Origin: Pseudomonas fluorescens
GTDB taxonomy: Bacteria > Pseudomonadota > Gammaproteobacteria > Pseudomonadales > Pseudomonadaceae
Assembly: GCF_019212185.1 (NCBI RefSeq)
Contig: NZ_CP078138.1
Location: forward strand, 4,012,501-4,076,500
Reading direction: 5' to 3'
DNA length: 64,000 bases
In this document: positions 1 through 64,000 of the stretch, piece by piece
How the letters are laid out: every line of letters starts with the position of its first letter
How positions within the stretch are numbered: position 1 is the stretch's first letter
The notes under the pieces: model-generated
Databases searched by the model: none
The model's input: the letters and a program-made list of their open reading frames with translations, nothing else
What the model was told of the DNA's origin: nothing
Program-made: the position numbers and the translations under genes

Positions 1-688
1 AACCGGTGGTCAGGCCGTTGCTCCACTTGTAGTCACCGCCGATGAAATCGAACTGGTCGGTGGTCGCATTGGCGCCGGTGACGATGTTGCGGCGCGGCCC
101 TTTCATCACCGTCATGTCTTCGCGGTTACTGGAGTTACGCTGGCTGACCTGGGTCAGGCGCCCGCCGTTGAAGGTCAGGTTGTCCAGGTCCATGGAGGTC
201 AACTGGCCGCCCTCGAAGGTCTGCGGCAACAGGCGCGTATCGTTGGGCACCAGCACCGGCAGCTTGGGCATCAGCGTACCAACCTTGAGGGTAGTCTTGG
301 ACACCCGCACCTTGCCGGTCACACCCAGTTCGCTGTAGTTGTCCGGGGCGCGCCTGGACGTCGGTCCCTGGGGCAGCAAGCCGGTAACGCCGGCGCGATC
401 CGGGCTTGAATCGAGCTTGATCCCGAGCAGGCCCTGGGCATCGACACCAAAACCCACCGTGCCCTCGGTGAAACCCGACTCCATCTTCAGGATGAAACCC
501 TGGGCCCACTCCTCGCCCTTGTTTTGCGGCGCGTTGGCCTGGCGGAAGTCGCGGTTCATGTAGAAGTTACGCATCTCCACACTGGCCTTGCTGTCGTTGA
601 TGAAGTCGGCGGACGCTGGGGCGCAGACACCGATGACCCCGGCCATACCGGACAACTGGGCAATGCGGACAGATCGTTTGACGTACAT
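1..688 (-). CDS. OprD-family outer membrane porin (3' end outside window)
   Basis: The reverse-strand frame begins at an ATG at 686-688 and stays open to the window edge (229 codons). The first ~27 residues are a signal peptide ending in an APASA-like cleavage site. Then comes the typical OprD N-terminus: a DFIND-type start, a RNFYMNRDF strand, an EEWAQGFIL strand, an LGIKLDSSP segment and LPNDTRLLPQTFEG. OprD proteins are 18-strand substrate-specific channels for small carboxylates, amino acids and peptides. It is the last visible gene of the ABC importer operon above it, 77 bp after the permease, so it is probably the outer membrane entry route for the same solute. The C-terminal half lies outside the window, so the subclass cannot be assigned. 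Confidence 0.88.
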   Translation of the reverse strand, partial: MYVKRSVRIAQLSGMAGVIGVCAPASADFINDSKASVEMRNFYMNRDFRQANAPQNKGEEWAQGFILKMESGFTEGTVGFGVDAQGLLGIKLDSSPDRAGVTGLLPQGPTSRRAPDNYSELGVTGKVRVSKTTLKVGTLMPKLPVLVPNDTRLLPQTFEGGQLTSMDLDNLTFNGGRLTQVSQRNSSNREDMTVMKGPRRNIVTGANATTDQFDFIGGDYKWSNGLTTG

Positions 689-765
689 AAGGCTCTCTTT
701 TTTATTGTTGTGGTGCAGCACACCCACGCACCCTGCGTGGGCTCCCTACAGCGGCAAATCAGGTT

Positions 766-1770
766 CTAGAAATTGCGCCGGTTGAGCTTGAGCACCCAGC
801 CGACAATGCCGACCCGGAACAGCAACACGCAGAGGACGAAAATCATCCCCAGGATCACGTGCACCCATTCCCCCAGCGGGCCGTTGGACAGGTAGCTCTG
901 CAAGGTCACCACCACAGTGGCGCCCACCAGTGGACCGAGGATGGTGCCGACACCGCCGAGCAGGGTCATCAGGATCACCTCGCCGGACATGTGCCAGTGC
1001 GCGTCGGTGAGCGACGCCAGCTGGAACACCACAGTCTTGGTCGAACCGGCGAGGCCGGTCAGCGCCGCCGAGATGACGAACGCCAGCAGCTTGTGCGCGT
1101 CGACGTTGTAGCCGAGGGAAATCGCCCGTGGCTCGTTCTCGCGAATCGCCTTGAGCACTTGGCCGTAAGGCGAGTGGATGGTGCGCTGGATGACCGCGAA
1201 GCCGAACACGAACACCGCCAGCACGAAGTAGTACATGGTCAGGTTGTTGCTCAGCTCCAGCAGCCCGAACAACTCACCACGCGGCACCCCGTGCAGGCCG
1301 TTTTCGCCGCCGGTGAACGGCGCCTGGACGTAGAGAAAGAACACCAGCTGCGCCAATGCCAGGGTGATCATCGCGAAGTAGATGCCCTGGCGCCGGATCG
1401 CCAGCAAGCCAAACACCAACCCCATCAGCGCAGAGCTCAAGGTGCCAAGGATGATCCCCAGGCCGGTGTCGAGACCGCTGTACTGGGTCAGCAGGAATCC
1501 GGTGACGTAGCCACCGGTGGCGAGGAACGCCGCGTGCCCGAAGGACAACAAGCCGGCGTAACCCAGCAGCAGGTTAAAGGCACAGGCGAACAGCGCGAAA
1601 CACAGCAACTTCATCAGGAACACCGGGTAGATCGCCGCCGGCGCCACCAGCGCCACGGCGAACAGTGCCAGGTAGAAGCCACGCTTGCGCCGGGTTGCCG
1701 CCTTTTGCCGTTCCAGCACCACTTGCGGTGGCTGGCGTACGGCCTCTGGTTTGATCTGCAGACTTGTCAT
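766..1770 (-). CDS. LivM-type ABC transporter permease
   Basis: This is a 334-residue hydrophobic protein of the branched-chain amino-acid (HAAT) permease family, LivM branch. The N-terminal ~35 residues are basic and cytoplasmic, and about eight to ten membrane segments follow. The family landmarks GYAGLLSFGHAAFLATGGY (about 70-90) and GGVGTILGPLVGA (about 270-285) are visible. It forms the membrane channel with the LivH-type permease, whose stop codon lies one base before this ATG, so the two are translated together. The substrate is not fixed by sequence, since HAAT systems import amino acids, urea, amides or aromatic acids. Confidence 0.92.
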   Translation of the reverse strand: MTSLQIKPEAVRQPPQVVLERQKAATRRKRGFYLALFAVALVAPAAIYPVFLMKLLCFALFACAFNLLLGYAGLLSFGHAAFLATGGYVTGFLLTQYSGLDTGLGIILGTLSSALMGLVFGLLAIRRQGIYFAMITLALAQLVFFLYVQAPFTGGENGLHGVPRGELFGLLELSNNLTMYYFVLAVFVFGFAVIQRTIHSPYGQVLKAIRENEPRAISLGYNVDAHKLLAFVISAALTGLAGSTKTVVFQLASLTDAHWHMSGEVILMTLLGGVGTILGPLVGATVVVTLQSYLSNGPLGEWVHVILGMIFVLCVLLFRVGIVGWVLKLNRRNF

Positions 1771-1771
1771 G

Positions 1772-2659
1772 TTATGCCTCCTTTCCGAACAGGCCTGCCG
1801 GACGCAGCAGCAGCACCAGGACCATCACCAGGAACACCACGGTGTTGGCCGCTTCTGGATAAAACACCTTGGTCAGCCCTTCGATCAGGCCCATGGCCAG
1901 GCCGGTGACGATGGCGCCCATGATCGAGCCCATGCCGCCGATCACCACCACCGCAAACACCACGATCAGCAGGTTGGCGCCCATGGTCGGGGTCACCGAA
2001 TAGATCGGTGCCGCCAGCACGCCGGCAAAGGCCGCAAGGGCTGCGCCGTAGCCATAGGTCAGGGTGATCAGCAGCGGCACGTTGATGCCGAAGGCCTGCA
2101 TCAGCTTCGGGTTCTCGGTGCCGGCGCGCAGGTAGGAGCCAAGCCGGGTGCGTTCGATCATGTACCAGGTGACCAGGCACACCGCCAACGCGGCAACGAT
2201 CACCCAGGCGCGATAGGTCGGCAGGAACATGAAGCCGAGGTTGTAGCCGCCCTTCAGTTGCTCAGGCATCGGGTAGGCCGAGCCGGACACGCCGAACAGC
2301 TTGACGAACGAGCCTTCAAGGATCAGCGCCAGGCCGAAGGTCAGCAGCAGGCCGTAGAGGTGATCCTCACCGGCGATACGCCGCAGCAGGTAACGCTCGA
2401 TCAGCACGCCGACCGCCCCCACCAGCAGCGGCGCCAGCACCAGCGCCATCCAGTAGTTGACGCCCAGCCAGTTCAGCGCCATCACCGCGGTGAACGCGCC
2501 GAGCATGTACTGCGCGCCGTGGGCAAAGTTGATGATGCGCAACAGCCCGAAAATGATCGCCAGGCCGAGGCTGAGCAAGGCATAGAATGCGCCGTTGATC
2601 AGGCCCAGGAGCAACTGCCCGGACATCACCGCCAGGGGAATACCGAATATCAAAGTCAT
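1772..2659 (-). CDS. LivH-type ABC transporter permease
   Basis: This is a 295-residue integral membrane protein of the LivH branch of HAAT permeases. The N-terminal GLINGAFYALLSLGLAIIFG motif, then INFAHGAQYMLGAF, and the C-terminal GGMGSIMGAIVTGLAMG segment are family signatures. Length matches the family (about 290). It lies 74 bp downstream of the binding-protein gene and abuts the LivM-type permease, in the conventional operon order. It should form the heterodimeric inner-membrane channel with that partner. Substrate unknown. Confidence 0.92.
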   Translation of the reverse strand: MTLIFGIPLAVMSGQLLLGLINGAFYALLSLGLAIIFGLLRIINFAHGAQYMLGAFTAVMALNWLGVNYWMALVLAPLLVGAVGVLIERYLLRRIAGEDHLYGLLLTFGLALILEGSFVKLFGVSGSAYPMPEQLKGGYNLGFMFLPTYRAWVIVAALAVCLVTWYMIERTRLGSYLRAGTENPKLMQAFGINVPLLITLTYGYGAALAAFAGVLAAPIYSVTPTMGANLLIVVFAVVVIGGMGSIMGAIVTGLAMGLIEGLTKVFYPEAANTVVFLVMVLVLLLRPAGLFGKEA

Positions 2660-2733
2660 GATTCATCACCCACAGAAAGACCCTGATGCCCGGCAACCCA
2701 GCCGCCGGGCACGCGCTATCAGTCATGCATCGG

Positions 2734-3948
2734 TCAGTTTTGGCTGAGCAACTTGCACTTGCTCTCGGCCACCGGGCGGTAGGCCTCGTCGCCGGGGATG
2801 GTGCGCACGATCTTGTACAGGTCCCACTCGCCCTTGGACTCGGCCGGGGTCTTGACCTGCACCAGGTACATGTCGTGGACCATGCGTCCGTCGGCGCGGA
2901 TCTTGCCGTTCTTGGCGAACATGTCGTTGACCGGCGTCGCCATCATCTGCGTGCGCACGGTTTGTGCTTCATCACTGCCGGTGGCCTTGATCGCGTTGAG
3001 GTAGTTCATGGTCGCCGAGTAGATCCCCGCCGGCACCATGCCCGGCATCTTGCCGGTGCGTTTGTGGTAACGCTCGGCCCAGGCGCGGCTCTCGTCGTTC
3101 ATGTCCCAGTACCAGCCGGTGGTCAGCATCAGGCCCTGGGTCACGTCCAGGCCCATGGCGTGGATGTCGTTGAGAAACACCACCATGCCCGCCTGCTTCT
3201 GCCCGGATTGGGCGACGCCAAACTGGTTGGCGGTCTTCAGCGAATTGACGGTGTCGGCACCGGCGTTGGCGAAGGCGATCACCTCGGCACCGGAGCCCTG
3301 TGCCTGGAGGATGTAGGAGGAAAAGTCGTTGGTGGGAAACGGGTGACGAACCTTGCCCACGACTTTGCCGCCATCGGCTTCGACGACTTTAGTGATGTCC
3401 GCTTCCATCGCATGGCCGAAGGCATAGTCGGCGGTGATGATGAACCAGCTCTTGCCGCCGTCGGCCAGCACCGACTTGGCCGTACCGTTGGCCAGGGCGT
3501 AGGAGTCGTAGGTCCAGTGAATATGGTTGGGCGAGCAGAATTCGTTGGTCAGGCTCGACGCCGCCGCACCGGAAATCAGCGCCAGTTTGCCGGACTGCTC
3601 GACCACCTTGCTGGCGGCCAGCACCACCGAGGAGGCGACCATGCCGGTGACCATGTCGACGTTACGCTCATCGACCCACTGGCGCACGGTGTTGGCGCCG
3701 ACGTCCGGTTTGTTCAGGTCGTCGGCGCTGAACACCACAATTTTCTTGCCGTTGACCTGGCCGCCGAAATCCTCGATGGCCATGTTCAACGCGTCCAGGC
3801 CACCGGGGCCGGACAGGTCGCGGTAAGTGCCCGACATGTCCGCCAGGTAACCGATGCGAATTTCATCGTCGCTGATCTGCGCCTGGGCCGCGCCGGCGAT
3901 CAGGCTGGAAGCCAGGATGGCGCTTGCTGTTTGCTGAAAAACCTTCAT
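2734..3948 (-). CDS. Periplasmic substrate-binding protein, LivK/Peripla_BP_6 type
   Basis: The start is set at the ATG at 3946-3948, which follows a GGGGTGAT ribosome-binding region and opens directly into a signal peptide ending AGAAQA. An in-frame upstream codon at 3993 would place 15 polar residues before it. The mature 404-residue precursor shows the type I periplasmic fold of HAAT receptors: DEIRIGYLADMSG at the start, GGLDALNMAIEDFGG, and SGAAASSLTNEFC in the ligand cleft. It sits between the ATPase pair and the permease pair of the same operon. Sequence alone does not tell the ligand. Confidence 0.92.
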   Translation of the reverse strand: MKVFQQTASAILASSLIAGAAQAQISDDEIRIGYLADMSGTYRDLSGPGGLDALNMAIEDFGGQVNGKKIVVFSADDLNKPDVGANTVRQWVDERNVDMVTGMVASSVVLAASKVVEQSGKLALISGAAASSLTNEFCSPNHIHWTYDSYALANGTAKSVLADGGKSWFIITADYAFGHAMEADITKVVEADGGKVVGKVRHPFPTNDFSSYILQAQGSGAEVIAFANAGADTVNSLKTANQFGVAQSGQKQAGMVVFLNDIHAMGLDVTQGLMLTTGWYWDMNDESRAWAERYHKRTGKMPGMVPAGIYSATMNYLNAIKATGSDEAQTVRTQMMATPVNDMFAKNGKIRADGRMVHDMYLVQVKTPAESKGEWDLYKIVRTIPGDEAYRPVAESKCKLLSQN

Positions 3949-4058
3949 GTAGATCACCCCACTGTCCGACGTTATTTTTATTGTTCCAGGCAAAGCGGCC
4001 CCGTGCCGTCGAGGTGAAAGCCTCGGCGACCTGCATGATGCTCGGGGTAAAACGGGTG

Positions 4059-4781
4059 TCAGACGCCCAGGCAGCTGTGCAGCAGCTCCTGCTTGGCGTC
4101 CAGTTCAGCAGCGCTGATCTGTTCCACGATCTGGCCGTGATCCATCAGGTAATGACGGTCGGCCAGGGGCGCGGCAAAACGGAAATTCTGTTCCACCAGG
4201 ACGATGGTCAGGCCCTTGTTTTTCAGCTTGATCAGCACCTGACCAAGCTTTTGCACGATCACCGGGGCCAGGCCTTCGGTGATCTCGTCGAGCAGCAGCA
4301 GGTTGGCCCCGGTCCGCAGGATTCGCGCCATCGCCAGCATTTGCTGTTCACCGCCGGACAGTCGCGTGCCCTGGCTGAAGCGGCGTTCGTAGAGGTTGGG
4401 GAACATCTCGTAGATTTCGTCCAGGCTCATGCCATCGCTGCGCACATTGGGCGGCAGCAGCAGGTTTTCCTCGACGTTCAAGCTGGCGAAAATGCCCCGC
4501 TCCTCCGGGCAGAAACCCACGCCCAGACGCGGGATCAGGTGCGCCGACAGGCCGATGGTTTCGGTGCCGTTGACCATGATCGAGCCGGTGCGCCGACCGA
4601 CCATGTTCATGATCGCCCGCAGCGTAGTCGAGCGACCGGAGCCATTGCGCCCCAGCAGGGTCACCAGTTCGCCACGGCGGACCTGCATGTCGATGCCGTG
4701 AAGGATGTGCGACTCGCCATAGAAGGCGTGCAGGTCGGCGATGCGCAGTTGTTCGAATTCAGGGGTGTGCAGACTGCTCAT
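4059..4781 (-). CDS. LivF-type ABC transporter ATPase with Arg in the Walker A motif
   Basis: This is a 240-residue ATPase of the LivF branch. The signature LSGGEQQMLAMARIL, Walker B LLLLDEITEGLAP and the switch region are intact. The P-loop reads GRNGSGRST, so the invariant Lys is Arg at residue 50; the DNA codon there is unambiguous CGC. Arg-substituted P-loops are known in some LivF-like proteins from memory, but the effect on hydrolysis is not clear. Its start overlaps the LivG-type stop by four bases (ATGA), so the two ATPases are translationally coupled. A gap of 110 bp separates it from the binding-protein gene. Confidence 0.92.
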   Translation of the reverse strand: MSSLHTPEFEQLRIADLHAFYGESHILHGIDMQVRRGELVTLLGRNGSGRSTTLRAIMNMVGRRTGSIMVNGTETIGLSAHLIPRLGVGFCPEERGIFASLNVEENLLLPPNVRSDGMSLDEIYEMFPNLYERRFSQGTRLSGGEQQMLAMARILRTGANLLLLDEITEGLAPVIVQKLGQVLIKLKNKGLTIVLVEQNFRFAAPLADRHYLMDHGQIVEQISAAELDAKQELLHSCLGV

Positions 4782-5551
4782 GCGTGGGCCCCTTGCACTG
4801 CCGCCTCACTGCCCAGGTATGCCTCGCGCACCTGCGGATGGGCCGACACGCTGGCGTAGTCGCCCTCGGCCAGAATCGCCCCGCGCGCCAGCACGGTGAT
4901 GCGGTCGGACAGCTCGCTGACCACGCTCAAGTTGTGCTCCACCATCAACACCGTGCGCCCCACCGCCGCACGTCGTACCAATTCGATGACCATGTTCACA
5001 TCCTCGTGCCCCATTCCCTGGGTCGGTTCGTCGAGCAGCAGCACGCTGGGGTCCAGCGCCAGGGTGGTGGCCAGTTCCAGCGCACGTTTGCGGCCGTACG
5101 GCAATTCGATGGTCTGGGTGTGGGCGTAGTCGGCCAGGCCCACCTCTTCGAGCATCTGCATGGCGCGTTCGTTGAGCGAATCGAGGCTGCTCTCGGGCTT
5201 CCAGAAATGGTAGGAATCACCGCGCTTGCGCTGCAGCGCCACCCGCACGTTTTCCACCACGCTCATGTGGCCGAACACCGCCGAGATCTGGAACGAGCGC
5301 ACCAGGCCCAGGCGCGCAATCTCGTTGGGCTTGAGACGGGTGATGGTTTTGCCCTGGTAGAGGATTTCGCCACGGGTGGGCGGGAGGAACTTGGTAAGCA
5401 GGTTGAAAACCGTGGTCTTACCGGCCCCATTGGGACCGATCAGGGCATGGATATGGCCCTTCTGAACACGCAGATCGACCGAGTCGACGGCGGTGAAACC
5501 GCGAAACTCCTTGGTCAGGCCGCGGGTTTCCAAGACAAACTCTGGTGACAT
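4778..5551 (-). CDS. LivG-type ABC transporter ATPase
   Basis: This is a 257-residue ATPase of the LivG branch. It has a canonical Walker A (GPNGAGKTT, about residue 40), the LPYGRKRALELA signature usual for LivG in place of LSGGQ, Walker B VLLLDEPTQGMG, and a C-terminal LSDRITVLARGAILAEGDY region typical of the branch. It is the first gene of the six-gene minus-strand operon (LivG, LivF, binding protein, LivH, LivM, OprD). A perfect palindrome lies about 60-80 bp upstream of its ATG. Confidence 0.93.
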   Translation of the reverse strand: MSPEFVLETRGLTKEFRGFTAVDSVDLRVQKGHIHALIGPNGAGKTTVFNLLTKFLPPTRGEILYQGKTITRLKPNEIARLGLVRSFQISAVFGHMSVVENVRVALQRKRGDSYHFWKPESSLDSLNERAMQMLEEVGLADYAHTQTIELPYGRKRALELATTLALDPSVLLLDEPTQGMGHEDVNMVIELVRRAAVGRTVLMVEHNLSVVSELSDRITVLARGAILAEGDYASVSAHPQVREAYLGSEAAVQGAHA

Positions 5552-5612
5552 GTGGAGCCCTCTAACCTTGTTTGTTTTTATTGGTTATGGCGCTGCGGAC
5601 ACACTTGCACTG

Positions 5613-5634
5613 ACGTTTACGCTTACGTAAACGT
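5613..5634. promoter_or_regulatory. Perfect 9-bp inverted repeat upstream of the importer operon
   Basis: ACGTTTACG at 5613-5621 and CGTAAACGT at 5626-5634 are exact reverse complements with a CTTA spacer. The position, about 60-80 bp before the first ATG of the importer operon, suits an operator. The TTTACG...CGTAAA form is reminiscent of MerR-family sites such as those of LiuR-type regulators; that match is from memory and is only a suggestion. Confidence 0.5.
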
Positions 5635-5775
5635 GACCGAATATACAAAAGTCAGAATCGTCCTACAAGATATAAACGGATAACTTACGACTAAAGTATT
5701 TCAGGGCTGAAACATGTGTTGGCGCGAGGCTCTAGACCGGGCATCCACATGACTTTCATGGACACAGAGTCCCCT

Positions 5776-5868
5776 GATGGAGCGAGCCTGCTCGCGAAGA
5801 GGCCGACACATGCACCCTCGGCAGCGCCTGACACTGCGCATCGCTGGCCAGCTCCTACAGGGATCCGC
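5776..5868. repeat. REP elements (pair)
   Basis: One unit contains GGAGCGAGCCTGCTCGCGA near 5779-5798. A degenerate opposite-strand unit ends in CAGCTCCTACAGG near 5850-5865. This is the usual Pseudomonas extragenic palindromic form. Confidence 0.65.
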
Positions 5869-5900
5869 GGCCGCTCACAAGATCCGCGAAAAACGCAGCC

Positions 5901-7271
5901 TCAGACATTGGTAAAAATCCCCGTCACCGGCTCGATGTTCCCCTCATAGGGCACCGTAGTACCCGCTGCCTTGGCCACGGTCGCCCAGATCCGCTGCATG
6001 TCGACGAAACGCTTGCCGATTACCGGATTGCCCGAGTGATGATCCCGATCGGCCTGGCCGGTGATGTTGAAGTAGCGTCCATCGCCATCGCCGCTCTTGA
6101 GCAAGCCACTCGCACCGCCCATCAGCACCATCGGCATGTCGATCATATGCTCCGGCGCACCGTCGGCCATCTCGCTGGTCAGCACCACCAGGGTATGGTC
6201 GAGCAGGCTGTCTTCGGGGGCATGCGGGTCCTGATAACGGGCCAGCTCATCCATGAACCGTTTGACCTGGCGCACGTACCATTGCCGCGTACCCTTCCAG
6301 AACGGTTCCCCGGAATAGCGGTGCGCACAATCATGGGGATTACTGGTGGTGCTGACGTCGACGATGTTCAGTGATTCCGCCGAGCGCCCGATTTGTATCG
6401 TTGCGACCCGGGTAATCCCGCACCCCAGGGCGGTGGCCACCACCTGATGATGGTTGGCCTGAACCTGAGTACGATCGCGAGCCGAGCGAAAATCCAGGGG
6501 CTCCAGGGTCACGGGCTTGCACTCGCCGATGGGCGGCTGATCCATCTCGAGGTCCTTGATCACCTGCTCCACCGAGTCCAGATGGGTGACCAGCTTCTGG
6601 TGCTCGGCACCGGACAGCTTGCTGAGGATTTCGCGGGTATCGAGCAATGCCATGTCCAGGAATGACCGGTTGCGCAGCGGTCGGCCATCGGGATTGCGTT
6701 TGCGCACCGGCGCCTTGAACAAGGCCTCGGCCATTAACACCGGATCGCGATACGGGGTGCGAATCGCCTTGTCCTGGAAGGAGACGAACCAGGGCGTGCC
6801 GTCGACGCCGGCATGGGGCCCGGCAAACAGACTTCGGTGAGAAGCCTCGGTGCCCGGCAAGTGATTGCCCAACAGGATATCGATCGACGACTGACTGGAC
6901 TTGGTGTCGCGCAATACCCAGTTCCAGCCGCTGTGTCCGACGTTACCCGGGCCCAGCATAATCCCGCGCAGGTACAACGACTGATCGCGGTAGGCGGCCA
7001 GCTCGGCGCTGATCTCATTCAGGGTGAACGCGCTGGTGTCCACGTCCTGGGCCGTAGGGTGCCAGAGCCCGCGCCCATCACCAAAACCGCCGCCGGTGTA
7101 GGAATCCACCGCCAGACCGTCAGGCACCACCACAAATACCACCTTGAGCTTCGCCTGCTCCGTCTGCCCGGCCAGCGCCATGCGCGACAGACCGAAAGGG
7201 CTCAACGAACCATAGACACTCACAGCAGCCAGGCCCTGCAAAAAACGCCGACGACTTTTAAGAAGATCCAT
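5901..7271 (-). CDS. DUF1552 protein, Tat-exported
   Basis: The start is taken at the ATG at 7269-7271, which has a GAGAGGAA ribosome-binding site; an in-frame TTG two codons earlier is less likely. The N-terminus has a twin-arginine signal (SRRRFLQG near residue 10) with a hydrophobic stretch, so export to the periplasm is expected. The body matches the DUF1552 family, common in Planctomycetes and Myxococci: a VVFVVVPDGLAVDSY-like N-terminus, GHSGWNWVLRD, SSQSSIDILLG, and a C-terminal HHSGNPVIGKRFVDMQ region. These proteins are usually encoded beside DUF1592/1588/1585 cytochrome-like proteins, as here. It lies two bases after the stop of that partner. The biochemical role is not established. 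Confidence 0.85.
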   Translation of the reverse strand: MDLLKSRRRFLQGLAAVSVYGSLSPFGLSRMALAGQTEQAKLKVVFVVVPDGLAVDSYTGGGFGDGRGLWHPTAQDVDTSAFTLNEISAELAAYRDQSLYLRGIMLGPGNVGHSGWNWVLRDTKSSQSSIDILLGNHLPGTEASHRSLFAGPHAGVDGTPWFVSFQDKAIRTPYRDPVLMAEALFKAPVRKRNPDGRPLRNRSFLDMALLDTREILSKLSGAEHQKLVTHLDSVEQVIKDLEMDQPPIGECKPVTLEPLDFRSARDRTQVQANHHQVVATALGCGITRVATIQIGRSAESLNIVDVSTTSNPHDCAHRYSGEPFWKGTRQWYVRQVKRFMDELARYQDPHAPEDSLLDHTLVVLTSEMADGAPEHMIDMPMVLMGGASGLLKSGDGDGRYFNITGQADRDHHSGNPVIGKRFVDMQRIWATVAKAAGTTVPYEGNIEPVTGIFTNV

Positions 7272-7273
7272 GA

Positions 7274-10200
7274 TCAATTCCTCTCGGTCTTGTAAATGAA
7301 CGCCTTGGACGTACCCAATGCCTTGAGCATCTCGGCCAGCGAGCCTGAGGTTTTCAGGCCGTCGGCGACCGCCTTGACGGTGCCCGACGTCGAGACATCG
7401 GATTTACTGCCAAAGACAAACCGGAAATAACTGTCCGCCATGCAGAACTGCGAGGTTGGGCTGCGCGAAACAATGTTGGCGATATCGCGCACATCATTGA
7501 TCGGCTCAGTACCAGTTGCCGTGAGGAAGGGACCGGATGCCTTGATCGGCAACATCTGCGGATACTGGTTGTAGTTATGGGCTCGCTCCTCAAGGCGATA
7601 GCGCCCGGCCGCGTCGTAATGCTCCATCGAGGAACCGGTGTCGTTCATGTATTGGTGGCACTGCCAGCAACGTCCACCGGATGCCTGCTCACCGTTGACC
7701 GAGTCCCAATACTCGCGGGTAGTGATGGCCCGTGGCGGCTGGGTCGGATCGGTCGGGTCAGGTTCCACCGGCGCGCCGAACTCATGACAGAACATCTGTT
7801 CACGAATCATGATGCCGCGCTTGACCAGCGAGGTGGCCTGGTAGTCGGACGTTGCCGCCTGTGTCAGGCCCAGGTGCAGCAGGCCGCCACGCTTGTCATC
7901 GACCGTCACCTTGCGCATGTCATTGCCCGTCACGCCAGCGATCCCGTAATGCGCGGCCAGGGCCTGATTGAGGAAGGTGTAGTGCGGCGTGAACAGTTCC
8001 GTGAAGGTGCCGTTGTTGAGCATCAGGTTGCGACTCAGCAGGTACTGCTCCTGCGCCATGAGCTGAATCATCTGCGCGCTCAACCCGGGTTTTTCCTGCA
8101 CGCCACGTTCAGTCTTGACGTAGTAACTGACAAACCGGTTGAACTGGGCGATGCCGCGCTCCGTACGCATCATGCGCTCGATCTCGGCGCCGATCTGTAG
8201 CTCGGTCTGCAGTTCGTTGCGCTGCGCCTTGGCCAGCAACGCCTCGTCCGGAGTGGTGCCGAGGAACCCGTAAGACAGCGCGGTGGCCACCTCGTACGGT
8301 GTCAATTGATAGACCGTGCCGTCACGCGTGGTGCTCACGCCCAGTTCAGAGCGATAGAGGAAGTTAGGCGACAGCAACAGCGCGGCAATCAGCCCCGGCG
8401 CCTCCTGCTCCTCGTAAAGCGTCTGATAGCGCTCGCGCTCGGCGTCGCTGAGCGGACGCCGGAACAACTGCAAGCCCAGCGACGTGACCAGATCCGCCCC
8501 CATCTTCGACGGTGCCAGGACGCGCAGGCGCGCCGGCGTCACCTCGTTGGCCACCGACAGGGCCATGTCGTAGAACTGCTTGACGTCTTCGGCCTGGAGA
8601 ATCCCCTTGCTGGCCTCGCCGGGGTACTTGAAGTCGGTTTCCGACTTGTCGGCCGGCAACTTCTCGGGGTTGATCTCTACCCCCAATACATCCATGACAG
8701 TGGCGGCATACTCATCCGCGGTCAGCAGACGCAACTGCCGCACCCCTTGCGACTCACCCGGCTTCAGAAAGGGTGCCCAGACCACGTCGAACAGGTGCGT
8801 GCTGACTTCCGTGGCGCAAGTCGTATCGCAATGCCCGGCCACCGGCATGCTCTTGATCTGCCGGACCAGCGCATCCAGCCCCGCGGCGCTCCAGGTTGTG
8901 GCCATGCGCTGGGTGGCGAAAGACTCCATCGAGTGACATTTGGTACAGGCCTGGGCCAGCACCGTCTCGCCCAGGTTGTCCAGCACCCGGTAAGCCATCG
9001 GCGTTAGCTGGTGGTGTTCGCTGGACTCGTCAATGTCCACCTTTTCCAGTTCCGGCTCAGGTTTGGCCTTGGCGTAGAACGGGTAAATCACCTGGTACTT
9101 GCCGTAACTGAGGATCTGCGTGGTGCTCTCCCCCCAGGGTACCTGGATCACCTTGGGCTCCTCTGTCGGCTTGGCAGTGTTGACCAGGCTCAGGTGCCAT
9201 TGCGCGTCGCTGACCGACGCCGGCTTGGCCGGGGCTTTGATCGTCACCTCGACTTCGAGCTTGTCCGGGCGCTCGCGGTAACTCAGGTCGATGACATGGG
9301 TCTTATGTGTCGCCGACAACGTGAAGACGGAATTGCGCACCTGCGGAATCCAGTCCCTCACATCATTGAGCCGCAGTTGGTATTCGCCATAGGGCAAACC
9401 TTCGAGAAAGATACTGGCTTCGCTGTCCGCCGGGTTCCAGGAGACTTGCACCAGGCGACGATTGCCATCGGGGCCGGTCAGGTAACCACTGATCATCTCC
9501 TTCTCGTAGCCTGGCGGCGGTAAGGAGGGGCGCAACGTCAATTGGGTCGGCGGCAAGCCGCTGGGGTCGTAGCGCATGCGATAAATCACCCCGGCAACGT
9601 CATCGCTGATCAGGATGCTGCCATCGCCCAATGCCAGAAATTCGGTGGGCCGACCCACGCAGGAGTTGTCCAGGCAGTACACATCGAATTTATCCGGATC
9701 CTGGACGAAACCGTTGATCAGCGGGATCTGATTAACCACTCGATCGCCGCCCTGAATCGTCAGCATCTGCACGTTCATGCCGGGGACTGCGCTAGAACCG
9801 GTGCCGTGCAGGGCCACCAGCAGGCGCGGGGTTTCGCGGCCATCGGGCCCGGGATAGCCGTACCAGAACATCACCCCCAGTGGCGCGGTGTTGGTCCCCT
9901 GTTCGAAGGCTGGGGCCACGTATTGATCAGGGTTGATATCGTCCAACGGCTTGTCCGAGACGATCGCGCCCGGCACCAGCGGAGGCTGGATCACTCCTGG
10001 GTTCTGGTACTCCTCCTGGGTGAACCCGGGGGTGTTTTTGCCGAACAGATAGGGCACGCCAAAATGCTGGCCGTCAGCGCTGATCCTGTTGACTTCATCA
10101 GGGTTGGCGAAACCCTGGCGATTGTTGTCGCTGAACCATATTTTGCCGGTGTTGGGGTTGAAGTCGAAGCCCACTGAATTGCGTACACCCGAGGCGAGGA

Positions 10201-11440
10201 TCTCCCACTTTTTATCCTTATCCTCGTCACTCTCGTCCTCATCCACGGTGTCCAGCGGGTACCGCAACAAGGTGCCATAACGCGGGTCTTTGTCTTTGGG
10301 GATCATGCACAGGTTGCAGGGGATGCCGACAGCGGTGTAGAGCCATTTATCACTGGCCACCGGGCTGAAGCGCAACGGATGTTTCATGTGCCAGATACGG
10401 GTGTTGGAACCGCTGGACAGCGGCGGCAGGGGAAACCCCTTGGCATCCGGGGGAAATTTGACCACCAACTGAGGCTTGGGGTCCTTGTAGTTGTTATCGG
10501 CATCGCGCAGGCGATAAAGCCCGCCAGTGGTCGAGTAGTACAGGTCACCGTCGCGCCAGGCCACGCCATGGGGCTCTTCCTGGCCGCTGGCGATCACGTG
10601 GATGGCGGTCGGCTTGCCGGCTGCATCCAGGGGCAAGGCGTAAATCATGTCGGCGATCTTGCCGTCATACACATAGGAAGGAATCGCGCTGGATCCGACA
10701 TACAGCACGTTTTTGCCCATGGCCATTTGCCGAGGCTGAATCAGCCCCTGGGCAAACAATTCGATCTTGATCCCGGGCAGACCATGGAGTTTATCAACCT
10801 CCACCGGTGGCCGGTATTTGACCTCGACAGTCTGCTCTTCGCCCGCGTCCTGCTTGAAGGAAACGATGTGCGGTGTGTTCAGCGGAACGAAGCCGTCGGC
10901 GACATTCATCACCAGTTGATAATCGCAGGCCTTGAGTTGATCCAGATGCAGGGTTTCATTGGCCTTGATGCTGATCGGGATCTCTTCGGCCTTGCAGCGC
11001 AGTACCCCGGTCAACACCTGATCGGCTCGCGACACGCCGGGCACCGCCGGTTTCAGGGGGGCCTTGCCGCTCAGGGTGGCGAAACTCAAGGTCAGTCGAT
11101 TACCTTCAGGACCACCGCACTCGCCCAGGTCTTTCCAGGCGTCGGGCCAGTGACCTTGTGGTTTGCCCGGTTCATAGGCGACCTGGCGACACCAGGCCGA
11201 ACTGCCAGGGCCCAGGGGCGCCTCATCATCTTTCCAGCATTCGTACCCATGGCCCCGATGAGTGACTTGCTCGCCTGGCCCATACACCTTGTCGACGACA
11301 TAGGGATCCGGCGGACAGGACTGGCGGCCAGCGGGCGCGGAATGGGCCGTACCCGGAAAAAAAACCACGCCTATGATTACGCCCAGCGCGACCAGGCCCA
11401 ACATGGCCAACACGCGACACACACCGACAGACTTCTCCAT
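7274..11440 (-). CDS. Giant exported protein: N-terminal Cys/Trp-rich domain + sorbosone/glucose dehydrogenase-like propeller + DUF1587/1592/1588/1585 cytochrome-like modules
   Basis: This protein has 1388 residues. A signal anchor occupies about residues 10-35. A short Cys/Trp-rich domain follows (about 38-110: CPPDP, YECWKDD, W-C-R, ECGG) and looks like a small carbohydrate-binding module. Residues about 215-625 resemble soluble PQQ sugar dehydrogenase-like six-bladed propellers (GLPGIKIELFAQGL, HPLRFSP, GVRNSVGFDFNP, FWYGYPGPDGR). From about 820 come a heme-type CTKCH motif (C832/H836), a DUF1587-like LRLLTADEYAATVMDVLG, DUF1592-like ALLLSPNFLYRSELG, and a DUF1588/1585-like region with CWQCH (C1258/H1262) and a tail typical of DUF1585. 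Two CxxCH motifs suggest a periplasmic c-type electron path from the propeller. It is coupled to the DUF1552 gene downstream. The substrate is unknown. Confidence 0.8.
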   Translation of the reverse strand: MEKSVGVCRVLAMLGLVALGVIIGVVFFPGTAHSAPAGRQSCPPDPYVVDKVYGPGEQVTHRGHGYECWKDDEAPLGPGSSAWCRQVAYEPGKPQGHWPDAWKDLGECGGPEGNRLTLSFATLSGKAPLKPAVPGVSRADQVLTGVLRCKAEEIPISIKANETLHLDQLKACDYQLVMNVADGFVPLNTPHIVSFKQDAGEEQTVEVKYRPPVEVDKLHGLPGIKIELFAQGLIQPRQMAMGKNVLYVGSSAIPSYVYDGKIADMIYALPLDAAGKPTAIHVIASGQEEPHGVAWRDGDLYYSTTGGLYRLRDADNNYKDPKPQLVVKFPPDAKGFPLPPLSSGSNTRIWHMKHPLRFSPVASDKWLYTAVGIPCNLCMIPKDKDPRYGTLLRYPLDTVDEDESDEDKDKKWEILASGVRNSVGFDFNPNTGKIWFSDNNRQGFANPDEVNRISADGQHFGVPYLFGKNTPGFTQEEYQNPGVIQPPLVPGAIVSDKPLDDINPDQYVAPAFEQGTNTAPLGVMFWYGYPGPDGRETPRLLVALHGTGSSAVPGMNVQMLTIQGGDRVVNQIPLINGFVQDPDKFDVYCLDNSCVGRPTEFLALGDGSILISDDVAGVIYRMRYDPSGLPPTQLTLRPSLPPPGYEKEMISGYLTGPDGNRRLVQVSWNPADSEASIFLEGLPYGEYQLRLNDVRDWIPQVRNSVFTLSATHKTHVIDLSYRERPDKLEVEVTIKAPAKPASVSDAQWHLSLVNTAKPTEEPKVIQVPWGESTTQILSYGKYQVIYPFYAKAKPEPELEKVDIDESSEHHQLTPMAYRVLDNLGETVLAQACTKCHSMESFATQRMATTWSAAGLDALVRQIKSMPVAGHCDTTCATEVSTHLFDVVWAPFLKPGESQGVRQLRLLTADEYAATVMDVLGVEINPEKLPADKSETDFKYPGEASKGILQAEDVKQFYDMALSVANEVTPARLRVLAPSKMGADLVTSLGLQLFRRPLSDAERERYQTLYEEQEAPGLIAALLLSPNFLYRSELGVSTTRDGTVYQLTPYEVATALSYGFLGTTPDEALLAKAQRNELQTELQIGAEIERMMRTERGIAQFNRFVSYYVKTERGVQEKPGLSAQMIQLMAQEQYLLSRNLMLNNGTFTELFTPHYTFLNQALAAHYGIAGVTGNDMRKVTVDDKRGGLLHLGLTQAATSDYQATSLVKRGIMIREQMFCHEFGAPVEPDPTDPTQPPRAITTREYWDSVNGEQASGGRCWQCHQYMNDTGSSMEHYDAAGRYRLEERAHNYNQYPQMLPIKASGPFLTATGTEPINDVRDIANIVSRSPTSQFCMADSYFRFVFGSKSDVSTSGTVKAVADGLKTSGSLAEMLKALGTSKAFIYKTERN

Positions 11441-11695
11441 GATTCAGGCCTCATGCATCGGCCAGGTACCGGGTTGCCGCCTTGCAACGACCGATCAGCC
11501 GCTGCGCAGTGAACCCTCTGACCCCGGGTGGCAGGTCGCCGTAGGCGAGTCTGGCCCGATAAGGTAATTGGAATGTCTTCCAATGCGGTTCCACTGCATG
11601 ACCACGACATGGCTGGACAGCCATAGAGACAGGAACTGACAGACATTCATCCGTGCATCGCCAGCCCTCGGATCCAGATGACGATCAACCGAGCA

Positions 11696-11715
11696 GGCGT
11701 TTTTATCAAAACGCC
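11696..11715. promoter_or_regulatory. Palindrome GGCGTTTT-N4-AAAACGCC
   Basis: The eight-base arms are exact reverse complements (11696-11703 and 11708-11715) around a TATC spacer. It lacks a following T-run on the minus strand. An operator for the gene starting at 11440 is the simplest reading; a weak terminator of the regulator transcript is the alternative. Confidence 0.4.
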
Positions 11716-11734
11716 AATCGATCACCTGCGTCTA

Positions 11735-11750
11735 CTGTCAAAGTTGACAG
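11735..11750. promoter_or_regulatory. Palindrome CTGTCAA-AG-TTGACAG
   Basis: The seven-base arms are exact, with a two-base spacer, 26-41 bp after the regulator stop codon. It includes a TTGACA box on either strand, so it may overlap a promoter. Confidence 0.4.
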
Positions 11751-11775
11751 GTAGCCATCCTTCACCCGCACTCAA

Positions 11776-12849
<1,074 letters not shown>

Positions 12850-12900
12850 GGTGCATTCCTGGCAGTAAAAGCGCGGGCTCAATCATGCATCAGGATCTAT

Positions 12901-12925
12901 AGATTAAATAATTATTAATTAATCT
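12901..12925. promoter_or_regulatory. AT-rich palindrome upstream of the SfnR-like gene
   Basis: AGATTAA (12901-12907) and TTAATCT (12919-12925) are exact inverted arms within a wholly A/T spacer, 52-76 bp before the regulator ATG. The site suits a promoter or activator region. CysB control is known for sfnR in P. putida, but I cannot show a CysB site here. Confidence 0.4.
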
Positions 12926-12969
12926 TTATATATTCCATAAATACATATGAAGAAACATTGCTTCTGCCC

Positions 12970-12985
12970 TGCTTCTGGAGCAGCA
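12970..12985. promoter_or_regulatory. Putative SfnR-like activator site 1 (TGCTT-N6-CAGCA)
   Basis: It is one base off the palindrome TGYTG-N6-CARCA shared by all the sulfur promoters here. It lies 33 bp from site 2 and about 120 bp upstream of the -24/-12 promoter. Confidence 0.55.
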
Positions 12986-13002
12986 CTCAACCTGCATGGA
13001 CC

Positions 13003-13018
13003 TGCTGATCCACCAGCA
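13003..13018. promoter_or_regulatory. Putative SfnR-like activator site 2 (TGCTG-N6-CAGCA)
   Basis: Exact match to the shared palindrome, about 94 bp (centre to centre) upstream of the -24/-12 promoter at 13096-13111, a normal enhancer distance. Confidence 0.6.
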
Positions 13019-13095
13019 CCCAGTCGCCTCCCTCCCTCCCTCAATAAGCGCGCAAAGCCCCGAAACGCGTGGCCTGCAGCGATTTCACAAAACGC

Positions 13096-13111
13096 TGGCA
13101 TGCAATCTGCT
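13096..13111 (+). promoter_or_regulatory. Sigma-54 (-24/-12) promoter of the 13.2-22.1 kb operon
   Basis: The sequence TGGCATGCAATCTGCT has GG and GC dinucleotides separated by exactly ten bases, as the sigma-54 consensus requires. A transcript start near 13122 would leave a leader of about 30 bases. Confidence 0.8.
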
Positions 13112-13152
13112 CTAGCCCTGGCATAGCGCAGCCACTTATCGAGGAAGCACCC

Positions 13153-14226
13153 ATGAAACGTCTCTGGCGCACCAGCCTTATTGCCCTCACCGGCCTGTTA
13201 CTCAGCGCCACGGCCCTGGCCGAACAAGCGCCGTCCTCCGTCAAGATCGCCATCGTCGCCTTCACCCAGGGCGGCAAACCGGTGTTCGGCGGCATCGCCG
13301 GACGAGTGATCGAGGAAGGCTGGCTCGAACAGCAACTCAGCCAGCGCGGGGTCAAGCTGGAGTGGATCGCCCTGCCCCACGCCGGCGCCGGCCCACAGAT
13401 CAACGAAGGCTTCAGCAACAACAGCATCGACTTTGCCGTGCGCGGCGACCTGCCGTCGGTAATCGCTGGCGCCGGCGGCGTGCCCGGCAAGCTGATCGTC
13501 CCCGGTGGCAGCGGCAACAACATCTATCTGGTGGTGCCGAGCAATTCCTCGGCCAAGAGCATCGACGACCTCAAGGGCAAGCGCCTGGCCTTGCACCGTG
13601 GCCGTCCTTGGGAGTTCGCCTTCAGTAACTACCTGGGCAGCCAGGGCCTGAAGCTCGACGACTTCAAGATCGCCAACCTCAACCCGCAAGTCGGCGCGGC
13701 AGCAGTGTCAGCCGGCAAGGTCGATGCGGCGGTGCTGCTCAGCGAGGCTTATGCCCTGGAAGACAAGGGCGTGGGGCGGATTCTCTGGTCGAGCAAACAG
13801 GGCCAGAATGACTGGCGCCTGATCTCCGACCTCTGGGGCACCGATCTATTTGTCCAGCAACACCCGGACCTCACCCAACTGCTCGCCACCGCCTGGGTCA
13901 AGGCCGCCTGGTGGATCTCCCAAGAACAAAACCAGGACGCCTATTACCAACTGTCCTCGCGCGCCGGCACCGCCGAAAGCGTGTTGCGCCGCGACGACCA
14001 GAACGACCCGGTGGCCTGGAAAGAGCGCTGGGCGCCGAAAACCGATGCGCAGCTCAAGGCCCATTACCAGGCGCTCACCGCCTACGCCCTGGCCAACCAG
14101 TTGATTCGCGACCCCTACGACATCAGCACCTCGCTGGCCACCGGCTTCACCCGGCAAGCGCTGATCGACCTGCAACTCACCGACTACTGGCCCGCCCTGC
14201 GTGGCCAGGTCAGCAGCCATCCCTGA
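13153..14226 (+). CDS. SsuA/TauA-like periplasmic sulfonate-type binding protein
   Basis: The start is the ATG at 13153, which follows a GAGGAAG ribosome-binding site and opens a signal peptide ending SATALA; an upstream in-frame ATG would add 28 residues and hide the signal. The 357-residue protein has the two-lobed fold of aliphatic sulfonate and nitrate binding proteins: VKIAIVAFTQGGKPVFGG, NEGFSNNSIDFAVRGDLPS, DDLKGKRLALHRGRPWEF and a lobe-2 AAVSAGKVDAAVL. First gene of an SfnR-type operon. No permease lies beside it; the SsuBC-type permeases at 45.8-48.1 kb lack their own binding protein and could be its partner. Confidence 0.88.
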   Translation: MKRLWRTSLIALTGLLLSATALAEQAPSSVKIAIVAFTQGGKPVFGGIAGRVIEEGWLEQQLSQRGVKLEWIALPHAGAGPQINEGFSNNSIDFAVRGDLPSVIAGAGGVPGKLIVPGGSGNNIYLVVPSNSSAKSIDDLKGKRLALHRGRPWEFAFSNYLGSQGLKLDDFKIANLNPQVGAAAVSAGKVDAAVLLSEAYALEDKGVGRILWSSKQGQNDWRLISDLWGTDLFVQQHPDLTQLLATAWVKAAWWISQEQNQDAYYQLSSRAGTAESVLRRDDQNDPVAWKERWAPKTDAQLKAHYQALTAYALANQLIRDPYDISTSLATGFTRQALIDLQLTDYWPALRGQVSSHP

Positions 14227-14247
14227 ACCTTTGATAAGGACATCCCG

Positions 14248-15471
14248 ATGAACCTCAGCAAGCGCTTCACCTTCGGCCTCAGCCTCCTCGCCCTGTCCAT
14301 GAGCGCCCTGGCCGCCGACGTGCACGTACCCAAGCCCGACCCGTTGCAAGGCGACGGCCGCGTCTCGGCGTTCTACACCTGGCAACACGTGATTCCGGCC
14401 ACTGCGGGCAAACTGCTGCGCAGTGAACCGCTGGAGAAAACCCTGAGCCTGCCGAATGCCGCCAGCGCCCAGCGGATCCTCTACAGCTCCACCGACGGCA
14501 TCGACAACAAAACCCCGATCGTGGTCTCAGGCACCCTGTTCCTGCCCAAGGGCAAGGCGCCCGCCGGCGGTTGGCCGGTGGCCAGTTGGGGCCACGGTAC
14601 CGTGGGCATCGCCGATGTCTGCGCACCGTCCTGGCAAGGCCGTTCCTACCGCGACGTGCAGTACCTGAGCCGCTGGCTCGACGAAGGCTACGCAATTGTC
14701 GCCACCGACTATCAAGGCCTCGGCGTGCCCGGCGGTCACCCGCTGCTGAACAACCGCATGGCCGCCTACGGCATTCTCGACGCCGCCAAAGCCGTGGTCG
14801 CCGGGGTCCCCGGGCTGGCCAACAAGGTGCTGATCATCGGCCAGTCCCAGGGCGGTGCCGGGGCCTTCGCGTCGGCCGCGTACGCACCCACCTACGCGCC
14901 GGATCTCGGGGTCAAGGGCAGCATCGGCACCGGGGTGATCTACACCGTCGGCGCGAAAAACGTCGGTGAGCAGGACCCGAACAAGGTCGACGCCTCCCTC
15001 GCCTACGGCTTCTACACCCTGCTCGCGGCGCAGCAATACGACCCGAGCATCAACCCGAAAGACTTCTACACCGAGAAGGCTCTGCCGCTGTTTGAACAGG
15101 CGCGCACCAGTTGCCTGGCATCGCTGGTCAGTGACGTGGTCGGCGTCGGCCTGACCCCGGCCAATGCGAAAAAGGACTACCAGGGCGACCAGCTCGCGGC
15201 GTGGCAGAAGCAGGTGTCCTACCCGACCCTGAAACTGACGCAACCGATCTTCATTGGCACCGGTGCTGAAGACAAAACCCCCGCCGCTTCAACCCAGGTG
15301 GCCCTGATGCAGGACGCCTGCAAAACCGGCTCGGTGGTCGAGGGTCACCTGTACAAGGGCCTGGGCCACAGCGAGACGGTCAACGCGTCGCTCAAGGACT
15401 CGGTGCCCTTCGCCCGCAAAGTCATTAACGACCAGCCTGTCACCCCTATCTGCAATCCCAGCGTGCAGTAA
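14248..15471 (+). CDS. Exported alpha/beta-hydrolase of the secretory lipase type
   Basis: This is a 407-residue precursor with a signal peptide ending SMSALA. An alpha/beta-hydrolase follows: SWGHGT oxyanion-side strand, IVATDYQGLGVPGGH, the nucleophile elbow GQSQGG (Ser200), and a likely acid and His in IGTGAEDKTPA and the C-terminal GLGHSE. It matches secretory lipase-like enzymes (PF03583 type). It lies 21 bp after the binding-protein gene in the sulfur operon, so a role in hydrolysing ester-linked organosulfur compounds outside the inner membrane is plausible, though not proven by sequence. Confidence 0.82.
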   Translation: MNLSKRFTFGLSLLALSMSALAADVHVPKPDPLQGDGRVSAFYTWQHVIPATAGKLLRSEPLEKTLSLPNAASAQRILYSSTDGIDNKTPIVVSGTLFLPKGKAPAGGWPVASWGHGTVGIADVCAPSWQGRSYRDVQYLSRWLDEGYAIVATDYQGLGVPGGHPLLNNRMAAYGILDAAKAVVAGVPGLANKVLIIGQSQGGAGAFASAAYAPTYAPDLGVKGSIGTGVIYTVGAKNVGEQDPNKVDASLAYGFYTLLAAQQYDPSINPKDFYTEKALPLFEQARTSCLASLVSDVVGVGLTPANAKKDYQGDQLAAWQKQVSYPTLKLTQPIFIGTGAEDKTPAASTQVALMQDACKTGSVVEGHLYKGLGHSETVNASLKDSVPFARKVINDQPVTPICNPSVQ

Positions 15472-15487
15472 GCCGGAGCCGCCCCCC

Positions 15488-16687
15488 ATGAGCATCGAAT
15501 TCTTCACCCGCCTGCCGCTGCACGGCGAAACCCAGTTCCTCCCCGGCGACCCACGCAACCGTGGCGACTGGCACCGAGGCGGCCCGAGCACCGGCGCCGT
15601 GTCCGGGTTCAGCGTCGGCGATCATTTCAGTTACATCGACTACCTTGGACAGATCGCCCGGGCCGCCGAAATCAACGGCTTTGGCGGCGCGCTGATGGTC
15701 AACGCGCCGACCGGCGAAGAGCCGTGGACGGTCTGCTCGCTGCTGGCCCGCGAGACTCGCACGCTACAGTTCGTCACCGCCTTCCAGCCCTATCACTACA
15801 CGCCCTGGGTCGCCGTGCAGCAGGCTGCGACCTACCAGCGCGCCACCGGCAATCGCCTGGTGTGGAACATCATCAATGGCGGCTCGGACGTGATCCAGCG
15901 TCAGGTCGGCGACTTCAGCGATCACGATGAGCGCTATGCGCGCGCCACCGAGTTCATGGACGTGGTCAGGGGTTATTGGCACAACGAAAACTTCCACTAC
16001 GACGGGCGTTTCTACAAGGCCGAAGGCGGTGGTCTGCGCGGGCCGCTGAAGAAGGCGCAACTGCCGTTGATCTGCACCGCCGGCTCGTCGATCGCCGCCC
16101 GCGAATTCGCCGCCAAACACGCCGATTTTTACCTGATGCGCGCCGAGCACCCGGATGAAATCGCCGCGCTGATCGCCGACATTCGCCAGCGTGCGCTCAA
16201 GCACGGGCGCACGAATATCCGCTTCGGCCTGTCGATCGATGTGATCACCCGCGAGACCGAGGAACTGGCGCGCACCGAGGCCAAGCGTTTCTTCGACGAG
16301 GGCATCGCCAAGGGCGCGGTCAAGGCCGTGGCTGCCCATGCCGGGCTGCGCACCGCGCGCAAGCTGAGCTACGAGACCGGGTTCGCCGAGAAAACCGAGA
16401 CCCAGTCGTTCGAGGATTTTTTCATCCACCCCAACGTCTGGACCGGCTTCGGCTACATCGGCATTCCGCCGGGCTGCGCGCTGGTGGGCAGCTACGAAAA
16501 CGTGGTGGCGCGGATTCGCGAGTACAACGCGCTGGGCATCGACCTGTTCTTCCTCGCCGGCTACCCGCACCTGGAAGAAGCCTATCGCCTCGGCGAGCAC
16601 ATCCTGCCGCACTTTCGCGGCGAGCGCGTGGCCCTGGAGCGTACCGCCGAGCCGCTCGCCGCGCTGCATTCGGCCAATGGAGCCTGA
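15488..16687 (+). CDS. SsuD-like FMNH2-dependent monooxygenase (LLM class)
   Basis: This is a 399-residue luciferase-like TIM-barrel flavoenzyme close to the alkanesulfonate monooxygenase group. Seen in order: an N-terminal IEFFTRLPLHGETQ, YIDYLGQIARAAEINGFGG, RETRTLQFVTAFQPY, RATGNRLVWNIINGGSD, a mid-protein DHDERYARATEFM, TAGSSIAAREFAAKHADFY and a C-terminal FLAGYPHLEEAYRLGEHILP that matches SsuD closely. Such enzymes use reduced FMN from a separate reductase and O2 to cleave or oxidise C-S compounds. No flavin reductase gene lies in this window, so it must be supplied from elsewhere. Four SsuD-like paralogues occur in the region. Confidence 0.9.
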   Translation: MSIEFFTRLPLHGETQFLPGDPRNRGDWHRGGPSTGAVSGFSVGDHFSYIDYLGQIARAAEINGFGGALMVNAPTGEEPWTVCSLLARETRTLQFVTAFQPYHYTPWVAVQQAATYQRATGNRLVWNIINGGSDVIQRQVGDFSDHDERYARATEFMDVVRGYWHNENFHYDGRFYKAEGGGLRGPLKKAQLPLICTAGSSIAAREFAAKHADFYLMRAEHPDEIAALIADIRQRALKHGRTNIRFGLSIDVITRETEELARTEAKRFFDEGIAKGAVKAVAAHAGLRTARKLSYETGFAEKTETQSFEDFFIHPNVWTGFGYIGIPPGCALVGSYENVVARIREYNALGIDLFFLAGYPHLEEAYRLGEHILPHFRGERVALERTAEPLAALHSANGA

Positions 16688-16691
16688 GCCC

Positions 16692-18275
16692 ATGAGCGAC
16701 CATCACTCCCTGCTGAGCCGCCGGGATTTCCTCGGCCACAGCGCCCTGCTCGGTGGCGGCCTGCTGCTGGGCGGCGGGCTGCTGGCCGGTTGCGGCCCGG
16801 CCAGCGAGACCCCGGCGGCGTCCGGCGCCAGCAACCAGCCGCGCTACGGCGGCCGCCTGCGCCTGGGCATTCTCGACGGTAACCAGAGCGGCAACCTCGA
16901 CGCCCATAAGCCCATTGGCAGCGGCATCGTCCGTGGCTTCGCCCTGTACAGCAAACTGTGGGAGTGGGACGAGCAGATGCAACCGCGCCTGGCCCTCGCC
17001 GAGTTCGCCGAGCCGAATGCCGACGCCAGCAGTTGGACCCTGCGCCTGCGTCCGGATCTGGAATTTCACCACGGCAAGACCATCGATGCCGACGACCTGA
17101 TTTTCTCGATCCGCCGGCTCACCGATCCGCAACTCGCCTCGCCCTATGCCGCGTTGCTGCACTGGGTCGACCGCGACAATCTGCTCAAGCTCGACAACCG
17201 CACCGTGCGCCTGAACTTCCGCGAAGGCCGCAGCTACATGCCGCTGGCGGAAACCTGGGTCAACTTCGGCGGCATTGTGCCGGTGGACTATCATCCGGTA
17301 TCCAACCCGGTGGGCGCCGGTCCCTACAAGCTGAAGAGCTTCACCCCCGGCCAGCGCTCGCTGTTCACCCGCTTCGAGAATTACTACAAGGACGGCAAAC
17401 CGTACGCTGACGAGCTGGAAATCATCGACTTCAAGGACCAGGTCTCGCGCCTCGCCGCCCTGCGCGCCGGGCAGATCGACATGGCCAATGTGATGCCCAC
17501 CGAACAACTGCAAGTGCTGCAAGGCGACCCGCGCCTCAAGGTGCTGAAATCGGTAACCGGCAACTGGCTGTCGTTCGACATGAACCTCGACAAACCGCCG
17601 TTCAACGACCCACGGGTGCGCGAGGCGTTTCGCCTGCTGGCCGACCGCGAAGAGCTGGTGCGTCGCGCCCTCAACGGTCAGGGACGAGTGGCCAATGACC
17701 TCTACGCGCCGAGCGACCCGACCTTCAACCACAGCCTCGGCCCGCGCCCCCACGATCCGCAGCGCGCCGCGCAACTGCTCAAGGAAGCCGGCCAGGAAAA
17801 CCTCGAACTGGAACTGGTGACTACCCCCGGGCCGGGGCTGACCTCGGCGCTGGTCCTGGCCGAACAAGCCAAACGCATCGGCGTCACCCTCAAGGTCAAG
17901 CAGGTCGACCTCGCGACCTTCCAGGGACCGCTGCGCAACGACTGGACCCTGAGCACCGGCGGCAGCATCGGCGCGCCGTTCCTCGCCAGTGCGATCCACA
18001 CCGACGCGCCGTTTGCAGTGGCCAACAAGACCCACTTCAACGACCCGCACTTCAGCGAACTGTTCCTGCAAGCCATGGCCCAGCCCGACCTCGGCAAGCG
18101 CACGGCGCTGGTGCACCAGGTGCAGCAGATCCAGTACGAGCGCGGCGGCATGTTGATCTGGGGCTATGCCGATTTGCTCGACAGCGTCTCGACCCGGGTC
18201 GGCGGTGCGGCGGCGGAAGAGTCGCTGTTCAGCACCTGGCGGTTCGAGCGGTTGTGGTTGAGCGACACGGCCTGA
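16692..18275 (+). CDS. Family-5 substrate-binding lipoprotein with Tat signal
   Basis: The start is the ATG at 16692, four bases after the preceding stop; another in-frame ATG five codons earlier overlaps that gene. The 527-residue protein has a twin-arginine motif (SRRDFLGHS, residues 9-17) and a lipobox LAGC (Cys34), so it is a Tat-exported lipoprotein. The body is an SBP_bac_5 (peptide/nickel type) receptor: RYGGRLRLGIL, a DADDLIFSIRRL segment, NPVGAGPYKLKSF and NDPRVREAFRLLADREELV. It is a close paralogue of the protein at 26.0-27.6 kb, which is next to the Dpp-type permeases; it may deliver to them. Its partners in the operon suggest an organosulfur ligand. Confidence 0.88.
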   Translation: MSDHHSLLSRRDFLGHSALLGGGLLLGGGLLAGCGPASETPAASGASNQPRYGGRLRLGILDGNQSGNLDAHKPIGSGIVRGFALYSKLWEWDEQMQPRLALAEFAEPNADASSWTLRLRPDLEFHHGKTIDADDLIFSIRRLTDPQLASPYAALLHWVDRDNLLKLDNRTVRLNFREGRSYMPLAETWVNFGGIVPVDYHPVSNPVGAGPYKLKSFTPGQRSLFTRFENYYKDGKPYADELEIIDFKDQVSRLAALRAGQIDMANVMPTEQLQVLQGDPRLKVLKSVTGNWLSFDMNLDKPPFNDPRVREAFRLLADREELVRRALNGQGRVANDLYAPSDPTFNHSLGPRPHDPQRAAQLLKEAGQENLELELVTTPGPGLTSALVLAEQAKRIGVTLKVKQVDLATFQGPLRNDWTLSTGGSIGAPFLASAIHTDAPFAVANKTHFNDPHFSELFLQAMAQPDLGKRTALVHQVQQIQYERGGMLIWGYADLLDSVSTRVGGAAAEESLFSTWRFERLWLSDTA

Positions 18276-18281
18276 GCCCTC

Positions 18282-18361
18282 TGTAGGAGCCGGCTTGCCG
18301 GCGATGAAGTTGATGCGGTGTGGCTGATGCCCTCATCGCGAGCAGGCTCGCTCCTACAGGC
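18282..18361. repeat. REP doublet
   Basis: Two head-to-head REP units, CTGTAGGAGCCGGCTTGCC and GAGCAGGCTCGCTCCTACAG, flank a short loop. They lie between the binding-protein and receptor genes of the same operon, where a stem-loop could modulate read-through or mRNA decay. Confidence 0.75.
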
Positions 18362-18427
18362 GATGGCGGCAGATCAGTCACCACAGGTTTTTCCCTAATC
18401 CCGATTTTCTTTCGAGGCCCATGCCCC

Positions 18428-21010
18428 ATGCCCTCTATCGCCTTTCGTTTGCCCTTGAAACCCTCCGCACTGGCCGTGGCGGTGGTGTCCGCATTGGCCC
18501 TGCCAGCGTTCGCCGCCGACACCCAACTGCAAACCGTCACCGTCCAGGCCAGTGCCAGCGACAAAGAAGACGACGCCCTGCCCACCCGGCCGTCGACCTC
18601 AGTGTATGGCGGCACTGAAACCACCATCATCGACACCCCGCGCTCGATCAGTCAGATCAACACCGAACAACTGGCCAACGACCCGATCCGCAGCGCCGAC
18701 GACCTGGTCAAGTACGCCCCCGGCATCACCCGCGGTGGCGGGCAGAACGCCGGGATCGCCCCGCAGTTTCGCGCCCAGGGTTCGGAGGTGTTCCAGGACG
18801 GCCAGCGCGCCTATGGCGTGCGCCACCCGGCCAACTTCAACGCCTACGAGGGCGCCGACATCGTCGCCGGGCCGTCCTCGGTGACCTACGGCTCGGTGAG
18901 CGGCAGCGGCGGCTACGTCAACTACCTGAGCAAGAAGCCCAATTTCAACGAATTCAAGACCCGCCTCAGCGGTGAACTAGGCAGCTGGATACCGGATGGC
19001 GAGTCCCGCGATTCAAGCAAATTCAGCATCGACAACACCGGGCCGATCGCCGACAACCTGGCCTATCGGGTGAGCATCACCAAGCAGCGCCAGGAGGATT
19101 TCTACGACAACGTCGACAACAACTTCGACGCCTTCTACGGCGCCCTGGCCTGGCGTAACGACAACGTGCGGGTCGACTGGAACGCCGCCTACGACGACTA
19201 CTACGACTACAACATCACCCACGGCTGGAACCGCGCCAACCAGGCGCTGGTGGACCACGGCAAGTACTACGCCGGGCGCGCCACGCCGATTATCCAGAAC
19301 GGCAGCACCCTGTGGTCACCGGTGCTGGCCTCCGGCGCGGCGGATGCTCCGACCCTCGGTTGGGTCAAGCGCCAACGCAATGCTCAGGGCCAATACAGCG
19401 CGGTCGACGGCAGCTTCCAGAACGCTTCGCCCAACACCCAGGCCAACCCCGGCAGCCTGCGCGGCTGGGTCTATGACCCGAACCTGGCGGGCAACGGCCT
19501 CAAGTCGCTGTCGTCGCAAACCGGCCAGCGTGACGAAGACGAAAGCAGCTCGCGGCGCTTCACCACCCAACTGCATGTCGAGGCCGACCTGACCCCGACC
19601 ATCACTCTGGCCAATAGCACCTTCTACCAGCGCTCGAGGGACAACACCGATGCGGTCGGTGCGTTCCAGGTGCAGTCCAAGGACAACCTGTTCGACAACC
19701 GCTTCGAATTTCGCTCGCGCAATGAAGTCAGCCTCGGCGGCTGGACCCTCAGCGACGAGAGCAACACCGGACTGATTTACCGCCGTGAGTTCAACCAGTC
19801 GATTGCCGCGAACAACAGCTTCGGCTCGACCATCAACGCCTACGACCTGACCCAGGATCCGTCGGGAAAAAACCCTGGCGACCTGCTCGGCCTCGACAAC
19901 CGCAATCCGGCCGGCGGCAATGGCGCGTGGATCGGCCAGCCCGGCGTCCCGCAGTTCTCGAACTTCTACGGCTGGCTCAACCTGCCGCCGATGTACCCGG
20001 CCGGGCACGGCCTGTACGCCGAATCGGTGGCGCCCTACACCGCCGAAAGCACCTGGACCACGCAAACCCTGTTCAGTCAGCACAACCTGAAGTTTGGTGA
20101 TCGAGTCGGCCTGAATATCGGCGCCAGCCGCAGCTGGATCGATGCCGAGATCGAAAATCCGTTCGTCCTCGCCGGCGGCAATCCGCGCAAAGACAGCGAC
20201 AACTATCGGCTGTTCTCATTCCAGGTCAGCCCCTACGTCAAGCCCACGGAAAACAGCACCCTGTACTACACCTTCGACCGCTCGCTGGCGGTCAACACCG
20301 GGTTCTTCTCCAACGGCCTCGGCTGGGGCAGCGGCGCCGGCGCCAACCAGCTCAACCCGCTGGCCTTCGAAAGCCTCAGCGTGCTGCATGAAGTGGGGCT
20401 GAAAGTCGAAGCCGTGCCCGATCAGTTGTTCATGACCCTGGCCGCGTTCAAGCAGGAGCGCGATCAGTCACCCGACAGCAATAACAACATCGCACGCCTG
20501 GTGATCAAGGGCGTTGAGTCGAGCATTCGCTACCAGCCGGACGACCACCTGCGCAGCGCCCTGAACCTGACCAAGCTCACCGCCTACAACGAGTTCACCA
20601 GCCAGAGCGGCTTCGCCTCGGCCGGTTTTATCCCCGACAACGGCACCGTGTTTGGCGACAACAACAGCCTCAATCAGCGCCCGTCCGGACGCTTCGATGC
20701 GGTGCAGATTCCCGAATACACGGCCAGCGGCTATGTCGACTACCGCTTTGATTCCGGCTTCGGCGCCGAGCTGTCCGGCTGGTGGACCAGCAGCTGGTAC
20801 CTGAACCTGAGCAAGACGGTGAAGGTCCCCGACGAATACAACCTCGACCTCGCGGTGTATTACCGCCAGCCGCAATGGAGCACCACCCTGCGGGTGCTCA
20901 ACCTCACCGACGAACTGAACTTCGTCAGCGGCCTCGCCGGCTCCACCAACACCTTCCTGCAACCCATGCCTGGCCGCACCGTGCTGGCCCAGGTCGATTA
21001 CCAATTCTGA
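18428..21010 (+). CDS. TonB-dependent siderophore-type outer membrane receptor
   Basis: The start is the ATG at 18428, which opens a signal peptide ending LALPAFA; a longer in-frame form has no signal. The 860-residue protein has a plug domain (QTVTVQASASDKEDD as possible TonB box region, DTPRSISQINTEQLAND, ADDLVKYAPGITRGGG, VAGPSSVTYGSVSGSGGYVNY) and a 22-strand barrel ending in Phe (AQVDYQF). It resembles ferric-siderophore receptors, but it is in a sulfur-limitation operon. TonB receptors for sulfur compounds such as SftP are known, so uptake of a bulky organosulfur compound is the better inference. Confidence 0.88.
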   Translation: MPSIAFRLPLKPSALAVAVVSALALPAFAADTQLQTVTVQASASDKEDDALPTRPSTSVYGGTETTIIDTPRSISQINTEQLANDPIRSADDLVKYAPGITRGGGQNAGIAPQFRAQGSEVFQDGQRAYGVRHPANFNAYEGADIVAGPSSVTYGSVSGSGGYVNYLSKKPNFNEFKTRLSGELGSWIPDGESRDSSKFSIDNTGPIADNLAYRVSITKQRQEDFYDNVDNNFDAFYGALAWRNDNVRVDWNAAYDDYYDYNITHGWNRANQALVDHGKYYAGRATPIIQNGSTLWSPVLASGAADAPTLGWVKRQRNAQGQYSAVDGSFQNASPNTQANPGSLRGWVYDPNLAGNGLKSLSSQTGQRDEDESSSRRFTTQLHVEADLTPTITLANSTFYQRSRDNTDAVGAFQVQSKDNLFDNRFEFRSRNEVSLGGWTLSDESNTGLIYRREFNQSIAANNSFGSTINAYDLTQDPSGKNPGDLLGLDNRNPAGGNGAWIGQPGVPQFSNFYGWLNLPPMYPAGHGLYAESVAPYTAESTWTTQTLFSQHNLKFGDRVGLNIGASRSWIDAEIENPFVLAGGNPRKDSDNYRLFSFQVSPYVKPTENSTLYYTFDRSLAVNTGFFSNGLGWGSGAGANQLNPLAFESLSVLHEVGLKVEAVPDQLFMTLAAFKQERDQSPDSNNNIARLVIKGVESSIRYQPDDHLRSALNLTKLTAYNEFTSQSGFASAGFIPDNGTVFGDNNSLNQRPSGRFDAVQIPEYTASGYVDYRFDSGFGAELSGWWTSSWYLNLSKTVKVPDEYNLDLAVYYRQPQWSTTLRVLNLTDELNFVSGLAGSTNTFLQPMPGRTVLAQVDYQF

Positions 21011-21030
21011 GTTCACTCTGGAGACTTGCT

Positions 21031-22128
21031 ATGTCCATCGAATTTGTCGGCATGATTTTCCCCCGCCAGTGGTCCGAGACCCGAGGCGTGCGCAGCGCCG
21101 ATTTTGACCTGCCGTTTATTCGGCATCATGCCCGCGCCCATGAGCAGGCCGGCTTTGACCGGGTACTGATCGCCAGCGGCCCGGGCAGCGCCGACAGCCT
21201 GCAGATCGCCGCGTATGCCGCCGCCCACACCGAGCGCCTGGGTTTCATGATCGCCCATCGCCCGGCCCTGACTGCCCCCACCGTCGCGGCGCGGGCCTTT
21301 GCCACCCTCGATCACACCACCGGCGGCGGGCGGATCCGTCTGCACGCGATCACCGGGATCACCGCCGAGCCGCAGGAAGGCGACACTCTGCTGGACAAGA
21401 CCGCGCGCTACCGGCGCACCGATGAGTACCTGGAGATCGTCCGCCGGACCTGGACCGCCGAGGAGCCATTCGACTTCGAGGGTGAGTACTTCAACATCAA
21501 GGGCGCGTTCTCGCCCGTCAAACCGCTGCAGCAGCCGCACATCCCGATTTCCTTTGGCGGCTCGTCGGATATCGCCTATCAGATTGCGGTCAAGCATGCG
21601 GATTTGTATGCCTTGTGGGGCGAGCCGTTGAGTGGCGTGGCCGAGCAGATCGCCAAGCTCAAAGCCGCCGCCCGCGCTGCCGGGGTGCAGGCGCCGAGGG
21701 TGAGTCTGTCGGTGCGTTTGATCCTCGGCGCCACCGAGGAACTGGCGTGGCAGCGGGCCGAGCAGATTCTGCAGCAGATCAAGGCCAACCCGCAGTTCGC
21801 CGCCGGCAGCCCTTGGCAAAAACGGCTCAAGGGCACCGGCTCCGAACGCCTGCTGGCCGCAGCCGCCCAGGGCGATCGCCACGACCGCGCCCTGTGGATG
21901 CCCACCGCCACCGCCGTCGGCGCCTACGGCGACACCACCGCCCTGGTCGGCACCCCGGAAACCGTGGCCCAGGCCTTGCTCGACTATGTCGACCTGGGCG
22001 TTACCACCTTTCTCAATCGTGGGTATGACCCGCTCTATGACACGGTTGACTATGGGCGCTGGATCATTCCGGCGGTGCGGGAAGAGGCGCAGCGGCGCAG
22101 TGTTGGTAGAACGGCGGCCAGTTCGTAG
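21031..22128 (+). CDS. SsuD-like FMNH2-dependent monooxygenase (LLM class)
   Basis: The start is the ATG at 21031, 20 bp after the receptor stop, with GGAGA ribosome-binding sequence. The 365-residue LLM-class flavoenzyme shows IEFVGMIFPRQWSETRG, a QIAAYAAAHTERLGFMIAHRP strand, ATLDHTTGGGRIRLHAI, YFNIKGAFSPVKPLQQPHIP and SFGGSSDIAYQIAVKHADLY, and is SsuD-like (compare SsuD FGGSSDVAQELAAEQVDLY). It closes the operon that starts at 13153. REP elements follow its stop codon. Confidence 0.88.
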   Translation: MSIEFVGMIFPRQWSETRGVRSADFDLPFIRHHARAHEQAGFDRVLIASGPGSADSLQIAAYAAAHTERLGFMIAHRPALTAPTVAARAFATLDHTTGGGRIRLHAITGITAEPQEGDTLLDKTARYRRTDEYLEIVRRTWTAEEPFDFEGEYFNIKGAFSPVKPLQQPHIPISFGGSSDIAYQIAVKHADLYALWGEPLSGVAEQIAKLKAAARAAGVQAPRVSLSVRLILGATEELAWQRAEQILQQIKANPQFAAGSPWQKRLKGTGSERLLAAAAQGDRHDRALWMPTATAVGAYGDTTALVGTPETVAQALLDYVDLGVTTFLNRGYDPLYDTVDYGRWIIPAVREEAQRRSVGRTAASS

Positions 22129-22159
22129 CTGTCCCGGATTTACGCGGCGGTCTCAGGTT

Positions 22160-22252
22160 CTTCGCGAGCAGGCTCGCTCCCACATTTCCGGGCGCATCCG
22201 AATCTTGCGGATGCCCGCCTTCCTTGTAGGAGCGAGCCCGCTCGCGATGGTC
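22160..22252. repeat. REP pair at a convergent gene junction
   Basis: GCGAGCAGGCTCGCTCCCAC (from about 22163) and TGTAGGAGCGAGCCCGCTCG (from about 22226) are inverted REP units in the 221-bp gap between converging operons. Nothing else is seen in this gap; it may also act in termination. Confidence 0.75.
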
Positions 22253-22349
22253 GTCAACGATGACGAAGCTAGCCTGGATGCGCGCCGCGACCTCTGGTTT
22301 TTCGTCGGAACGCCGCCCGGAGTCGGCTCGCTCAGTGGACCAAAAAAAA

Positions 22350-24146
22350 CTAACCCTCCACCAACGTCGGCGAATGCTCGAGCAACGTCCGCGTATACCC
22401 GGCCTGCGGTTGATCCAGAACCCCATCCACCGCCCCCTGCTCCACCACTCGCCCCTGCTTGAGCACCAGCACCTGGTCAGCGATGGCGCGGACCACGCCC
22501 AGGTCGTGGGTGACGAACAGCAGCGTCAGTCCCTCGTCCTGCAACTGGCGTAGCAAGGCAAGGATCGAGGCCTGGACCGAGACGTCCAGCGCCGAGGTGA
22601 TTTCGTCGCAGATCAGCAGCCGTGGCTCGCAGATCAGCGCTCGGGCAATCGCCACCCGTTGGCGCTCGCCCCCCGACAGACTATGGGGATACGCATCAGC
22701 CACCGAAGCCGGCAGCGACACCCGTTGCAGCACCGCCTCGACCCGCTGCCGCGCCTCGGCGCCCTTGATCCCGAAGAAATGCTCCAAGGGCCCGCTCAAG
22801 GTCTGCAACACCGTCTGGCGCGGATTCAAGGCCCGGTAGGGATTCTGGAAAATGTACTGGATCTGATGCCGCAACCCCGCCTCGCGCTGCCGGGCAGCCA
22901 GGCTCAACGGCTGCCCGGCATAACGCAATTGCCCCTCGGCGTTCTCCCCCAGCCCCGCCACCGCCCGCGCCAGACTGGTCTTGCCCGAGCCCGACTCGCC
23001 GACCAAGGCCAGGCACTGCCCCGGCTCCACCCGCAGCGACACATCGAACAGCACCTGACGATCGTAGGCCACGTTCAGACCGATGACTTCCAGCAAGGCC
23101 GGGCGCTCGACCACCTCGTCGACCTGCCGCGATTGCGCCACCGGGATCAACTGCAAAGGCTGGCGATGAGGCTCCAGGCACGCCACCTGCTGCCCTGGAG
23201 CCCGTTCGTGCAAGGCCGGTTCCGCCGCTGAACAGTCGAGACGGCGCCGGCTGCAGCGTGGCGCAAAACCACAGCCCTGCGGACGCTGTCCCGGTGCCGG
23301 GGCATGGCCGCGAATCGCCTGCAGCTCACGACGTTGCGCCACATCCGGGATCGCCGCCAGCAAGCCCCGGGTATAGGGGTGAGCGGGATGACTGAACAGC
23401 GCCTCGCGGGACGCCGATTCGACAATCCGTCCGGCGTACATCACCAGCACCCGGTCTACCAGGTCCTTGATCACCGCCAGGTCATGGGACACATACACCG
23501 CCGCCACGCCCTGGCTTTTGCACAGGCGGCGCAGGGTAGCGAGGATGTGCGCTTGAGTGGTGACGTCGAGCGCGGTGGTCGGCTCGTCGAGCACGATCAG
23601 CCGTGGCCGCAGGACGAAGGCCAGCGCCAGCATCACCCGCTGCTGCTGGCCGCCGGACAGTTGATGGGGAAAGCGTCGGAGGAATTCGCGGTCGTCGGGT
23701 AGGCCGACGTCGCGCAGGGTTTCTTCAATTCGATGGTAGGAGCCACTTCCAACTTGATGAGCCGCCAAGGTCTCGCGCAACAACGCGCCAATCCGCAACG
23801 CCGGGTTCAACGCCGTCGCCGGATCCTGCGCCACATAGCCGATCAAACTGCCCCGTGCATGACGCAAGTCCTCGCCCTGCAGTTCCAGCAACGGCTGCCC
23901 CGCGACCTCGACCCGCCCCTGGACAATCCGCGCGCCGCTGCGGGCATGGGCCAGCAACGCCGTGGCCAGGGTGGTCTTGCCGGATCCCGACTCGCCCACC
24001 AGCCCTAAAATCTCCCCGGCCCCGACACTGAACGACACCCCGGACAGCACATCGACCTGCCCCGGCAACTCGACCCGCAGATCGGTGACCTGCAACACCT
24101 GGGTATCGACACGGCTGTGCCCTGGCAAACCTGCGAGCGCATTCAT
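22350..24146 (-). CDS. Dpp-type ABC transporter ATPase, two fused nucleotide-binding domains
   Basis: This is a 598-residue tandem ATPase, as in GsiA or fused DppD-DppF. Domain 1 has Walker A GESGSGKTT, signature LSGGQQQRVMLA and Walker B LIVLDEPTTALD. Between the domains is a Cys-rich segment GCGFAPRCSRRRLDC characteristic of oligopeptide-type ATPases. Domain 2 has GESGSGKTS, signature LSGGERQRVAIARAL and Walker B LLICDEITSALD. Both catalytic sets look intact. Its start overlaps the permease stop in an ATGA. It powers the importer formed with the two permeases upstream; the family-5 lipoproteins are the receptors. Confidence 0.92.
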   Translation of the reverse strand: MNALAGLPGHSRVDTQVLQVTDLRVELPGQVDVLSGVSFSVGAGEILGLVGESGSGKTTLATALLAHARSGARIVQGRVEVAGQPLLELQGEDLRHARGSLIGYVAQDPATALNPALRIGALLRETLAAHQVGSGSYHRIEETLRDVGLPDDREFLRRFPHQLSGGQQQRVMLALAFVLRPRLIVLDEPTTALDVTTQAHILATLRRLCKSQGVAAVYVSHDLAVIKDLVDRVLVMYAGRIVESASREALFSHPAHPYTRGLLAAIPDVAQRRELQAIRGHAPAPGQRPQGCGFAPRCSRRRLDCSAAEPALHERAPGQQVACLEPHRQPLQLIPVAQSRQVDEVVERPALLEVIGLNVAYDRQVLFDVSLRVEPGQCLALVGESGSGKTSLARAVAGLGENAEGQLRYAGQPLSLAARQREAGLRHQIQYIFQNPYRALNPRQTVLQTLSGPLEHFFGIKGAEARQRVEAVLQRVSLPASVADAYPHSLSGGERQRVAIARALICEPRLLICDEITSALDVSVQASILALLRQLQDEGLTLLFVTHDLGVVRAIADQVLVLKQGRVVEQGAVDGVLDQPQAGYTRTLLEHSPTLVEG

Positions 24147-24985
24147 GGCTGCTTCTCTCCAATCCGTGAACTGCTGCGGCCAATGCCTTCAGCAAGAATG
24201 TTGGTGCCGTAAGCGAAGATCCCGATCAGCAGCGCCGGCGCCAAAACAGCCCAGGGCTGGACCAGCAGGCCGGCCTGGTTTTCATTGATCATCAGGCCCC
24301 AGTCGGCGGTCGGCGGCGCCACGCCGTAGCCGAGGAAACTCAGGCCCGAGAGCATGCCCACTGCCCAGGTCAGCATGTTGCCGAAATGCACCAGCAACGG
24401 CGTGAGGATGTTCGGCAGAATCTCGCGAAATAGAATGCGTCGCCGCGAATAGCCCATCATCTGCGCCGCCTCGACAAACTCCTGACCGGCCACCGCCACC
24501 GCGCTGCCCCGGGCCAGGCGAATCACTCCCGGCGTAAAGGCGATTGCCACCGTCAATACGATCAGCCATGGCGCGCGGCCGAGCATCGAGACAATCAGCA
24601 GCACCAGGATCAGGTCGGGAAACGCCAGCGAGACATCCGCCAGCCAGGTGATCAACTGGTCCAGGCGACGTCGGGAAAAGCCCGCCAGCAACCCCAGGGT
24701 GCCGCCCACCAGCAAGGCAATGGCGGCCGCCGCCAGGGACATCCACAACACCGACAGACCGCCGCTGAGCAAGCGCGAGACCACGTCATGGCCGAGGAAG
24801 TCGTAGCCCAGCCAGGCTGCACCGCTGGGCGCGCCATAGACCATGCCGAGCATGTCGGTCGGCGCATGGGGCGCCAGCCACGGGCCGAACAGCGCCAGGG
24901 CAATCACCAGCGCGGTGATCAGCGCGCCCTTGCGGGTTTGCGCTTGTGCCAGCCAGGGCCAGCGAGTGGCGAATAAATCACGCAT
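24143..24985 (-). CDS. Dpp-type ABC transporter permease (DppC branch)
   Basis: This is a 280-residue inner membrane permease of the DppC/OppC branch. It has a short cytoplasmic N-terminus, a large loop after segment 1 ending in LGYDFLGHDVVSRLL, and the EAA-like loop VEAAQMMGYSRRRILFREILPN that contacts the ATPase. C-terminal SFLGYGVAPPTADWGLMI is typical of the branch. It overlaps the ATPase gene by four bases and starts ten bases after the DppB-type permease ends. Confidence 0.92.
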   Translation of the reverse strand: MRDLFATRWPWLAQAQTRKGALITALVIALALFGPWLAPHAPTDMLGMVYGAPSGAAWLGYDFLGHDVVSRLLSGGLSVLWMSLAAAAIALLVGGTLGLLAGFSRRRLDQLITWLADVSLAFPDLILVLLIVSMLGRAPWLIVLTVAIAFTPGVIRLARGSAVAVAGQEFVEAAQMMGYSRRRILFREILPNILTPLLVHFGNMLTWAVGMLSGLSFLGYGVAPPTADWGLMINENQAGLLVQPWAVLAPALLIGIFAYGTNILAEGIGRSSSRIGEKQP

Positions 24986-24995
24986 GCAGCACCTC

Positions 24996-26054
24996 TCACG
25001 GAGCCTTGGGGGTGGAGCGCCGCCACCAGGGCAGGATGCCCCGGCGGTTGCGCTGGATCATGGTCACGCGCCGCGCAGTGCGAAGTTTTGGCGTGAGCAG
25101 CACGGTCAGCAGGTCGGCCAGCAGATTGATCAACACCACACCCAGGGTAATGACCAGCACGATGGCTTGGACCATCGGCAGGTCGCGCATCTGGATCGCC
25201 GAATTGAGCGCGGTACCGATCCCCGGATAGCTGAAAATCACCTCCGCCAGCAGCGCCCCGCCGATCATCGTGCGCAGGGTCAGCGCCACGCCCTGGATCG
25301 CCGGCACCAGGGCATTGGGCAAGGTATGGCGCCAGACGATGCGCCACTCGGCAATCCCCCGGAGCCGGGCGGCGATCACATAGTCGGATTCCAGCGCCTC
25401 GATCATCGCCGCCCGCACCATGCGCGTCAGGTACGGCAGCGCCGACAGACTCAGGGCCAATATCGGCAGCACGAGGAACTGCAACTGGCGCCACAGCGAG
25501 GTGTCCGGGTCGATCAGCGAGACTGCCGGCAACACGTCCATGTGCGGCATGGAAAACAGCAGCACCAGGCCGATGGCGAGAAGAAACCCCGGGGTGGCCT
25601 TGAGGAAAATCAGCAGCGACAGGCACCAGCGGTCGAGGCGACTGTCGCGGCGCAGGGCCAGGGTCACCCCCAACAGCAACGCTAGCGGAACGACGACGAC
25701 TATCACTCCCGCCAACAGCGCCAGGGTGTAGCCAAAGCGCCCAAACAACAGGCTGCCGACCGGCGCATTGGAATCCAGCGACACCCCCAGCTCGCCGCTC
25801 AATGCCTGGCCGAGCCAGCGCAGGTATTGCTCGAGGATCGGTCGATCCAGCCCCAATTGGCGTTGCAGGGTGAGGATGCTTTCCAGCGGCGCATCCGGGC
25901 CGAGGATCACCCGTGCCGGATCGGAAGGCAGCGCCTGGGTGGCGATGAACACCACCAGGCTGATCACCCAGGCGGTCAGCAGGCCGTAGCCGAGGCGACC
26001 CATGAACCAGGCCAGCCAGGCCGGGGTACGCGGTGTCTTGCAGGAGTCAGGCAT
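24996..26054 (-). CDS. Dpp-type ABC transporter permease (DppB branch)
   Basis: This is a 352-residue permease of the DppB/OppB branch. It shows LPSDPARVILGPDAPLE after the first membrane segment, LTLQRQLGLDRPILEQYLRW, and the EAA loop YVIAARLRGIAEWRIVWRHTLPN. About six membrane segments are seen. Its ATG overlaps the end of the binding-protein gene by eight bases. It forms the inner membrane channel with the DppC-branch permease. Confidence 0.92.
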   Translation of the reverse strand: MPDSCKTPRTPAWLAWFMGRLGYGLLTAWVISLVVFIATQALPSDPARVILGPDAPLESILTLQRQLGLDRPILEQYLRWLGQALSGELGVSLDSNAPVGSLLFGRFGYTLALLAGVIVVVVPLALLLGVTLALRRDSRLDRWCLSLLIFLKATPGFLLAIGLVLLFSMPHMDVLPAVSLIDPDTSLWRQLQFLVLPILALSLSALPYLTRMVRAAMIEALESDYVIAARLRGIAEWRIVWRHTLPNALVPAIQGVALTLRTMIGGALLAEVIFSYPGIGTALNSAIQMRDLPMVQAIVLVITLGVVLINLLADLLTVLLTPKLRTARRVTMIQRNRRGILPWWRRSTPKAP

Positions 26055-27612
26055 GGTTCAACCACAGCTCGTCGAAGCGCCAGGAGGCGAAGGTGGTTTG
26101 CTCGGGGGTCAGGCCGCCGACCCGGGTCGAAGCAGCATCGAGCACGTCGTTGAAGCCCCAGATCAACAGCCCGCCACGCTCGTGCTGGATGCGCTGGGCT
26201 TCATGCACCAGCAACTTGCGCTGGGCCAGATCGGGCTGGGCCAGGGCCTGGGTATACAGGGCGCTGAAGCGCTCGTCGTGGAAATTGCTGCGGTTGTAAA
26301 TCGCCTGTGGTGCGTCGTTGTGCAGGCCCGAAGCGAGGAAACCGCGAGCCGGGGTCGAGCCCGGCGACAGCAGCCAGTTTTCCCGCTGCGGACCGTTGAA
26401 CACCGAGCCGTCGACCTGGGTCACCTTGATCTCGACCCCGGCTTTCTTCGCCTGCTGGGCGAACACCAGCGCCGCGTTGACACCCGGTCCAGGGGTGGTG
26501 GTCAGCTCGACCCGCAGGTCGTCCTGGCCAGCCTGGCGCAACAGCGAGCGCGCCTGCTCCAGGTCGTAGGGACGCTGGGCGATTTCGTGGTTGTAGGTCG
26601 GGTCGTGGGGCGAATACAGGTCGTTGGCGACCCGGCCGAAACCATTGAGGCCACGACCCACCAGCTCCTGCCGATCCGCCAGCAGGCGGAAGGCCTGGCG
26701 CACCCGCACGTCCTGGAACGGCGCCTTGGCCAGGTTCAGGTTGAAGCCGGTGAAGGAGGTGCTGGGCGACACGTACAGCTTGAGCCGCGCGTCGGCCTTG
26801 AGCAGCGCGCTGTGTTCGGCCTGAACTCCGCTGGCAACGTCGATCTGCCCGGCGCGCAAGGCCGCCGAGCGTGAGACCTGATCCTTGAATTCGATGATTT
26901 CCAGCTCATCGGCATAGGGCTGGTTGGGCTTGTAGTAGTTCTCGAAACGGCTGTAGAGCGAGCGCTGGCCGGGGATGAAACTCTTGAGCTTGTAGGGCCC
27001 GGCGCCTACCGGGTTGGTGATGGGGTCGTAGTCAGTGGGCACGATCCCGCCGAAGCTGATCAGGGTTTCGTCCAGCGGGAAAAAGCTCTGGCCTTCCTTG
27101 AAGCGGATCTCGATGGTGCGCGGATCGAGCTTGCGCAGGGCATTGCGGTCGATGGCCCCGACCAGCCCGGCAAAGGGCGACGCCAGTTTCGGATCGGTCA
27201 GGCGCAGGATCGAAAACAGCATGTCGTCGGCGCCGATGCTTTTGCCGTGGTGAAACTCCAGGCCTGGTCTGATGCGGATGGTCCAGGCACTGGCGTCGGC
27301 ATTTGGCTCGGCGAATTCGGCGAGGGCCAGGCGGGTGCTGACGTCGCCGTTCCACTCCCAGAACTTGCTGTACAGCGCCCAGCCACGAATGATCCCGCCG
27401 CCCACCGGCTTGTGCGCGTCGAGGTTGCCCGACTGGTCGCCGTCGATAATGCCGACCCGCAAGCGCCCGCCATAGGCCGGCGTGCTCGACGGCACCAGGG
27501 CCTCGCTGACGCGCTCATCGCAGCCGCTGAGCAGGCTGGCGCCCAACAGCAGGCCACCGCCGACCGCCAGGCTGTTGCCGAGAAACACCCGGCGGGAAAA
27601 TTCATCATTCAT
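26047..27612 (-). CDS. Family-5 substrate-binding lipoprotein with Tat signal (paralogue of the 16.7-kb gene)
   Basis: This is a 521-residue protein with a twin-arginine motif (SRRVFLGNS, residues 6-14) and a lipobox ending at Cys31 (LLSGC). The receptor body reads AYGGRLRVGIIDG, DQSGNLDAHKPVGGGIIRG, GADDMLFSILRL and NPVGAGPYKLKSF, nearly the same as the lipoprotein at 16.7-18.3 kb. Its genes for permeases and ATPase follow directly, so it is the cognate receptor of the Dpp-type importer. Being encoded 11 bp after an SsuD-like monooxygenase, it likely binds an organosulfur ligand and not a peptide. Confidence 0.9.
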   Translation of the reverse strand: MNDEFSRRVFLGNSLAVGGGLLLGASLLSGCDERVSEALVPSSTPAYGGRLRVGIIDGDQSGNLDAHKPVGGGIIRGWALYSKFWEWNGDVSTRLALAEFAEPNADASAWTIRIRPGLEFHHGKSIGADDMLFSILRLTDPKLASPFAGLVGAIDRNALRKLDPRTIEIRFKEGQSFFPLDETLISFGGIVPTDYDPITNPVGAGPYKLKSFIPGQRSLYSRFENYYKPNQPYADELEIIEFKDQVSRSAALRAGQIDVASGVQAEHSALLKADARLKLYVSPSTSFTGFNLNLAKAPFQDVRVRQAFRLLADRQELVGRGLNGFGRVANDLYSPHDPTYNHEIAQRPYDLEQARSLLRQAGQDDLRVELTTTPGPGVNAALVFAQQAKKAGVEIKVTQVDGSVFNGPQRENWLLSPGSTPARGFLASGLHNDAPQAIYNRSNFHDERFSALYTQALAQPDLAQRKLLVHEAQRIQHERGGLLIWGFNDVLDAASTRVGGLTPEQTTFASWRFDELWLNHA

Positions 27613-27623
27613 GGCGTCTGTCC

Positions 27624-28817
27624 TTATGCCTGTTCGCGGAGGCGCTGGGCCGGCTGCGCGCTGACACCCAGGCGCGGCACGTCGAAGCCGTGGTCGAGGT
27701 CGAGCAGCGGAAACAGCAGGTCGGCGACCCGATGCGCTTCGTCGATCAGCGGAAAACCGGAGAGGATGAACGCCGAAGTGCCTTCGGCTTCGTACTCGCG
27801 AATGCGCTCGGCGACCTGCTCGGCGCTGCCCACCAGGTAGGTGCCGGCAGCCGGGCCCAGCAGGTTGAAGCCAAACAGGCTCGGGCCGAGCCAGACGTTG
27901 GGGTAGATCTCCAGATCACGGGCCTTGGGCAGGCGCCCGGCGCGCACGGTGTCGAGGTTACGCTGGGTTTGCGGGTCGTCGCTTCGATAGCTGTCGAAGG
28001 TCTCGCCCGGCGGCAACTGGCGCTCGATGGCGGCGCGCGCGGTGTGCAGCGAGGTGCGCTGGAGGAGTTTTTCGGCGTGGGCCCAGGCTTCTTCTTCGGT
28101 CTCGCGGACGATGATCTGCAAGCGGGTGCCGAAGGTCAGCTCACGGCCGATCTTCGCCGCTTCGGCAGCGACCTTGCGGAATTTTTCGCCGAGTTTCGGC
28201 GGGGTGTTGGCGAAGCTCAGGTAGACGTCGAGCAATTGCACCGAATGGGCCACGCCGGGGCCGGAGGTGCCGGCGCCCCACAGCGCAATGCCGGGCTTCT
28301 GCTTGGGCGGATGCCAGCCACCCAGCGGATGCTGCGCGGCAGCTGGCGAACGGGGTGCGAGCTTGACGTACTGACCGTCGTAGCCAGCGGTTTCGCCGGC
28401 GTAGAAACCCTGGAAGGCGCGCCAGTACTCGAGGCTGAAGTCGTAGCGTTCATCGTGGGGATAGTGCACGCCCAAGGTCGCGAGGCCGGCGTCGTTGCCG
28501 TTGACCACGTTGAACAGCAGACGGCCATTGGAAAACTGGTCGAAGGTCAGCGCCCACTTGGCCAATACCGCCGGCGACAGCTCACCCGGATGCTGTGCCA
28601 CCAGGAAGCGCAGGCGCTGGGTGGCATCGATCAACGCGGCAGATACCGCCAGGCTTTCATTGGGGCTGGAGCCCAGCAGCGAACCGTAGTAGCCGAGGCG
28701 ATCACTGGCCACAGCGAGTTGCTTGAGGTGCTCGAAATCGGTCGTCCAGCGGCCTTCGGGCTCCCACGGATAAGGGCCGTCGGGGGTGGTGAGGTACCAG
28801 AGAATCTTTACTGCCAT
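27624..28817 (-). CDS. SsuD-like FMNH2-dependent monooxygenase (LLM class)
   Basis: This is a 397-residue LLM-class flavoenzyme with an SsuD-like start (VKILWYLTTPDG), DRLGYYGSLLGS, RLRFLVAQHPGELSPAV, DQFSNGRLLFNVVNGND, HDERYDFSLEYW, and a C-terminal ILSGFPLIDEAHRVADLLFPLLD that closely matches SsuD. It is the most SsuD-like of the four copies. An AAGGAA ribosome-binding site lies before the ATG. Its product leads the segment with the family-5 receptor and Dpp-type importer. No sigma-54 promoter was found directly upstream, so it may be transcribed from 30.97 kb through the REP region. Confidence 0.92.
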   Translation of the reverse strand: MAVKILWYLTTPDGPYPWEPEGRWTTDFEHLKQLAVASDRLGYYGSLLGSSPNESLAVSAALIDATQRLRFLVAQHPGELSPAVLAKWALTFDQFSNGRLLFNVVNGNDAGLATLGVHYPHDERYDFSLEYWRAFQGFYAGETAGYDGQYVKLAPRSPAAAQHPLGGWHPPKQKPGIALWGAGTSGPGVAHSVQLLDVYLSFANTPPKLGEKFRKVAAEAAKIGRELTFGTRLQIIVRETEEEAWAHAEKLLQRTSLHTARAAIERQLPPGETFDSYRSDDPQTQRNLDTVRAGRLPKARDLEIYPNVWLGPSLFGFNLLGPAAGTYLVGSAEQVAERIREYEAEGTSAFILSGFPLIDEAHRVADLLFPLLDLDHGFDVPRLGVSAQPAQRLREQA

Positions 28818-29111
28818 GGGGTGGGTTCCTTGTTCAAAAATTCAAATGCAGTGCATGGCCTGTGGGAGGTGCAATGCAGGACCTGTAGGAGCTAGCCTGC
28901 TAGCGATGCGGCCATCAGCAACACCGCATCAACTTCATCGCCAGCAGGCTGGCTCCTACAGGTTTTGCGTCGGTCACAAATGCTGTGAAGCTTGCAAAAC
29001 TCTGTGGGAGCTGCCCGGGCGGCGCTCCGCTGCTAGCGAAGCAGCCACCGCGGTGTTTCAGGTACACCGCCATCGCGGGCAAGCCCGCTCCCACAGTGGG
29101 GATGGGTGAGA
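28818..29111. repeat. Two REP doublets in a 294-bp gap
   Basis: The gap contains REP pairs at about 28882-28963 (GTAGGAGCTAGCCTGCTAGC and its partner) and about 29001-29097 (GTGGGAGCTGCCCGGGC and its partner). No gene or good promoter is seen. It separates the SsuD-like gene from the aldolase gene upstream. Confidence 0.75.
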
Positions 29112-29843
29112 TCAGTCCCGCCGATCAATCGCCGGCACCAACCCCAACTCCGTGGCCCGCTCAAACAACCCACTCATCTTCCACTGCTGAGTCAACACTC
29201 CCGGCCCATAGGCCCGCGATCCACCCAGGGCATCCGCCAGCAATTGCAATTGCGCGCCCTCCTCCAGCAACAGGATGAATTGCGCGGTGGCTCGCAGCCC
29301 CTGCTTACCCCATACCGTAGAGCCGCCGTTGGCTTCGAGGATTGCTAGGTTGAACGGGTTCTCGGCGATCTTGTCGAGGATGAAATCGACTTCCGCCTGG
29401 CGCCGGTCGATGTACACCGGCAGCTCCCGCGCCAACTGGTAACGCTGCACCGGCACGTAATGGAACGGCAGGGTGCGGTGGGTCTGAGCCCAGGCGCCGA
29501 GGTACGGCGAATGCACGTGGGACACGGTGGTGATGTCCGGGTGGGTCTGGAACAGTTTGGTGTAGCGGCCCTGGCCGCCCTTGCCCTTGCCGTAGATCAC
29601 CTTGCCGGCGAAGTCGGTGACCGTCGCCTGCAGCGGCTTGCGGTAGTTCCACGGGCCGCCGTAGTTGATCGACACCAGCAACTCCTCACCCGGCACTCGC
29701 TCGATAAAGCCCACCGTACCGTTGGCGGTGATGGTGTTGGTTTCGCGGAACACCGTGAACGCCTCTTCGGCCTCCAGCAGTACCTGGTCGATGAAGGCCT
29801 GCAGTTGTTCGCTGATCAGTTGTTCGTGAATGAGCACGGTCAT
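29112..29843 (-). CDS. Class II aldolase/adducin-family protein
   Basis: This is a 243-residue class II aldolase fold, related to fuculose-phosphate aldolase and ribulose-phosphate epimerase. The zinc-binding HVHSPYLGAW motif is present (about residue 104), and the RYTKLFQTHPDI and GGSTVWGKQGLRATAQFILLLE segments fit the fold. It lies 15 bp after the DszB-like gene with a GGAG ribosome-binding site, so it is in the same transcript. In this setting it may cleave or rearrange a carbon skeleton made by desulfurisation; the reaction is not deduced from sequence. Confidence 0.85.
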   Translation of the reverse strand: MTVLIHEQLISEQLQAFIDQVLLEAEEAFTVFRETNTITANGTVGFIERVPGEELLVSINYGGPWNYRKPLQATVTDFAGKVIYGKGKGGQGRYTKLFQTHPDITTVSHVHSPYLGAWAQTHRTLPFHYVPVQRYQLARELPVYIDRRQAEVDFILDKIAENPFNLAILEANGGSTVWGKQGLRATAQFILLLEEGAQLQLLADALGGSRAYGPGVLTQQWKMSGLFERATELGLVPAIDRRD

Positions 29844-29858
29844 GGGGGTTCTCCAGGT

Positions 29859-30914
29859 TCAGGCGCGGCGCTTGGCCAACAGTTCATGGGCGGCTTGCAA
29901 TGGGCGCGGGTCGACCCAGTCGGCGATGTTGAAATCGCCTTCGAGGAAGCCGTGCAGGTAGAGGAAATCTTTCTGGATGCCGAGAAATTCCAGGCGCTGC
30001 GCCGACAGGTCCGGCGCCAGGGTGGTGTGGAAATCGCCGCGATAGGCCTCGGCGACACCAGCGCTGCCGGCGCGGGTTTCTTCTTCAAGGATCTGGTTCA
30101 GCGCCTCGCGGTTGTTCGCGGCCCAGTCAGCGGCACCGAGGGTTTGCGCGAGGAAGCGCACCACCAGGTCGAAGTGATTGTCGAGCAGGCTCTGGTGCAC
30201 GGTGATCGGCCGTGGCGTGCCGTTATTGACCCGATAGCGCGGGTCTTCGATCAGGTCCAGGTCGATGCCCACCACCAGGCCCAGGCGCCGCGCGGCGTCG
30301 GCGGCGGAAGCGCCCTTGACGTAGACCGCATCGACTTCGCCGCGCACCAGGTAATCCAGGCCCGACCACAGGCGCTGCAAACCTTCGTTGGGATTATTCG
30401 CCGCCTGCTGGTCCTGCAACGCCACTTCCACCAGTTGCACGTCGTCGAACCCCAACCCGGCCAGGCTCAAGGCGCCCTTGTAGCCGTGCAGACTCATGGC
30501 TCGGGCGATGCTCCCAGGACGACTGTCGCCCCAGGCCGGCAACGCCAGGCGCTTGCCCTTCAGGTCGGCGGCGCTGCGGATGCCGGAGTCCGGACGCACG
30601 AGGATGGTTTGCCACTCCTCGATCCAGGTCAGGCCAATCAAACGGCTCGGCGCACCGGCGGCGCGGGCTGCCAGGGCCGGCACATTTCCGCCCTCGCGAA
30701 ACAGCCCGGGCAACTGGTGATCGTAATGGTGGTGACCCAATTGCCGGGCCTCCTGCAGGGTCGAGACCGGCAGGCCATCGGCGGCGAATTCGTCCGCCAG
30801 CCAGCCGAGTTTGTAGGCGATGCCGGAAGCGGTCGGCACCGGGCAACGGGTGAACCAGATCCGCTCGAGTTCAGCTTCGACAAGCGGTTGGGTGGTTTGG
30901 GCAGCAAGCGTCAT
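29859..30914 (-). CDS. DszB-like desulfinase with Cys-His-Arg residues
   Basis: The start is the ATG at 30912-30914 (GGAG ribosome-binding site), giving 351 residues. There is no signal peptide, which argues against a periplasmic binding protein despite the shared fold. The N-terminus FTRCPVPTASG matches DszB around its catalytic Cys27 (YSNCPVPNA). Here Cys24, His63 and Arg73 line up, and the His-Arg spacing of ten equals DszB His60-Arg70; REGGNVPAL matches RFGGEIPPL. DszB hydrolyses an aryl sulfinate to sulfite. It is first in an operon driven by a sigma-54 promoter at 30957-30973 and is divergent from the DszC-like gene. Automatic annotation would probably call it an ABC binding protein. 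Confidence 0.8.
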   Translation of the reverse strand: MTLAAQTTQPLVEAELERIWFTRCPVPTASGIAYKLGWLADEFAADGLPVSTLQEARQLGHHHYDHQLPGLFREGGNVPALAARAAGAPSRLIGLTWIEEWQTILVRPDSGIRSAADLKGKRLALPAWGDSRPGSIARAMSLHGYKGALSLAGLGFDDVQLVEVALQDQQAANNPNEGLQRLWSGLDYLVRGEVDAVYVKGASAADAARRLGLVVGIDLDLIEDPRYRVNNGTPRPITVHQSLLDNHFDLVVRFLAQTLGAADWAANNREALNQILEEETRAGSAGVAEAYRGDFHTTLAPDLSAQRLEFLGIQKDFLYLHGFLEGDFNIADWVDPRPLQAAHELLAKRRA

Positions 30915-30956
30915 GGGCAGCTCCAGCGGGTTGGGCAAGACAGTTGCCAAGCCCAT

Positions 30957-30973
30957 TGCAGCGCCCGTGCCAA
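30957..30973 (-). promoter_or_regulatory. Sigma-54 (-24/-12) promoter of the DszB-like operon
   Basis: Read on the minus strand it is TTGGCACGGGCGCTGCA, with GG and GC ten bases apart, close to the TGGCACG-N4-TTGCA consensus. It lies about 45 bp before the ATG at 30914. Confidence 0.85.
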
Positions 30974-31035
30974 CCGCGCAAAGCCAGGGATTACGGGGCC
31001 TGCAGCGGCGCACCCGAAAATCGCCCGCGGACAAT

Positions 31036-31051
31036 TGCTGACCTGCCAGCA
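31036..31051. promoter_or_regulatory. Putative SfnR-like activator site 3
   Basis: TGCTG-ACCTGC-CAGCA, an exact palindrome. It lies 31 bp from the next site, nearly three helical turns. Confidence 0.65.
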
Positions 31052-31066
31052 GCTTTGCGCAGGCGC

Positions 31067-31082
31067 TGCTGCTGGCCCAGCA
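31067..31082. promoter_or_regulatory. Putative SfnR-like activator site 4
   Basis: TGCTG-CTGGCC-CAGCA, an exact palindrome. It is central, about 110 bp from the minus promoter and about 100 bp from the plus promoter. Confidence 0.65.
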
Positions 31083-31098
31083 ATACAGCACCGCGCAT

Positions 31099-31114
31099 TG
31101 CTGCCCCAGCAGCA
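31099..31114. promoter_or_regulatory. Putative SfnR-like activator site 5
   Basis: TGCTG-CCCCAG-CAGCA, an exact palindrome 32 bp from site 4. Confidence 0.65.
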
Positions 31115-31167
31115 GCCCGTGCCCCGACACCCCGCCCAACCCCGCGCCCGGCCTGGCCTCGCCGACC

Positions 31168-31184
31168 TTGGCGCACTCCTTGCT
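31168..31184 (+). promoter_or_regulatory. Sigma-54 (-24/-12) promoter of the DszC-like gene
   Basis: TTGGCGCACTCCTTGCT has GG and GC exactly ten bases apart and a TTGC -12 box. It lies about 70 bp before the ATG at 31255. Confidence 0.85.
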
Positions 31185-31254
31185 CAAGACCCCTTCACCC
31201 CCGGTGCGCCGCAGACCCGCGCCCGGCCCGATTGTCCTTTTCCGAGGTAGCACC

Positions 31255-32496
31255 ATGAGCACCCTTGAACACCTTCCCGCCCATCCCGTCCGTGTGCTGC
31301 GCAGCGAGGAGGAAGCCATTGCCGCCGCCCGCGAGATTGCCCTGGAGATCGCCGAGATTGCCGCCGACCCCAGGCACAACCACCAACTGCCTCGGCGTCA
31401 GGCGCAGCTGTTGTCGGAGAGCGGCCTGACCGCCATCGGCGTGCCCAAGGCCTTCGGCGGCCTCGGTGCGTCGGTACAGACCATCGTCGAAACCGTGCGC
31501 CTGATCTCGGTGGCCGATGGCGGCGTAGGCCAGTTGCTGCAGATCCACAACGTGATGCTGCGGGGAATTTTCAGCGGCTACCCGGACGAGGTGCGTGACC
31601 AACTGATCGGCGATGTGCTGGCCGGCAAGCGTTTCGGCAACGCCCTGGCGGAGGTCGGCGGCAAGAATAAGTTCGCCCTGAAGACCCGGGTCGAACGTCG
31701 CGCCGACGGCAAGCTGATCCTCAATGGCAGCAAGTTCTACTCCACCGGTTCGTACCTGGCCGAATGGATTTCCCTGACCGCTGCGTCCGATGATGGCGGT
31801 GCCGGGGTGCTGCTCAATCGCAACACCCCGGGCCTGACCCTGGTGGACGACTGGGAGGCGTTCGGGCAGAACAACTCGGTCAGCGGCACGGTGATTTTCG
31901 ACAACATTGAGCTCGACGAGCGTTTCGTCTCCCAGCGTAAAGGACCGATGAAACGCACCGGCCTGACCTTCCCGCAGATTCTCCATGCCGCCATCGACAC
32001 CGGCATCGCCGCCGGCGCGCTGGGAGCGGCGGTCGACTACCTCAAGCAGCACGCCCGGCCCTGGGTGGAAAGCGGTGTCGAGCGCGCCAATGAGGAACCG
32101 CACATCATCAAGCAAATTGGCGAATACGCGGTGGCGCTGCGGGCGGCCGAGTCGCTGTTGCGCGACGCCGCACGGGTGTTTGACCAGCATGAGCTGGACC
32201 CGGACAACAAGGCGCTGCAGGACGAATTGATTCTTTCGGTGGCCACTGCCCGAGCCCACTCAGACGGCGCCTCGTTGAAGATCTCCAGCGATATTTTTTC
32301 CCTGCTCGGTGCCAGTTCCTCCCTGAGCAAATGGAACCTCGACCGCTTCTGGCGCAACGCCCGGGTGCACACCACCCACGACCCGATCCGCTGGCGCCTG
32401 CATCACGTCGGCAACTATTACCTCAATGATGTGGACCCGGGGGAGTACACGGCGATTCTCAATGCCAAGGAAAAACAGGGGGCAACTCGGGGCTGA
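31255..32496 (+). CDS. DszC/SfnB-like flavin-dependent monooxygenase (acyl-CoA dehydrogenase fold)
   Basis: The start is the ATG at 31255 behind a GAGGTAG ribosome-binding site; a longer in-frame form adds 29 Pro/Arg-rich residues. The 413-residue protein has the acyl-CoA dehydrogenase fold, but its motifs follow DszC: LTAIGVPKAFGGLGA, ILNGSKFYSTGS, a central GQNNSVSGTVIFDNI, and C-terminal LDRFWRNARVHTTHDPIRW, matching DszC FDRFWRNVRTHSLHDPVSY. DszC oxidises a thioether S atom to sulfoxide and sulfone with FMNH2 and O2; SfnB is a related Pseudomonas protein. Divergent from a DszB-like gene and preceded by its own sigma-54 promoter. Confidence 0.87.
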   Translation: MSTLEHLPAHPVRVLRSEEEAIAAAREIALEIAEIAADPRHNHQLPRRQAQLLSESGLTAIGVPKAFGGLGASVQTIVETVRLISVADGGVGQLLQIHNVMLRGIFSGYPDEVRDQLIGDVLAGKRFGNALAEVGGKNKFALKTRVERRADGKLILNGSKFYSTGSYLAEWISLTAASDDGGAGVLLNRNTPGLTLVDDWEAFGQNNSVSGTVIFDNIELDERFVSQRKGPMKRTGLTFPQILHAAIDTGIAAGALGAAVDYLKQHARPWVESGVERANEEPHIIKQIGEYAVALRAAESLLRDAARVFDQHELDPDNKALQDELILSVATARAHSDGASLKISSDIFSLLGASSSLSKWNLDRFWRNARVHTTHDPIRWRLHHVGNYYLNDVDPGEYTAILNAKEKQGATRG

Positions 32497-32530
32497 CGGC
32501 GTACCAGAACCACCTCGGTGACACCTGACC

Positions 32531-32620
32531 CTGTAGGAGCCGGCTTGCCGGCGAAGGCGTCCTTGAAAACGCCAGAAGCTTCGCTGCGATGCGGCGTCCC
32601 GACAAGCCAGCTCCTACAGA
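32531..32620. repeat. REP doublet
   Basis: CTGTAGGAGCCGGCTTGCC at about 32531 and an inverted unit ending CAGCTCCTACAG at about 32620, in the 206-bp gap before the ABC exporter genes. No promoter is obvious in the gap. Confidence 0.7.
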
Positions 32621-32702
32621 GACCTGGGTCAGCCACAACATTCGGGGCACCCGCAGATTGTCGATGTGAATCGCCTCCCCCATCCCCCAACCGAGTCCTT
32701 CA

Positions 32703-34484
32703 ATGATTGAAAAACACCCCCTTCTGCGCTGCCTGGCGATCTACCGGGAGATGCCCTGGCGCTTTGCCCTGGTGGCGGCGCTGTATATAGCGATCAACCT
32801 AGGGCTGGTCTGGCAGCAATGGCTGATCGGCCATGCGGTCAACGACGTCAGTGCCGGCCGCGCCGTGGTGCGCCAGGCTGACGGCAGTCTGGATGCCGGC
32901 CTCGGCTGGTACTGGCTGTGGCTGATGCTCGCCGTGGCGCTGGGCCGTGGCGTACTGCAATACGCTGCCAGCGTGTTGTCGCTGGTGCTCAGCCAGGAAC
33001 TGCTGACCCGCCTGCGCGAACGCATCCTGCAGCAGGTGCAGCACCTGCACCTGGGTTATCACTGGCAACACGGCATGGGCGAGATGATCACCCGCACCAC
33101 CCGCGATGCCGACAAGGTCCGCGACGCGCTGATCAGCTTCTGGCGCCAACTGGTGGAAACCCCGCTGGTGGTGCTCGCCACCGTCGGCCTGCTGGGCTGG
33201 TACCACCCGCTACTGGGGCTGGTGCCGTTGCTGCTGACGGTGCTCGGCCTGTGGATTTTCGTGCGCCAGACCGAACGCCTGGTCAGCCTTGATCGGGCCG
33301 TCGGCGCCGCCTACGACCGGGTCAACCAGGACCTCAGCGAAGGCATCGGCGGCGTGCGGGTGATCAAGTCATTCAGCCTCGAGCACAGCCGCATTCAGCG
33401 CTTTGCCGCGCAGGTGGCGGTGTTCGCCGACCACGCGCGCGCCGCCCTCGCCTACTCCAGTTCACGCATCCCGCTGCCGCAGGCGGTGGTCGCCCTCGGC
33501 CATGTGTGGATCCTGATCTACGGCGCCCATCTGGTCGCCAACGGGCAATTGGGCATCGGCGAACTGGTGACCTCGCTGCTCATCGCCACGACCCTGGTGT
33601 TTCGCATCGAAGGCATCGGCCGGGTGATGCAGACCTTTGCCGACGCGCGCTCCAGCGCCGAACGCATCTGGCACCTGCTGGATGAGCCGGCGGCCATCCG
33701 CAGTGCCCAGGCTCGGCTACCCGACACCCCGCTGGGACTCAAGCTGGAGCAGGTCAGCGTCAGCGCCCCGGGCGGCGGTCGGGCAATTCTCGAAGACTGC
33801 TCACTGACCTTGCAACCTGGTGAAATCGTCGCCCTGGTAGGCGCTACCGGCACCGGCAAAAGCCTGCTGGCCAGCCTGCTGCCGCGTCTTACCGAAGTCA
33901 GCGGCGGCCGCCTGCTGCTGGGTTCCGACAGCGCCGGCTGGCAGGACATCCGCGACCTCGACCTGGGCCAATTGCGCCGCCGGGTGCACGTGGTGCCCCA
34001 GGAGAGTTTCCTGTTCTCCGACACCCTGGCCGCCAACCTGCGCCTCACCGCGCCCGGCGCCAGCGACGAGCAACTGCGCCAGGGCCTGCGCCTGGCCGCT
34101 GCCGAAGACGTGCTGGAGCGCCTGCCCCAGGGCCTCGACACGCCGCTGGGTGACCGTGGCGTGACCCTCTCCGGCGGCCAGCGCCAGCGCCTGAGCCTGG
34201 CCCGGGCGCTGCTCGGCGAGCCGGACATCCTCTGCCTGGACGACGCCACCAGCGCCCTCGACGCCATCAGCGAGCGCCGGGTGCTGGACAACCTGCGCCA
34301 GCTACGCCGCGACCAGGGCCGGGCGACCAGCGTGCTGCTGATCTCCAGCAAACTCTCGACCATCCTCCTCGCCGACCGCGTGCTGCTGCTCAAGGACGGC
34401 CGCATCAGCGCCAGCGGTCGCCACGCCGAACTGCTGCGCACCCACCCCGACTACCGCGAACTGCTAGGGATCGACCATGGCTAA
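32703..34484 (+). CDS. ABC exporter half-transporter with degenerate ATPase site
   Basis: This is a 593-residue MsbA/type IV exporter half: about six membrane segments (residues 20-300) with EMITRTTRDADKVRD in the first coupling helix, then a nucleotide-binding domain. Walker A GATGTGKS (about 380) and signature LSGGQRQRLSLARAL are canonical. The catalytic Glu after Walker B is Asp (LCLDDATSALD, about 510) and the switch His is Ser (LLISSKLSTI, about 545). This is the pattern of the degenerate partner in heterodimeric exporters such as TM287/288. It overlaps the next gene by eight bases. Confidence 0.9.
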   Translation: MIEKHPLLRCLAIYREMPWRFALVAALYIAINLGLVWQQWLIGHAVNDVSAGRAVVRQADGSLDAGLGWYWLWLMLAVALGRGVLQYAASVLSLVLSQELLTRLRERILQQVQHLHLGYHWQHGMGEMITRTTRDADKVRDALISFWRQLVETPLVVLATVGLLGWYHPLLGLVPLLLTVLGLWIFVRQTERLVSLDRAVGAAYDRVNQDLSEGIGGVRVIKSFSLEHSRIQRFAAQVAVFADHARAALAYSSSRIPLPQAVVALGHVWILIYGAHLVANGQLGIGELVTSLLIATTLVFRIEGIGRVMQTFADARSSAERIWHLLDEPAAIRSAQARLPDTPLGLKLEQVSVSAPGGGRAILEDCSLTLQPGEIVALVGATGTGKSLLASLLPRLTEVSGGRLLLGSDSAGWQDIRDLDLGQLRRRVHVVPQESFLFSDTLAANLRLTAPGASDEQLRQGLRLAAAEDVLERLPQGLDTPLGDRGVTLSGGQRQRLSLARALLGEPDILCLDDATSALDAISERRVLDNLRQLRRDQGRATSVLLISSKLSTILLADRVLLLKDGRISASGRHAELLRTHPDYRELLGIDHG

Positions 34485-36330
34485 TCCAATCGCCGGCAAA
34501 GCCTTGAGCGATATTGAAATCGAAGAAATGCTCGCGAAAAAAGCCCTCGACCGCAGCATGTTCAAGCGTCTGTTGCCGTTGCTGCGGCCGATTCGCGGGT
34601 CGATCGTCGCGGTGATCGGCATCGAGCTGCTGCTGGTGTTCACCGTGTTCCTGCGACCCTGGTTCGTCCGCGAACTGCTCGACCGAGGGCTGGTGGCCGA
34701 AGCCGATCACTGGCTGCTCGACGAGCGCCTGGTGCTGTGGCTCGGCCTCGGGCTGGCGGCCAGTTGGCTGGGGCGTTTCCTGCTGGCGGGAGTCTCGCAG
34801 TTCATCGCCGGCAGTGCCGCGATCCGCGTGCTCAACGCACTGCGGGTGCGAGTGTTTGCCCACGTGCAAAGCCTGAGCGTCAGCTACTTCGACAAAACCC
34901 GCGCAGGACGGATCATTTCCCGTGCCGACCGCGACGTCGACAGCCTCGAACCGCTGCTGATCCAGGGCCCACCGGAACTGCTTGGAGCGCTGCTGCGCTG
35001 CGGGCTGGCAGCCGTGATGCTGTGGCGCATCGACCCGCGTTTCTTCCTCAGCCTGGCAGCTACGGTGCCCTTGCTGGCGCTGGCGACCTGGAGTTTCAAG
35101 CGAATTTCCCAGCGCAACTGGGCCAAGGTCGCGGAGAACCGCAGCCGTTTCACCGCCCACCTGGTGGAAAGCGTCAGCGGTGCGCGAATGCTCCAGCAAT
35201 GCGCCCAGGAAGCGCCCAACCTCAAGCGCTACCGCCGACTGCTGGAGGACTTCAACCAGGCGCTGATTCGCGGCAGCCTGCGTTCCAGCTGGTTCGCGCC
35301 CTTCACCGCGCTGCTCAGTTCCGCCGGCATGGCGGTGCTGTTGCTGGTCGGTGGCTATGGACTGGCGCAGGCCGACGTCACGGTGGGACAGATCGCCGAA
35401 AGCCTGTTCTACGTGTTCCTGTTCCTCGGCCCGCTGCAGGAACTCTCGGACCTGTTCGAACGCTACGCCACCGGCTCGGCCTCGGCGCAGCGGATCTTCC
35501 TGCTGCTCGACACCCAGCCGCAAATCAATGACAGCCCCACCCCGCAAGCCCTGGGCCGGGCCCGGGGTGCGGTGAGTTTCGAGCAGGTGCGATTCGCCTA
35601 TGACCCGCACAGCCCGACGCCGGTGATCGATCACCTGGATCTGCAGATCATTTCCGGCGAAGTGCTGGCGATTGTCGGTCCGTCCGGCCACGGCAAGAGC
35701 ACCCTGGTGCAGTTGCTCACGCGGTTCTACGAGGCGCAATCCGGGGCGGTGAAGCTCGATGGCATCGACGTGCGCGATCTGAGCCAGCGTGATCTGCGGC
35801 GCAATGTCGGCGTGGTGCTGCAGGACAACGTGCTGTTCAGCGGCTCGATCCTCGACAACCTGCGCCTCGCCGCGCCGGAGGCCGACGATGCACGCTTGAT
35901 CGCCGCCGCCCGCGAATTGGGGGCCGATGAGGTGCTGGAACGCTTGCCCCATCAGTACCGCACCGAGGTCGGGCCGCTGGGCGGACACCTCAGTCATGGC
36001 CAGCGGCAACTGGTGTGCCTGGTCCGCGCCTATCTTGCCGATCCGGCGGTGCTGGTCCTCGATGAAGCCACCTCGGCGGTCGACATCCACACCGAGCGGC
36101 GCATCCAGCGCGCGTTCCGCCGCCTGTGCCAGGGCCGCACGGCAATCATCATCGCCCACCGCCTGGCGACCATCCGCGACGCTGATCGCATAGCGGTGAT
36201 TCAGCGCGGACGCCTGGTGGAGCAAGGGCCGCACACGCAACTGATCGACCAGGGCGGTGCCTATGCCGCGCTGTACCAGACCTACCTGCGCAGCGCCGCC
36301 AGCGAGGATCAGGCTGTCGCCACTGCCTGA
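34477..36330 (+). CDS. ABC exporter half-transporter, catalytic partner
   Basis: This is a 617-residue exporter half with about six membrane segments and a nucleotide-binding domain. Walker A GPSGHGKST (about 400), Walker B with catalytic Glu (LVLDEATSAVD) and the switch His (IIIAHRLATI) are intact. The signature is altered to LSHGQ. This is complementary to its partner: its canonical Walker A/B/His face the partner's LSGGQ, so one composite site should be active and the other weak. The pair probably exports a hydrophobic compound; its position inside the sulfur region suggests a substrate or a desulfurised product. Confidence 0.9.
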   Translation: MANPIAGKALSDIEIEEMLAKKALDRSMFKRLLPLLRPIRGSIVAVIGIELLLVFTVFLRPWFVRELLDRGLVAEADHWLLDERLVLWLGLGLAASWLGRFLLAGVSQFIAGSAAIRVLNALRVRVFAHVQSLSVSYFDKTRAGRIISRADRDVDSLEPLLIQGPPELLGALLRCGLAAVMLWRIDPRFFLSLAATVPLLALATWSFKRISQRNWAKVAENRSRFTAHLVESVSGARMLQQCAQEAPNLKRYRRLLEDFNQALIRGSLRSSWFAPFTALLSSAGMAVLLLVGGYGLAQADVTVGQIAESLFYVFLFLGPLQELSDLFERYATGSASAQRIFLLLDTQPQINDSPTPQALGRARGAVSFEQVRFAYDPHSPTPVIDHLDLQIISGEVLAIVGPSGHGKSTLVQLLTRFYEAQSGAVKLDGIDVRDLSQRDLRRNVGVVLQDNVLFSGSILDNLRLAAPEADDARLIAAARELGADEVLERLPHQYRTEVGPLGGHLSHGQRQLVCLVRAYLADPAVLVLDEATSAVDIHTERRIQRAFRRLCQGRTAIIIAHRLATIRDADRIAVIQRGRLVEQGPHTQLIDQGGAYAALYQTYLRSAASEDQAVATA

Positions 36331-36333
36331 GCC

Positions 36334-36349
36334 TGTTGCAGCGCCAACA
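36334..36349. promoter_or_regulatory. Putative SfnR-like activator site 6 (TGTTG-N6-CAACA)
   Basis: TGTTG-CAGCGC-CAACA is a perfect palindrome starting four bases after the exporter stop codon, about 100 bp upstream of the -24/-12 promoter. Confidence 0.55.
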
Positions 36350-36365
36350 ACCACTGCTGACGAGG

Positions 36366-36381
36366 TGCTGCTACAGACGCA
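36366..36381. promoter_or_regulatory. Putative SfnR-like activator site 7 (degenerate)
   Basis: TGCTG-CTACAG-ACGCA has a full left arm and weaker right arm, exactly 32 bp from site 6. Confidence 0.4.
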
Positions 36382-36432
36382 GTGCCCCGTCCGCAGCGGC
36401 GCTGAAACCCGTAATAGAGCCTCCACGGCGCA

Positions 36433-36448
36433 TGGCATGGCCGTTGCA
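36433..36448 (+). promoter_or_regulatory. Sigma-54 (-24/-12) promoter of the 36.5-39.9 kb operon
   Basis: TGGCATGGCCGTTGCA has GG and GC ten bases apart and a TTGCA -12 box, about 65 bp before the ATG at 36513. Confidence 0.85.
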
Positions 36449-36512
36449 CTCTCCTTTCGCAAGGCGTGCGCGCAGCGATGCGGCACACGGTAATAGCGAA
36501 TCAGGAGCAGCC

Positions 36513-37676
36513 ATGACCACGGAATTTTTCTGGCGTCTGCCGCTGGGCACCGACGGCCCACAGTTGACCACCGACAAACACAATCGCGGCAATCCACAGT
36601 ACCGCCCGGGGCATATTGCGCCGGGACGCCTGGCCAATGGTGAGCCGGACGACTTCACCTACATCGACTACATCGCCCAGGTGGCCAAGGCCGCCGAGCT
36701 GGCGGGCTTTGAAGGCGCTCTGCTGCCCACCGGCCCCGAGCCGTGGATGGTCGCCGCCGCCCTGGCCCGGGAGACCCGGCGCATCAAGTTTCTGATCGCC
36801 TTCCAGGCGACCTGGACCCTGCCGGCCTACGCCGCACAACAGGCGGCGATCCTCCAGCACCTTAGCCGTGGACGCCTGGACTGGAACATCATCACCGGCG
36901 GCAACCCAGCCAGCCAGCGCGCCAACGGCGACTTCCTCGAACATGACCTGCGCTACAAGCGCACCGGCGAATTCCTCGACATCATCGACGGCCTGTGGCG
37001 CAACGATCGTTTCTCCTACGAGGGCGATATCTACCAACTGGAAAACGGCGCCCTGCCCCACGGCCTGCACAACGAGCGCAAACCAGGGGTGTATTTCTCC
37101 GGTTTCTCCGATGCCGCGCTGGACGTTGCCGCCAAACATGCCGACGTCTACCTGAACTGGGCCGAGCCGATCGACAAACTCAAGCCGCACATCGAGCGAG
37201 TGCGCGAGTTGGCCGATAAACAAGGGCGCACGGTGCGCTTCGGGCTGCGCGTCGATCTGTTCGCCCGGGAGACCGAAGAGCAGGCCTGGGCCGATTTGCG
37301 TCGCCAGTTCGACAAGCTCGAGGGCCAGAGCAGTGTGGTCGCGAAAAACTTCACCAGCGGTTCGGACTCGGTCGGGGGCGCGCGGCAAACCGCCTATCAC
37401 CAGAACGTCGATCGCTTTGATGACCTGATCATCGGCCCCAACCTCTGGGCCGGTTTTGCCAAGGCCAAGCCGGGCCCGACCGTGGGCCTGGTGGGCAGTC
37501 ACCAGAACATCGCCGAGCGCCTGGTGGAATACCGCGACGCTGGCTTCTCGACCTTCATCCTCGCCGGTAACCCGCACCTGGAAGAGGCCCTGCGCATCGG
37601 TCAGGAAGTCCTGCCTCTGGTGCACCAGCGCCCCGCCGCTGACCGCAAGGACACACTGATGGAGAAAGCTTCATGA
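36513..37676 (+). CDS. SsuD-like FMNH2-dependent monooxygenase (LLM class), coupled to a DszB-like gene
   Basis: The start is the ATG at 36513, behind AGGAG; upstream frame continues through the promoter and is not coding. The 387-residue enzyme resembles the paralogue at 15.5 kb: TEFFWRLPLGTDGPQ, YIDYIAQVAKAAELAGFEGAL, RIKFLIAFQATW, HLSRGRLDWNIITGGN, HDLRYKRTGEFLDII, AAKHADVYLNW, and C-terminal ILAGNPHLEEALRIGQEVLPL. Its stop overlaps the ATG of the next gene in ATGA. The dszA-dszB junction in Rhodococcus also overlaps, which supports the view that this oxygenase makes the sulfinate cleaved by the next protein. Confidence 0.9.
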   Translation: MTTEFFWRLPLGTDGPQLTTDKHNRGNPQYRPGHIAPGRLANGEPDDFTYIDYIAQVAKAAELAGFEGALLPTGPEPWMVAAALARETRRIKFLIAFQATWTLPAYAAQQAAILQHLSRGRLDWNIITGGNPASQRANGDFLEHDLRYKRTGEFLDIIDGLWRNDRFSYEGDIYQLENGALPHGLHNERKPGVYFSGFSDAALDVAAKHADVYLNWAEPIDKLKPHIERVRELADKQGRTVRFGLRVDLFARETEEQAWADLRRQFDKLEGQSSVVAKNFTSGSDSVGGARQTAYHQNVDRFDDLIIGPNLWAGFAKAKPGPTVGLVGSHQNIAERLVEYRDAGFSTFILAGNPHLEEALRIGQEVLPLVHQRPAADRKDTLMEKAS

Positions 37677-38716
37677 GCCAAACACTCGACACCCTCTGGT
37701 ACACCCGTTGCCCGGTGCCGACCGGGCTTGGCATCGCCGTGCAAAAAGGCTGGTTGCAGGACGCGGTCGGCGCCCTTGGCACCGGCGTGCAGTCGCTGCG
37801 CGAGTCCAGCGATAAAGCGGTGCGCGAATCGCACTTCGACCACACGCTGCGCAACTCGGTGCGCCACGGCGGCAGCATCCCGGCGATCTGGGCCCGCGCC
37901 CAGGGCCGGGAAACCCGAGTCATCGGCCTATCCTGGGCGGATGAAAGCCAGTTGATCCTGACCCGCCCCGACAGCGGCATCCACCGCGTCAAGGACCTCA
38001 AGGGCCGTACCTTCGGCCTGCCGGACTGGGCCGGCGCACAGATCGACTTCACCCGCGCCCAGGCCCTGCGCGGCCTGGAAAACGCCTTGAAGCTGGAGGG
38101 TCTGCAAGTGGGCGACCTGCAACTGGTGAACTTCCGCTACGGCGGCACCTTCAGCGACGGTCAGGTGCAGACGGTGAATGGCACGCCGGTCAGCCAGCAG
38201 CGGGTCGAAGGGCGCAACCTGGAATTGATCGGCCTGCTGCGCGGCGAGGTCGACGCGATCTTCCTCAAGGGGGCCAGCGCCGCGCAATATGCCCATGATT
38301 TCGGCTTGCGCACAGTGATCGACACCGGCGCCCATGCCGATCCGCTGATCCGCAGCAACAACGGCACGCCGCGCACCCTGGCGGTCGACCTGCATTTGCT
38401 GGAGCAGCATTTCGACGTCGCCAGCGGCATTCTCGATTCAGTGCTGCGCGCCGAGCAATGGGCCCACACCCACCCGGACGAGACCCGCCGCTACCTGGCG
38501 CGGGAAACCAACAGCAGCGAGTACTGGGTCAGCAGCGCCTACGGCGACGACGCCCACCTGCGCCTGCGCACCGCCCTCGACGAACAGGCCATCGGCGCCC
38601 TGCAGGATTTCACCCACTTCCTGCACCGCTGGCGCTTCATTCCCAAGACGTTCGACGTGCGTGAGTGGATCGATCCGCGGCCGTTGGCGGCATTGGACCG
38701 GGCGCTGGCCGGATAA
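37673..38716 (+). CDS. DszB-like desulfinase with Cys-His-Arg residues
   Basis: This is a 347-residue protein without signal peptide, so cytoplasmic. LDTLWYTRCPVPTGLG matches DszB RDTLTYSNCPVPNALL around catalytic Cys27, giving Cys13 here. His54 and Arg64 (SHFDH..., VRHGGSIPAIWA) keep the ten-residue spacing of DszB His60-Arg70. The rest is a two-lobed binding-protein fold (VKDLKGRTFGLPDW, LLRGEVDAIFLKGASAA), which DszB also has. Predicted to hydrolyse a sulfinate to sulfite plus the desulfurised carbon compound. It is translationally coupled to the SsuD-like gene and followed, 88 bp on, by a paralogue with the Cys replaced. Confidence 0.82.
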   Translation: MSQTLDTLWYTRCPVPTGLGIAVQKGWLQDAVGALGTGVQSLRESSDKAVRESHFDHTLRNSVRHGGSIPAIWARAQGRETRVIGLSWADESQLILTRPDSGIHRVKDLKGRTFGLPDWAGAQIDFTRAQALRGLENALKLEGLQVGDLQLVNFRYGGTFSDGQVQTVNGTPVSQQRVEGRNLELIGLLRGEVDAIFLKGASAAQYAHDFGLRTVIDTGAHADPLIRSNNGTPRTLAVDLHLLEQHFDVASGILDSVLRAEQWAHTHPDETRRYLARETNSSEYWVSSAYGDDAHLRLRTALDEQAIGALQDFTHFLHRWRFIPKTFDVREWIDPRPLAALDRALAG

Positions 38717-38725
38717 CGCCCCCCC

Positions 38726-38754
38726 CTGTAGGAGCTGGCTTGCCAGCGCCTACA
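38726..38754. repeat. Short REP element
   Basis: CTGTAGGAGCTGGCTTGCCA followed by a TACAAG end forms a small hairpin in the 88-bp gap between the two DszB-like genes. Confidence 0.6.
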
Positions 38755-38804
38755 AGGCCCGTGTCAGCCCATTCAGGCTCAACCCATTCAACCGAAGAAT
38801 CCCC

Positions 38805-39863
38805 ATGAGCAAACCACTCGATACCCTTTGGTACACCCACAGCCCAGTCCCCACCGGCCTCGGCATTGCCGTGCAATCCGGCCGCCTGGCCGAGGCGTTC
38901 CTGCCGTTTGGCACTAACATCCAATCCTTGCGTGAATCCAGCGAACGGGAAGTTCGTGAAGCGCACTATGACCATCACCTGAAGAACTCAGTGCGCCACG
39001 GCGGCAATATTCCCGCGATCTGGGCCTACGCCAGCGGCGTGCAGACCCGGGTCGTCGGCTTGTCCTGGAGCGACGAAGTGCAACTGATCCTGACCACCGC
39101 CGAAAGCGGGATCAAGACCGTGCGTGACCTGAAGAACCGACGCTTCGGCATTCCGAAATGGGCCAACGTGCAGATCGATTTCACCCGCGCCCAGGCCCTG
39201 CGCGGCCTGGAAAATGCGCTCAAGCTCGAAGGCCTCGACGTCAGTGATGTCGAGCTGGTGGACTACCCCTACGGCGGCACCTACAGCGACGACCAGAAGC
39301 AGCATGTCTACGGCTCGGAAGTCAGCCTCGGCACCAGCCGTTTCAGCCGTCGCAACAATGAGTTGATCGGCCTGCTGCGCGGCGACATCGACGCGATCTT
39401 CCTCAAAGGCGCCCACGCCGTGCACCTGGCCGACGAGTTCGGCCTGCGGGTGGTGATTGATACCGGCTCCCACCCTGATCCGCTGATCCGCTCGAACAAC
39501 GGCACGCCGCGCACCCTGACCCTCGACACCCACCTGTTGCACGAGCATTTCGATGCCAGCGTGACGATTGTCGACACCGTGCTGCGCACCGAACAGTGGG
39601 CCTGGGCCAACCCCGACGAGACCCGGCGCTTTCTTGCCCGCGAGTTGAACACCAGCGAATATTGGGTCGCGGCCGCCTATGGCGAAGACGCTCATCGCCG
39701 CCTGCGCACCACCCTGGATGCCCGCTCCATCTGCGCATTGCAGGATTTCACCGACTTCCTCCACCGCTGGAATTTCATCCCGCGGCGCTTCGATGTGCGT
39801 GACTGGATCGATTTCAGTGTGCTGGAGAAAGTCATCGGCTCGACTTCGCGGCTGGCGGTTTGA
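38805..39863 (+). CDS. DszB-like paralogue with catalytic Cys replaced by Ser
   Basis: The start is the ATG at 38805; an in-frame ATG 144 bases upstream lies in the previous gene. It has 352 residues and no signal peptide. It closely follows the upstream paralogue along its length (LDTLWYTHSPVPTGLG, HYDHHLKNSVRHGGNIPAIWA, LRGDIDAIFLKGAHA, DPLIRSNNGTPRTL). The key difference is Ser13 (codon AGC) where DszB Cys27 and the paralogue Cys13 sit; His54 and Arg64 are kept. A Cys27Ser change inactivates DszB, so this protein may be a non-catalytic ligand-binding or regulatory form, or use another chemistry. Confidence 0.8.
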   Translation: MSKPLDTLWYTHSPVPTGLGIAVQSGRLAEAFLPFGTNIQSLRESSEREVREAHYDHHLKNSVRHGGNIPAIWAYASGVQTRVVGLSWSDEVQLILTTAESGIKTVRDLKNRRFGIPKWANVQIDFTRAQALRGLENALKLEGLDVSDVELVDYPYGGTYSDDQKQHVYGSEVSLGTSRFSRRNNELIGLLRGDIDAIFLKGAHAVHLADEFGLRVVIDTGSHPDPLIRSNNGTPRTLTLDTHLLHEHFDASVTIVDTVLRTEQWAWANPDETRRFLARELNTSEYWVAAAYGEDAHRRLRTTLDARSICALQDFTDFLHRWNFIPRRFDVRDWIDFSVLEKVIGSTSRLAV

Positions 39864-40013
39864 GGAGCGGCGGCTGCAGTTGTCGGGCCGACGCTTCGCA
39901 GCAATGGGCCTTTTCAGCAACACCGCATCGACTTCATCGCCAGCAGGCTGGCTCCCACAAGTTTTTGAGCTGCGCCGGCTTTCCTGAATAGGCCGGCCGG
40001 TAGGCCGCCTCGG

Positions 40014-40319
40014 GTGCTTTTGATTTTGATTCACCGGCCCCGTCGGGAGGCTGAGCGGAGGTATTCATCCGGGGGAGCGCGTAGCGCGCTGCGGCGCAGC
40101 CGCAGTCATCGAGAGGAGGTGCCAGCGAAGCCAACCGGAGGCGATGACCCACGGATGGATACCGGAGCGAAGGTACCCCGAGCCTAAGCGAGGGGCCGGA
40201 CGCTGGGGCAAGCCTTTTTGGGTACTTTTGGCTGGGCCGGCATTCCGGGCGTTTGACAAAAGTGCCTCGCCGTAAGGGCGAAACCATAGGTGGCCGTTAC
40301 CGCAGGAATGGATATGTAC
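40014..40319. repeat. Long Pseudomonas repeat, copy A (intact)
   Basis: About 305 bp from a TTTTGATTTTGATTC start, through GGAGGTATTCATCCGGGGG, GCGCGTAGCGCGCTGCGGCG, GAGGAGGTGCCAGCGAAGCC and GAGCGAGGGGCCGGACGCTG-like blocks, to GGAATGGATATGTAC. The same order of blocks recurs at 61003-62705, where it is broken by an IS. It resembles the large dispersed repeats known in P. fluorescens genomes. Confidence 0.75.
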
Positions 40320-40330
40320 ACAAAAAGACC

Positions 40331-40483
40331 GCGATCGCTAGCAGGCTAGCTCCTACAGGTTCTGCGCAGTTCAGGAATTAAGAGCAACACAGCTCATGTG
40401 GGAGCCTGCTAGCGATGAGGCCGGCACATTCAATCTATTAGTTTTCTGATACAGCCCATCGCGAGCAGGCTCGCTCCTACAGG
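40331..40483. repeat. Three REP units
   Basis: Units at about 40331-40359, 40396-40420 and 40457-40483, in alternating orientation, with cores such as GCTAGCAGGCTAGCTCC and GCGAGCAGGCTCGCTCC. They end about 20 bp before the activator sites. Confidence 0.7.
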
Positions 40484-40502
40484 GAATCCACTGCACCCAA
40501 AC

Positions 40503-40518
40503 TGCTGCTCCAGCAGCA
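40503..40518. promoter_or_regulatory. Putative SfnR-like activator site 8
   Basis: TGCTG-CTCCAG-CAGCA is an exact palindrome, about 144 bp from the -24/-12 promoter. Confidence 0.6.
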
Positions 40519-40534
40519 CCTCCACAGCAGCCAT

Positions 40535-40550
40535 TGCTGAATACTCGACA
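40535..40550. promoter_or_regulatory. Putative SfnR-like activator site 9 (degenerate)
   Basis: TGCTG-AATACT-CGACA, exactly 32 bp from site 8 and about 111 bp from the promoter. Confidence 0.4.
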
Positions 40551-40645
40551 ACCCCTTCAACTGGCCACTGCCCGGCACTGAAACCCACGCTTAAAAAATC
40601 AAATAAATTCATATATTTCAACACGTTAAAACAACTAACAAGCCT

Positions 40646-40661
40646 TGGCACGATCTCTGCT
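40646..40661 (+). promoter_or_regulatory. Sigma-54 (-24/-12) promoter of the tandem TonB receptor genes
   Basis: TGGCACGATCTCTGCT has a perfect TGGCACG -24 block, and GG and GC are ten bases apart. It lies about 40 bp before the ATG at 40701. Confidence 0.87.
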
Positions 40662-40700
40662 CTACCCCTCTCAATGAATCTTTTCCGGGGGAGTAAAACC

Positions 40701-42974
40701 ATGCACACACTGAATCCAATCACCAAGGGCATCTGGCTCGCGTTGCTGCTGGCAGGGGGCACCGCCAGCGAGGTCGCACTGGCGGCCGACACCACCGATA
40801 ACCAGGCGTCGCCGAGCAGCACCGAACCCGCGCTGAAAACCGTCACCGTCACCGCGCAGCACCGCGAAGAAACCCTGCAGGAAATTCCGGTGGCGGTGTC
40901 GGCGATCCAGGGCACTAACCTCACCACCGACGGCGTGCGCGCCATGGGTGACATCACCACCTTCGTGCCCAACGCCTCGGCGAAAAACCCGGACGGCGAC
41001 GGTCGACCGCGCTGGTACATTCGTGGCCTCGGCACCGGCGATACCGGCGCCGCCACCGTCTACCCGGTGGGTATCTATTCCGATGACGTCTACCTCAACG
41101 CACCGATCGCCGGCGGCGGCCCGCTGTATGACCTGGAACGCATCGAGATCCTGCGCGGCCCGCAAGGCACGCTGTACGGCAAGAACACCACCGCTGGCGC
41201 AGTGAACATCATCTCCAATAAACCGAGCCTCGATGCCCCTACCAATGGCTACGGCACCGTCGGTGTCGGCAGCAAGGACGAACGCATCGTCAGCGGCGCG
41301 CTGGGGGGCGTACTGGTGGACGAACGCCTGGCCGCACGGGTGGCGCTGTATTCCGAGGAGCGTGACGGCTTTGCCGATAACCTCACCGATGGCCACACCT
41401 ACGGCGACGTCAACAAGAAAGCCGTGCGCGTGCAGTTCCTCGCCCAGCTCAACCCCGATCTCGAAGCGCTGCTGAAAATCCACGCCCGCCAGCACAATGG
41501 CGACGGCAGCAACGGCTCGCTGCCGGTGGGCCGCTACTACAACGTCGGCTACCAACGGCCGAACGGGCGCGACATCGAACTCAACGTCAAGGAAGATGCC
41601 AAGCTCGACCACGACGGCACCTCGCTGACCTTCAACTGGAACCTGGGCGACTACACCCTGACCTCGATCAGCGCCTACGACTACATTCGCGGCCAGTCCA
41701 CCAGTGATGCCGACTTCACCCCCTACGAAGTCAACGGCGCGGCCAAGGCCGACAACAAGTACAGCCAGTACTCCCAGGAGTTTCGCCTGGCCTCGCCGCA
41801 GCAGGAAACCCTGCGCTGGCTGGCCGGCGCCCACTACTTCCACGAAACCCTCGACAGCGCCGCCTCGCGTTTCATCACGCCCGGCCCGACGCCCAACGGC
41901 AGCGGCTCGAACCAGATCGGCGCGACCGATGTGCGCAACCTCGACTACGACCACAAGACCGACAGCTACGCGCTGTTCGGCAACCTGACCTACGACTTCA
42001 CCGACAACTTCACCGTCACCGGCGGCCTGCGCTACACCCAGGAACGCAAGGAGATCGACCTCGACCTGCTGCAACAAACCCGCACCAGCGCCAACGGCCC
42101 ACTGGTGCCGCTGCCCGGCGTCGGCACCAACGGTAATCGCCAGGAAGCCAACACCTGGGAAGCCTGGACCTATGACGTGACCCCGGAATACCGGATCAAC
42201 GACAACCTGCGGGTGTTCTTCCGTTACGCCCACGGCTTCCGCTCCGGCGGCTTCAACACCGGCCTGTCCACCAGCCTGGCGCAACTGACCACGGTCGATC
42301 CGGAGAAACTCGACGCCTATGAAATCGGCCTCAAGTCGGAGTGGTTCGATCGCCGCCTGACCGCCAACGCGAACATTTTCTACTACGACTATTCGGACAT
42401 TCAGGTGAACCTACTGACGGTCAACAACGGCGTGCTGACCACCGCCTTGACCAACGGTGCCTCGGGCAAGGTCCAGGGCGCCGAGCTGGAACTCGAAGGC
42501 CAGCCGACCGACTACCTGCACCTGCGCGCGGCGATCTCGTTCCTCGACACCGAGTACACCGACTTCAAGAACACCAACCCCAACACCGGCGCGGTGACCG
42601 GCGACTACAGCGGCAACAGCTTCGTGCGCTCGCCGCGCAATGTGGTCGCACTGGGCGGCGACTACACCTTCCCGCTGGAGATCGGCGGCAAGCTGGTGGC
42701 CGGTGGCGACGTGACCTTCCGCGACAAGGAATACTTCCTCGCCGACCGCCAGAGCAGTGTCGACAAGACCATGAGCCAGCCCCACTACACCCTGGCCAAC
42801 ACCCGCCTGACCTGGTTCAGCCCGGATGAGCAACTGAGCGTCACCGGCTTCGTCAACAACGTCACCGACCGCCGCTACCAGGTCCACGGCCGGCCCAACG
42901 GCACCCTCGGCCAATACGTGATCACCTACGGCGACCCGCGCACCGTCGGCCTCAGCGTGACCAGCCGCTTCTGA
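40701..42974 (+). CDS. TonB-dependent outer membrane receptor
   Basis: The start is the ATG at 40701, after a GGGGGAG ribosome-binding site; an earlier in-frame ATG lies at the promoter. The 757-residue protein has a signal peptide ending VALAAD, a TonB-box-like KTVTVTAQHREETLQEIP, plug motifs (GDITTFVPNASAKN, RWYIRGLG, ERIEILRGPQGTLYGKNTTAG) and a barrel ending in Phe (LSVTSRF). This class is usually annotated as a generic receptor. Because it has its own sigma-54 promoter and activator sites, it is probably induced by sulfur limitation and imports a sulfur compound. Confidence 0.9.
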   Translation: MHTLNPITKGIWLALLLAGGTASEVALAADTTDNQASPSSTEPALKTVTVTAQHREETLQEIPVAVSAIQGTNLTTDGVRAMGDITTFVPNASAKNPDGDGRPRWYIRGLGTGDTGAATVYPVGIYSDDVYLNAPIAGGGPLYDLERIEILRGPQGTLYGKNTTAGAVNIISNKPSLDAPTNGYGTVGVGSKDERIVSGALGGVLVDERLAARVALYSEERDGFADNLTDGHTYGDVNKKAVRVQFLAQLNPDLEALLKIHARQHNGDGSNGSLPVGRYYNVGYQRPNGRDIELNVKEDAKLDHDGTSLTFNWNLGDYTLTSISAYDYIRGQSTSDADFTPYEVNGAAKADNKYSQYSQEFRLASPQQETLRWLAGAHYFHETLDSAASRFITPGPTPNGSGSNQIGATDVRNLDYDHKTDSYALFGNLTYDFTDNFTVTGGLRYTQERKEIDLDLLQQTRTSANGPLVPLPGVGTNGNRQEANTWEAWTYDVTPEYRINDNLRVFFRYAHGFRSGGFNTGLSTSLAQLTTVDPEKLDAYEIGLKSEWFDRRLTANANIFYYDYSDIQVNLLTVNNGVLTTALTNGASGKVQGAELELEGQPTDYLHLRAAISFLDTEYTDFKNTNPNTGAVTGDYSGNSFVRSPRNVVALGGDYTFPLEIGGKLVAGGDVTFRDKEYFLADRQSSVDKTMSQPHYTLANTRLTWFSPDEQLSVTGFVNNVTDRRYQVHGRPNGTLGQYVITYGDPRTVGLSVTSRF

Positions 42975-42975
42975 T

Positions 42976-42999
42976 CCCTTGCCCTTGCCCTTGCCCTTG
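42976..42999. repeat. Hexanucleotide tandem repeat (CCCTTG)4
   Basis: Four exact CCCTTG units lie in the 49-bp gap between the two receptor genes, just upstream of the second start codon. Unit changes would alter spacing to the ribosome-binding site. Confidence 0.8.
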
Positions 43000-43023
43000 C
43001 CTGCACCCGAAAGGAATCCGCTC

Positions 43024-45495
43024 ATGTTCCACCACACTCCCCTGGCCAGCGCCGTCGCGCTGGTCATCGGCAGCCTTGCGCTGCCGATTTATGCCGCCGA
43101 CACCCAGCCAGCCCCCGCCGGGGCCACTGGAGATGCCCTCGACACCGTGGTCGTGCTCGGCACCCGCCGCAGCGACCTCACCGCCCTGCAAAGCGCGGCC
43201 CCGGTGGATGTGCTGTCCAGCGAGCAATTGCTGGACACCGGCGCCAGCGACCTGTCCACCGCGCTGACGGCGCTGTCGCCGTCCTTCAGTTACCCGCAAT
43301 CGCCCCAAGGCGCGTTCTCTGGCTCCATCGCCCAGGGCGCTTCGCTGCGCGGCCTGGCCTCCGACCAGGTGCTGGTGCTGGTCAACGGCAAGCGCCGCCA
43401 CACCAGTGCCAACGTCACCCGCCAGGGCCTGGTCAATGGCCGCGGCGCGGCGGCGGTCGACCTCAGCCTGATTCCCTTGAGCGCGATCCAGCGCGTGGAA
43501 ATCCTGCGCGACGGCGCCGCCGCCCAGTACGGCTCCGACGCCATCGCCGGGGTGATCAACATCGTGCTCAAGGAAAAAGACGACGGCGGCAACGTCGGCT
43601 ATCGCTTCGGCGGCTACGACAAGGGCGACGGCCTGCAGCGCAAGCTCGGCGGCTGGAAAGGTTTCACCCTGCCCAACGACGGCTTCCTGACCCTGAGTTT
43701 CGACGCCGGCAACCAGGACCCGGCCAGCGACACCAACCCGGACAATCGGATCTTCTACCCCGGCTCCACCAGCATCAACACGCCCAAGGAGCAGAACAAC
43801 CGCTACCGCACCTGGCGCTGGGGCTCGGGCAATGTCTCGGACCAGTACAACCTGGTGGCCAACAGCGAAATCGGCATCGGCGAAGGCCTGACCGCCTACG
43901 GTTTCGCCACCTATTCGCACAAAAACACCGACGCCGAAGGCTTCTTCGATCCACCGACGACCCTGCGCAGCAACTACGGCAGCAACGCCCTGGCGCGCTT
44001 CCCCGATGGCCGCTTGCCGGTGACCCGCTACTCCCTCGAAGACTACGCGGCCACCGGTGGCCTGCGCCTGGAAGACGAGCAACTGGGCAAATTCGACCTG
44101 GCGCTGAACTACGGCGACAACCGCCTCGACTCCGACGACCGCAACGCGATCAACCCGAGCTGGGGCGCCAGCAGCCCGCAGAACATCTACACCGGCCGCC
44201 GCGACGCCGACCAGACCAACCTGACCCTGGACTGGGTGCGTGACTTCCCCACCGACCTGCTGTTCAAGCCGCTGACCCTGTCCGCCGGCCTGGCCTGGCG
44301 CCAGGAAAACTACGAGCTGAGCGCCGGCGAAGCGGCGGGCTGGCAAAACGGTCCGCTGTTCAATACTGTCGATCCACTCAGTGGGCGGCGGATTCCTGGT
44401 TACTACTCGGGTATCACCCAGGTCGACGCCGCCTCCCTGGATCGCCGGGTGTTCGGCGCCTATGTCGACGTCGAAGGCCAAGTCACCGAGAAATTCCAGG
44501 CCGGCGTGGCGCTGCGCAGCGAGCACTACTCGGACTTCGGCGACACCACCAACGGCAAGCTGTCGCTGCGCTACGACTTCACCCCGCAAATCGCCGCGCG
44601 GGCCACTGCCAGCACCGGCTATCGCGCGCCGTCGCTGGTGCAGAGCGGGTTGTCGTCGTTCAGTGTGCAGGTAGTCGAGCAGCCACCGGGCAGCGGCAAC
44701 TTCGTCGAAGTACAGCAACGCACCCTGCGCGCCAACAGCCCGGAAGCGGCATTGCTCGGCGGCAAGTCGCTGAAGCCCGAGGAGTCGACCAACTACTCTC
44801 TGGGTCTGGTCTGGCGGCCGCTGGCCAACGCCTCGGTGACCGTCGATGCGTACCGGATCAACATCGACAACCGCATCACCCTCTCCGACCAACTGCCGGC
44901 CTCGGTGGTCGCGCCGATCTTCGCTGGCACGCCCTACGCCAACATCCAGAGCGCGGCGTTCTACACCAACGTCGCCGACACCCGCACCGACGGTATCGAG
45001 CTGACCGGCAACTACCAACTGGACCTGGCGCAATGGGGCCGCCTCAACCTGAGCAGCGGCTTCGCCAAGAACCGCACGGAGATCACCCAACTGCGCGATG
45101 TCGGCAATATTCGCGGTGATCAGATCGTCGGCCGTGCCACCCAGGGCTTGATCGAGGACGGCACCCCGGAGACCAAGCTGGTGCTCAGCGCCAACTGGCT
45201 GTACGACAACTGGGGCGTGACGGTCTCCCAGCGCCGCTACGGCGAATGGACCAGCCGCAACGCGAGCAACCCGGATCTCGACCAGACTTACAGCTCTCAA
45301 TGGGTCACCGACCTCGACCTGTCGTACACCTTCGACAAGGCGTTGAAGGTCTCGATCGGCGCGATCAACCTGTTCGACACCCACCCCGACGAAGCCGAAG
45401 GCGCGCAGTTGTATGGCGTGCCGAAGTATTCGATCACCAGCCCGGAAGGCGCCCAGGGCGCGTTCTACTACACCAGCGTCAGCTACGAGTTCTGA
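43024..45495 (+). CDS. TonB-dependent outer membrane receptor
   Basis: The start is the ATG at 43024, opening a signal peptide ending LPIYAAD, after AAGGAA. The 823-residue protein has a possible TonB box (DTVVVLGTRRSD), a plug with SLRGLASDQVLVLVNGKRRH, RVEILRDGAAAQYGSDAIAGVINI, and a long barrel ending in YTSVSYEF. It is of a different subfamily from the receptor just upstream, so the two likely take different ligands. It should be co-transcribed with the first receptor from the sigma-54 promoter at 40646. Confidence 0.9.
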   Translation: MFHHTPLASAVALVIGSLALPIYAADTQPAPAGATGDALDTVVVLGTRRSDLTALQSAAPVDVLSSEQLLDTGASDLSTALTALSPSFSYPQSPQGAFSGSIAQGASLRGLASDQVLVLVNGKRRHTSANVTRQGLVNGRGAAAVDLSLIPLSAIQRVEILRDGAAAQYGSDAIAGVINIVLKEKDDGGNVGYRFGGYDKGDGLQRKLGGWKGFTLPNDGFLTLSFDAGNQDPASDTNPDNRIFYPGSTSINTPKEQNNRYRTWRWGSGNVSDQYNLVANSEIGIGEGLTAYGFATYSHKNTDAEGFFDPPTTLRSNYGSNALARFPDGRLPVTRYSLEDYAATGGLRLEDEQLGKFDLALNYGDNRLDSDDRNAINPSWGASSPQNIYTGRRDADQTNLTLDWVRDFPTDLLFKPLTLSAGLAWRQENYELSAGEAAGWQNGPLFNTVDPLSGRRIPGYYSGITQVDAASLDRRVFGAYVDVEGQVTEKFQAGVALRSEHYSDFGDTTNGKLSLRYDFTPQIAARATASTGYRAPSLVQSGLSSFSVQVVEQPPGSGNFVEVQQRTLRANSPEAALLGGKSLKPEESTNYSLGLVWRPLANASVTVDAYRINIDNRITLSDQLPASVVAPIFAGTPYANIQSAAFYTNVADTRTDGIELTGNYQLDLAQWGRLNLSSGFAKNRTEITQLRDVGNIRGDQIVGRATQGLIEDGTPETKLVLSANWLYDNWGVTVSQRRYGEWTSRNASNPDLDQTYSSQWVTDLDLSYTFDKALKVSIGAINLFDTHPDEAEGAQLYGVPKYSITSPEGAQGAFYYTSVSYEF

Positions 45496-45513
45496 CCGCG
45501 ACTGCTGCCGGGG

Positions 45514-45529
45514 TGTTGCCCTGGCAGCA
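45514..45529. promoter_or_regulatory. Putative SfnR-like activator site 10
   Basis: TGTTG-CCCTGG-CAGCA matches the TGYTG-N6-CARCA palindrome. It is about 195 bp from the -24/-12 promoter at 45708, with a REP doublet between. Confidence 0.5.
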
Positions 45530-45534
45530 GTGGT

Positions 45535-45550
45535 TGCTGATGCAGCATCA
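45535..45550. promoter_or_regulatory. Putative SfnR-like activator site 11 (degenerate)
   Basis: TGCTG-ATGCAG-CATCA, 21 bp (two helical turns) from site 10. Confidence 0.4.
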
Positions 45551-45551
45551 A

Positions 45552-45667
45552 CTGTAGGAGCGAGCCTGCTCCGGGCGGCGTTCCGACGAAAAACTTCAGG
45601 GCGCCGCGTTCAGACAGAAAGCCCGCGTTATCGTTGACGCTTTTCGCGAGCAGGCTCGCTCCTACAA
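45552..45667. repeat. REP doublet
   Basis: CTGTAGGAGCGAGCCTGCTC at about 45552 and GCGAGCAGGCTCGCTCCTAC at about 45646 form an inverted pair. It lies between the activator sites and the promoter of the permease operon. Confidence 0.75.
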
Positions 45668-45707
45668 AAGCCCCAATTGAACATCATTGCCGTCAGCATG
45701 TGCCACA

Positions 45708-45723
45708 TGGCACAGCTCTTGCG
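45708..45723 (+). promoter_or_regulatory. Sigma-54 (-24/-12) promoter of the SsuBC-type operon
   Basis: TGGCACAGCTCTTGCG has GG and GC ten bases apart, about 40 bp before the ATG at 45760. Confidence 0.82.
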
Positions 45724-45759
45724 ATAGCCCTCGGGTACTTCGCCGCACTAAGGCCCGCC

Positions 45760-46521
45760 ATGCGCAACCATCCCCTGTTCAACACCTTCACCTGGCTGAT
45801 CTCGCCCCTTGTCCTGCTCCTGCTGTGGGCCGTGGTGGCCGAGGCGGCGATCTTTCCACGCAACCTGCTGGTACCACCGCTGCAGGTGCTGCAGACCTTC
45901 CAGGCGCTGCTGGCCAGCGGCGAGTTGCTCGAACACCTGGGCAACAGCCTGTCGCGCCTGGGCCTGGGTTTCGCCATCGGTTCGCTGAGCGGCCTGGCCT
46001 TCGGCGTGCTGCTGGCCCTGTCGAAAACCGTCGAGGCCTACTGCGCACCGCTGTTCCATACCCTGCGGCAGATCCCCAGCATCGCCCTGATCCCGATGTT
46101 CGTGCTGCTGTTCGGCATCGACGAAACCTTCAAGATCATCATCGTCGCCAAGACCGCGTTTTTCCCGGTGGCCCTGGCCGCCAGCGAAGGGGTCAAGGCG
46201 ATTCCGCGCAGCTACTTCGAAGTCGCCGACGTCTATCGCCTGCGCTGGCCGACCCTGGTCCGCGAGATCGCCCTGCCCGCTGCCGCGCCGCCGATTATCA
46301 GCGGTTTTCGCATCAGCCTGACCCGCGCCTGGGTGGTGCTGGTGGCCACCGAGTTGCTGGCGGCCGACAGCGGCCTGGGGCAGATGATCGAAATGAGCCG
46401 GCAGATGCTGCGCATCGACGTGGTGATGGTCGGCGTGGTGGTCACCGGGGTGATCGGCTTCGCCCTGGACTTTGCCTTTCGCCGCCTCGAACAGCACCTG
46501 TTTCGCTGGCAAACCCGCTAG
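45760..46521 (+). CDS. SsuC/TauC-like ABC transporter permease
   Basis: The start is the ATG at 45760; an upstream in-frame codon would put the promoter inside the gene. The 253-residue permease has about six membrane segments. The sulfonate/taurine/nitrate-class landmarks are HLGNSLSRLGLGFAIGSLSGLAFGV, an IPSIALIPMFVLLFGIDE segment, and the EAA-type loop EVADVYRLRWPTLVREIALPAAAPPIISG. It makes a two-permease importer with the next gene. First gene of its operon. Confidence 0.9.
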   Translation: MRNHPLFNTFTWLISPLVLLLLWAVVAEAAIFPRNLLVPPLQVLQTFQALLASGELLEHLGNSLSRLGLGFAIGSLSGLAFGVLLALSKTVEAYCAPLFHTLRQIPSIALIPMFVLLFGIDETFKIIIVAKTAFFPVALAASEGVKAIPRSYFEVADVYRLRWPTLVREIALPAAAPPIISGFRISLTRAWVVLVATELLAADSGLGQMIEMSRQMLRIDVVMVGVVVTGVIGFALDFAFRRLEQHLFRWQTR

Positions 46522-46530
46522 GAGCCGGAC

Positions 46531-47292
46531 ATGAAGCAACTACTTGGAAAATTACGCGGCCTGCTGTTGCCGCTGCTGTTGATCGGCGCATGGGAATACG
46601 CCTCGCGCCAGGACGCCGCCGGAGCCTATGCCTTTGTGCCGCTGGCAACCATCGGCCAGGCGCTGCTGGAACTGCTGGGCAATGGCGAGTTGTTGGTCAA
46701 CCTGCTGGCCAGCCTGATGCGCACGAGCAGCGGCCTGGTCCTGGGCATCGTGCTCGGCGTCGCCCTGGGGATGTTGATGGCACTGTCGAGCGTCGCCAAC
46801 CGCCTGATCGGCCCACTGTTCCATGCCGTGCGCCAGGTGCCGATGCTCGGCTGGATTCCGTTGATTGCCATGTGGTTCGGCAATGGCGAGTTTTCCAAGG
46901 TGCTGATCGTCACCCTGGCGGCGTTTTACCCGATGGTCATCAACACCTATCAAGGCTTCAGCCATGTCGAGCGGCGCTATCGCGAAGTCGGCCAGGTGCT
47001 GGTGCTGAGTCGCGGGCAACAGCTGCGCCACGTACTGCTGCCGGCCGCCCTGCCGAGCATCGCCACCGGCGTACTTCAGGCCCTGGCCTTCGCCTGGGTC
47101 ACCGCCATCGGCAGCGAACTGTTCCTCTCCTCCGGCGCTGGCCTGGGCAACCTGATGATGAACGCCGAGGCCGGCGCGCGCATGGAAATCATCGTCCTCA
47201 GCGTGCTGTGCATCGGCCTCGCCGGCTACCTGATGACTCTGCTGTTTACCCTTGCCAGTCGCCACTTGCTGCGCTGGCGCAACACCCGTTGA
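46531..47292 (+). CDS. SsuC/TauC-like ABC transporter permease (second subunit)
   Basis: This is a 253-residue permease of the same class as its neighbour: LLASLMRTSSGLVLGIVLG, VRQVPMLGWIPLIAMWFGNGE, and the EAA loop EVGQVLVLSRGQQLRHVLLPAALPSIATG. A GGAG ribosome-binding site lies before the ATG, nine bases after the previous stop. Most SsuC/TauC importers use a single permease gene as homodimer, so two different subunits in tandem point to a heterodimeric channel. Confidence 0.9.
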   Translation: MKQLLGKLRGLLLPLLLIGAWEYASRQDAAGAYAFVPLATIGQALLELLGNGELLVNLLASLMRTSSGLVLGIVLGVALGMLMALSSVANRLIGPLFHAVRQVPMLGWIPLIAMWFGNGEFSKVLIVTLAAFYPMVINTYQGFSHVERRYREVGQVLVLSRGQQLRHVLLPAALPSIATGVLQALAFAWVTAIGSELFLSSGAGLGNLMMNAEAGARMEIIVLSVLCIGLAGYLMTLLFTLASRHLLRWRNTR

Positions 47293-47303
47293 AAGGTCCT
47301 GAA

Positions 47304-48098
47304 ATGAACGCCATAGCCCATACCTTTGCCCCCCACAGCAGTGCCTTGCAACGCGGCGCACTGGACATTCGCGGCCTGAACAAAAGCTACCGCATCGAAG
47401 GCCAGCCCCTGCCGGTGCTGCACGACATCAACCTCAAGGTGCGCCCCGGCGAATTCGTCAGCATCCTCGGCGCCAGCGGCTGCGGCAAATCCACCCTGCT
47501 GCGGCTGCTGGTCGGCCTCGAAGCCGACTATCAGGGCGAAATACTGCTGGACGGCAAACCCGTGGTCGGCACCAGTCTGGAACGTGGCATCGTGTTCCAG
47601 GACCACCGCCTGTTCCCGTGGATGACGCTAAGCCAGAACATCGCCCTGGCCCTGAAAAACCATCCGCTGTCGCCAGCAGAAAAACAGCGTCTGGTCAGCG
47701 AGCACATCGCCCTGGTCAACCTCGAAGGCTTCGAAAACGCCTACCCGCATCAACTTTCCGGCGGCATGGCGCAACGCGCCGCCATCGCCCGCGCGTTGAT
47801 CAATCAACCCAAGGTCCTGCTCCTCGACGAACCCCTCGGCGCCCTCGACGCCCTCACCCGCGTACGCCTGCAACACGAACTGCAACGCATCTGGGTGCAA
47901 CAACGCTGCACCGTGATCATGGTCACCCACGACATCGAAGAAGCGCTGTACCTGGGGGATCGGGTGATCGTCATGGATGCCCATCCGGGGCGGATCAAAC
48001 ATGAGATCCGCGTGGATTTGCCCCATCCAAGGGATCGGGGGTGTGGGGTGTTGCAGGGGTATAAGGAGCGGTTGTTGGAGGAGTTGGTGGGGCATTGA
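47304..48098 (+). CDS. SsuB/TauB-like ABC transporter ATPase
   Basis: The start is the ATG at 47304; the frame stays open far upstream but that part is an out-of-frame shadow of the permease genes. The 264-residue protein shows Walker A GASGCGKST, Q-loop IVFQDHRLFPWM, signature LSGGMAQRAAIARAL, Walker B VLLLDEPLGALD and switch His MVTHDIEEAL, all typical of sulfonate/nitrate ATPases. No binding protein follows; the gene ends five bases from the convergent T6SS gene. The SsuA-like protein at 13.2 kb is a candidate receptor. Confidence 0.92.
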   Translation: MNAIAHTFAPHSSALQRGALDIRGLNKSYRIEGQPLPVLHDINLKVRPGEFVSILGASGCGKSTLLRLLVGLEADYQGEILLDGKPVVGTSLERGIVFQDHRLFPWMTLSQNIALALKNHPLSPAEKQRLVSEHIALVNLEGFENAYPHQLSGGMAQRAAIARALINQPKVLLLDEPLGALDALTRVRLQHELQRIWVQQRCTVIMVTHDIEEALYLGDRVIVMDAHPGRIKHEIRVDLPHPRDRGCGVLQGYKERLLEELVGH

Positions 48099-48103
48099 GC
48101 CGT

Positions 48104-51100
48104 TCAGCCGGTCTTCTTTTTCCTCACCACCGGTTTGGGCTTCGCTCCCTCTTGTAGAAACACCTCAGTCGGCAATTCAAACCCGCGTAGTTTCAGCAAC
48201 TCCAGCGGCCCGGTACCCAGTTCGGTGCGTAAATTCCAGGTCAGTTCCAGGTTGTCCGGGGCTTTGATTTGCACGCGCATCTGGCTGTCGCTGTCGTTCA
48301 GCGGGGTGATGCGTGCGTGTTCCAGCAGGCGGATCAGGCCCCAGGTGCCTTCGTAGTCGGCGAACAGGCGTTCGCCGGTGTAGACGCTGGTCCACAGCAG
48401 GCGGCTGCCGGGGTGGTTGCTGGTGCCGGGCCAGGTGAAGCGTTGCCAGCGTTCGCGCTGGTTGAAGTAGTGATGTTTTTCGCCGTTGAGGATGAAGGTG
48501 GTGTCGACGATGTCGCGCACACCTTTGCCCCGCAGTTCGAAGCTCACACCCAGGCCGCCGTCGGTAAAGAGCACGTCGGCGAGTTGGCTGAGTTGATTGA
48601 TCGCCGTGAGAAATTGCGGGTTGAAACGCAGGCCCTGGCTGTGGCGGGTGTCCGCAACCCAGCGCTGGCCTTCCTTGCGCAGTACGCCGCCGAGTTGCTG
48701 CTGGAGAAATTGCTCCAGCCGTCCGGAGTCGGCGCGGATCATCTGCCCGAGCATCGGCAGCGAGGCGTCGCTGGTGGTCGCGGCAAAGGGGTAGCGACCG
48801 GCGAATGCGCTGTGCCATTCGTTGACGATCGAGCGTTGCCACTGGCTGTTGAGGCCCGCTGCCGAGGGTTGCAAAACCCGCTGCCAGGCTTGTTCCAGCG
48901 GCTGCACAAACAGCGTCTGGCCGATGCCGTCCCACTCGGCGCCGAGGCTGGCGGCCAGCAGGCTGCCGTAGGATTGGGTGTCGGTGAGGTCGACGTTTTG
49001 TCCTTGGAACACGCTTTGCGCCAGGGCTTGGGTCATTTCTTGCGGATTAGTCGCGTTGCTCACTTGCTGCAGTTTCAGGCGAACCCGGGTAACGCGGTTG
49101 AGGAAGGCGGCCAGGCTCAGGCGCTCGGGGTTTTCGCTTTCCTTGCCGATCAGTGCCAATAAAGGACCAAAGGTTGGGTCCAATGGACTGTTGGTTGTGG
49201 GCAACGGCTGATCGATGGCCGCAACCGCGTCCTGAGCGATGAGTTTTTGCGCCGACTTGACCAGCGATTCACTGAACGCCGGACCACGGGCACCGGCCTG
49301 GCCTTGATAGGCCAGCGTGTTCATCAGCGCAATCAGCGGCGACTGCCGCGCATCGCTCATCAGCGCCAACTGATCGATCACCTCGCCCAGGCTCTTCACT
49401 TCTCGCCAGCGCAGGCCGTTGAGGAAGTTCAGCCAGGCGTTGGCGTAGTCCCGGAAATAGCGCTCGGTGAGACGTTGACGCAGTTGCTCGGGCGTCAGGT
49501 CGGCGGCGATTTCGTGGTGGCTGTCGCTGAGCACCCAGTCGATTTCCTCGCGACGCTGCTCGGCGATGGCGTTGATGGCCTGGCGTACCTGGCCTTCCCA
49601 GGCCTGCCGGGTGAACACCCCGGGCACTTCCGCTCGGCTGGAAAACAGCGCCGAGGCATCGGTGTCGCCGACCATCTGCGCCAGACGCAAAGCCGGGGCC
49701 TGATTGGCGGCATCAGCCAGGACTTTTTCATAGAGGCTGGCCTCGGCGTTGCGCTGACCGAGTTGGCTGAGCAGCACTTGCCGGGCCTGGGCCACCAACT
49801 TCGGATCGGCCTCAAGGCGCCACTCCGGGTGGGCCGGCAGTTGCTCGGCGTAGAACTTCCAGAGCTCGGGGGTGAGCGCTTGCCAGAGGCCCGGTGAAAT
49901 ACCGTCGCGCTCGGTTTCGGTCTCGCTCAGGGTCTTGGCGAGAAAGGCACTGTCGACCTTGTCCGGACGCGTCAGCATCAAATAAGCCTTGAGCTGATCG
50001 TAGGCCTGGGCCGAGAGTTTGCTGCGTAATGGGCTGTCAGCCGGCAGCTTGATCAGACGATTCAGCGCGGCCTGCAGGTTGGCCGCCGCTGGATCGCGCA
50101 GCAGCCGCTGATTGGCCTCGACGTAACGCGGCCACAGGGCATCGAGCAAGGCGTCGTTCTGGTTCAGGCCAAAACGCTGATACCAGGGCGTGCCGTGGGC
50201 GGCGCGGTAATCCAGGCGGTCGAGCTCGCGGGTCAGCTCGGAAAACGCCCGTAATTGTGGGTCGCCCTGCTCTGCTGTTTGCAGGGTCGCGAGGGTGTTT
50301 TGCAGGTGGGCGATCTGTGTGCGGTTGCTGGTGAAGGACAGCAGCATGCCGACGCCCCAGACCAAGGCCAGTCCCAAGACCAACCGATACGCGACCCGTG
50401 TCGCTGGCCAGCCTAGACGCCGACTGCGCCGCCTCTGCCCATCCAGAACTCCGGCCCAGGCCGGCTCATGGGGCCAGTGGCGATTATTGGATTTTTCCCC
50501 AGCGGGCAACGGCAAACTGAACCACAAACCGCGCAACGGCAGGCTGCGAGCGTACATGCCGAATAACGGTGCCAGGGCTTGGCGCCAACGGGCGATGCCT
50601 TCGACCTGCAGATCCCGCGACAGGCGCAGCAGGAAATCGTGTTTGAAGTCCTTGCTCACTTCTGCCCAGCCTTCCTGGCGCAGCGGTTGGATCAACGTCT
50701 GCAACGCATCGTCAATGGCTTGCGCGGTCGTTTTTTCTGGCAGCGCGCAACCGACGGCCTGGGTTGGACGCATAGGTTGCGGCCATTGACTGTCGCACAC
50801 CTGCCACACATGCAGCGGCAACGACCAACCCAGTTTTGTGGCCAGCTCACCCAGACGTGTCACACCATGACTGAGGATTTGTTGTTCTTTGCTCTGTGCG
50901 GGTGTCAGGGCCCAGATCACGCCGTCGAGGGCGCGCCAGCGGGTGAGTTGTTGGCACAGTTCGGTGACTGAAGGGGTAAGCGGCGCTTGTACGCTGCCGC
51001 CCCAGAGCAGGACGTTATGTTCGCCGTGTAGCCAGTGGTCCTGGGACAGGTGCGGGGCGATGGCCTGGATTTGTTCGGGCTCGCCGATGACCAGGTACAG

Positions 51101-51460
51101 GCGGGTTTTTCGGCGCCAGAGGGGGCCGTGCTGGAAGCGTAGTTCGCCTATCATCTTTGACAGACTGGTTTGCGCAGTAGCCTTTAACACCGGCGGCGGG
51201 GTTGTCCGCGACGCCCCCACCAGCTTGCGGACTCCGCTCAAAAATGTATGCCAAATCAATATCGCTATCACGAAACACAACGCCCACAGCGAAATAGCCT
51301 TGAGTACCATTTCGCGCAATTGCGCATCATTTAATGGCTGTGCACCGCTCCATAACCACCAGGCCGCGCATCCCACGGCGACCGACACTGCCAGGATCAC
51401 GGCCAGTAATAGCACCGTTGCCAATGGCGAAAATTTCGAAGCTTCAACTGATTGAGTCAT
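48104..51460 (-). CDS. TssM/ImcF-like T6SS membrane protein lacking the P-loop
   Basis: This is a 1118-residue protein with two membrane segments near the N-terminus (about 12-34 and 52-74) and a third near 350-372. The periplasmic part and C-terminus follow the ImcF-related/TssM architecture (WHSAFAGRYPFAATTSDASL, GRLEQFLQQQLGGVL, and a terminal LLWTSVYTGERLFADYEGTWGLIRLLEHA). Where complete TssM has a GPPGSGKTT-like motif, this protein has LYLVIGEPEQIQ (about 121-132), so the Walker A is absent. No other core T6SS genes are here, so it belongs to an orphan VgrG island. Overlaps the gene upstream by 17 bases. Role uncertain. Confidence 0.82.
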   Translation of the reverse strand: MTQSVEASKFSPLATVLLLAVILAVSVAVGCAAWWLWSGAQPLNDAQLREMVLKAISLWALCFVIAILIWHTFLSGVRKLVGASRTTPPPVLKATAQTSLSKMIGELRFQHGPLWRRKTRLYLVIGEPEQIQAIAPHLSQDHWLHGEHNVLLWGGSVQAPLTPSVTELCQQLTRWRALDGVIWALTPAQSKEQQILSHGVTRLGELATKLGWSLPLHVWQVCDSQWPQPMRPTQAVGCALPEKTTAQAIDDALQTLIQPLRQEGWAEVSKDFKHDFLLRLSRDLQVEGIARWRQALAPLFGMYARSLPLRGLWFSLPLPAGEKSNNRHWPHEPAWAGVLDGQRRRSRRLGWPATRVAYRLVLGLALVWGVGMLLSFTSNRTQIAHLQNTLATLQTAEQGDPQLRAFSELTRELDRLDYRAAHGTPWYQRFGLNQNDALLDALWPRYVEANQRLLRDPAAANLQAALNRLIKLPADSPLRSKLSAQAYDQLKAYLMLTRPDKVDSAFLAKTLSETETERDGISPGLWQALTPELWKFYAEQLPAHPEWRLEADPKLVAQARQVLLSQLGQRNAEASLYEKVLADAANQAPALRLAQMVGDTDASALFSSRAEVPGVFTRQAWEGQVRQAINAIAEQRREEIDWVLSDSHHEIAADLTPEQLRQRLTERYFRDYANAWLNFLNGLRWREVKSLGEVIDQLALMSDARQSPLIALMNTLAYQGQAGARGPAFSESLVKSAQKLIAQDAVAAIDQPLPTTNSPLDPTFGPLLALIGKESENPERLSLAAFLNRVTRVRLKLQQVSNATNPQEMTQALAQSVFQGQNVDLTDTQSYGSLLAASLGAEWDGIGQTLFVQPLEQAWQRVLQPSAAGLNSQWQRSIVNEWHSAFAGRYPFAATTSDASLPMLGQMIRADSGRLEQFLQQQLGGVLRKEGQRWVADTRHSQGLRFNPQFLTAINQLSQLADVLFTDGGLGVSFELRGKGVRDIVDTTFILNGEKHHYFNQRERWQRFTWPGTSNHPGSRLLWTSVYTGERLFADYEGTWGLIRLLEHARITPLNDSDSQMRVQIKAPDNLELTWNLRTELGTGPLELLKLRGFELPTEVFLQEGAKPKPVVRKKKTG

Positions 51461-52577
51461 TGGGTTTCACCACTCCAAGGGCAAGGGTGTAGTAGGGATC
51501 GTTCGCCAGCCAGGCGCACGGCACTTGGTGCTGTTCGACATACCAGGCCGCCAGCGTCTGCACGACCATGGCCTGCAGACTTTCCAGAGCTCCAAAGTTG
51601 GCGTCTTGCACGTGCTGCGAGGTGTTCCAGCCGTTGATTGAAAGATCGGCTACATGGGGCTGGATGAACGATGGGCAGACGTCAGGTGGCGTTGTCAGCT
51701 CGCTCTGTTGCAACGCCCGATCGGCGACGACTTGGAGGGGCTCGGTGTCCACCTCGAACCATTCACCGCGAGACAAGCGCACGCCCTCTTCGGCACCCAA
51801 TAACCAGAGCACCGCAGCCTCTCCAGCTGGCGGCAGACTCTCCGGTTGCGCGACTGTGGACTGGCAACCGGCGCAGAGGATTCGGGCGCCCGCAGGCGCC
51901 ACCTGCAGTTGGTCGATGACTGCATTCAAACTGCGAAGGCCCAGCCAGGGCTGCGGTTTTTCCGGCAGTTGCATCTTCGGAAAACAGCGCGCCATTTGTT
52001 CGACAAAGGCTTCCCAGGACGACTGCGAGCCTTGCCAGTAACAACCTATGGGTTGCACCAATGGTTGCTCCGCGCGTTGTGCTTGCCATTGCAAGGCAAG
52101 CAGGATCGCCAGGTTGCGCTCACGCTCAACAAAGTCACTGCCATGCACCTGCAGAAGACGAACAGTCTGTCCTTCAAGAGTTTTCTCCGGTACCGGAGGC
52201 TGATGCTCCGAACTGAACAACCGAAGTCCGTGTTGCGCAGTGGTGCAGGCTGCTCCAAGCAACACCGCCTCGACCAAACCGGCGCTCTGCCGATGATGCT
52301 CCCACCAGACTTCATGCTCCTGGGCTACCGCCATGGCGTAACACTCGGCGTTATGTTGATTGAAACGAAAGAACAGCAGGCGTATCAGCAAGGCCAGTAT
52401 CAGCATCAACATGGCACCGGCCACACTGACCAACATAGGAAGTGGTTCAACATAAGGCCGCAACAGCACACTCGCACTGCTCGACATCACCAGCAGGCCC
52501 GCTCCGACTGCCAGCCAGCGGGCGTACGCGGGTGCCTGGGCGCTGGGGTACGGCGCGAAATCTGGAGCGTGATTCAT
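51444..52577 (-). CDS. Two-TM protein of the T6SS island, unknown function
   Basis: The start is taken at the ATG at 52575-52577, which overlaps the TGA of the small ORF upstream (ATGA); an in-frame TTG four codons before is less likely. The 377-residue protein has two membrane helices near residues 20-65 (WLAVGAGLLVMSSSASVLL, VSVAGAMLMLILALLIRLL) and a mostly soluble C-terminal part with an ARILCAGCQS strand. I do not recognise a named family. It is always likely to act with the TssM-like protein encoded next, given the 17-base overlap. Confidence 0.75.
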   Translation of the reverse strand: MNHAPDFAPYPSAQAPAYARWLAVGAGLLVMSSSASVLLRPYVEPLPMLVSVAGAMLMLILALLIRLLFFRFNQHNAECYAMAVAQEHEVWWEHHRQSAGLVEAVLLGAACTTAQHGLRLFSSEHQPPVPEKTLEGQTVRLLQVHGSDFVERERNLAILLALQWQAQRAEQPLVQPIGCYWQGSQSSWEAFVEQMARCFPKMQLPEKPQPWLGLRSLNAVIDQLQVAPAGARILCAGCQSTVAQPESLPPAGEAAVLWLLGAEEGVRLSRGEWFEVDTEPLQVVADRALQQSELTTPPDVCPSFIQPHVADLSINGWNTSQHVQDANFGALESLQAMVVQTLAAWYVEQHQVPCAWLANDPYYTLALGVVKPNDSIS

Positions 52578-52699
52578 GAGATCACCCAAGGGCTGGGGAT
52601 CCAGAGCGCTTGCATGGATCCCCAGGCACAGCAGCGGCCATCCTGCACTTCACCGCCAGACTCTTGCGGCGTGTCTCCTTGACGTATTACCGGTTTCAT
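52574..52699 (-). pseudogene. PAAR-like small ORF or remnant
   Basis: This is a 41-codon ORF. The first ~18 residues (MKPVIRQGDTPQESGGEV) look like the start of a short PAAR-motif spike protein, which usually runs to 85-100 residues. The rest (DGRCCAWGSM...) is short and ends at the ATGA joining the next gene. It may be a deletion remnant kept for translational coupling. It is too short for a BLAST-grade assignment from sequence alone. Confidence 0.4.
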
Positions 52700-52713
52700 T
52701 GGGTTTGCTCCCG

Positions 52714-52908
52714 CTATCTCGCAGATGTTTTAGAGGGACATGACTGCGGCTGCGGCAAATGCAGCGGCGTCTTGATCGGGTATTCGGGACTGCCGTAGGC
52801 ATGGCAGGAGGTGGTGACCTGGAGTTCGTCGCAGGGCAGGAAGTGCACGGTGAGGCCGCAGACTTTTTGACCGGTGTAGTCGGGGATGGGGACGGATTGG
52901 GTGTGTTG
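52714..52908 (-). pseudogene. DUF3304 protein gene, C-terminal part (split by IS)
   Basis: These bases encode the C-terminal third of a DUF3304 protein (SVPIPDYTGQKVCG, HFLPCDELQVTTSC, GSPEYPIKTPLHLP, ends SCPSKTSAR). The frame would continue into 54290-54283 if the IS were removed. Removing the IS and one copy of the 8-bp duplication gives an uninterrupted gene of 196 codons. Confidence 0.88.
52901..52908. repeat. 8-bp target-site duplication, left copy (IS copy 1)
   Basis: GTGTGTTG, identical to 54283-54290 on the other side of the IS. Confidence 0.88.
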
Positions 52909-54282
52909 GGGGGTGTCAGAAATTTTGTGTTCGGGCATAACATGAGTAAGAGGTGCATGTATGCCAACCAAAAAGAAATCTGAGCGCCAACCGGTGCGGG
53001 AGCTGCCGAAGCTTCCAAAGGAACTGCTGGATCAACTCCCTCAAACACTGATGACCGCTGAGGCGATCGAAGAGGCTTCTGCGGCCTTCAAGAAAGCGCT
53101 GATTGAACGCGCCCTAAATGCCGAGCTTGGCCACCATTTGGGTTATCCATCGGGCGCGCAGCGCCCGGAGGACGAAACCAACCAGCGCAACGGCAAGAGC
53201 GGCAAGACGGTGCTCACCGGCGATGGCCCGATACGCCTGGATATTCCGCGCGACCGCAACGGCAGTTTCTCGCCGATTCTGATCCCCAAGCATGAGCGCC
53301 GTTATACCGGTTTCGATGACAAGATCATCGCCATGTACGCCCGTGGAATGACGGTCAGAGAGATTCGTGCGTTTCTTTCTGAGCAGTACAGCACGGACGT
53401 CTCGCCCGATTTCATCAGCTCTGTGACCGACGAGGTCATGGAAGAGATTGGCGCGTGGCAACAGCGCCCGCTGGAGCCGATGTACCCGGTCATTTTCTTT
53501 GATGCGCTACGGGTGAAGATCCGCGAAGAAGGCTTGGTACGCAACAAGGCCATTTACCTGGCGTTGGGTGTTTTACCCGACGGGACGCGCGATATCCTGG
53601 GCATCTGGATCGAGAACACCGAGGGTGCGAAGTTCTGGATGAAGGTGTTCAACGACCTCAAAACGCGAGGCGTCGAGGACGTGCTGATTGCCGTGACCGA
53701 TGGCCTCAAGGGCATGCCAGAGGCCCTCAGCGCAGTGTTTCCAGAAACAACACTGCAGACATGCATTGTGCATCTGATTCGCAACAGCCTGGACTACGCG
53801 GCTTGGGACAAGCGTCGAGCACTGGCCAAGGCGCTGAAGCCGATTTATCAGGCCATCAACGCAGAAGCGGCTGAGCAGGCCTTGGATGAGTTTGAAAACG
53901 GGCCTTGGGGCAAACAGTATCCAACGGTCGTGGCCGCCTGGAGACGCGCTTGGGATCGAGTGATTCCATTCTTTGTTTTCCCGCCCGCCATCCGGAAGGT
54001 GATCTATACCACCAACGCGATTGAGAGCATCAATGCTCAGCTACGTAAGATCATAAAGACCCGTGGCCACTTCCCGAACGACGATGCAGCGACCAAACTG
54101 ATCTGGTTGGGGCTACGAAACATCACGGCAAACTGGGGTTCAGCGGCCCATGACTGGAAAAGTGCGATGAATCAATTTGCGATTCTGTACGGAGATCGGT
54201 TCATCAGGCCGACCTGGTGAAAATCAGGGCCTGCCTGACGGCAGGCCATTACCGGCCCGCACACAAAAAAACTGACAGTCCC
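52909..54282 (+). mobile_element. IS256-family insertion sequence, copy 1 (intact)
   Basis: This is a 1374-bp element. The ends are GGGGGTGTCAG (left) and, as reverse complement on the right, GGGACTGTCAG: imperfect inverted repeats that continue with similar TTTTGTGT sequence. Flanking GTGTGTTG occurs at 52901-52908 and 54283-54290, an 8-bp target-site duplication as in IS256. It carries one intact transposase gene and has split a DUF3304 gene. Confidence 0.93.
52961..54220 (+). CDS. IS256-family transposase (intact)
   Basis: This is a 419-residue DDE transposase of the IS256 (mutator-like) group. N-terminal Lys-rich MPTKKKSERQ; LGYPSGAQRPED; NGKSGKTVLTGDGPIRLDIPRDRNGSF; first catalytic Asp in YPVIFFDALRVKIREEG; second in VLIAVTDGLKGMPEAL with downstream TCIVHLIRNSLDY; Glu in YTTNAIESINAQLRKI, all as in IS256 enzymes. 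It opens 52 bp inside the left end. Confidence 0.95.
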   Translation: MPTKKKSERQPVRELPKLPKELLDQLPQTLMTAEAIEEASAAFKKALIERALNAELGHHLGYPSGAQRPEDETNQRNGKSGKTVLTGDGPIRLDIPRDRNGSFSPILIPKHERRYTGFDDKIIAMYARGMTVREIRAFLSEQYSTDVSPDFISSVTDEVMEEIGAWQQRPLEPMYPVIFFDALRVKIREEGLVRNKAIYLALGVLPDGTRDILGIWIENTEGAKFWMKVFNDLKTRGVEDVLIAVTDGLKGMPEALSAVFPETTLQTCIVHLIRNSLDYAAWDKRRALAKALKPIYQAINAEAAEQALDEFENGPWGKQYPTVVAAWRRAWDRVIPFFVFPPAIRKVIYTTNAIESINAQLRKIIKTRGHFPNDDAATKLIWLGLRNITANWGSAAHDWKSAMNQFAILYGDRFIRPTW

Positions 54283-54290
54283 GTGTGTTG
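54283..54290. repeat. 8-bp target-site duplication, right copy (IS copy 1)
   Basis: GTGTGTTG, identical to 52901-52908. Confidence 0.88.
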
Positions 54291-54683
54291 GCGTTTTTGG
54301 GCCCGTATATTATTTCTCCACGCTAGATACTTCTCCTCATCAGCAAACCCTGGGAAACCTTCCGAGCTACCGGCGCCAGTTTCCCACTCAACGCGGACCG
54401 TCAGCCCTTGCTTCCACTGTGCAGGGGCGACATAACAACAGCCTCCCCCCCCACCTTGATACGGTCCAATGATGTCCAGTCCCGAGCGGCCCTCGACGCT
54501 AAAACGATTGATTGCCCAGTGCGTGTGATTGATCGCCTCAAGGGTGCCCGCCATAGCACCTTGAGCCAGAAGGATTCCCACCAGACCGCATAAATATGCC
54601 GCCTTTGAGGTTCGCAGAGGACGCTTGAGCAGCGATTCGCGCCCTTGAACCTTGCGCAGACTCGGATTATCAGACCTGCCCAT
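54283..54683 (-). pseudogene. DUF3304 protein gene, N-terminal part (split by IS)
   Basis: The start is taken at the ATG at 54681-54683, which has an AGGAG site; it overlaps the lipase stop by 14 bases. Residues 30-45 form a signal-peptide-like hydrophobic stretch, then the DUF3304 core (TLEAINHTHWAINRFSVEGRSGLDIIGPYQ, GGGGGCCYVAPAQW, LTVRVEWETG). After RAQKRQHT the frame enters the IS. It closely resembles the intact DUF3304 gene at 57.0-57.5 kb and is probably a second copy. Confidence 0.88.
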
Positions 54684-56985
54684 CAACGGCTCCTGCCTCT
54701 TGCGCGTCATAGGCTGCCCACCGTGCGTCGATGACTTTCATGACTGCTGCCATACGCTCGGCATCCATGTAAGGCGGCTGTTGTGCACGCTCCGTCTCCA
54801 GCCTACGCCGACCGGAATCCTCGGCCAGCAGTTGCCCATTTTTTTCCAGGACCAGCACCAACTCACGGCGGTTGCTCTCGCCAAAGAACACCATGCGCTC
54901 CCCAAAGTAGCTGCCACCGTGTTCGCGGCCCAGCGAGTAAAGAAACCAGGCACGGGAGTCGTGGACCTGATCGTCGAACAGTGCCCGCAACAAACCGGTC
55001 GGTTCCTTGGCGTTGCGGCTTTCGTCGACGTTCAAACGCAGGGTTTCACTGAAATGATTGCGCTCGTGTTTCGGCGGTGGGAACAACAGGCTGACTTTTT
55101 CCTTGCCGGCATTTCTCATCAACTGGCGCTCGACCCGGGCTTCAGGGCTCGCCTGGTTGACAATCAGCGCAGGGATGATCGCCAGCCGTGCCAGGCGAAT
55201 CACAAAGGGTGTGATGACGCTGGGGTTGCGATAGTCGATGCCGAACTCTTCGGCTGCCTCGCGCAACTGCGTCTGGGCCATGTCGGCGTCGAAGTCCTTG
55301 ACGCCGGGGGCCAATGGCATTGGCGCAGTGCGCTTGAACTGTTCGTTGACCTGTTGTTCGCGTCGGCCTTTTTCGATGAGTGCCTGCCTTGCGTTCCGGG
55401 CAGCTTCGGCGTTTTTTCGATCGGTTGGATCGGCTTCAGTATCAGAAGCCTGCGCATAAAAAAGAGTCTGCTTCAGACTGGCGAAAGCGTAGCGGTCGAT
55501 GCGCCACGCGGTGATCCAGGCCATCTGCTCGCGCAGGGCTTTTTCGAGGGAGGTAGTGGATGGCAGGGGTTGATAGAGTTCTGTTTGTTCTGGGGATAGA
55601 GGTTGGGAGACCGGAAGTAGGCCTAAAGTTACTTCGCGCCAAGCGTTGAAGCGCTTCACAAGAGTAATGGAAACACCGAACTCTTCCACTAAGGCTGGTT
55701 CCATTGCAGACCACAGTTGATCGCGCATCTCAGTCGGCAAAGAATCTTTCGGCACTTTAAATGGTGCACCATTTGCAAAAGCGTCGGCGTACAAGTCATT
55801 CAGGGCAATTTGCGAAAGGAGCAGACGGTCGTCGTCGCCAACCGCCTTACCCTGATCCCCCGGCGGATACCCCCCTCCCTGATCCGAATGCACCCCCGGA
55901 TAAATCACTTCCGTGGAATTTGCCGGATACCCACCACTCTCCTGCCGAATCGACTCCAGCGGAAAACACAGACGCTGTTCATGACTGGCCACGATATGCA
56001 GGCAACGCTTAACCAGACGTTCCGGTATCTGTTGATTGCCATCGGCCCAACTCATATGACCGGTTGCCCCCGGAAAAATATCGGCGAGCCCTACCGAGGC
56101 CACGGTATCCAGCAAACCCAGATACTCGACGCTGACGGGCAGCGTCAGGTCGCGCAACGCCAATGACGGCGTTGACGCGGTCCGCGACAACAGGCCGTTG
56201 AGCCAATTGACAAAGGCCCGGGCCGCCGCAGCGCCGCGGGAAAAACCGTAGACATACAGACGTAGGCCCAACAGTCTCGAGCGGCCGGGATGGTAGTCAG
56301 ACAGCGCGATACGCAAGGGCTTTTCCAGCGCATCGAGCTGCCGGCGAAACTCGTTGGACCGATTGGCGCGGCCCATCGCGGATTCCATTCCCGGCAAGGT
56401 GCCCATGGCCTTGACTGCCCGGCTCTGGGCCGCGTAATCCAGACGCGGCAATTCCAAGGCGCGCCGCAAGGCATCAATCAGCATCATCAACCCCCAGTTG
56501 ACCCGTTCCTCGCCATACGCGGCGGTGGCCAACCCGAGGGTGGTGTAATCCAGGTCGCCGACTTCCGCAAACGGGGTGCCGACGCCGGGCATGTAGTACT
56601 TGAAATAGTCGGCATTGCCGAGCACCGGAGCGTCGAGCAGACCTCGGGCCGTGCTGCCGGCATGCCCCGTGCCACCGGCATGACCGGTACCGATACTGGC
56701 GCGAAACAGCCGGGCAATATTGGTGGGATGGGTAGGGTTCGCCAGGTACAGATCGTGGTTGAGGTTGTTGCCCGTCCCGTCGAAGAACAGGCTGACATGC
56801 AGGGTCTTGCAGCACGGCGGCATCACCCGGCGCCCCGCCGCAACGCTGAGGGCATCATGATAGTCGTGCCCCAGTTGGTCCTGACGTCGGAGGTTGCGAT
56901 GAACCTGGTGCGCATTCTCAGGCAACCGCCCCTGCTCAGGAAATGGCGGTGGATAGCAGATATTGGCGTGATTTATTTCGGACAT
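54670..56985 (-). CDS. Tle1-like T6SS phospholipase effector (DUF2235)
   Basis: This is a 771-residue protein with the DUF2235 alpha/beta-hydrolase of T6SS lipase effectors. Seen: VSLFFDGTGNNLNHD near residue 65, the nucleophile elbow YGFSRGAAAAR (about 245-255), a LGLLDTVAS Asp region (about 290) and IYPGVHSDQGGGYPPGD with a likely catalytic His (about 365). GxSxG with Ser flanked by Arg marks the Tle1 branch. The C-terminal ~300 residues are of unknown fold. It lies downstream of vgrG and the DUF4123 adaptor, which should load it. Flanked by two DUF3304 genes, which are candidates for its immunity proteins. It is intact while its VgrG and adaptor are frameshifted. Confidence 0.87.
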   Translation of the reverse strand: MSEINHANICYPPPFPEQGRLPENAHQVHRNLRRQDQLGHDYHDALSVAAGRRVMPPCCKTLHVSLFFDGTGNNLNHDLYLANPTHPTNIARLFRASIGTGHAGGTGHAGSTARGLLDAPVLGNADYFKYYMPGVGTPFAEVGDLDYTTLGLATAAYGEERVNWGLMMLIDALRRALELPRLDYAAQSRAVKAMGTLPGMESAMGRANRSNEFRRQLDALEKPLRIALSDYHPGRSRLLGLRLYVYGFSRGAAAARAFVNWLNGLLSRTASTPSLALRDLTLPVSVEYLGLLDTVASVGLADIFPGATGHMSWADGNQQIPERLVKRCLHIVASHEQRLCFPLESIRQESGGYPANSTEVIYPGVHSDQGGGYPPGDQGKAVGDDDRLLLSQIALNDLYADAFANGAPFKVPKDSLPTEMRDQLWSAMEPALVEEFGVSITLVKRFNAWREVTLGLLPVSQPLSPEQTELYQPLPSTTSLEKALREQMAWITAWRIDRYAFASLKQTLFYAQASDTEADPTDRKNAEAARNARQALIEKGRREQQVNEQFKRTAPMPLAPGVKDFDADMAQTQLREAAEEFGIDYRNPSVITPFVIRLARLAIIPALIVNQASPEARVERQLMRNAGKEKVSLLFPPPKHERNHFSETLRLNVDESRNAKEPTGLLRALFDDQVHDSRAWFLYSLGREHGGSYFGERMVFFGESNRRELVLVLEKNGQLLAEDSGRRRLETERAQQPPYMDAERMAAVMKVIDARWAAYDAQEAGAVDGQV

Positions 56986-57494
56986 GATTGTGGCTCCGGC
57001 AAATTCAACGGGGTCTTGATCGGGTATTCGGGGCTGCCATAGGCGTAGCAGGAGGTCGTGACCTGGAGCTCATCGCAGGGGAGGAAGTGCACAGTGAGGC
57101 CGCAGACTTTTTGGCCGGTGTAGTCGGGGATGGGGACTAATTGGGTGTGTTGGCGTTTTTGAGCCTCAAGGTTCTCAACCCAGGCCATATACTTTTCTCG
57201 ATCTGCATAGCCGGGAAAATCAAAGGAATAGGCCACCCCCGTCTCCCACTCAACCCGCACAGTCATCCCCGGCTTCCAGCGTGCAGGCGCCGCATAACAA
57301 CAACCACCGCCACCGCCCTGGTAGGGTCCGATGATGTCCAGCCCCGACTGGCCATCAACGGCAAATCGATTTATCGCCCAATGGGTGTGATTGATGGCTT
57401 GGAGAGTTCCACCCGGCGCGCTCTGCGGGAATATTATCGCTAGAAGAGCGCTGAGCACGACGAGCCCCCCATCGCCACGTATAGGTATGAACAT
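56973..57494 (-). CDS. DUF3304 protein, candidate immunity factor
   Basis: This is a 173-residue protein with a hydrophobic N-terminal signal-like region (about 9-28) and the DUF3304 core: LQAINHTHWAINRFAVDG, DIIGPYQ followed by five Gly and CCY, WETG, PGYADREKYMAW, VPIPDYTGQKVCGLTVHF, CDELQVTTSC. The Cys residues suggest disulfides in the periplasm. It overlaps the start of the Tle1-like gene by 13 bases and lies six bases after the DUF4123 gene. Neighbour position and export support an immunity role against the lipase; this has not been established from sequence. Confidence 0.82.
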   Translation of the reverse strand: MFIPIRGDGGLVVLSALLAIIFPQSAPGGTLQAINHTHWAINRFAVDGQSGLDIIGPYQGGGGGCCYAAPARWKPGMTVRVEWETGVAYSFDFPGYADREKYMAWVENLEAQKRQHTQLVPIPDYTGQKVCGLTVHFLPCDELQVTTSCYAYGSPEYPIKTPLNLPEPQSCPK

Positions 57495-57499
57495 GCTGA

Positions 57500-58296
57500 T
57501 TAACTCCTGTTGTCAGAATGAGTGGCGCAGGCCTCGTACACCTTGCTGAGCGTGTACGCCTGCCGATCGGCATCGAGGAACAATCCGCGCTGCGTCGCAT
57601 CGAGCATGGCCGCGTAACACACCTGAAACTGCTGCTCCGCACTCAAATGAGGTGGGATCGCTGCAGCCAAACTTTTGATTGCCAACGTCGCATCGCTGGC
57701 ACAGCCCAGCGTTTCCAACTGGCTATCGCTCAATTCGATATGAGAGAAGTCTTCAGGATCTGGCGGCGAATCCGCAGCACCCACCAATCGTCCCGGCAAG
57801 CCATCGCGGTCCAGCCAACTCCAGAACACCGCAGGGGACAGCAAGTCCCGCTGTTGCTCGGGTTCAAGCACATGACTGAACAGCAAGGGGAACAACCGTG
57901 GGTCGTAATAGCGCAGCAGCCCCAAACACCCGCCATTGCGCGCCTCAAGACAGCGACCCAGGTGTGCGGCCAGCGTCTCGTACGGCCATAGCGAGGCCAG
58001 CACCAGCAGTTGTGACTGGCTTTTCAGCGATTGCACCAGACCGACAAACCACAATCGCTGCAGGGGTTGCGCCAGATCGACGCGAACCAGCAACGGTGCC
58101 AAGTCCTCGGCGCCCTCCTCAGGTAAGCCGCTGAACAAGGAGCGCCAGGGCAATGCGGTTCGACGCTAAGTACACTTGGCAGCAGCGGGCGGGGGCTGCC
58201 CGCCTGATCGATAATCACGTCAAGGTAAGTGATGGACGCATCGGCACAGGACGACTCCAGGCACTCGATCCAGGTTTCGCAATGAACTGAACTCAT
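57500..58296 (-). pseudogene. DUF4123 VgrG-adaptor, frameshifted
   Basis: This is an ATG at 58294-58296 (GGGAGG site) to a stop at 57500, with one frame break near 58152-58155. Before the break: SSVHCETWIECLESS, LDVIIDQAGSPRPLLPSVLSVEP. After it: LPWRSLFSGLPEEGAEDLAPLLVRVDL, LLRYYDPRLFPLLF, HLSAEQQFQVCYAAM, all typical of DUF4123 (Tap/TEC) adaptors that load effectors on VgrG. One missing G (CCGGCA read as CCGCA) restores a 266-codon frame. The 3' frame could restart internally, but the N-terminal part would be lost. A sequencing error is possible. Confidence 0.82.
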
Positions 58297-58329
58297 CTTC
58301 GCGCCTCCCGAACGGTAAAGCCTTGGGCC

Positions 58330-60695
58330 TTAGCCCGCGCTTTTCTCAGGCACTCTTTGCAGACGGAACTGGGCAGCTCGGACAAAGGAAAAGGCTGCCC
58401 CGGACGGCAGACTGAATCGATGCAGCCCGTTAAAACTGATCAGACCTGGGCTATGCAGCTGAATCTCGCCCTCCGAGGTGATGCGGATGTAGGCCCCGCC
58501 ACACCCCAACGTGATCCCATTCTTCGCCGTCACCTGCACGTGCCCCTGCGCCGACTGCAGGGTGAGGTCCTGCAGGGCGATCAGGTCCAGCAAATCGCCG
58601 TGGGATTCGATTTGCAGCGGGCCTTTGCCGGACACCAGGCGCATGCCTTCCTGCTGGGCCAGCAGCGACATGCCCTGGTTGGCGTGGATCGACAGGCGTT
58701 GCGCGGCGGCGAGGTTGATTTCGTCGGCGCTTTGTACGTAGAGCCCGTCGCCGCTTTTCAGCAGCAGGCTGGCCGGGGGTCACTGCGCCAATGCCCTTGG
58801 GCGCGCTGAGCAGGATGGCAGCGCCGTGCAGGTCTTTGGCGTCTGTCTGCAGTTGCTGCAATCCGCCCATGTCGGGCGTTTGGCTGTGATGGGCCTGAGC
58901 GATTTCCCGGCATTCGGCGATTTGCTGGCGTGCGCTTTGGATCGCTTCGGTTGCCGGCGCCATGCTCAGCACATCGCCGATGGCCTTGGTCTGTTTATCG
59001 GCACTGATAAAGATCCCCTTGCCGGCCCGAATCACCCCCCAATCATCCGTCCTCAGTTCAACCCCTTCCCCACGCTTCTGTTTCTTGGCATCCACCAAAT
59101 GCCCCAGATTCAGCTGACTCTTGCCGCCATATTCGGTGCTGAGCTTGACGTGCTCCTGCCCGCGCAAATCCTCCATGCGCAACTTGTTGTTGGCCGGGGT
59201 GCGCAGGACGTTGCGGCTGTGGTCGCGCTTTCTGTCGGTGATGACGTCGGGGCGGTCGCTGTCGTGCAGGGCGTGGGCGATGTAGGGGCGGTCGGGGTCG
59301 CCTTCTTCGAAAGCGATCGCCACTTCGGTGCCGAAAATCAGCGGTAGATGTAGGCCGTAGGTGTCGCCGGCGTAGGGCCGGGCCAGGCGCAGCCAGCGGC
59401 TTTCGCGGCCTTGGGGCCAGGTGTCGCGGTCGAAGAGGAATTTGACTCGGTAGTAGCCGTGGCCGTCGAGGTAGGCATAGGTGTCGCCGGCGGAGTGGCT
59501 GCTGATCCGCGCAGGAATAGTCCCGACCATTTGTGGTTTTGGCAGTACGGGCGGACGGAAGCAGATGAAGTGGTCGTAGGGCATCGCCTCGAAGTGGGCG
59601 ATGAAACTGGCGTCGCGGGCAGCGCAGGTGCGCAGGTGGGTGATTACCGCGCCTGGGCGAAAGGCCTGGGGGGCGCCTTCAGGCATGTTCAGCACTTGCC
59701 CGGGGGCCAGGGTCGGGCTGTCGGTGCTGCCGCTGAGGCGGGTGCGTTGGTTGAGAAAACGCTCGTGACGCAGGCGGGCAAAGTGGTAGCCGCTTTCGCT
59801 GGCCAGGCTTTCGAATTGGTACAGCTTGTTGCCCAGTTCGCTGTAGGGCAAGCCGTAGTAAAACGCCTCGCCAGAGGTGGTCTTGTCGTTGCGAACCTGA
59901 TTGACGTCGCCATCAAGGTAGGCGCGGGCATCCAGCGGTTTATAGCTGCGGAAGGTGATGTGTTTTTCCACCACCTGGTGTCGGGTCTGCAGGTTCCACA
60001 CGCTGTCCTGATCGCCGCTGCTCAGGCCCGTGAGGCCGCGGTACGGCAGCTCGATGTCGAATTGATAACCCTTCTGTTCATCGTGAAATTCCACGACGTC
60101 ATGACCGGTTGTCGGGTGGCAGCCGATGCGGTACCAGATGCCGACTTCGGCGAGCAGACGATGAATAAAAATCCAGGTCGCTTTCGTCGTACTGCATCAC
60201 CTGCTCGCGCCGCGGGTACTCACGCACCAGATGGAACGGGCAGTCGAAATGCTCCATGTCGTGACGGCCGAGCAGGATGCTTTTGACGATTTCCGGCACC
60301 GACTGCTGTTGGTAAATCCGGCTCTGCTTACCGCGCCCGGCCAGGGCCAGGCGCGGTTGCAGGGTGACCGAATAGCGCGCCTCGTCGCGGCTGGCGGACA
60401 GGCGCTGAAAGCCGGTGATCACCCCATAAAAGGTGCGCAAAAGCGTGGACACCGGGGTTTGAAAGAACACGAGATTCTTCACCGCCGGCGCGTGCAAGCT
60501 GAACCAGGCACGCTGATTGAGCACCTGCTCGACGCTGATGTCCTGCTCGGCGCTGGTGAATTCGATGGTGTAGAGAAAGGGCTGACTCAGGCCTTCGACG
60601 CCGTCGAAAGTGAGGACGTCGATGGGGGCCTGAAGATTGTTGATTTCGAGGGTGTGGCGGCTGTGGTTGTAAAATACACGCGGACTGCTGGACAC
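58330..60695 (-). pseudogene. vgrG: VgrG T6SS spike protein, two frameshifts
   Basis: This is a gene of 2366 bp, 788 codons once two single-base insertions are removed. Segment 1 (60695 to about 60167) has the gp27-like N-terminus (FTSAEQDISVEQVLNQ, RTFYGVITGFQRL, REQVMQYDESDLDF). The break is in a run of five A at 60167-60171. Segment 2 (about 60166 to 58780) has VVEFHDEQKG, the OB-fold with GDTYAYLDGHGYYRVKF, WLRLARPYAGDTYGLHLPL and EVAIAFEEGDPDRP. The second break is in a run of five G at 58775-58779. Segment 3 has a DUF2345 region (NLAAAQRL, GPLQIESHGDLLDL, TAKNGITLGCGGAYIRI). Both breaks lie in homopolymers, so error or slippage are both possible. Confidence 0.88.
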
Positions 60696-61005
60696 AATTC
60701 GTACTTCCCTGGACTGGTTTAGAGTGCTCGGGAAGGACGTTTCCCACCCCCGATAAAGCGCTGGAAGGCTTTCACGAAGGGGATAACTGTGGGTATCAGA
60801 CGATTCGGTTTGGTGTGTAGGATGGCTCTTTAATGGATGTCACAGGATCACGGCATCGTCTTCAATTTGCGCTAAAAGCGCGCTCCGTTGCCTCCACCTC
60901 TGCTGTCCATCACTCCGAATTTCGCGCTCATACAGCAATCAATGTCCTGCTTGATGAGGAGCACATTGAATATCATCAGGCACAAGAAGGCTTTGGCTTT
61001 GGCTT

Positions 61006-61047
61006 TTGATCTTGATCTTGATCTTGATCTTGATCTTGATCTTGATC
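61006..61047. repeat. Hexanucleotide tandem repeat (TTGATC)7
   Basis: Seven exact TTGATC units at the left edge of long repeat copy B. Copy A has only a degenerate TTGATTTTGATTC at the same place. Confidence 0.9.
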
Positions 61048-61270
61048 CACCCGCCCCTTTCGGAAGGCTGAGCGCAGGTATTCATCCGGGGGAAGCGCGT
61101 AGCGCGCTGCGGCGCAGCCGCAGTCATCGAGAGGAGGTGCCAGCGAAGCCAACCGGAGGCGATGACCCACGGATGGATGCCGGAGCGAAGGGACCCCGAG
61201 CCTTAGCGAGGGGCCGGACGCTGGGGCAAGCCTTTTTTGCTTACTTTTTTCGGGCGCCCTTGAAAAAAAG

Positions 61271-61278
61271 GGCGCTGG
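61271..61278. repeat. 8-bp target-site duplication, left copy (IS copy 2)
   Basis: GGCGCTGG, repeated at 62652-62659. Confidence 0.85.
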
Positions 61279-62651
61279 GGGACTGTCAGTTTTTTTGTGT
61301 GCGGGCCGGTAATGGCCTGCCGTCAGGCAGGCCCTGATTTTCACCAGGTCGGCCTGATGAACCGATCTCCGTACAGAATCGCAAATTGATTCATCGCACT
61401 TTTCCAGTCATGGGCCGCTGAACCCCAGTTTGCCGTGATGTTTCGTAGCCCCAACCAGATCAGTTTGGTCGCTGCATCGTCGTTCGGGAAGTGGCCACGG
61501 GTCTTTATGATCTTACGTAGCTGAGCATTGATGCTCTCAATCGCGTTGGTGGTATAGATCACCTTCCGGATGGCGGGCGGGAAAACAAAGAATGGAATCA
61601 CTCGATCCCAAGCGCGTCTCCAGGCGGCCACGACCGTTGGATACTGTTTGCCCCAAGGCCCGTTTTCAAACTCATCCAAGGCCTGCTCAGCCGCTTCTGC
61701 GTTGATGGCCTGATAAATCGGCTTCAGCGCCTTGGCCAGTGCTCGACGCTTGTCCCAAGCCGCGTAGTCCAGGCTGTTGCGAATCAGATGCACAATGCAT
61801 GTCTGCAGTGTTGTTTCTGGAAACACTGCGCTGAGGGCCTCTGGCATGCCCTTGAGGCCATCGGTCACGGCAATCAGCACGTCCTCGACGCCTCGCGTTT
61901 TGAGGTCGTTGAACACCTTCATCCAGAACTTCGCACCCTCGGTGTTCTCGATCCAGATGCCCAGGATATCGCGCGTCCCGTCGGGTAAAACACCCAACGC
62001 CAGGTAAATGGCCTTGTTGCGTACCAGCCTTCTTCGCGGATCTTCACCCGTAGCGCATCAAAGAAAATGACCGGGTACATCGGCTCCAGCGGGCGCTGTT
62101 GCCACGCGCCAATCTCTTCCATGACCTCGTCGGTCACAGAGCTGATGAAATCGGGCGAGACGTCCGTGCTGTACTGCTCAGAAAGAAACGCACGAATCTC
62201 TCTGACCGTCATTCCACGGGCGTACATGGCGATGATCTTGTCATCGAAACCGGTATAACGGCGCTCATGCTTGGGGATCAGAATCGGCGAGAAACTGCCG
62301 TTGCGGTCGCGCGGAATATCCAGGCGTATCGGGCCATCGCCGGTGAGCACCGTCTTGCCGCTCTTGCCGTTGCGCTGGTTGGTTTCGTCCTCCGGGCGCT
62401 GCGCGCCCGATGGATAACCCAAATGGTGGCCAAGCTCGGCATTTAGGGCGCGTTCAATCAGCGCTTTCTTGAAGGCCGCAGAAGCCTCTTCGATCGCCTC
62501 AGCGGTCATCAGTGTTTGAGGGAGTTGATCCAGCAGTTCCTTTGGAAGCTTCGGCAGCTCCCGCACCGGTTGGCGCTCAGATTTCTTTTTGGTTGGCATA
62601 CATGCACCTCTTACTCATGTTATGCCCGAACACAAAATTTCTGACACCCCC
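61279..62651 (-). mobile_element. IS256-family insertion sequence, copy 2 (inverted, frameshifted)
   Basis: This is a 1373-bp element, opposite in direction to copy 1 and one base shorter. Ends GGGACTGTCAG (61279) and, on the right, CTGACACCCCC (62651). An 8-bp duplication GGCGCTGG lies at 61271-61278 and 62652-62659. Confidence 0.92.
61341..62599 (-). pseudogene. IS256-family transposase, frameshifted
   Basis: The same protein as in copy 1, but one T is missing near 62025 (GGCTTGGTACGC in copy 1, GGCTGGTACGC here). The frame breaks after KIREEG, between the first and second catalytic Asp regions. Restoring the base gives the 420-codon gene. It is otherwise virtually the same as copy 1, so the copies are recent; copy 1 could act on it in trans. 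Confidence 0.92.
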
Positions 62652-62659
62652 GGCGCTGG
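62652..62659. repeat. 8-bp target-site duplication, right copy (IS copy 2)
   Basis: GGCGCTGG, repeated at 61271-61278. Confidence 0.85.
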
Positions 62660-62739
62660 GGGGCGCAACCATAAGCGGCCGTTACCCCAGGAATGGATAT
62701 GTACATAAACGGGATGTACACCGGAAAACCCTACCCCCC

Positions 62740-63909
62740 TCAAAAATACTTCAACCACCGCAAATCCCTGCGCCGCCCCTTCAACCGCGAAAACCACCGC
62801 ACCGGCAGGTACAACCCCACCGCCAACCCCACCGCCACCAGCCAAACCCACCCCATCGAATCAAAGCCAAAGTAACTCCCCTGATTCAACCCAAACCCCG
62901 CCACCGCTGCCAGATAGGCAAACTTCAGCACATACAAATGCAGCAGGTAGAAAAACATCGGCGCCGAGCCGAACACCGTCAGGGCGAGGATCCAGCGGCT
63001 GTTCTGGCGGCGCTCGAACCATAGCAACAACAGCAGCCCAAGACTCAAGGTCAAGGTGAGAAACAGCAGCGACGGCGGATACTTGGTGATGTTGAAAAAA
63101 CTCATCAGCGTCTGCCCCACAGCATCCGCCGACACCCACGGCTTCTCGCCATACCCATTGAGCAGGCGCAAACCGACAAAACCCGCCAACCCGCCCAATC
63201 CAGCCACCAGCAAGGCGCGCTGACGCCGCGAGGCATCGACACCCTGGGCAAACCACGGACCGAGGGCATAGCCCAAACCAATCACCCCGATCCACGGCAG
63301 CAGCGGATAGGACGTGCGCAAGCGCAAACCGTCGCCCAACTCGATCCAGCCGCGATCATGCAGCACCGCCCACGGTACGTGCATCGCCGACTCAAGACCG
63401 AAGTGCAGACCGTCCAACAGGTTGTGCCCGGCGATGATCAGCAGGCTGAGCACCAGCAACACCGCGCGCGGCAGCCAGACCATCGCCGACAAGGCGAGCA
63501 TGCTCAGGCCGATGGCCCAGATCACTTGCAGGTAGATCACGCTCGGCGGGAACTGGAAGGTCCAGGCGAAGTTGACCAGGGTGATTTCCAGCAGCACCAG
63601 GAACAGTCCGCGCTTGAACAGGAAGGTACTGACATCGGCCTTGCCGGCGTATTTCTCGCCATACAGGTAAGCCGACAAACCGGTGAGCAGGACGAACACC
63701 GGCGCGCACAAATGCGCCAGGGTGCGGCTGAGGAACAGTTCGGGTTCGGTGCTGGTGATGTCCATCGGGTCGCTGACCTGGCGATGCAGGAAAAACGTTT
63801 CGCGCACGTGGTCGAGCAGCATGAACAGAATCACCAATCCCCTCAGGGCATCGATGGACAGCAGCCGGGTGGCGGCAATGGGGCGAAGGACAGCAGAGGT
63901 CATGGGCAT
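62740..63909 (-). CDS. DUF1624/HGSNAT-like multi-TM membrane protein
   Basis: The start is uncertain: ATG at 63907-63909 or 63901-63903, neither with a strong ribosome-binding site. About 389 residues with roughly ten to eleven membrane segments. The N-terminal RLLSIDALRGLVILFMLLDHVRETFF carries the conserved DALRG and Asp-His of the YeiB/DUF1624 and heparan-alpha-glucosaminide acetyltransferase group. SRTLAHLCAPVFVLLTGLSAYLYG, LLPWIGVIGLGYALG and YLLHLYVLKFAYLAA follow. Members are thought to move acyl groups across the membrane; the acceptor here is unknown. Confidence 0.82.
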   Translation of the reverse strand: MPMTSAVLRPIAATRLLSIDALRGLVILFMLLDHVRETFFLHRQVSDPMDITSTEPELFLSRTLAHLCAPVFVLLTGLSAYLYGEKYAGKADVSTFLFKRGLFLVLLEITLVNFAWTFQFPPSVIYLQVIWAIGLSMLALSAMVWLPRAVLLVLSLLIIAGHNLLDGLHFGLESAMHVPWAVLHDRGWIELGDGLRLRTSYPLLPWIGVIGLGYALGPWFAQGVDASRRQRALLVAGLGGLAGFVGLRLLNGYGEKPWVSADAVGQTLMSFFNITKYPPSLLFLTLTLSLGLLLLLWFERRQNSRWILALTVFGSAPMFFYLLHLYVLKFAYLAAVAGFGLNQGSYFGFDSMGWVWLVAVGLAVGLYLPVRWFSRLKGRRRDLRWLKYF

Positions 63910-63962
63910 TTCACAACGCAGAAGGTGAAGGAAGTGGCCTGCAGGCCATAAAGCTTGCAAAT

Positions 63963-63988
63963 TTACGTAATAGTATTACATTACGCAA
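63963..63988. promoter_or_regulatory. Palindromic operator-like site upstream of the DUF1624 gene
   Basis: TTACGTAAT (63963-63971) and ATTACGCAA (63980-63988) form nine-base arms with one mismatch; within it, GTAAT-AGT-ATTAC (63967-63979) is perfect. The AT-rich setting, 55-80 bp before the ATG, suits a TetR-type or similar operator. Confidence 0.5.
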
Positions 63989-64000
63989 CCTATTCGAAAC

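Follow-up and report, generated by a model that had tools for sequence, protein, structure and literature searches.

Three DszB-like proteins in a likely sulfur-scavenging gene cluster of Pseudomonas fluorescens, one with serine in place of the DszB-type catalytic cysteine

The desulfinase DszB of Rhodococcus (PDB entries 2de2, 2de3, and 2de4) carries out the slow, product-inhibited step of biodesulfurisation and is cofactor-free, unlike PLP-dependent desulfinases, according to the available portions of PMC6100217 and PMC12168087. The accessible text of PMC6100217 further reports that the C27S variant is inactive with its substrate still bound, the computed barrier rising from 31.4 to 37.4 kcal/mol, that H60Q lowers activity only about 17-fold, and that R70 mutants are insoluble, with R70 assumed to be structural. 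The original prediction for the present locus had taken Cys27, His60, and Arg70 as established catalytic residues, which is correct for Cys27 but not for the other two. A second point of reference is provided by the msu/sfn genes for sulfur starvation in Pseudomonas (SfnG, MsuC, MsuD, and SfnR). As far as the available part of PMC8234197 describes them, these genes have in common with our locus a SfnB/MsuC-like oxidase, an SsuD/MsuD-like monooxygenase, a sigma54 activator, and sigma54-type sites, but in that route methanesulfinate is oxidised to the sulfonate and no desulfinase takes part. Sulfur-starvation or exudate responses are described in PMC12581299 and PMC10256816, and none of the genes of this island was identified among the responses given in the accessible portions of these sources.

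The window, i.e., the whole stretch of 64,000 nucleotides analysed, encodes three DszB-like proteins, termed A (29859..30914, 351 aa), B (37673..38716, plus strand, 347 aa), and C (38805..39863, plus strand, 352 aa). All three genes were confirmed where they had been predicted; gene A lies on the minus strand, and its strand had not been given before. Among 177,635 distinct PDB sequences, DszB (2de2/2de3) was the best match of each protein, with E-values of 1.8e-14, 2.5e-11, and 5e-8 for A, B, and C, respectively, and an identity of approximately 25%; the likeness to DszB is therefore beyond chance. DszB was also the best match in fold. Structure prediction, which the original prediction had proposed as a check, covered B and C only, and both models took the DszB fold, with the SsuA fold matched at lower Z. 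The N-termini of A, B, and C had best 12-residue mean hydropathies of 0.82–1.07, compared with 2.04 for SsuA, 1.88 for OppA, and 1.89 for a TonB receptor of the island. By this crude test no signal peptide was visible in any of the three, as had been anticipated and as in DszB. The suspicion that such proteins are annotated as binding proteins was also borne out, ‘ABC transporter substrate-binding protein’ being the commonest NCBI name among the listed matches. Several JGI entries are already named 2'-hydroxybiphenyl-2-sulfinate desulfinase, and the desulfinase idea is thus not new. The available portions of PMC7661421 and PMC12168087 added no further relatives.

Active-site residues were compared across 315 proteins, comprising the window's own and the top 120 from each of three overlapping searches (1656, 1126, and 2176 found), with one wrong-strand translation left out. 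In this set, Arg64 (numbering of B) was present in 315/315 and His54 in 314/315 proteins, while column 13 was occupied by Cys in 241 proteins and by Ser in 71, and was missing in 3. The Cys-His-Arg set predicted for two of the proteins was found as Cys24-His63-Arg73 in A and Cys13-His54-Arg64 in B, where Cys13 follows Arg12 and its codon (TGC, 37709..37711, plus strand) aligns with DszB Cys27. The predicted His-Arg spacing of ten, that of DszB His60-Arg70, was recovered in A and B and also in C (54/64). The catalytic Cys was present in 24/24 A rows and 90/90 B rows of the alignment, and A, B, and DszB have CHRGG in common in the columns compared, so that His60 and the RxGG with Arg70 are kept. 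Judging from the alignment to DszB, we infer that Cys13, His54, and Arg64 would cluster in the cleft. In five paralogs of A from sphingomonads, the His is replaced by Asp.

These residues bear on whether A, B, and C might all be non-enzymes, namely cytoplasmic organosulfur-binding proteins or sensors derived from SsuA. The overall SsuA/TauA fold is common to all three; A and B exceed the Pfam cut-off of the NMT1 family, with C just under it, and all three match the SsuA_fam model below its cut-off of 163.5 bits (68.7, 69.8, and 85.2 bits, respectively), as does the island's SsuA (96.5 bits). However, DszB is clearly closer than SsuA, and the full Cys-His-RxGG set of A and B is absent from nine aligned SsuA-type controls, several of them near-copies of one another, which have GFALG, GLALG, or GFARG in the CHRGG columns. 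We consider this explanation distinctly improbable. A, B, and C differ from SsuA/TauA in lacking a visible signal peptide and in having RxGG, and A and B also in having the Cys. In the larger alignment, a nearby Arg of the island's own SsuA falls into the Arg column.

The pocket differs from that of DszB. Ser25 is replaced by Thr in A and B, Tyr63 and Gln65 are replaced by His57 and Leu59, and Trp119, Arg227, and Arg234, common to A, B, and C, have no DszB counterpart in the alignment. Because Ser25, Tyr63, and Gln65 are not matched, A and B were not assigned to DszB itself and an aromatic sulfinate is not implied as their substrate; given also the low identity, the substrate need not be a sulfinate at all. 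A and B may still work like DszB. They could instead be enzymes for a different bond or group, such as a decarboxylase or a C-S lyase on a sulfonate, in keeping with the three residues not found in DszB, with the decarboxylase 9jp7, which has this fold, and with a neighbouring monooxygenase (LLM4, see below) of the sulfonate type. Nevertheless, the Cys-His-Arg set is that of the desulfinase and the differing residues could equally tune specificity, and we regard this alternative as quite unlikely. A and B are likely desulfinases.

Protein C had been read as a third desulfinase, and this part of the ‘three desulfinases’ claim was not supported: the catalytic set is intact in A and B, whereas C has His12-Ser13-His54-Arg64, and the same Cys-to-Ser change inactivates DszB. 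All 98 aligned genomic copies of C in Pseudomonadaceae carried His12-Ser13 and none the DszB-type Cys, compared with Arg12-Cys13 in 84/84 copies of B; the Ser13 codon (38841..38843, plus strand) was AGC in 69/76 and AGT in 7/76 named loci. C is accordingly a natural C27S form. The C27S protein of 2de3, with substrate bound, is a laboratory mutant, whereas C is a gene lineage with the neighbouring change to His12. We take this point to be new; in the titles and abstracts of the open-licence PMC papers listed, no natural Ser form of DszB appeared. The Ser branch had essentially a single origin. Some C-like database proteins do not have Ser: P0195, inside this branch, has Cys, and P0131, P0098, and P0092, apparently mosaics, are 82–87% identical to C yet have a B-type head with Cys. 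The median dN/dS was 0.098 for C and 0.237 for B, without one C gene picked up by the B query, such that C is the more constrained; with values this low, decay of either gene copy was set aside. C was present in 73/73 B-bearing Pseudomonadaceae genomes and was kept without B in 8/57 Pseudomonas genomes, all eight of which carry A, and it is therefore not dependent on B. One of the C-bearing genomes (G359) had the heads of both C and A out of frame.

The strong constraint and the retention of C without B would also be expected if C were an active, diverged enzyme in which Ser13, perhaps with His12, performs other chemistry on a related substrate. Residues 12 and 13 changed together (R12-C13 in B to H12-S13 in C), and enzymes of the same fold use other residues (Thi5, MqnD, and 4,5-dihydroxyphthalate decarboxylase). 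On the other hand, the loss of activity and the raised barrier of DszB C27S (PMC6100217, available portions) argue against it, and His12 is not strict, with Gln, Ser, or Asn in the Ser forms P0141, P0192, and P0193. We judge an active C to be unlikely.

The surrounding genes likely constitute a sulfur-scavenging cluster. Gene B is directly preceded by LLM4 (36513..37676, plus strand), an SsuD/MsuD-like FMNH2-type monooxygenase whose stop and the start of B overlap in ATGA; LLM4 was directly before B in 63/65 loci and directly before C in 11/11 B-less loci. By sequence matches, the region between A and LLM4 encodes a SfnB/DszC/MsuC-like flavin oxidase (31255..32496, plus strand) and paired ABC-exporter-type half transporters (32703..36330, plus strand). 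A is adjoined by a class II aldolase/adducin family protein (29112..29843, minus strand), followed on the same strand by a further SsuD-like monooxygenase, LLM3 (27624..28817), and an oligopeptide/nickel-type ABC importer with an ATPase, two permeases, and a binding protein (22350..27612). Two TonB-type receptor genes (40674..45495, plus strand) come after C, then a sulfonate-type importer, SsuC1-SsuC2-SsuB (45760..48098, plus strand). C directly precedes SsuC1 in 14/76 loci, where a binding-protein gene would usually be found, and could thus be the periplasmic binding protein of this importer. We set this aside as very improbable, since C shows no signal peptide by hydropathy, the island has an SsuA-like protein with a signal-like N-terminus (13153..14226, plus strand) as a possible partner of SsuCB, and in a Sphingobium cluster it is the ssuA gene that adjoins the permeases.

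The original prediction of a Dsz-like route held in part. A SfnB/DszC-like oxidase and FMNH2-type monooxygenases are indeed neighbours, but LLM4 is of the alkanesulfonate type, matching alkanesulfonate monooxygenases at an E-value of 1.5e-68 with DszA far behind (2.4e-12), and the pocket of the Cys proteins differs from that of DszB. The island contains no dszABC (4S) operon, as partners of the DszA and DszC types do not occur in one operon; the DszC-like SfnB sits upstream of LLM4-B-C behind its own sigma54-type site. A plainly Dsz route would not be supported by these genes.

Our preferred reading, held tentatively and as somewhat short of an even prospect, is that A and B are sulfite-releasing sulfinate desulfinases and C a non-cleaving binder of the same kind of sulfinate, which it would likely hold as a partner to LLM4 and to the Cys enzymes; this prediction for C follows from DszB C27S being inactive yet binding its substrate. 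Organosulfur compounds would be imported by the TonB, ABC, and SsuCB systems and their sulfur oxidised by the SfnB-like oxidase, and LLM4 would cleave one C-S bond, leaving a sulfinate. A or B would then protonate the carbon and free sulfite, while C may bind the sulfinate in the closed form known from DszB C27S, thereby shielding it, passing it on, or signalling how much of it is present. A narrower version, in which C is a fixed pseudoenzyme in Pseudomonas, a metabolite chaperone derived from a disabled enzyme and carrying labile sulfinate from LLM4 to its Cys twins, seems possible but somewhat unlikely. The sulfonate-type character of LLM4 counts against the preferred reading, because monooxygenases of that type give sulfite directly and would make a desulfinase unneeded. 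The low identity to DszB with its differing pocket, the retention of C without B, the Cys-bearing proteins close to C, and the out-of-frame heads in G359 also weigh against it. If the reading is correct, a fixed Ser form under tighter selection than the Cys form beside it would clearly exemplify how an enzyme can become a small-molecule holder, and the enzyme pool would be enlarged by a varied family of DszB-like proteins from soil bacteria, most of which carry binding-protein names.

Over the whole window, the sigma54 motif occurred at 35 sites compared with 24.2 expected, and 2/100 shuffles were as high. As this excess is only mild, the case for sigma54 was built on position and conservation. 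A -24/-12 site before LLM4-B-C (36433..36448, plus strand), with 2 mismatches here, was present in 69/70 orthologous loci, compared with 3/76 before B and 0/76 before C, and C thus belongs with LLM4 to an operon of the sigma54 type. Further sites preceded SfnB (31169..31184, plus strand; 19/26 loci), A (30957..30972, minus strand; 7/8 loci), the TonB-type receptors (40646-40661; 48/48 loci), and SsuC1 (45708-45723; 34/52 loci). Before SsuC2, an internal gene, weak sigma54-type sites occurred in 15/52 loci, none with one mismatch or fewer. The island also encodes a sigma54 activator (AAA+; 11776..12882, minus strand) that lacks a recognised sensor domain and resembles SfnR in layout.

The window carries the three DszB-like genes as originally described, with A (29859-30914) on the minus strand and B (37673-38716) and C (38805-39863) on the plus strand, and a genome search with B at E <= 0.001 retrieved A, B, and C only. 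B and C were approximately 67% identical, and A and B approximately 40%. The interval separating B from C (38717-38804) holds a short palindromic repeat, which we take to belong to a family dispersed across Pseudomonas genomes; similar copies are found 3' of C. Columns 13, 54, 64, 66, and 67 (numbered as in B) read CHRGG in A, B, and DszB, the Rhodococcus desulfinase, and SHRGG in C; nine SsuA-type controls had GFALG, GLALG, or GFARG. One of these controls was the SsuA of the island itself and the remaining eight came from other Pseudomonas genomes, with several near-copies among the nine. The nearby Arg of the island's SsuA was placed at column 66 in the control alignment and at column 64 in a larger 215-row alignment; thus, Arg alone did not separate this protein. 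The original observation was confirmed, and the interpretation of all three as sulfinate desulfinases was upheld in part; it missed that the third protein, C, is a conserved twin bearing serine in place of DszB Cys27, a natural counterpart of the C27S mutant.

Among 315 proteins (the window's own and the best 120 matches from each of three overlapping, larger searches), column 13 was Cys in 241, Ser in 71, and truncated in 3, while His54 was present in 314 and Arg64 in all 315. In the genomic alignment (215 rows from 118 loci), Cys occupied this column in A (24/24) and B (90/90), and the 101 rows best matching C had Ser in 98 and Cys in 3 (Sinorhizobium and Variovorax). Within Pseudomonadaceae, Arg12-Cys13 was found in 84/84 B rows (excluding six rows of other families) and His12-Ser13 in 98/98 C rows, counts in which loci L001, L002, and L084 are the window itself re-extracted and further genomes may overlap. 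Ten columns were fixed differently between B and C, three of which (12, 13, and 53) are at or next to the catalytic Cys and His. His12 was not strict, since Ser-type database proteins had HS (67), QS (1), SS (1), or NS (1); the database protein P0195 had HC. Three others (P0131, P0098, and P0092) were 82–87% identical to C, yet had Cys in B-type heads, and look like B/C mosaics. A B-like head with a C-like tail was seen in P0092, P0098, P0131, P0061, P0064, P0069, P0070, and P0055, and the reverse in P0116; such proteins may reflect tandem-pair recombination or assembly artefacts.

A tree was built by a quick method from 120 rows, comprising 99 genomic rows left after thinning at 93% identity and 21 hand-picked database proteins, without P0131, P0098, and P0092. 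The 33 Ser rows and P0195 fell in one branch (SH-aLRT 100), adjoining that of Pseudomonadaceae B with a value of 83 for the branch that joins the two. Ser was judged to be derived because the sphingomonad and other B-like rows outside these two branches carry Cys. The DszB branch was very long, and its placement was unsure.

Decay of C was ruled out. Measured against the window, dN/dS had a median of 0.098 in C across 76 named loci and of 0.237 in B across 65, with dN/dS lower in C in 65/65 pairs and dN lower in 64/65. The corresponding values were 0.133 for the monooxygenase LLM4 (75 loci), 0.096 for the SfnB-like flavin oxidase (40), 0.185 for A (9), 0.211 for SsuC1 (49), and 0.160 for SsuB (45). 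Across the 84 loci with both genes, all-against-all identity was higher for C than for B in 3188 of 3486 pairs.

A hand count at E <= 1e-40 over 398 Pseudomonas genomes, including the window's own, with C, B, and A assigned by identity, gave matches in 60. B was present in 49, always with C, and C in 57, of which 49 were mostly called C by identity rather than by genome-wise reading of Ser. An A-like match stood alone in three. The eight genomes with C but without B (G009, G127, G130, G226, G302, G319, G332, and G359) all had an A gene, and seven had Ser13 in C and Cys24 in A; in G359 neither residue was readable, as C and A both had out-of-frame heads. Among 198 Pseudomonadaceae genomes, C occurred in 27, all with B, and 24 of these were outside the genus Pseudomonas; pooled, the two surveys gave 81 distinct genomes carrying C, and B was present in 73. 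Only 7 of 398 phylum-wide genomes matched B, five of them Pseudomonadaceae, indicating a patchy family.

The LLM4 gene (36513-37676) contains the start of B within its last codons (ATGA overlap). In 76 named Pseudomonadaceae loci (of 80 kept, without four sphingomonad loci), B was present in 65 and directly 5' of C in every one, with LLM4 directly 5' of B in 63; in all 11 B-less loci, LLM4 was directly 5' of C, which was the Ser type throughout. Downstream of C were a TonB-type receptor (52 loci), SsuC1 (14), or nothing recognised within the fetched stretch (10). Sigma54-type promoter sites (at most two mismatches, with GG and GC intact, within 160 bases 5' of the gene) are conserved ahead of five of the island's transcription units: A (30957-30972, minus strand, 7/8 loci), SfnB (31169-31184, 19/26), LLM4 (36433-36448, 69/70), the first TonB receptor (40646-40661, 48/48), and SsuC1 (45708-45723, 34/52). 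Within the same distance, none preceded C in 76 loci, and 3/76 preceded B, rows that include C genes which the search with B picked up where B itself is absent. Sites were also found before the second TonB receptor (3/41), SsuB (1/41), and the exporter genes (0 and 1 of 38), and weak ones before the internal gene SsuC2 (15/52). Given this order and site pattern, LLM4-B-C is best read as a single starvation operon, with starvation as the presumed inducing condition. A sigma54 activator is encoded at 11776-12882. In P. putida, the use of dimethyl sulfone is controlled by SfnR, a sigma54-dependent regulator that is itself under CysB control (PMC8234197, PMC10256816).

The SfnB-like protein had DszC and methanesulfinate monooxygenase as its closest solved relatives, and LLM4 was closest to alkanesulfonate monooxygenases and then SfnG; 7jv3 is presumably MsuD. 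The analysis shows the sequences, their conservation, gene order, promoter sites, and co-occurrence; beyond this, we infer a route in which an organosulfur compound would be taken up by import, its sulfur oxidised by the SfnB-like protein, its C–S bond cleaved by LLM4, and sulfite released by A and B. SfnG is a precedent for a flavin enzyme of LLM4's group making a sulfinate (PMC8234197). C is predicted to bind and hold the sulfinate because DszB carrying the C27S mutation is inactive but still binds substrate. C might instead serve as a sensor; we prefer holding or hand-over, as C remains coupled to LLM4 where B has been lost.

A Sphingobium plasmid cluster has the same gene set, with three DszB-like genes, SsuABC, SsuD-like genes, an aldolase-family gene, an exporter pair, a Fis-family regulator, and an arylsulfatase. 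On a Sinorhizobium and a Paracoccus plasmid, DszB-like genes adjoin an acyl-CoA-dehydrogenase-family gene and ABC importers. The desulfinase name already appears on some JGI entries. A second A-type paralog in five sphingomonad loci (L080, L081, L082, L083, and L114) had Asp for the catalytic His (CDRGG, 5/5), a parallel change or loss at another catalytic residue than in C; a distant A-type paralog in G130 (locus L156) also had Asp there.

Within the sulfur island, a secretory-lipase-family protein (14248-15471) is flanked by an SsuA-like gene and an SsuD-like monooxygenase. Elsewhere in the window, a DUF1552/HXXSHH protein lies next to a 1388-residue DUF1592/DUF1588/DUF1595 protein (5901-11440), both from uncharacterised families, and Type VI secretion genes (IcmF, Tle1-like, and Vgr-type) with a Mutator-family transposase immediately follow the island (48104-60094).
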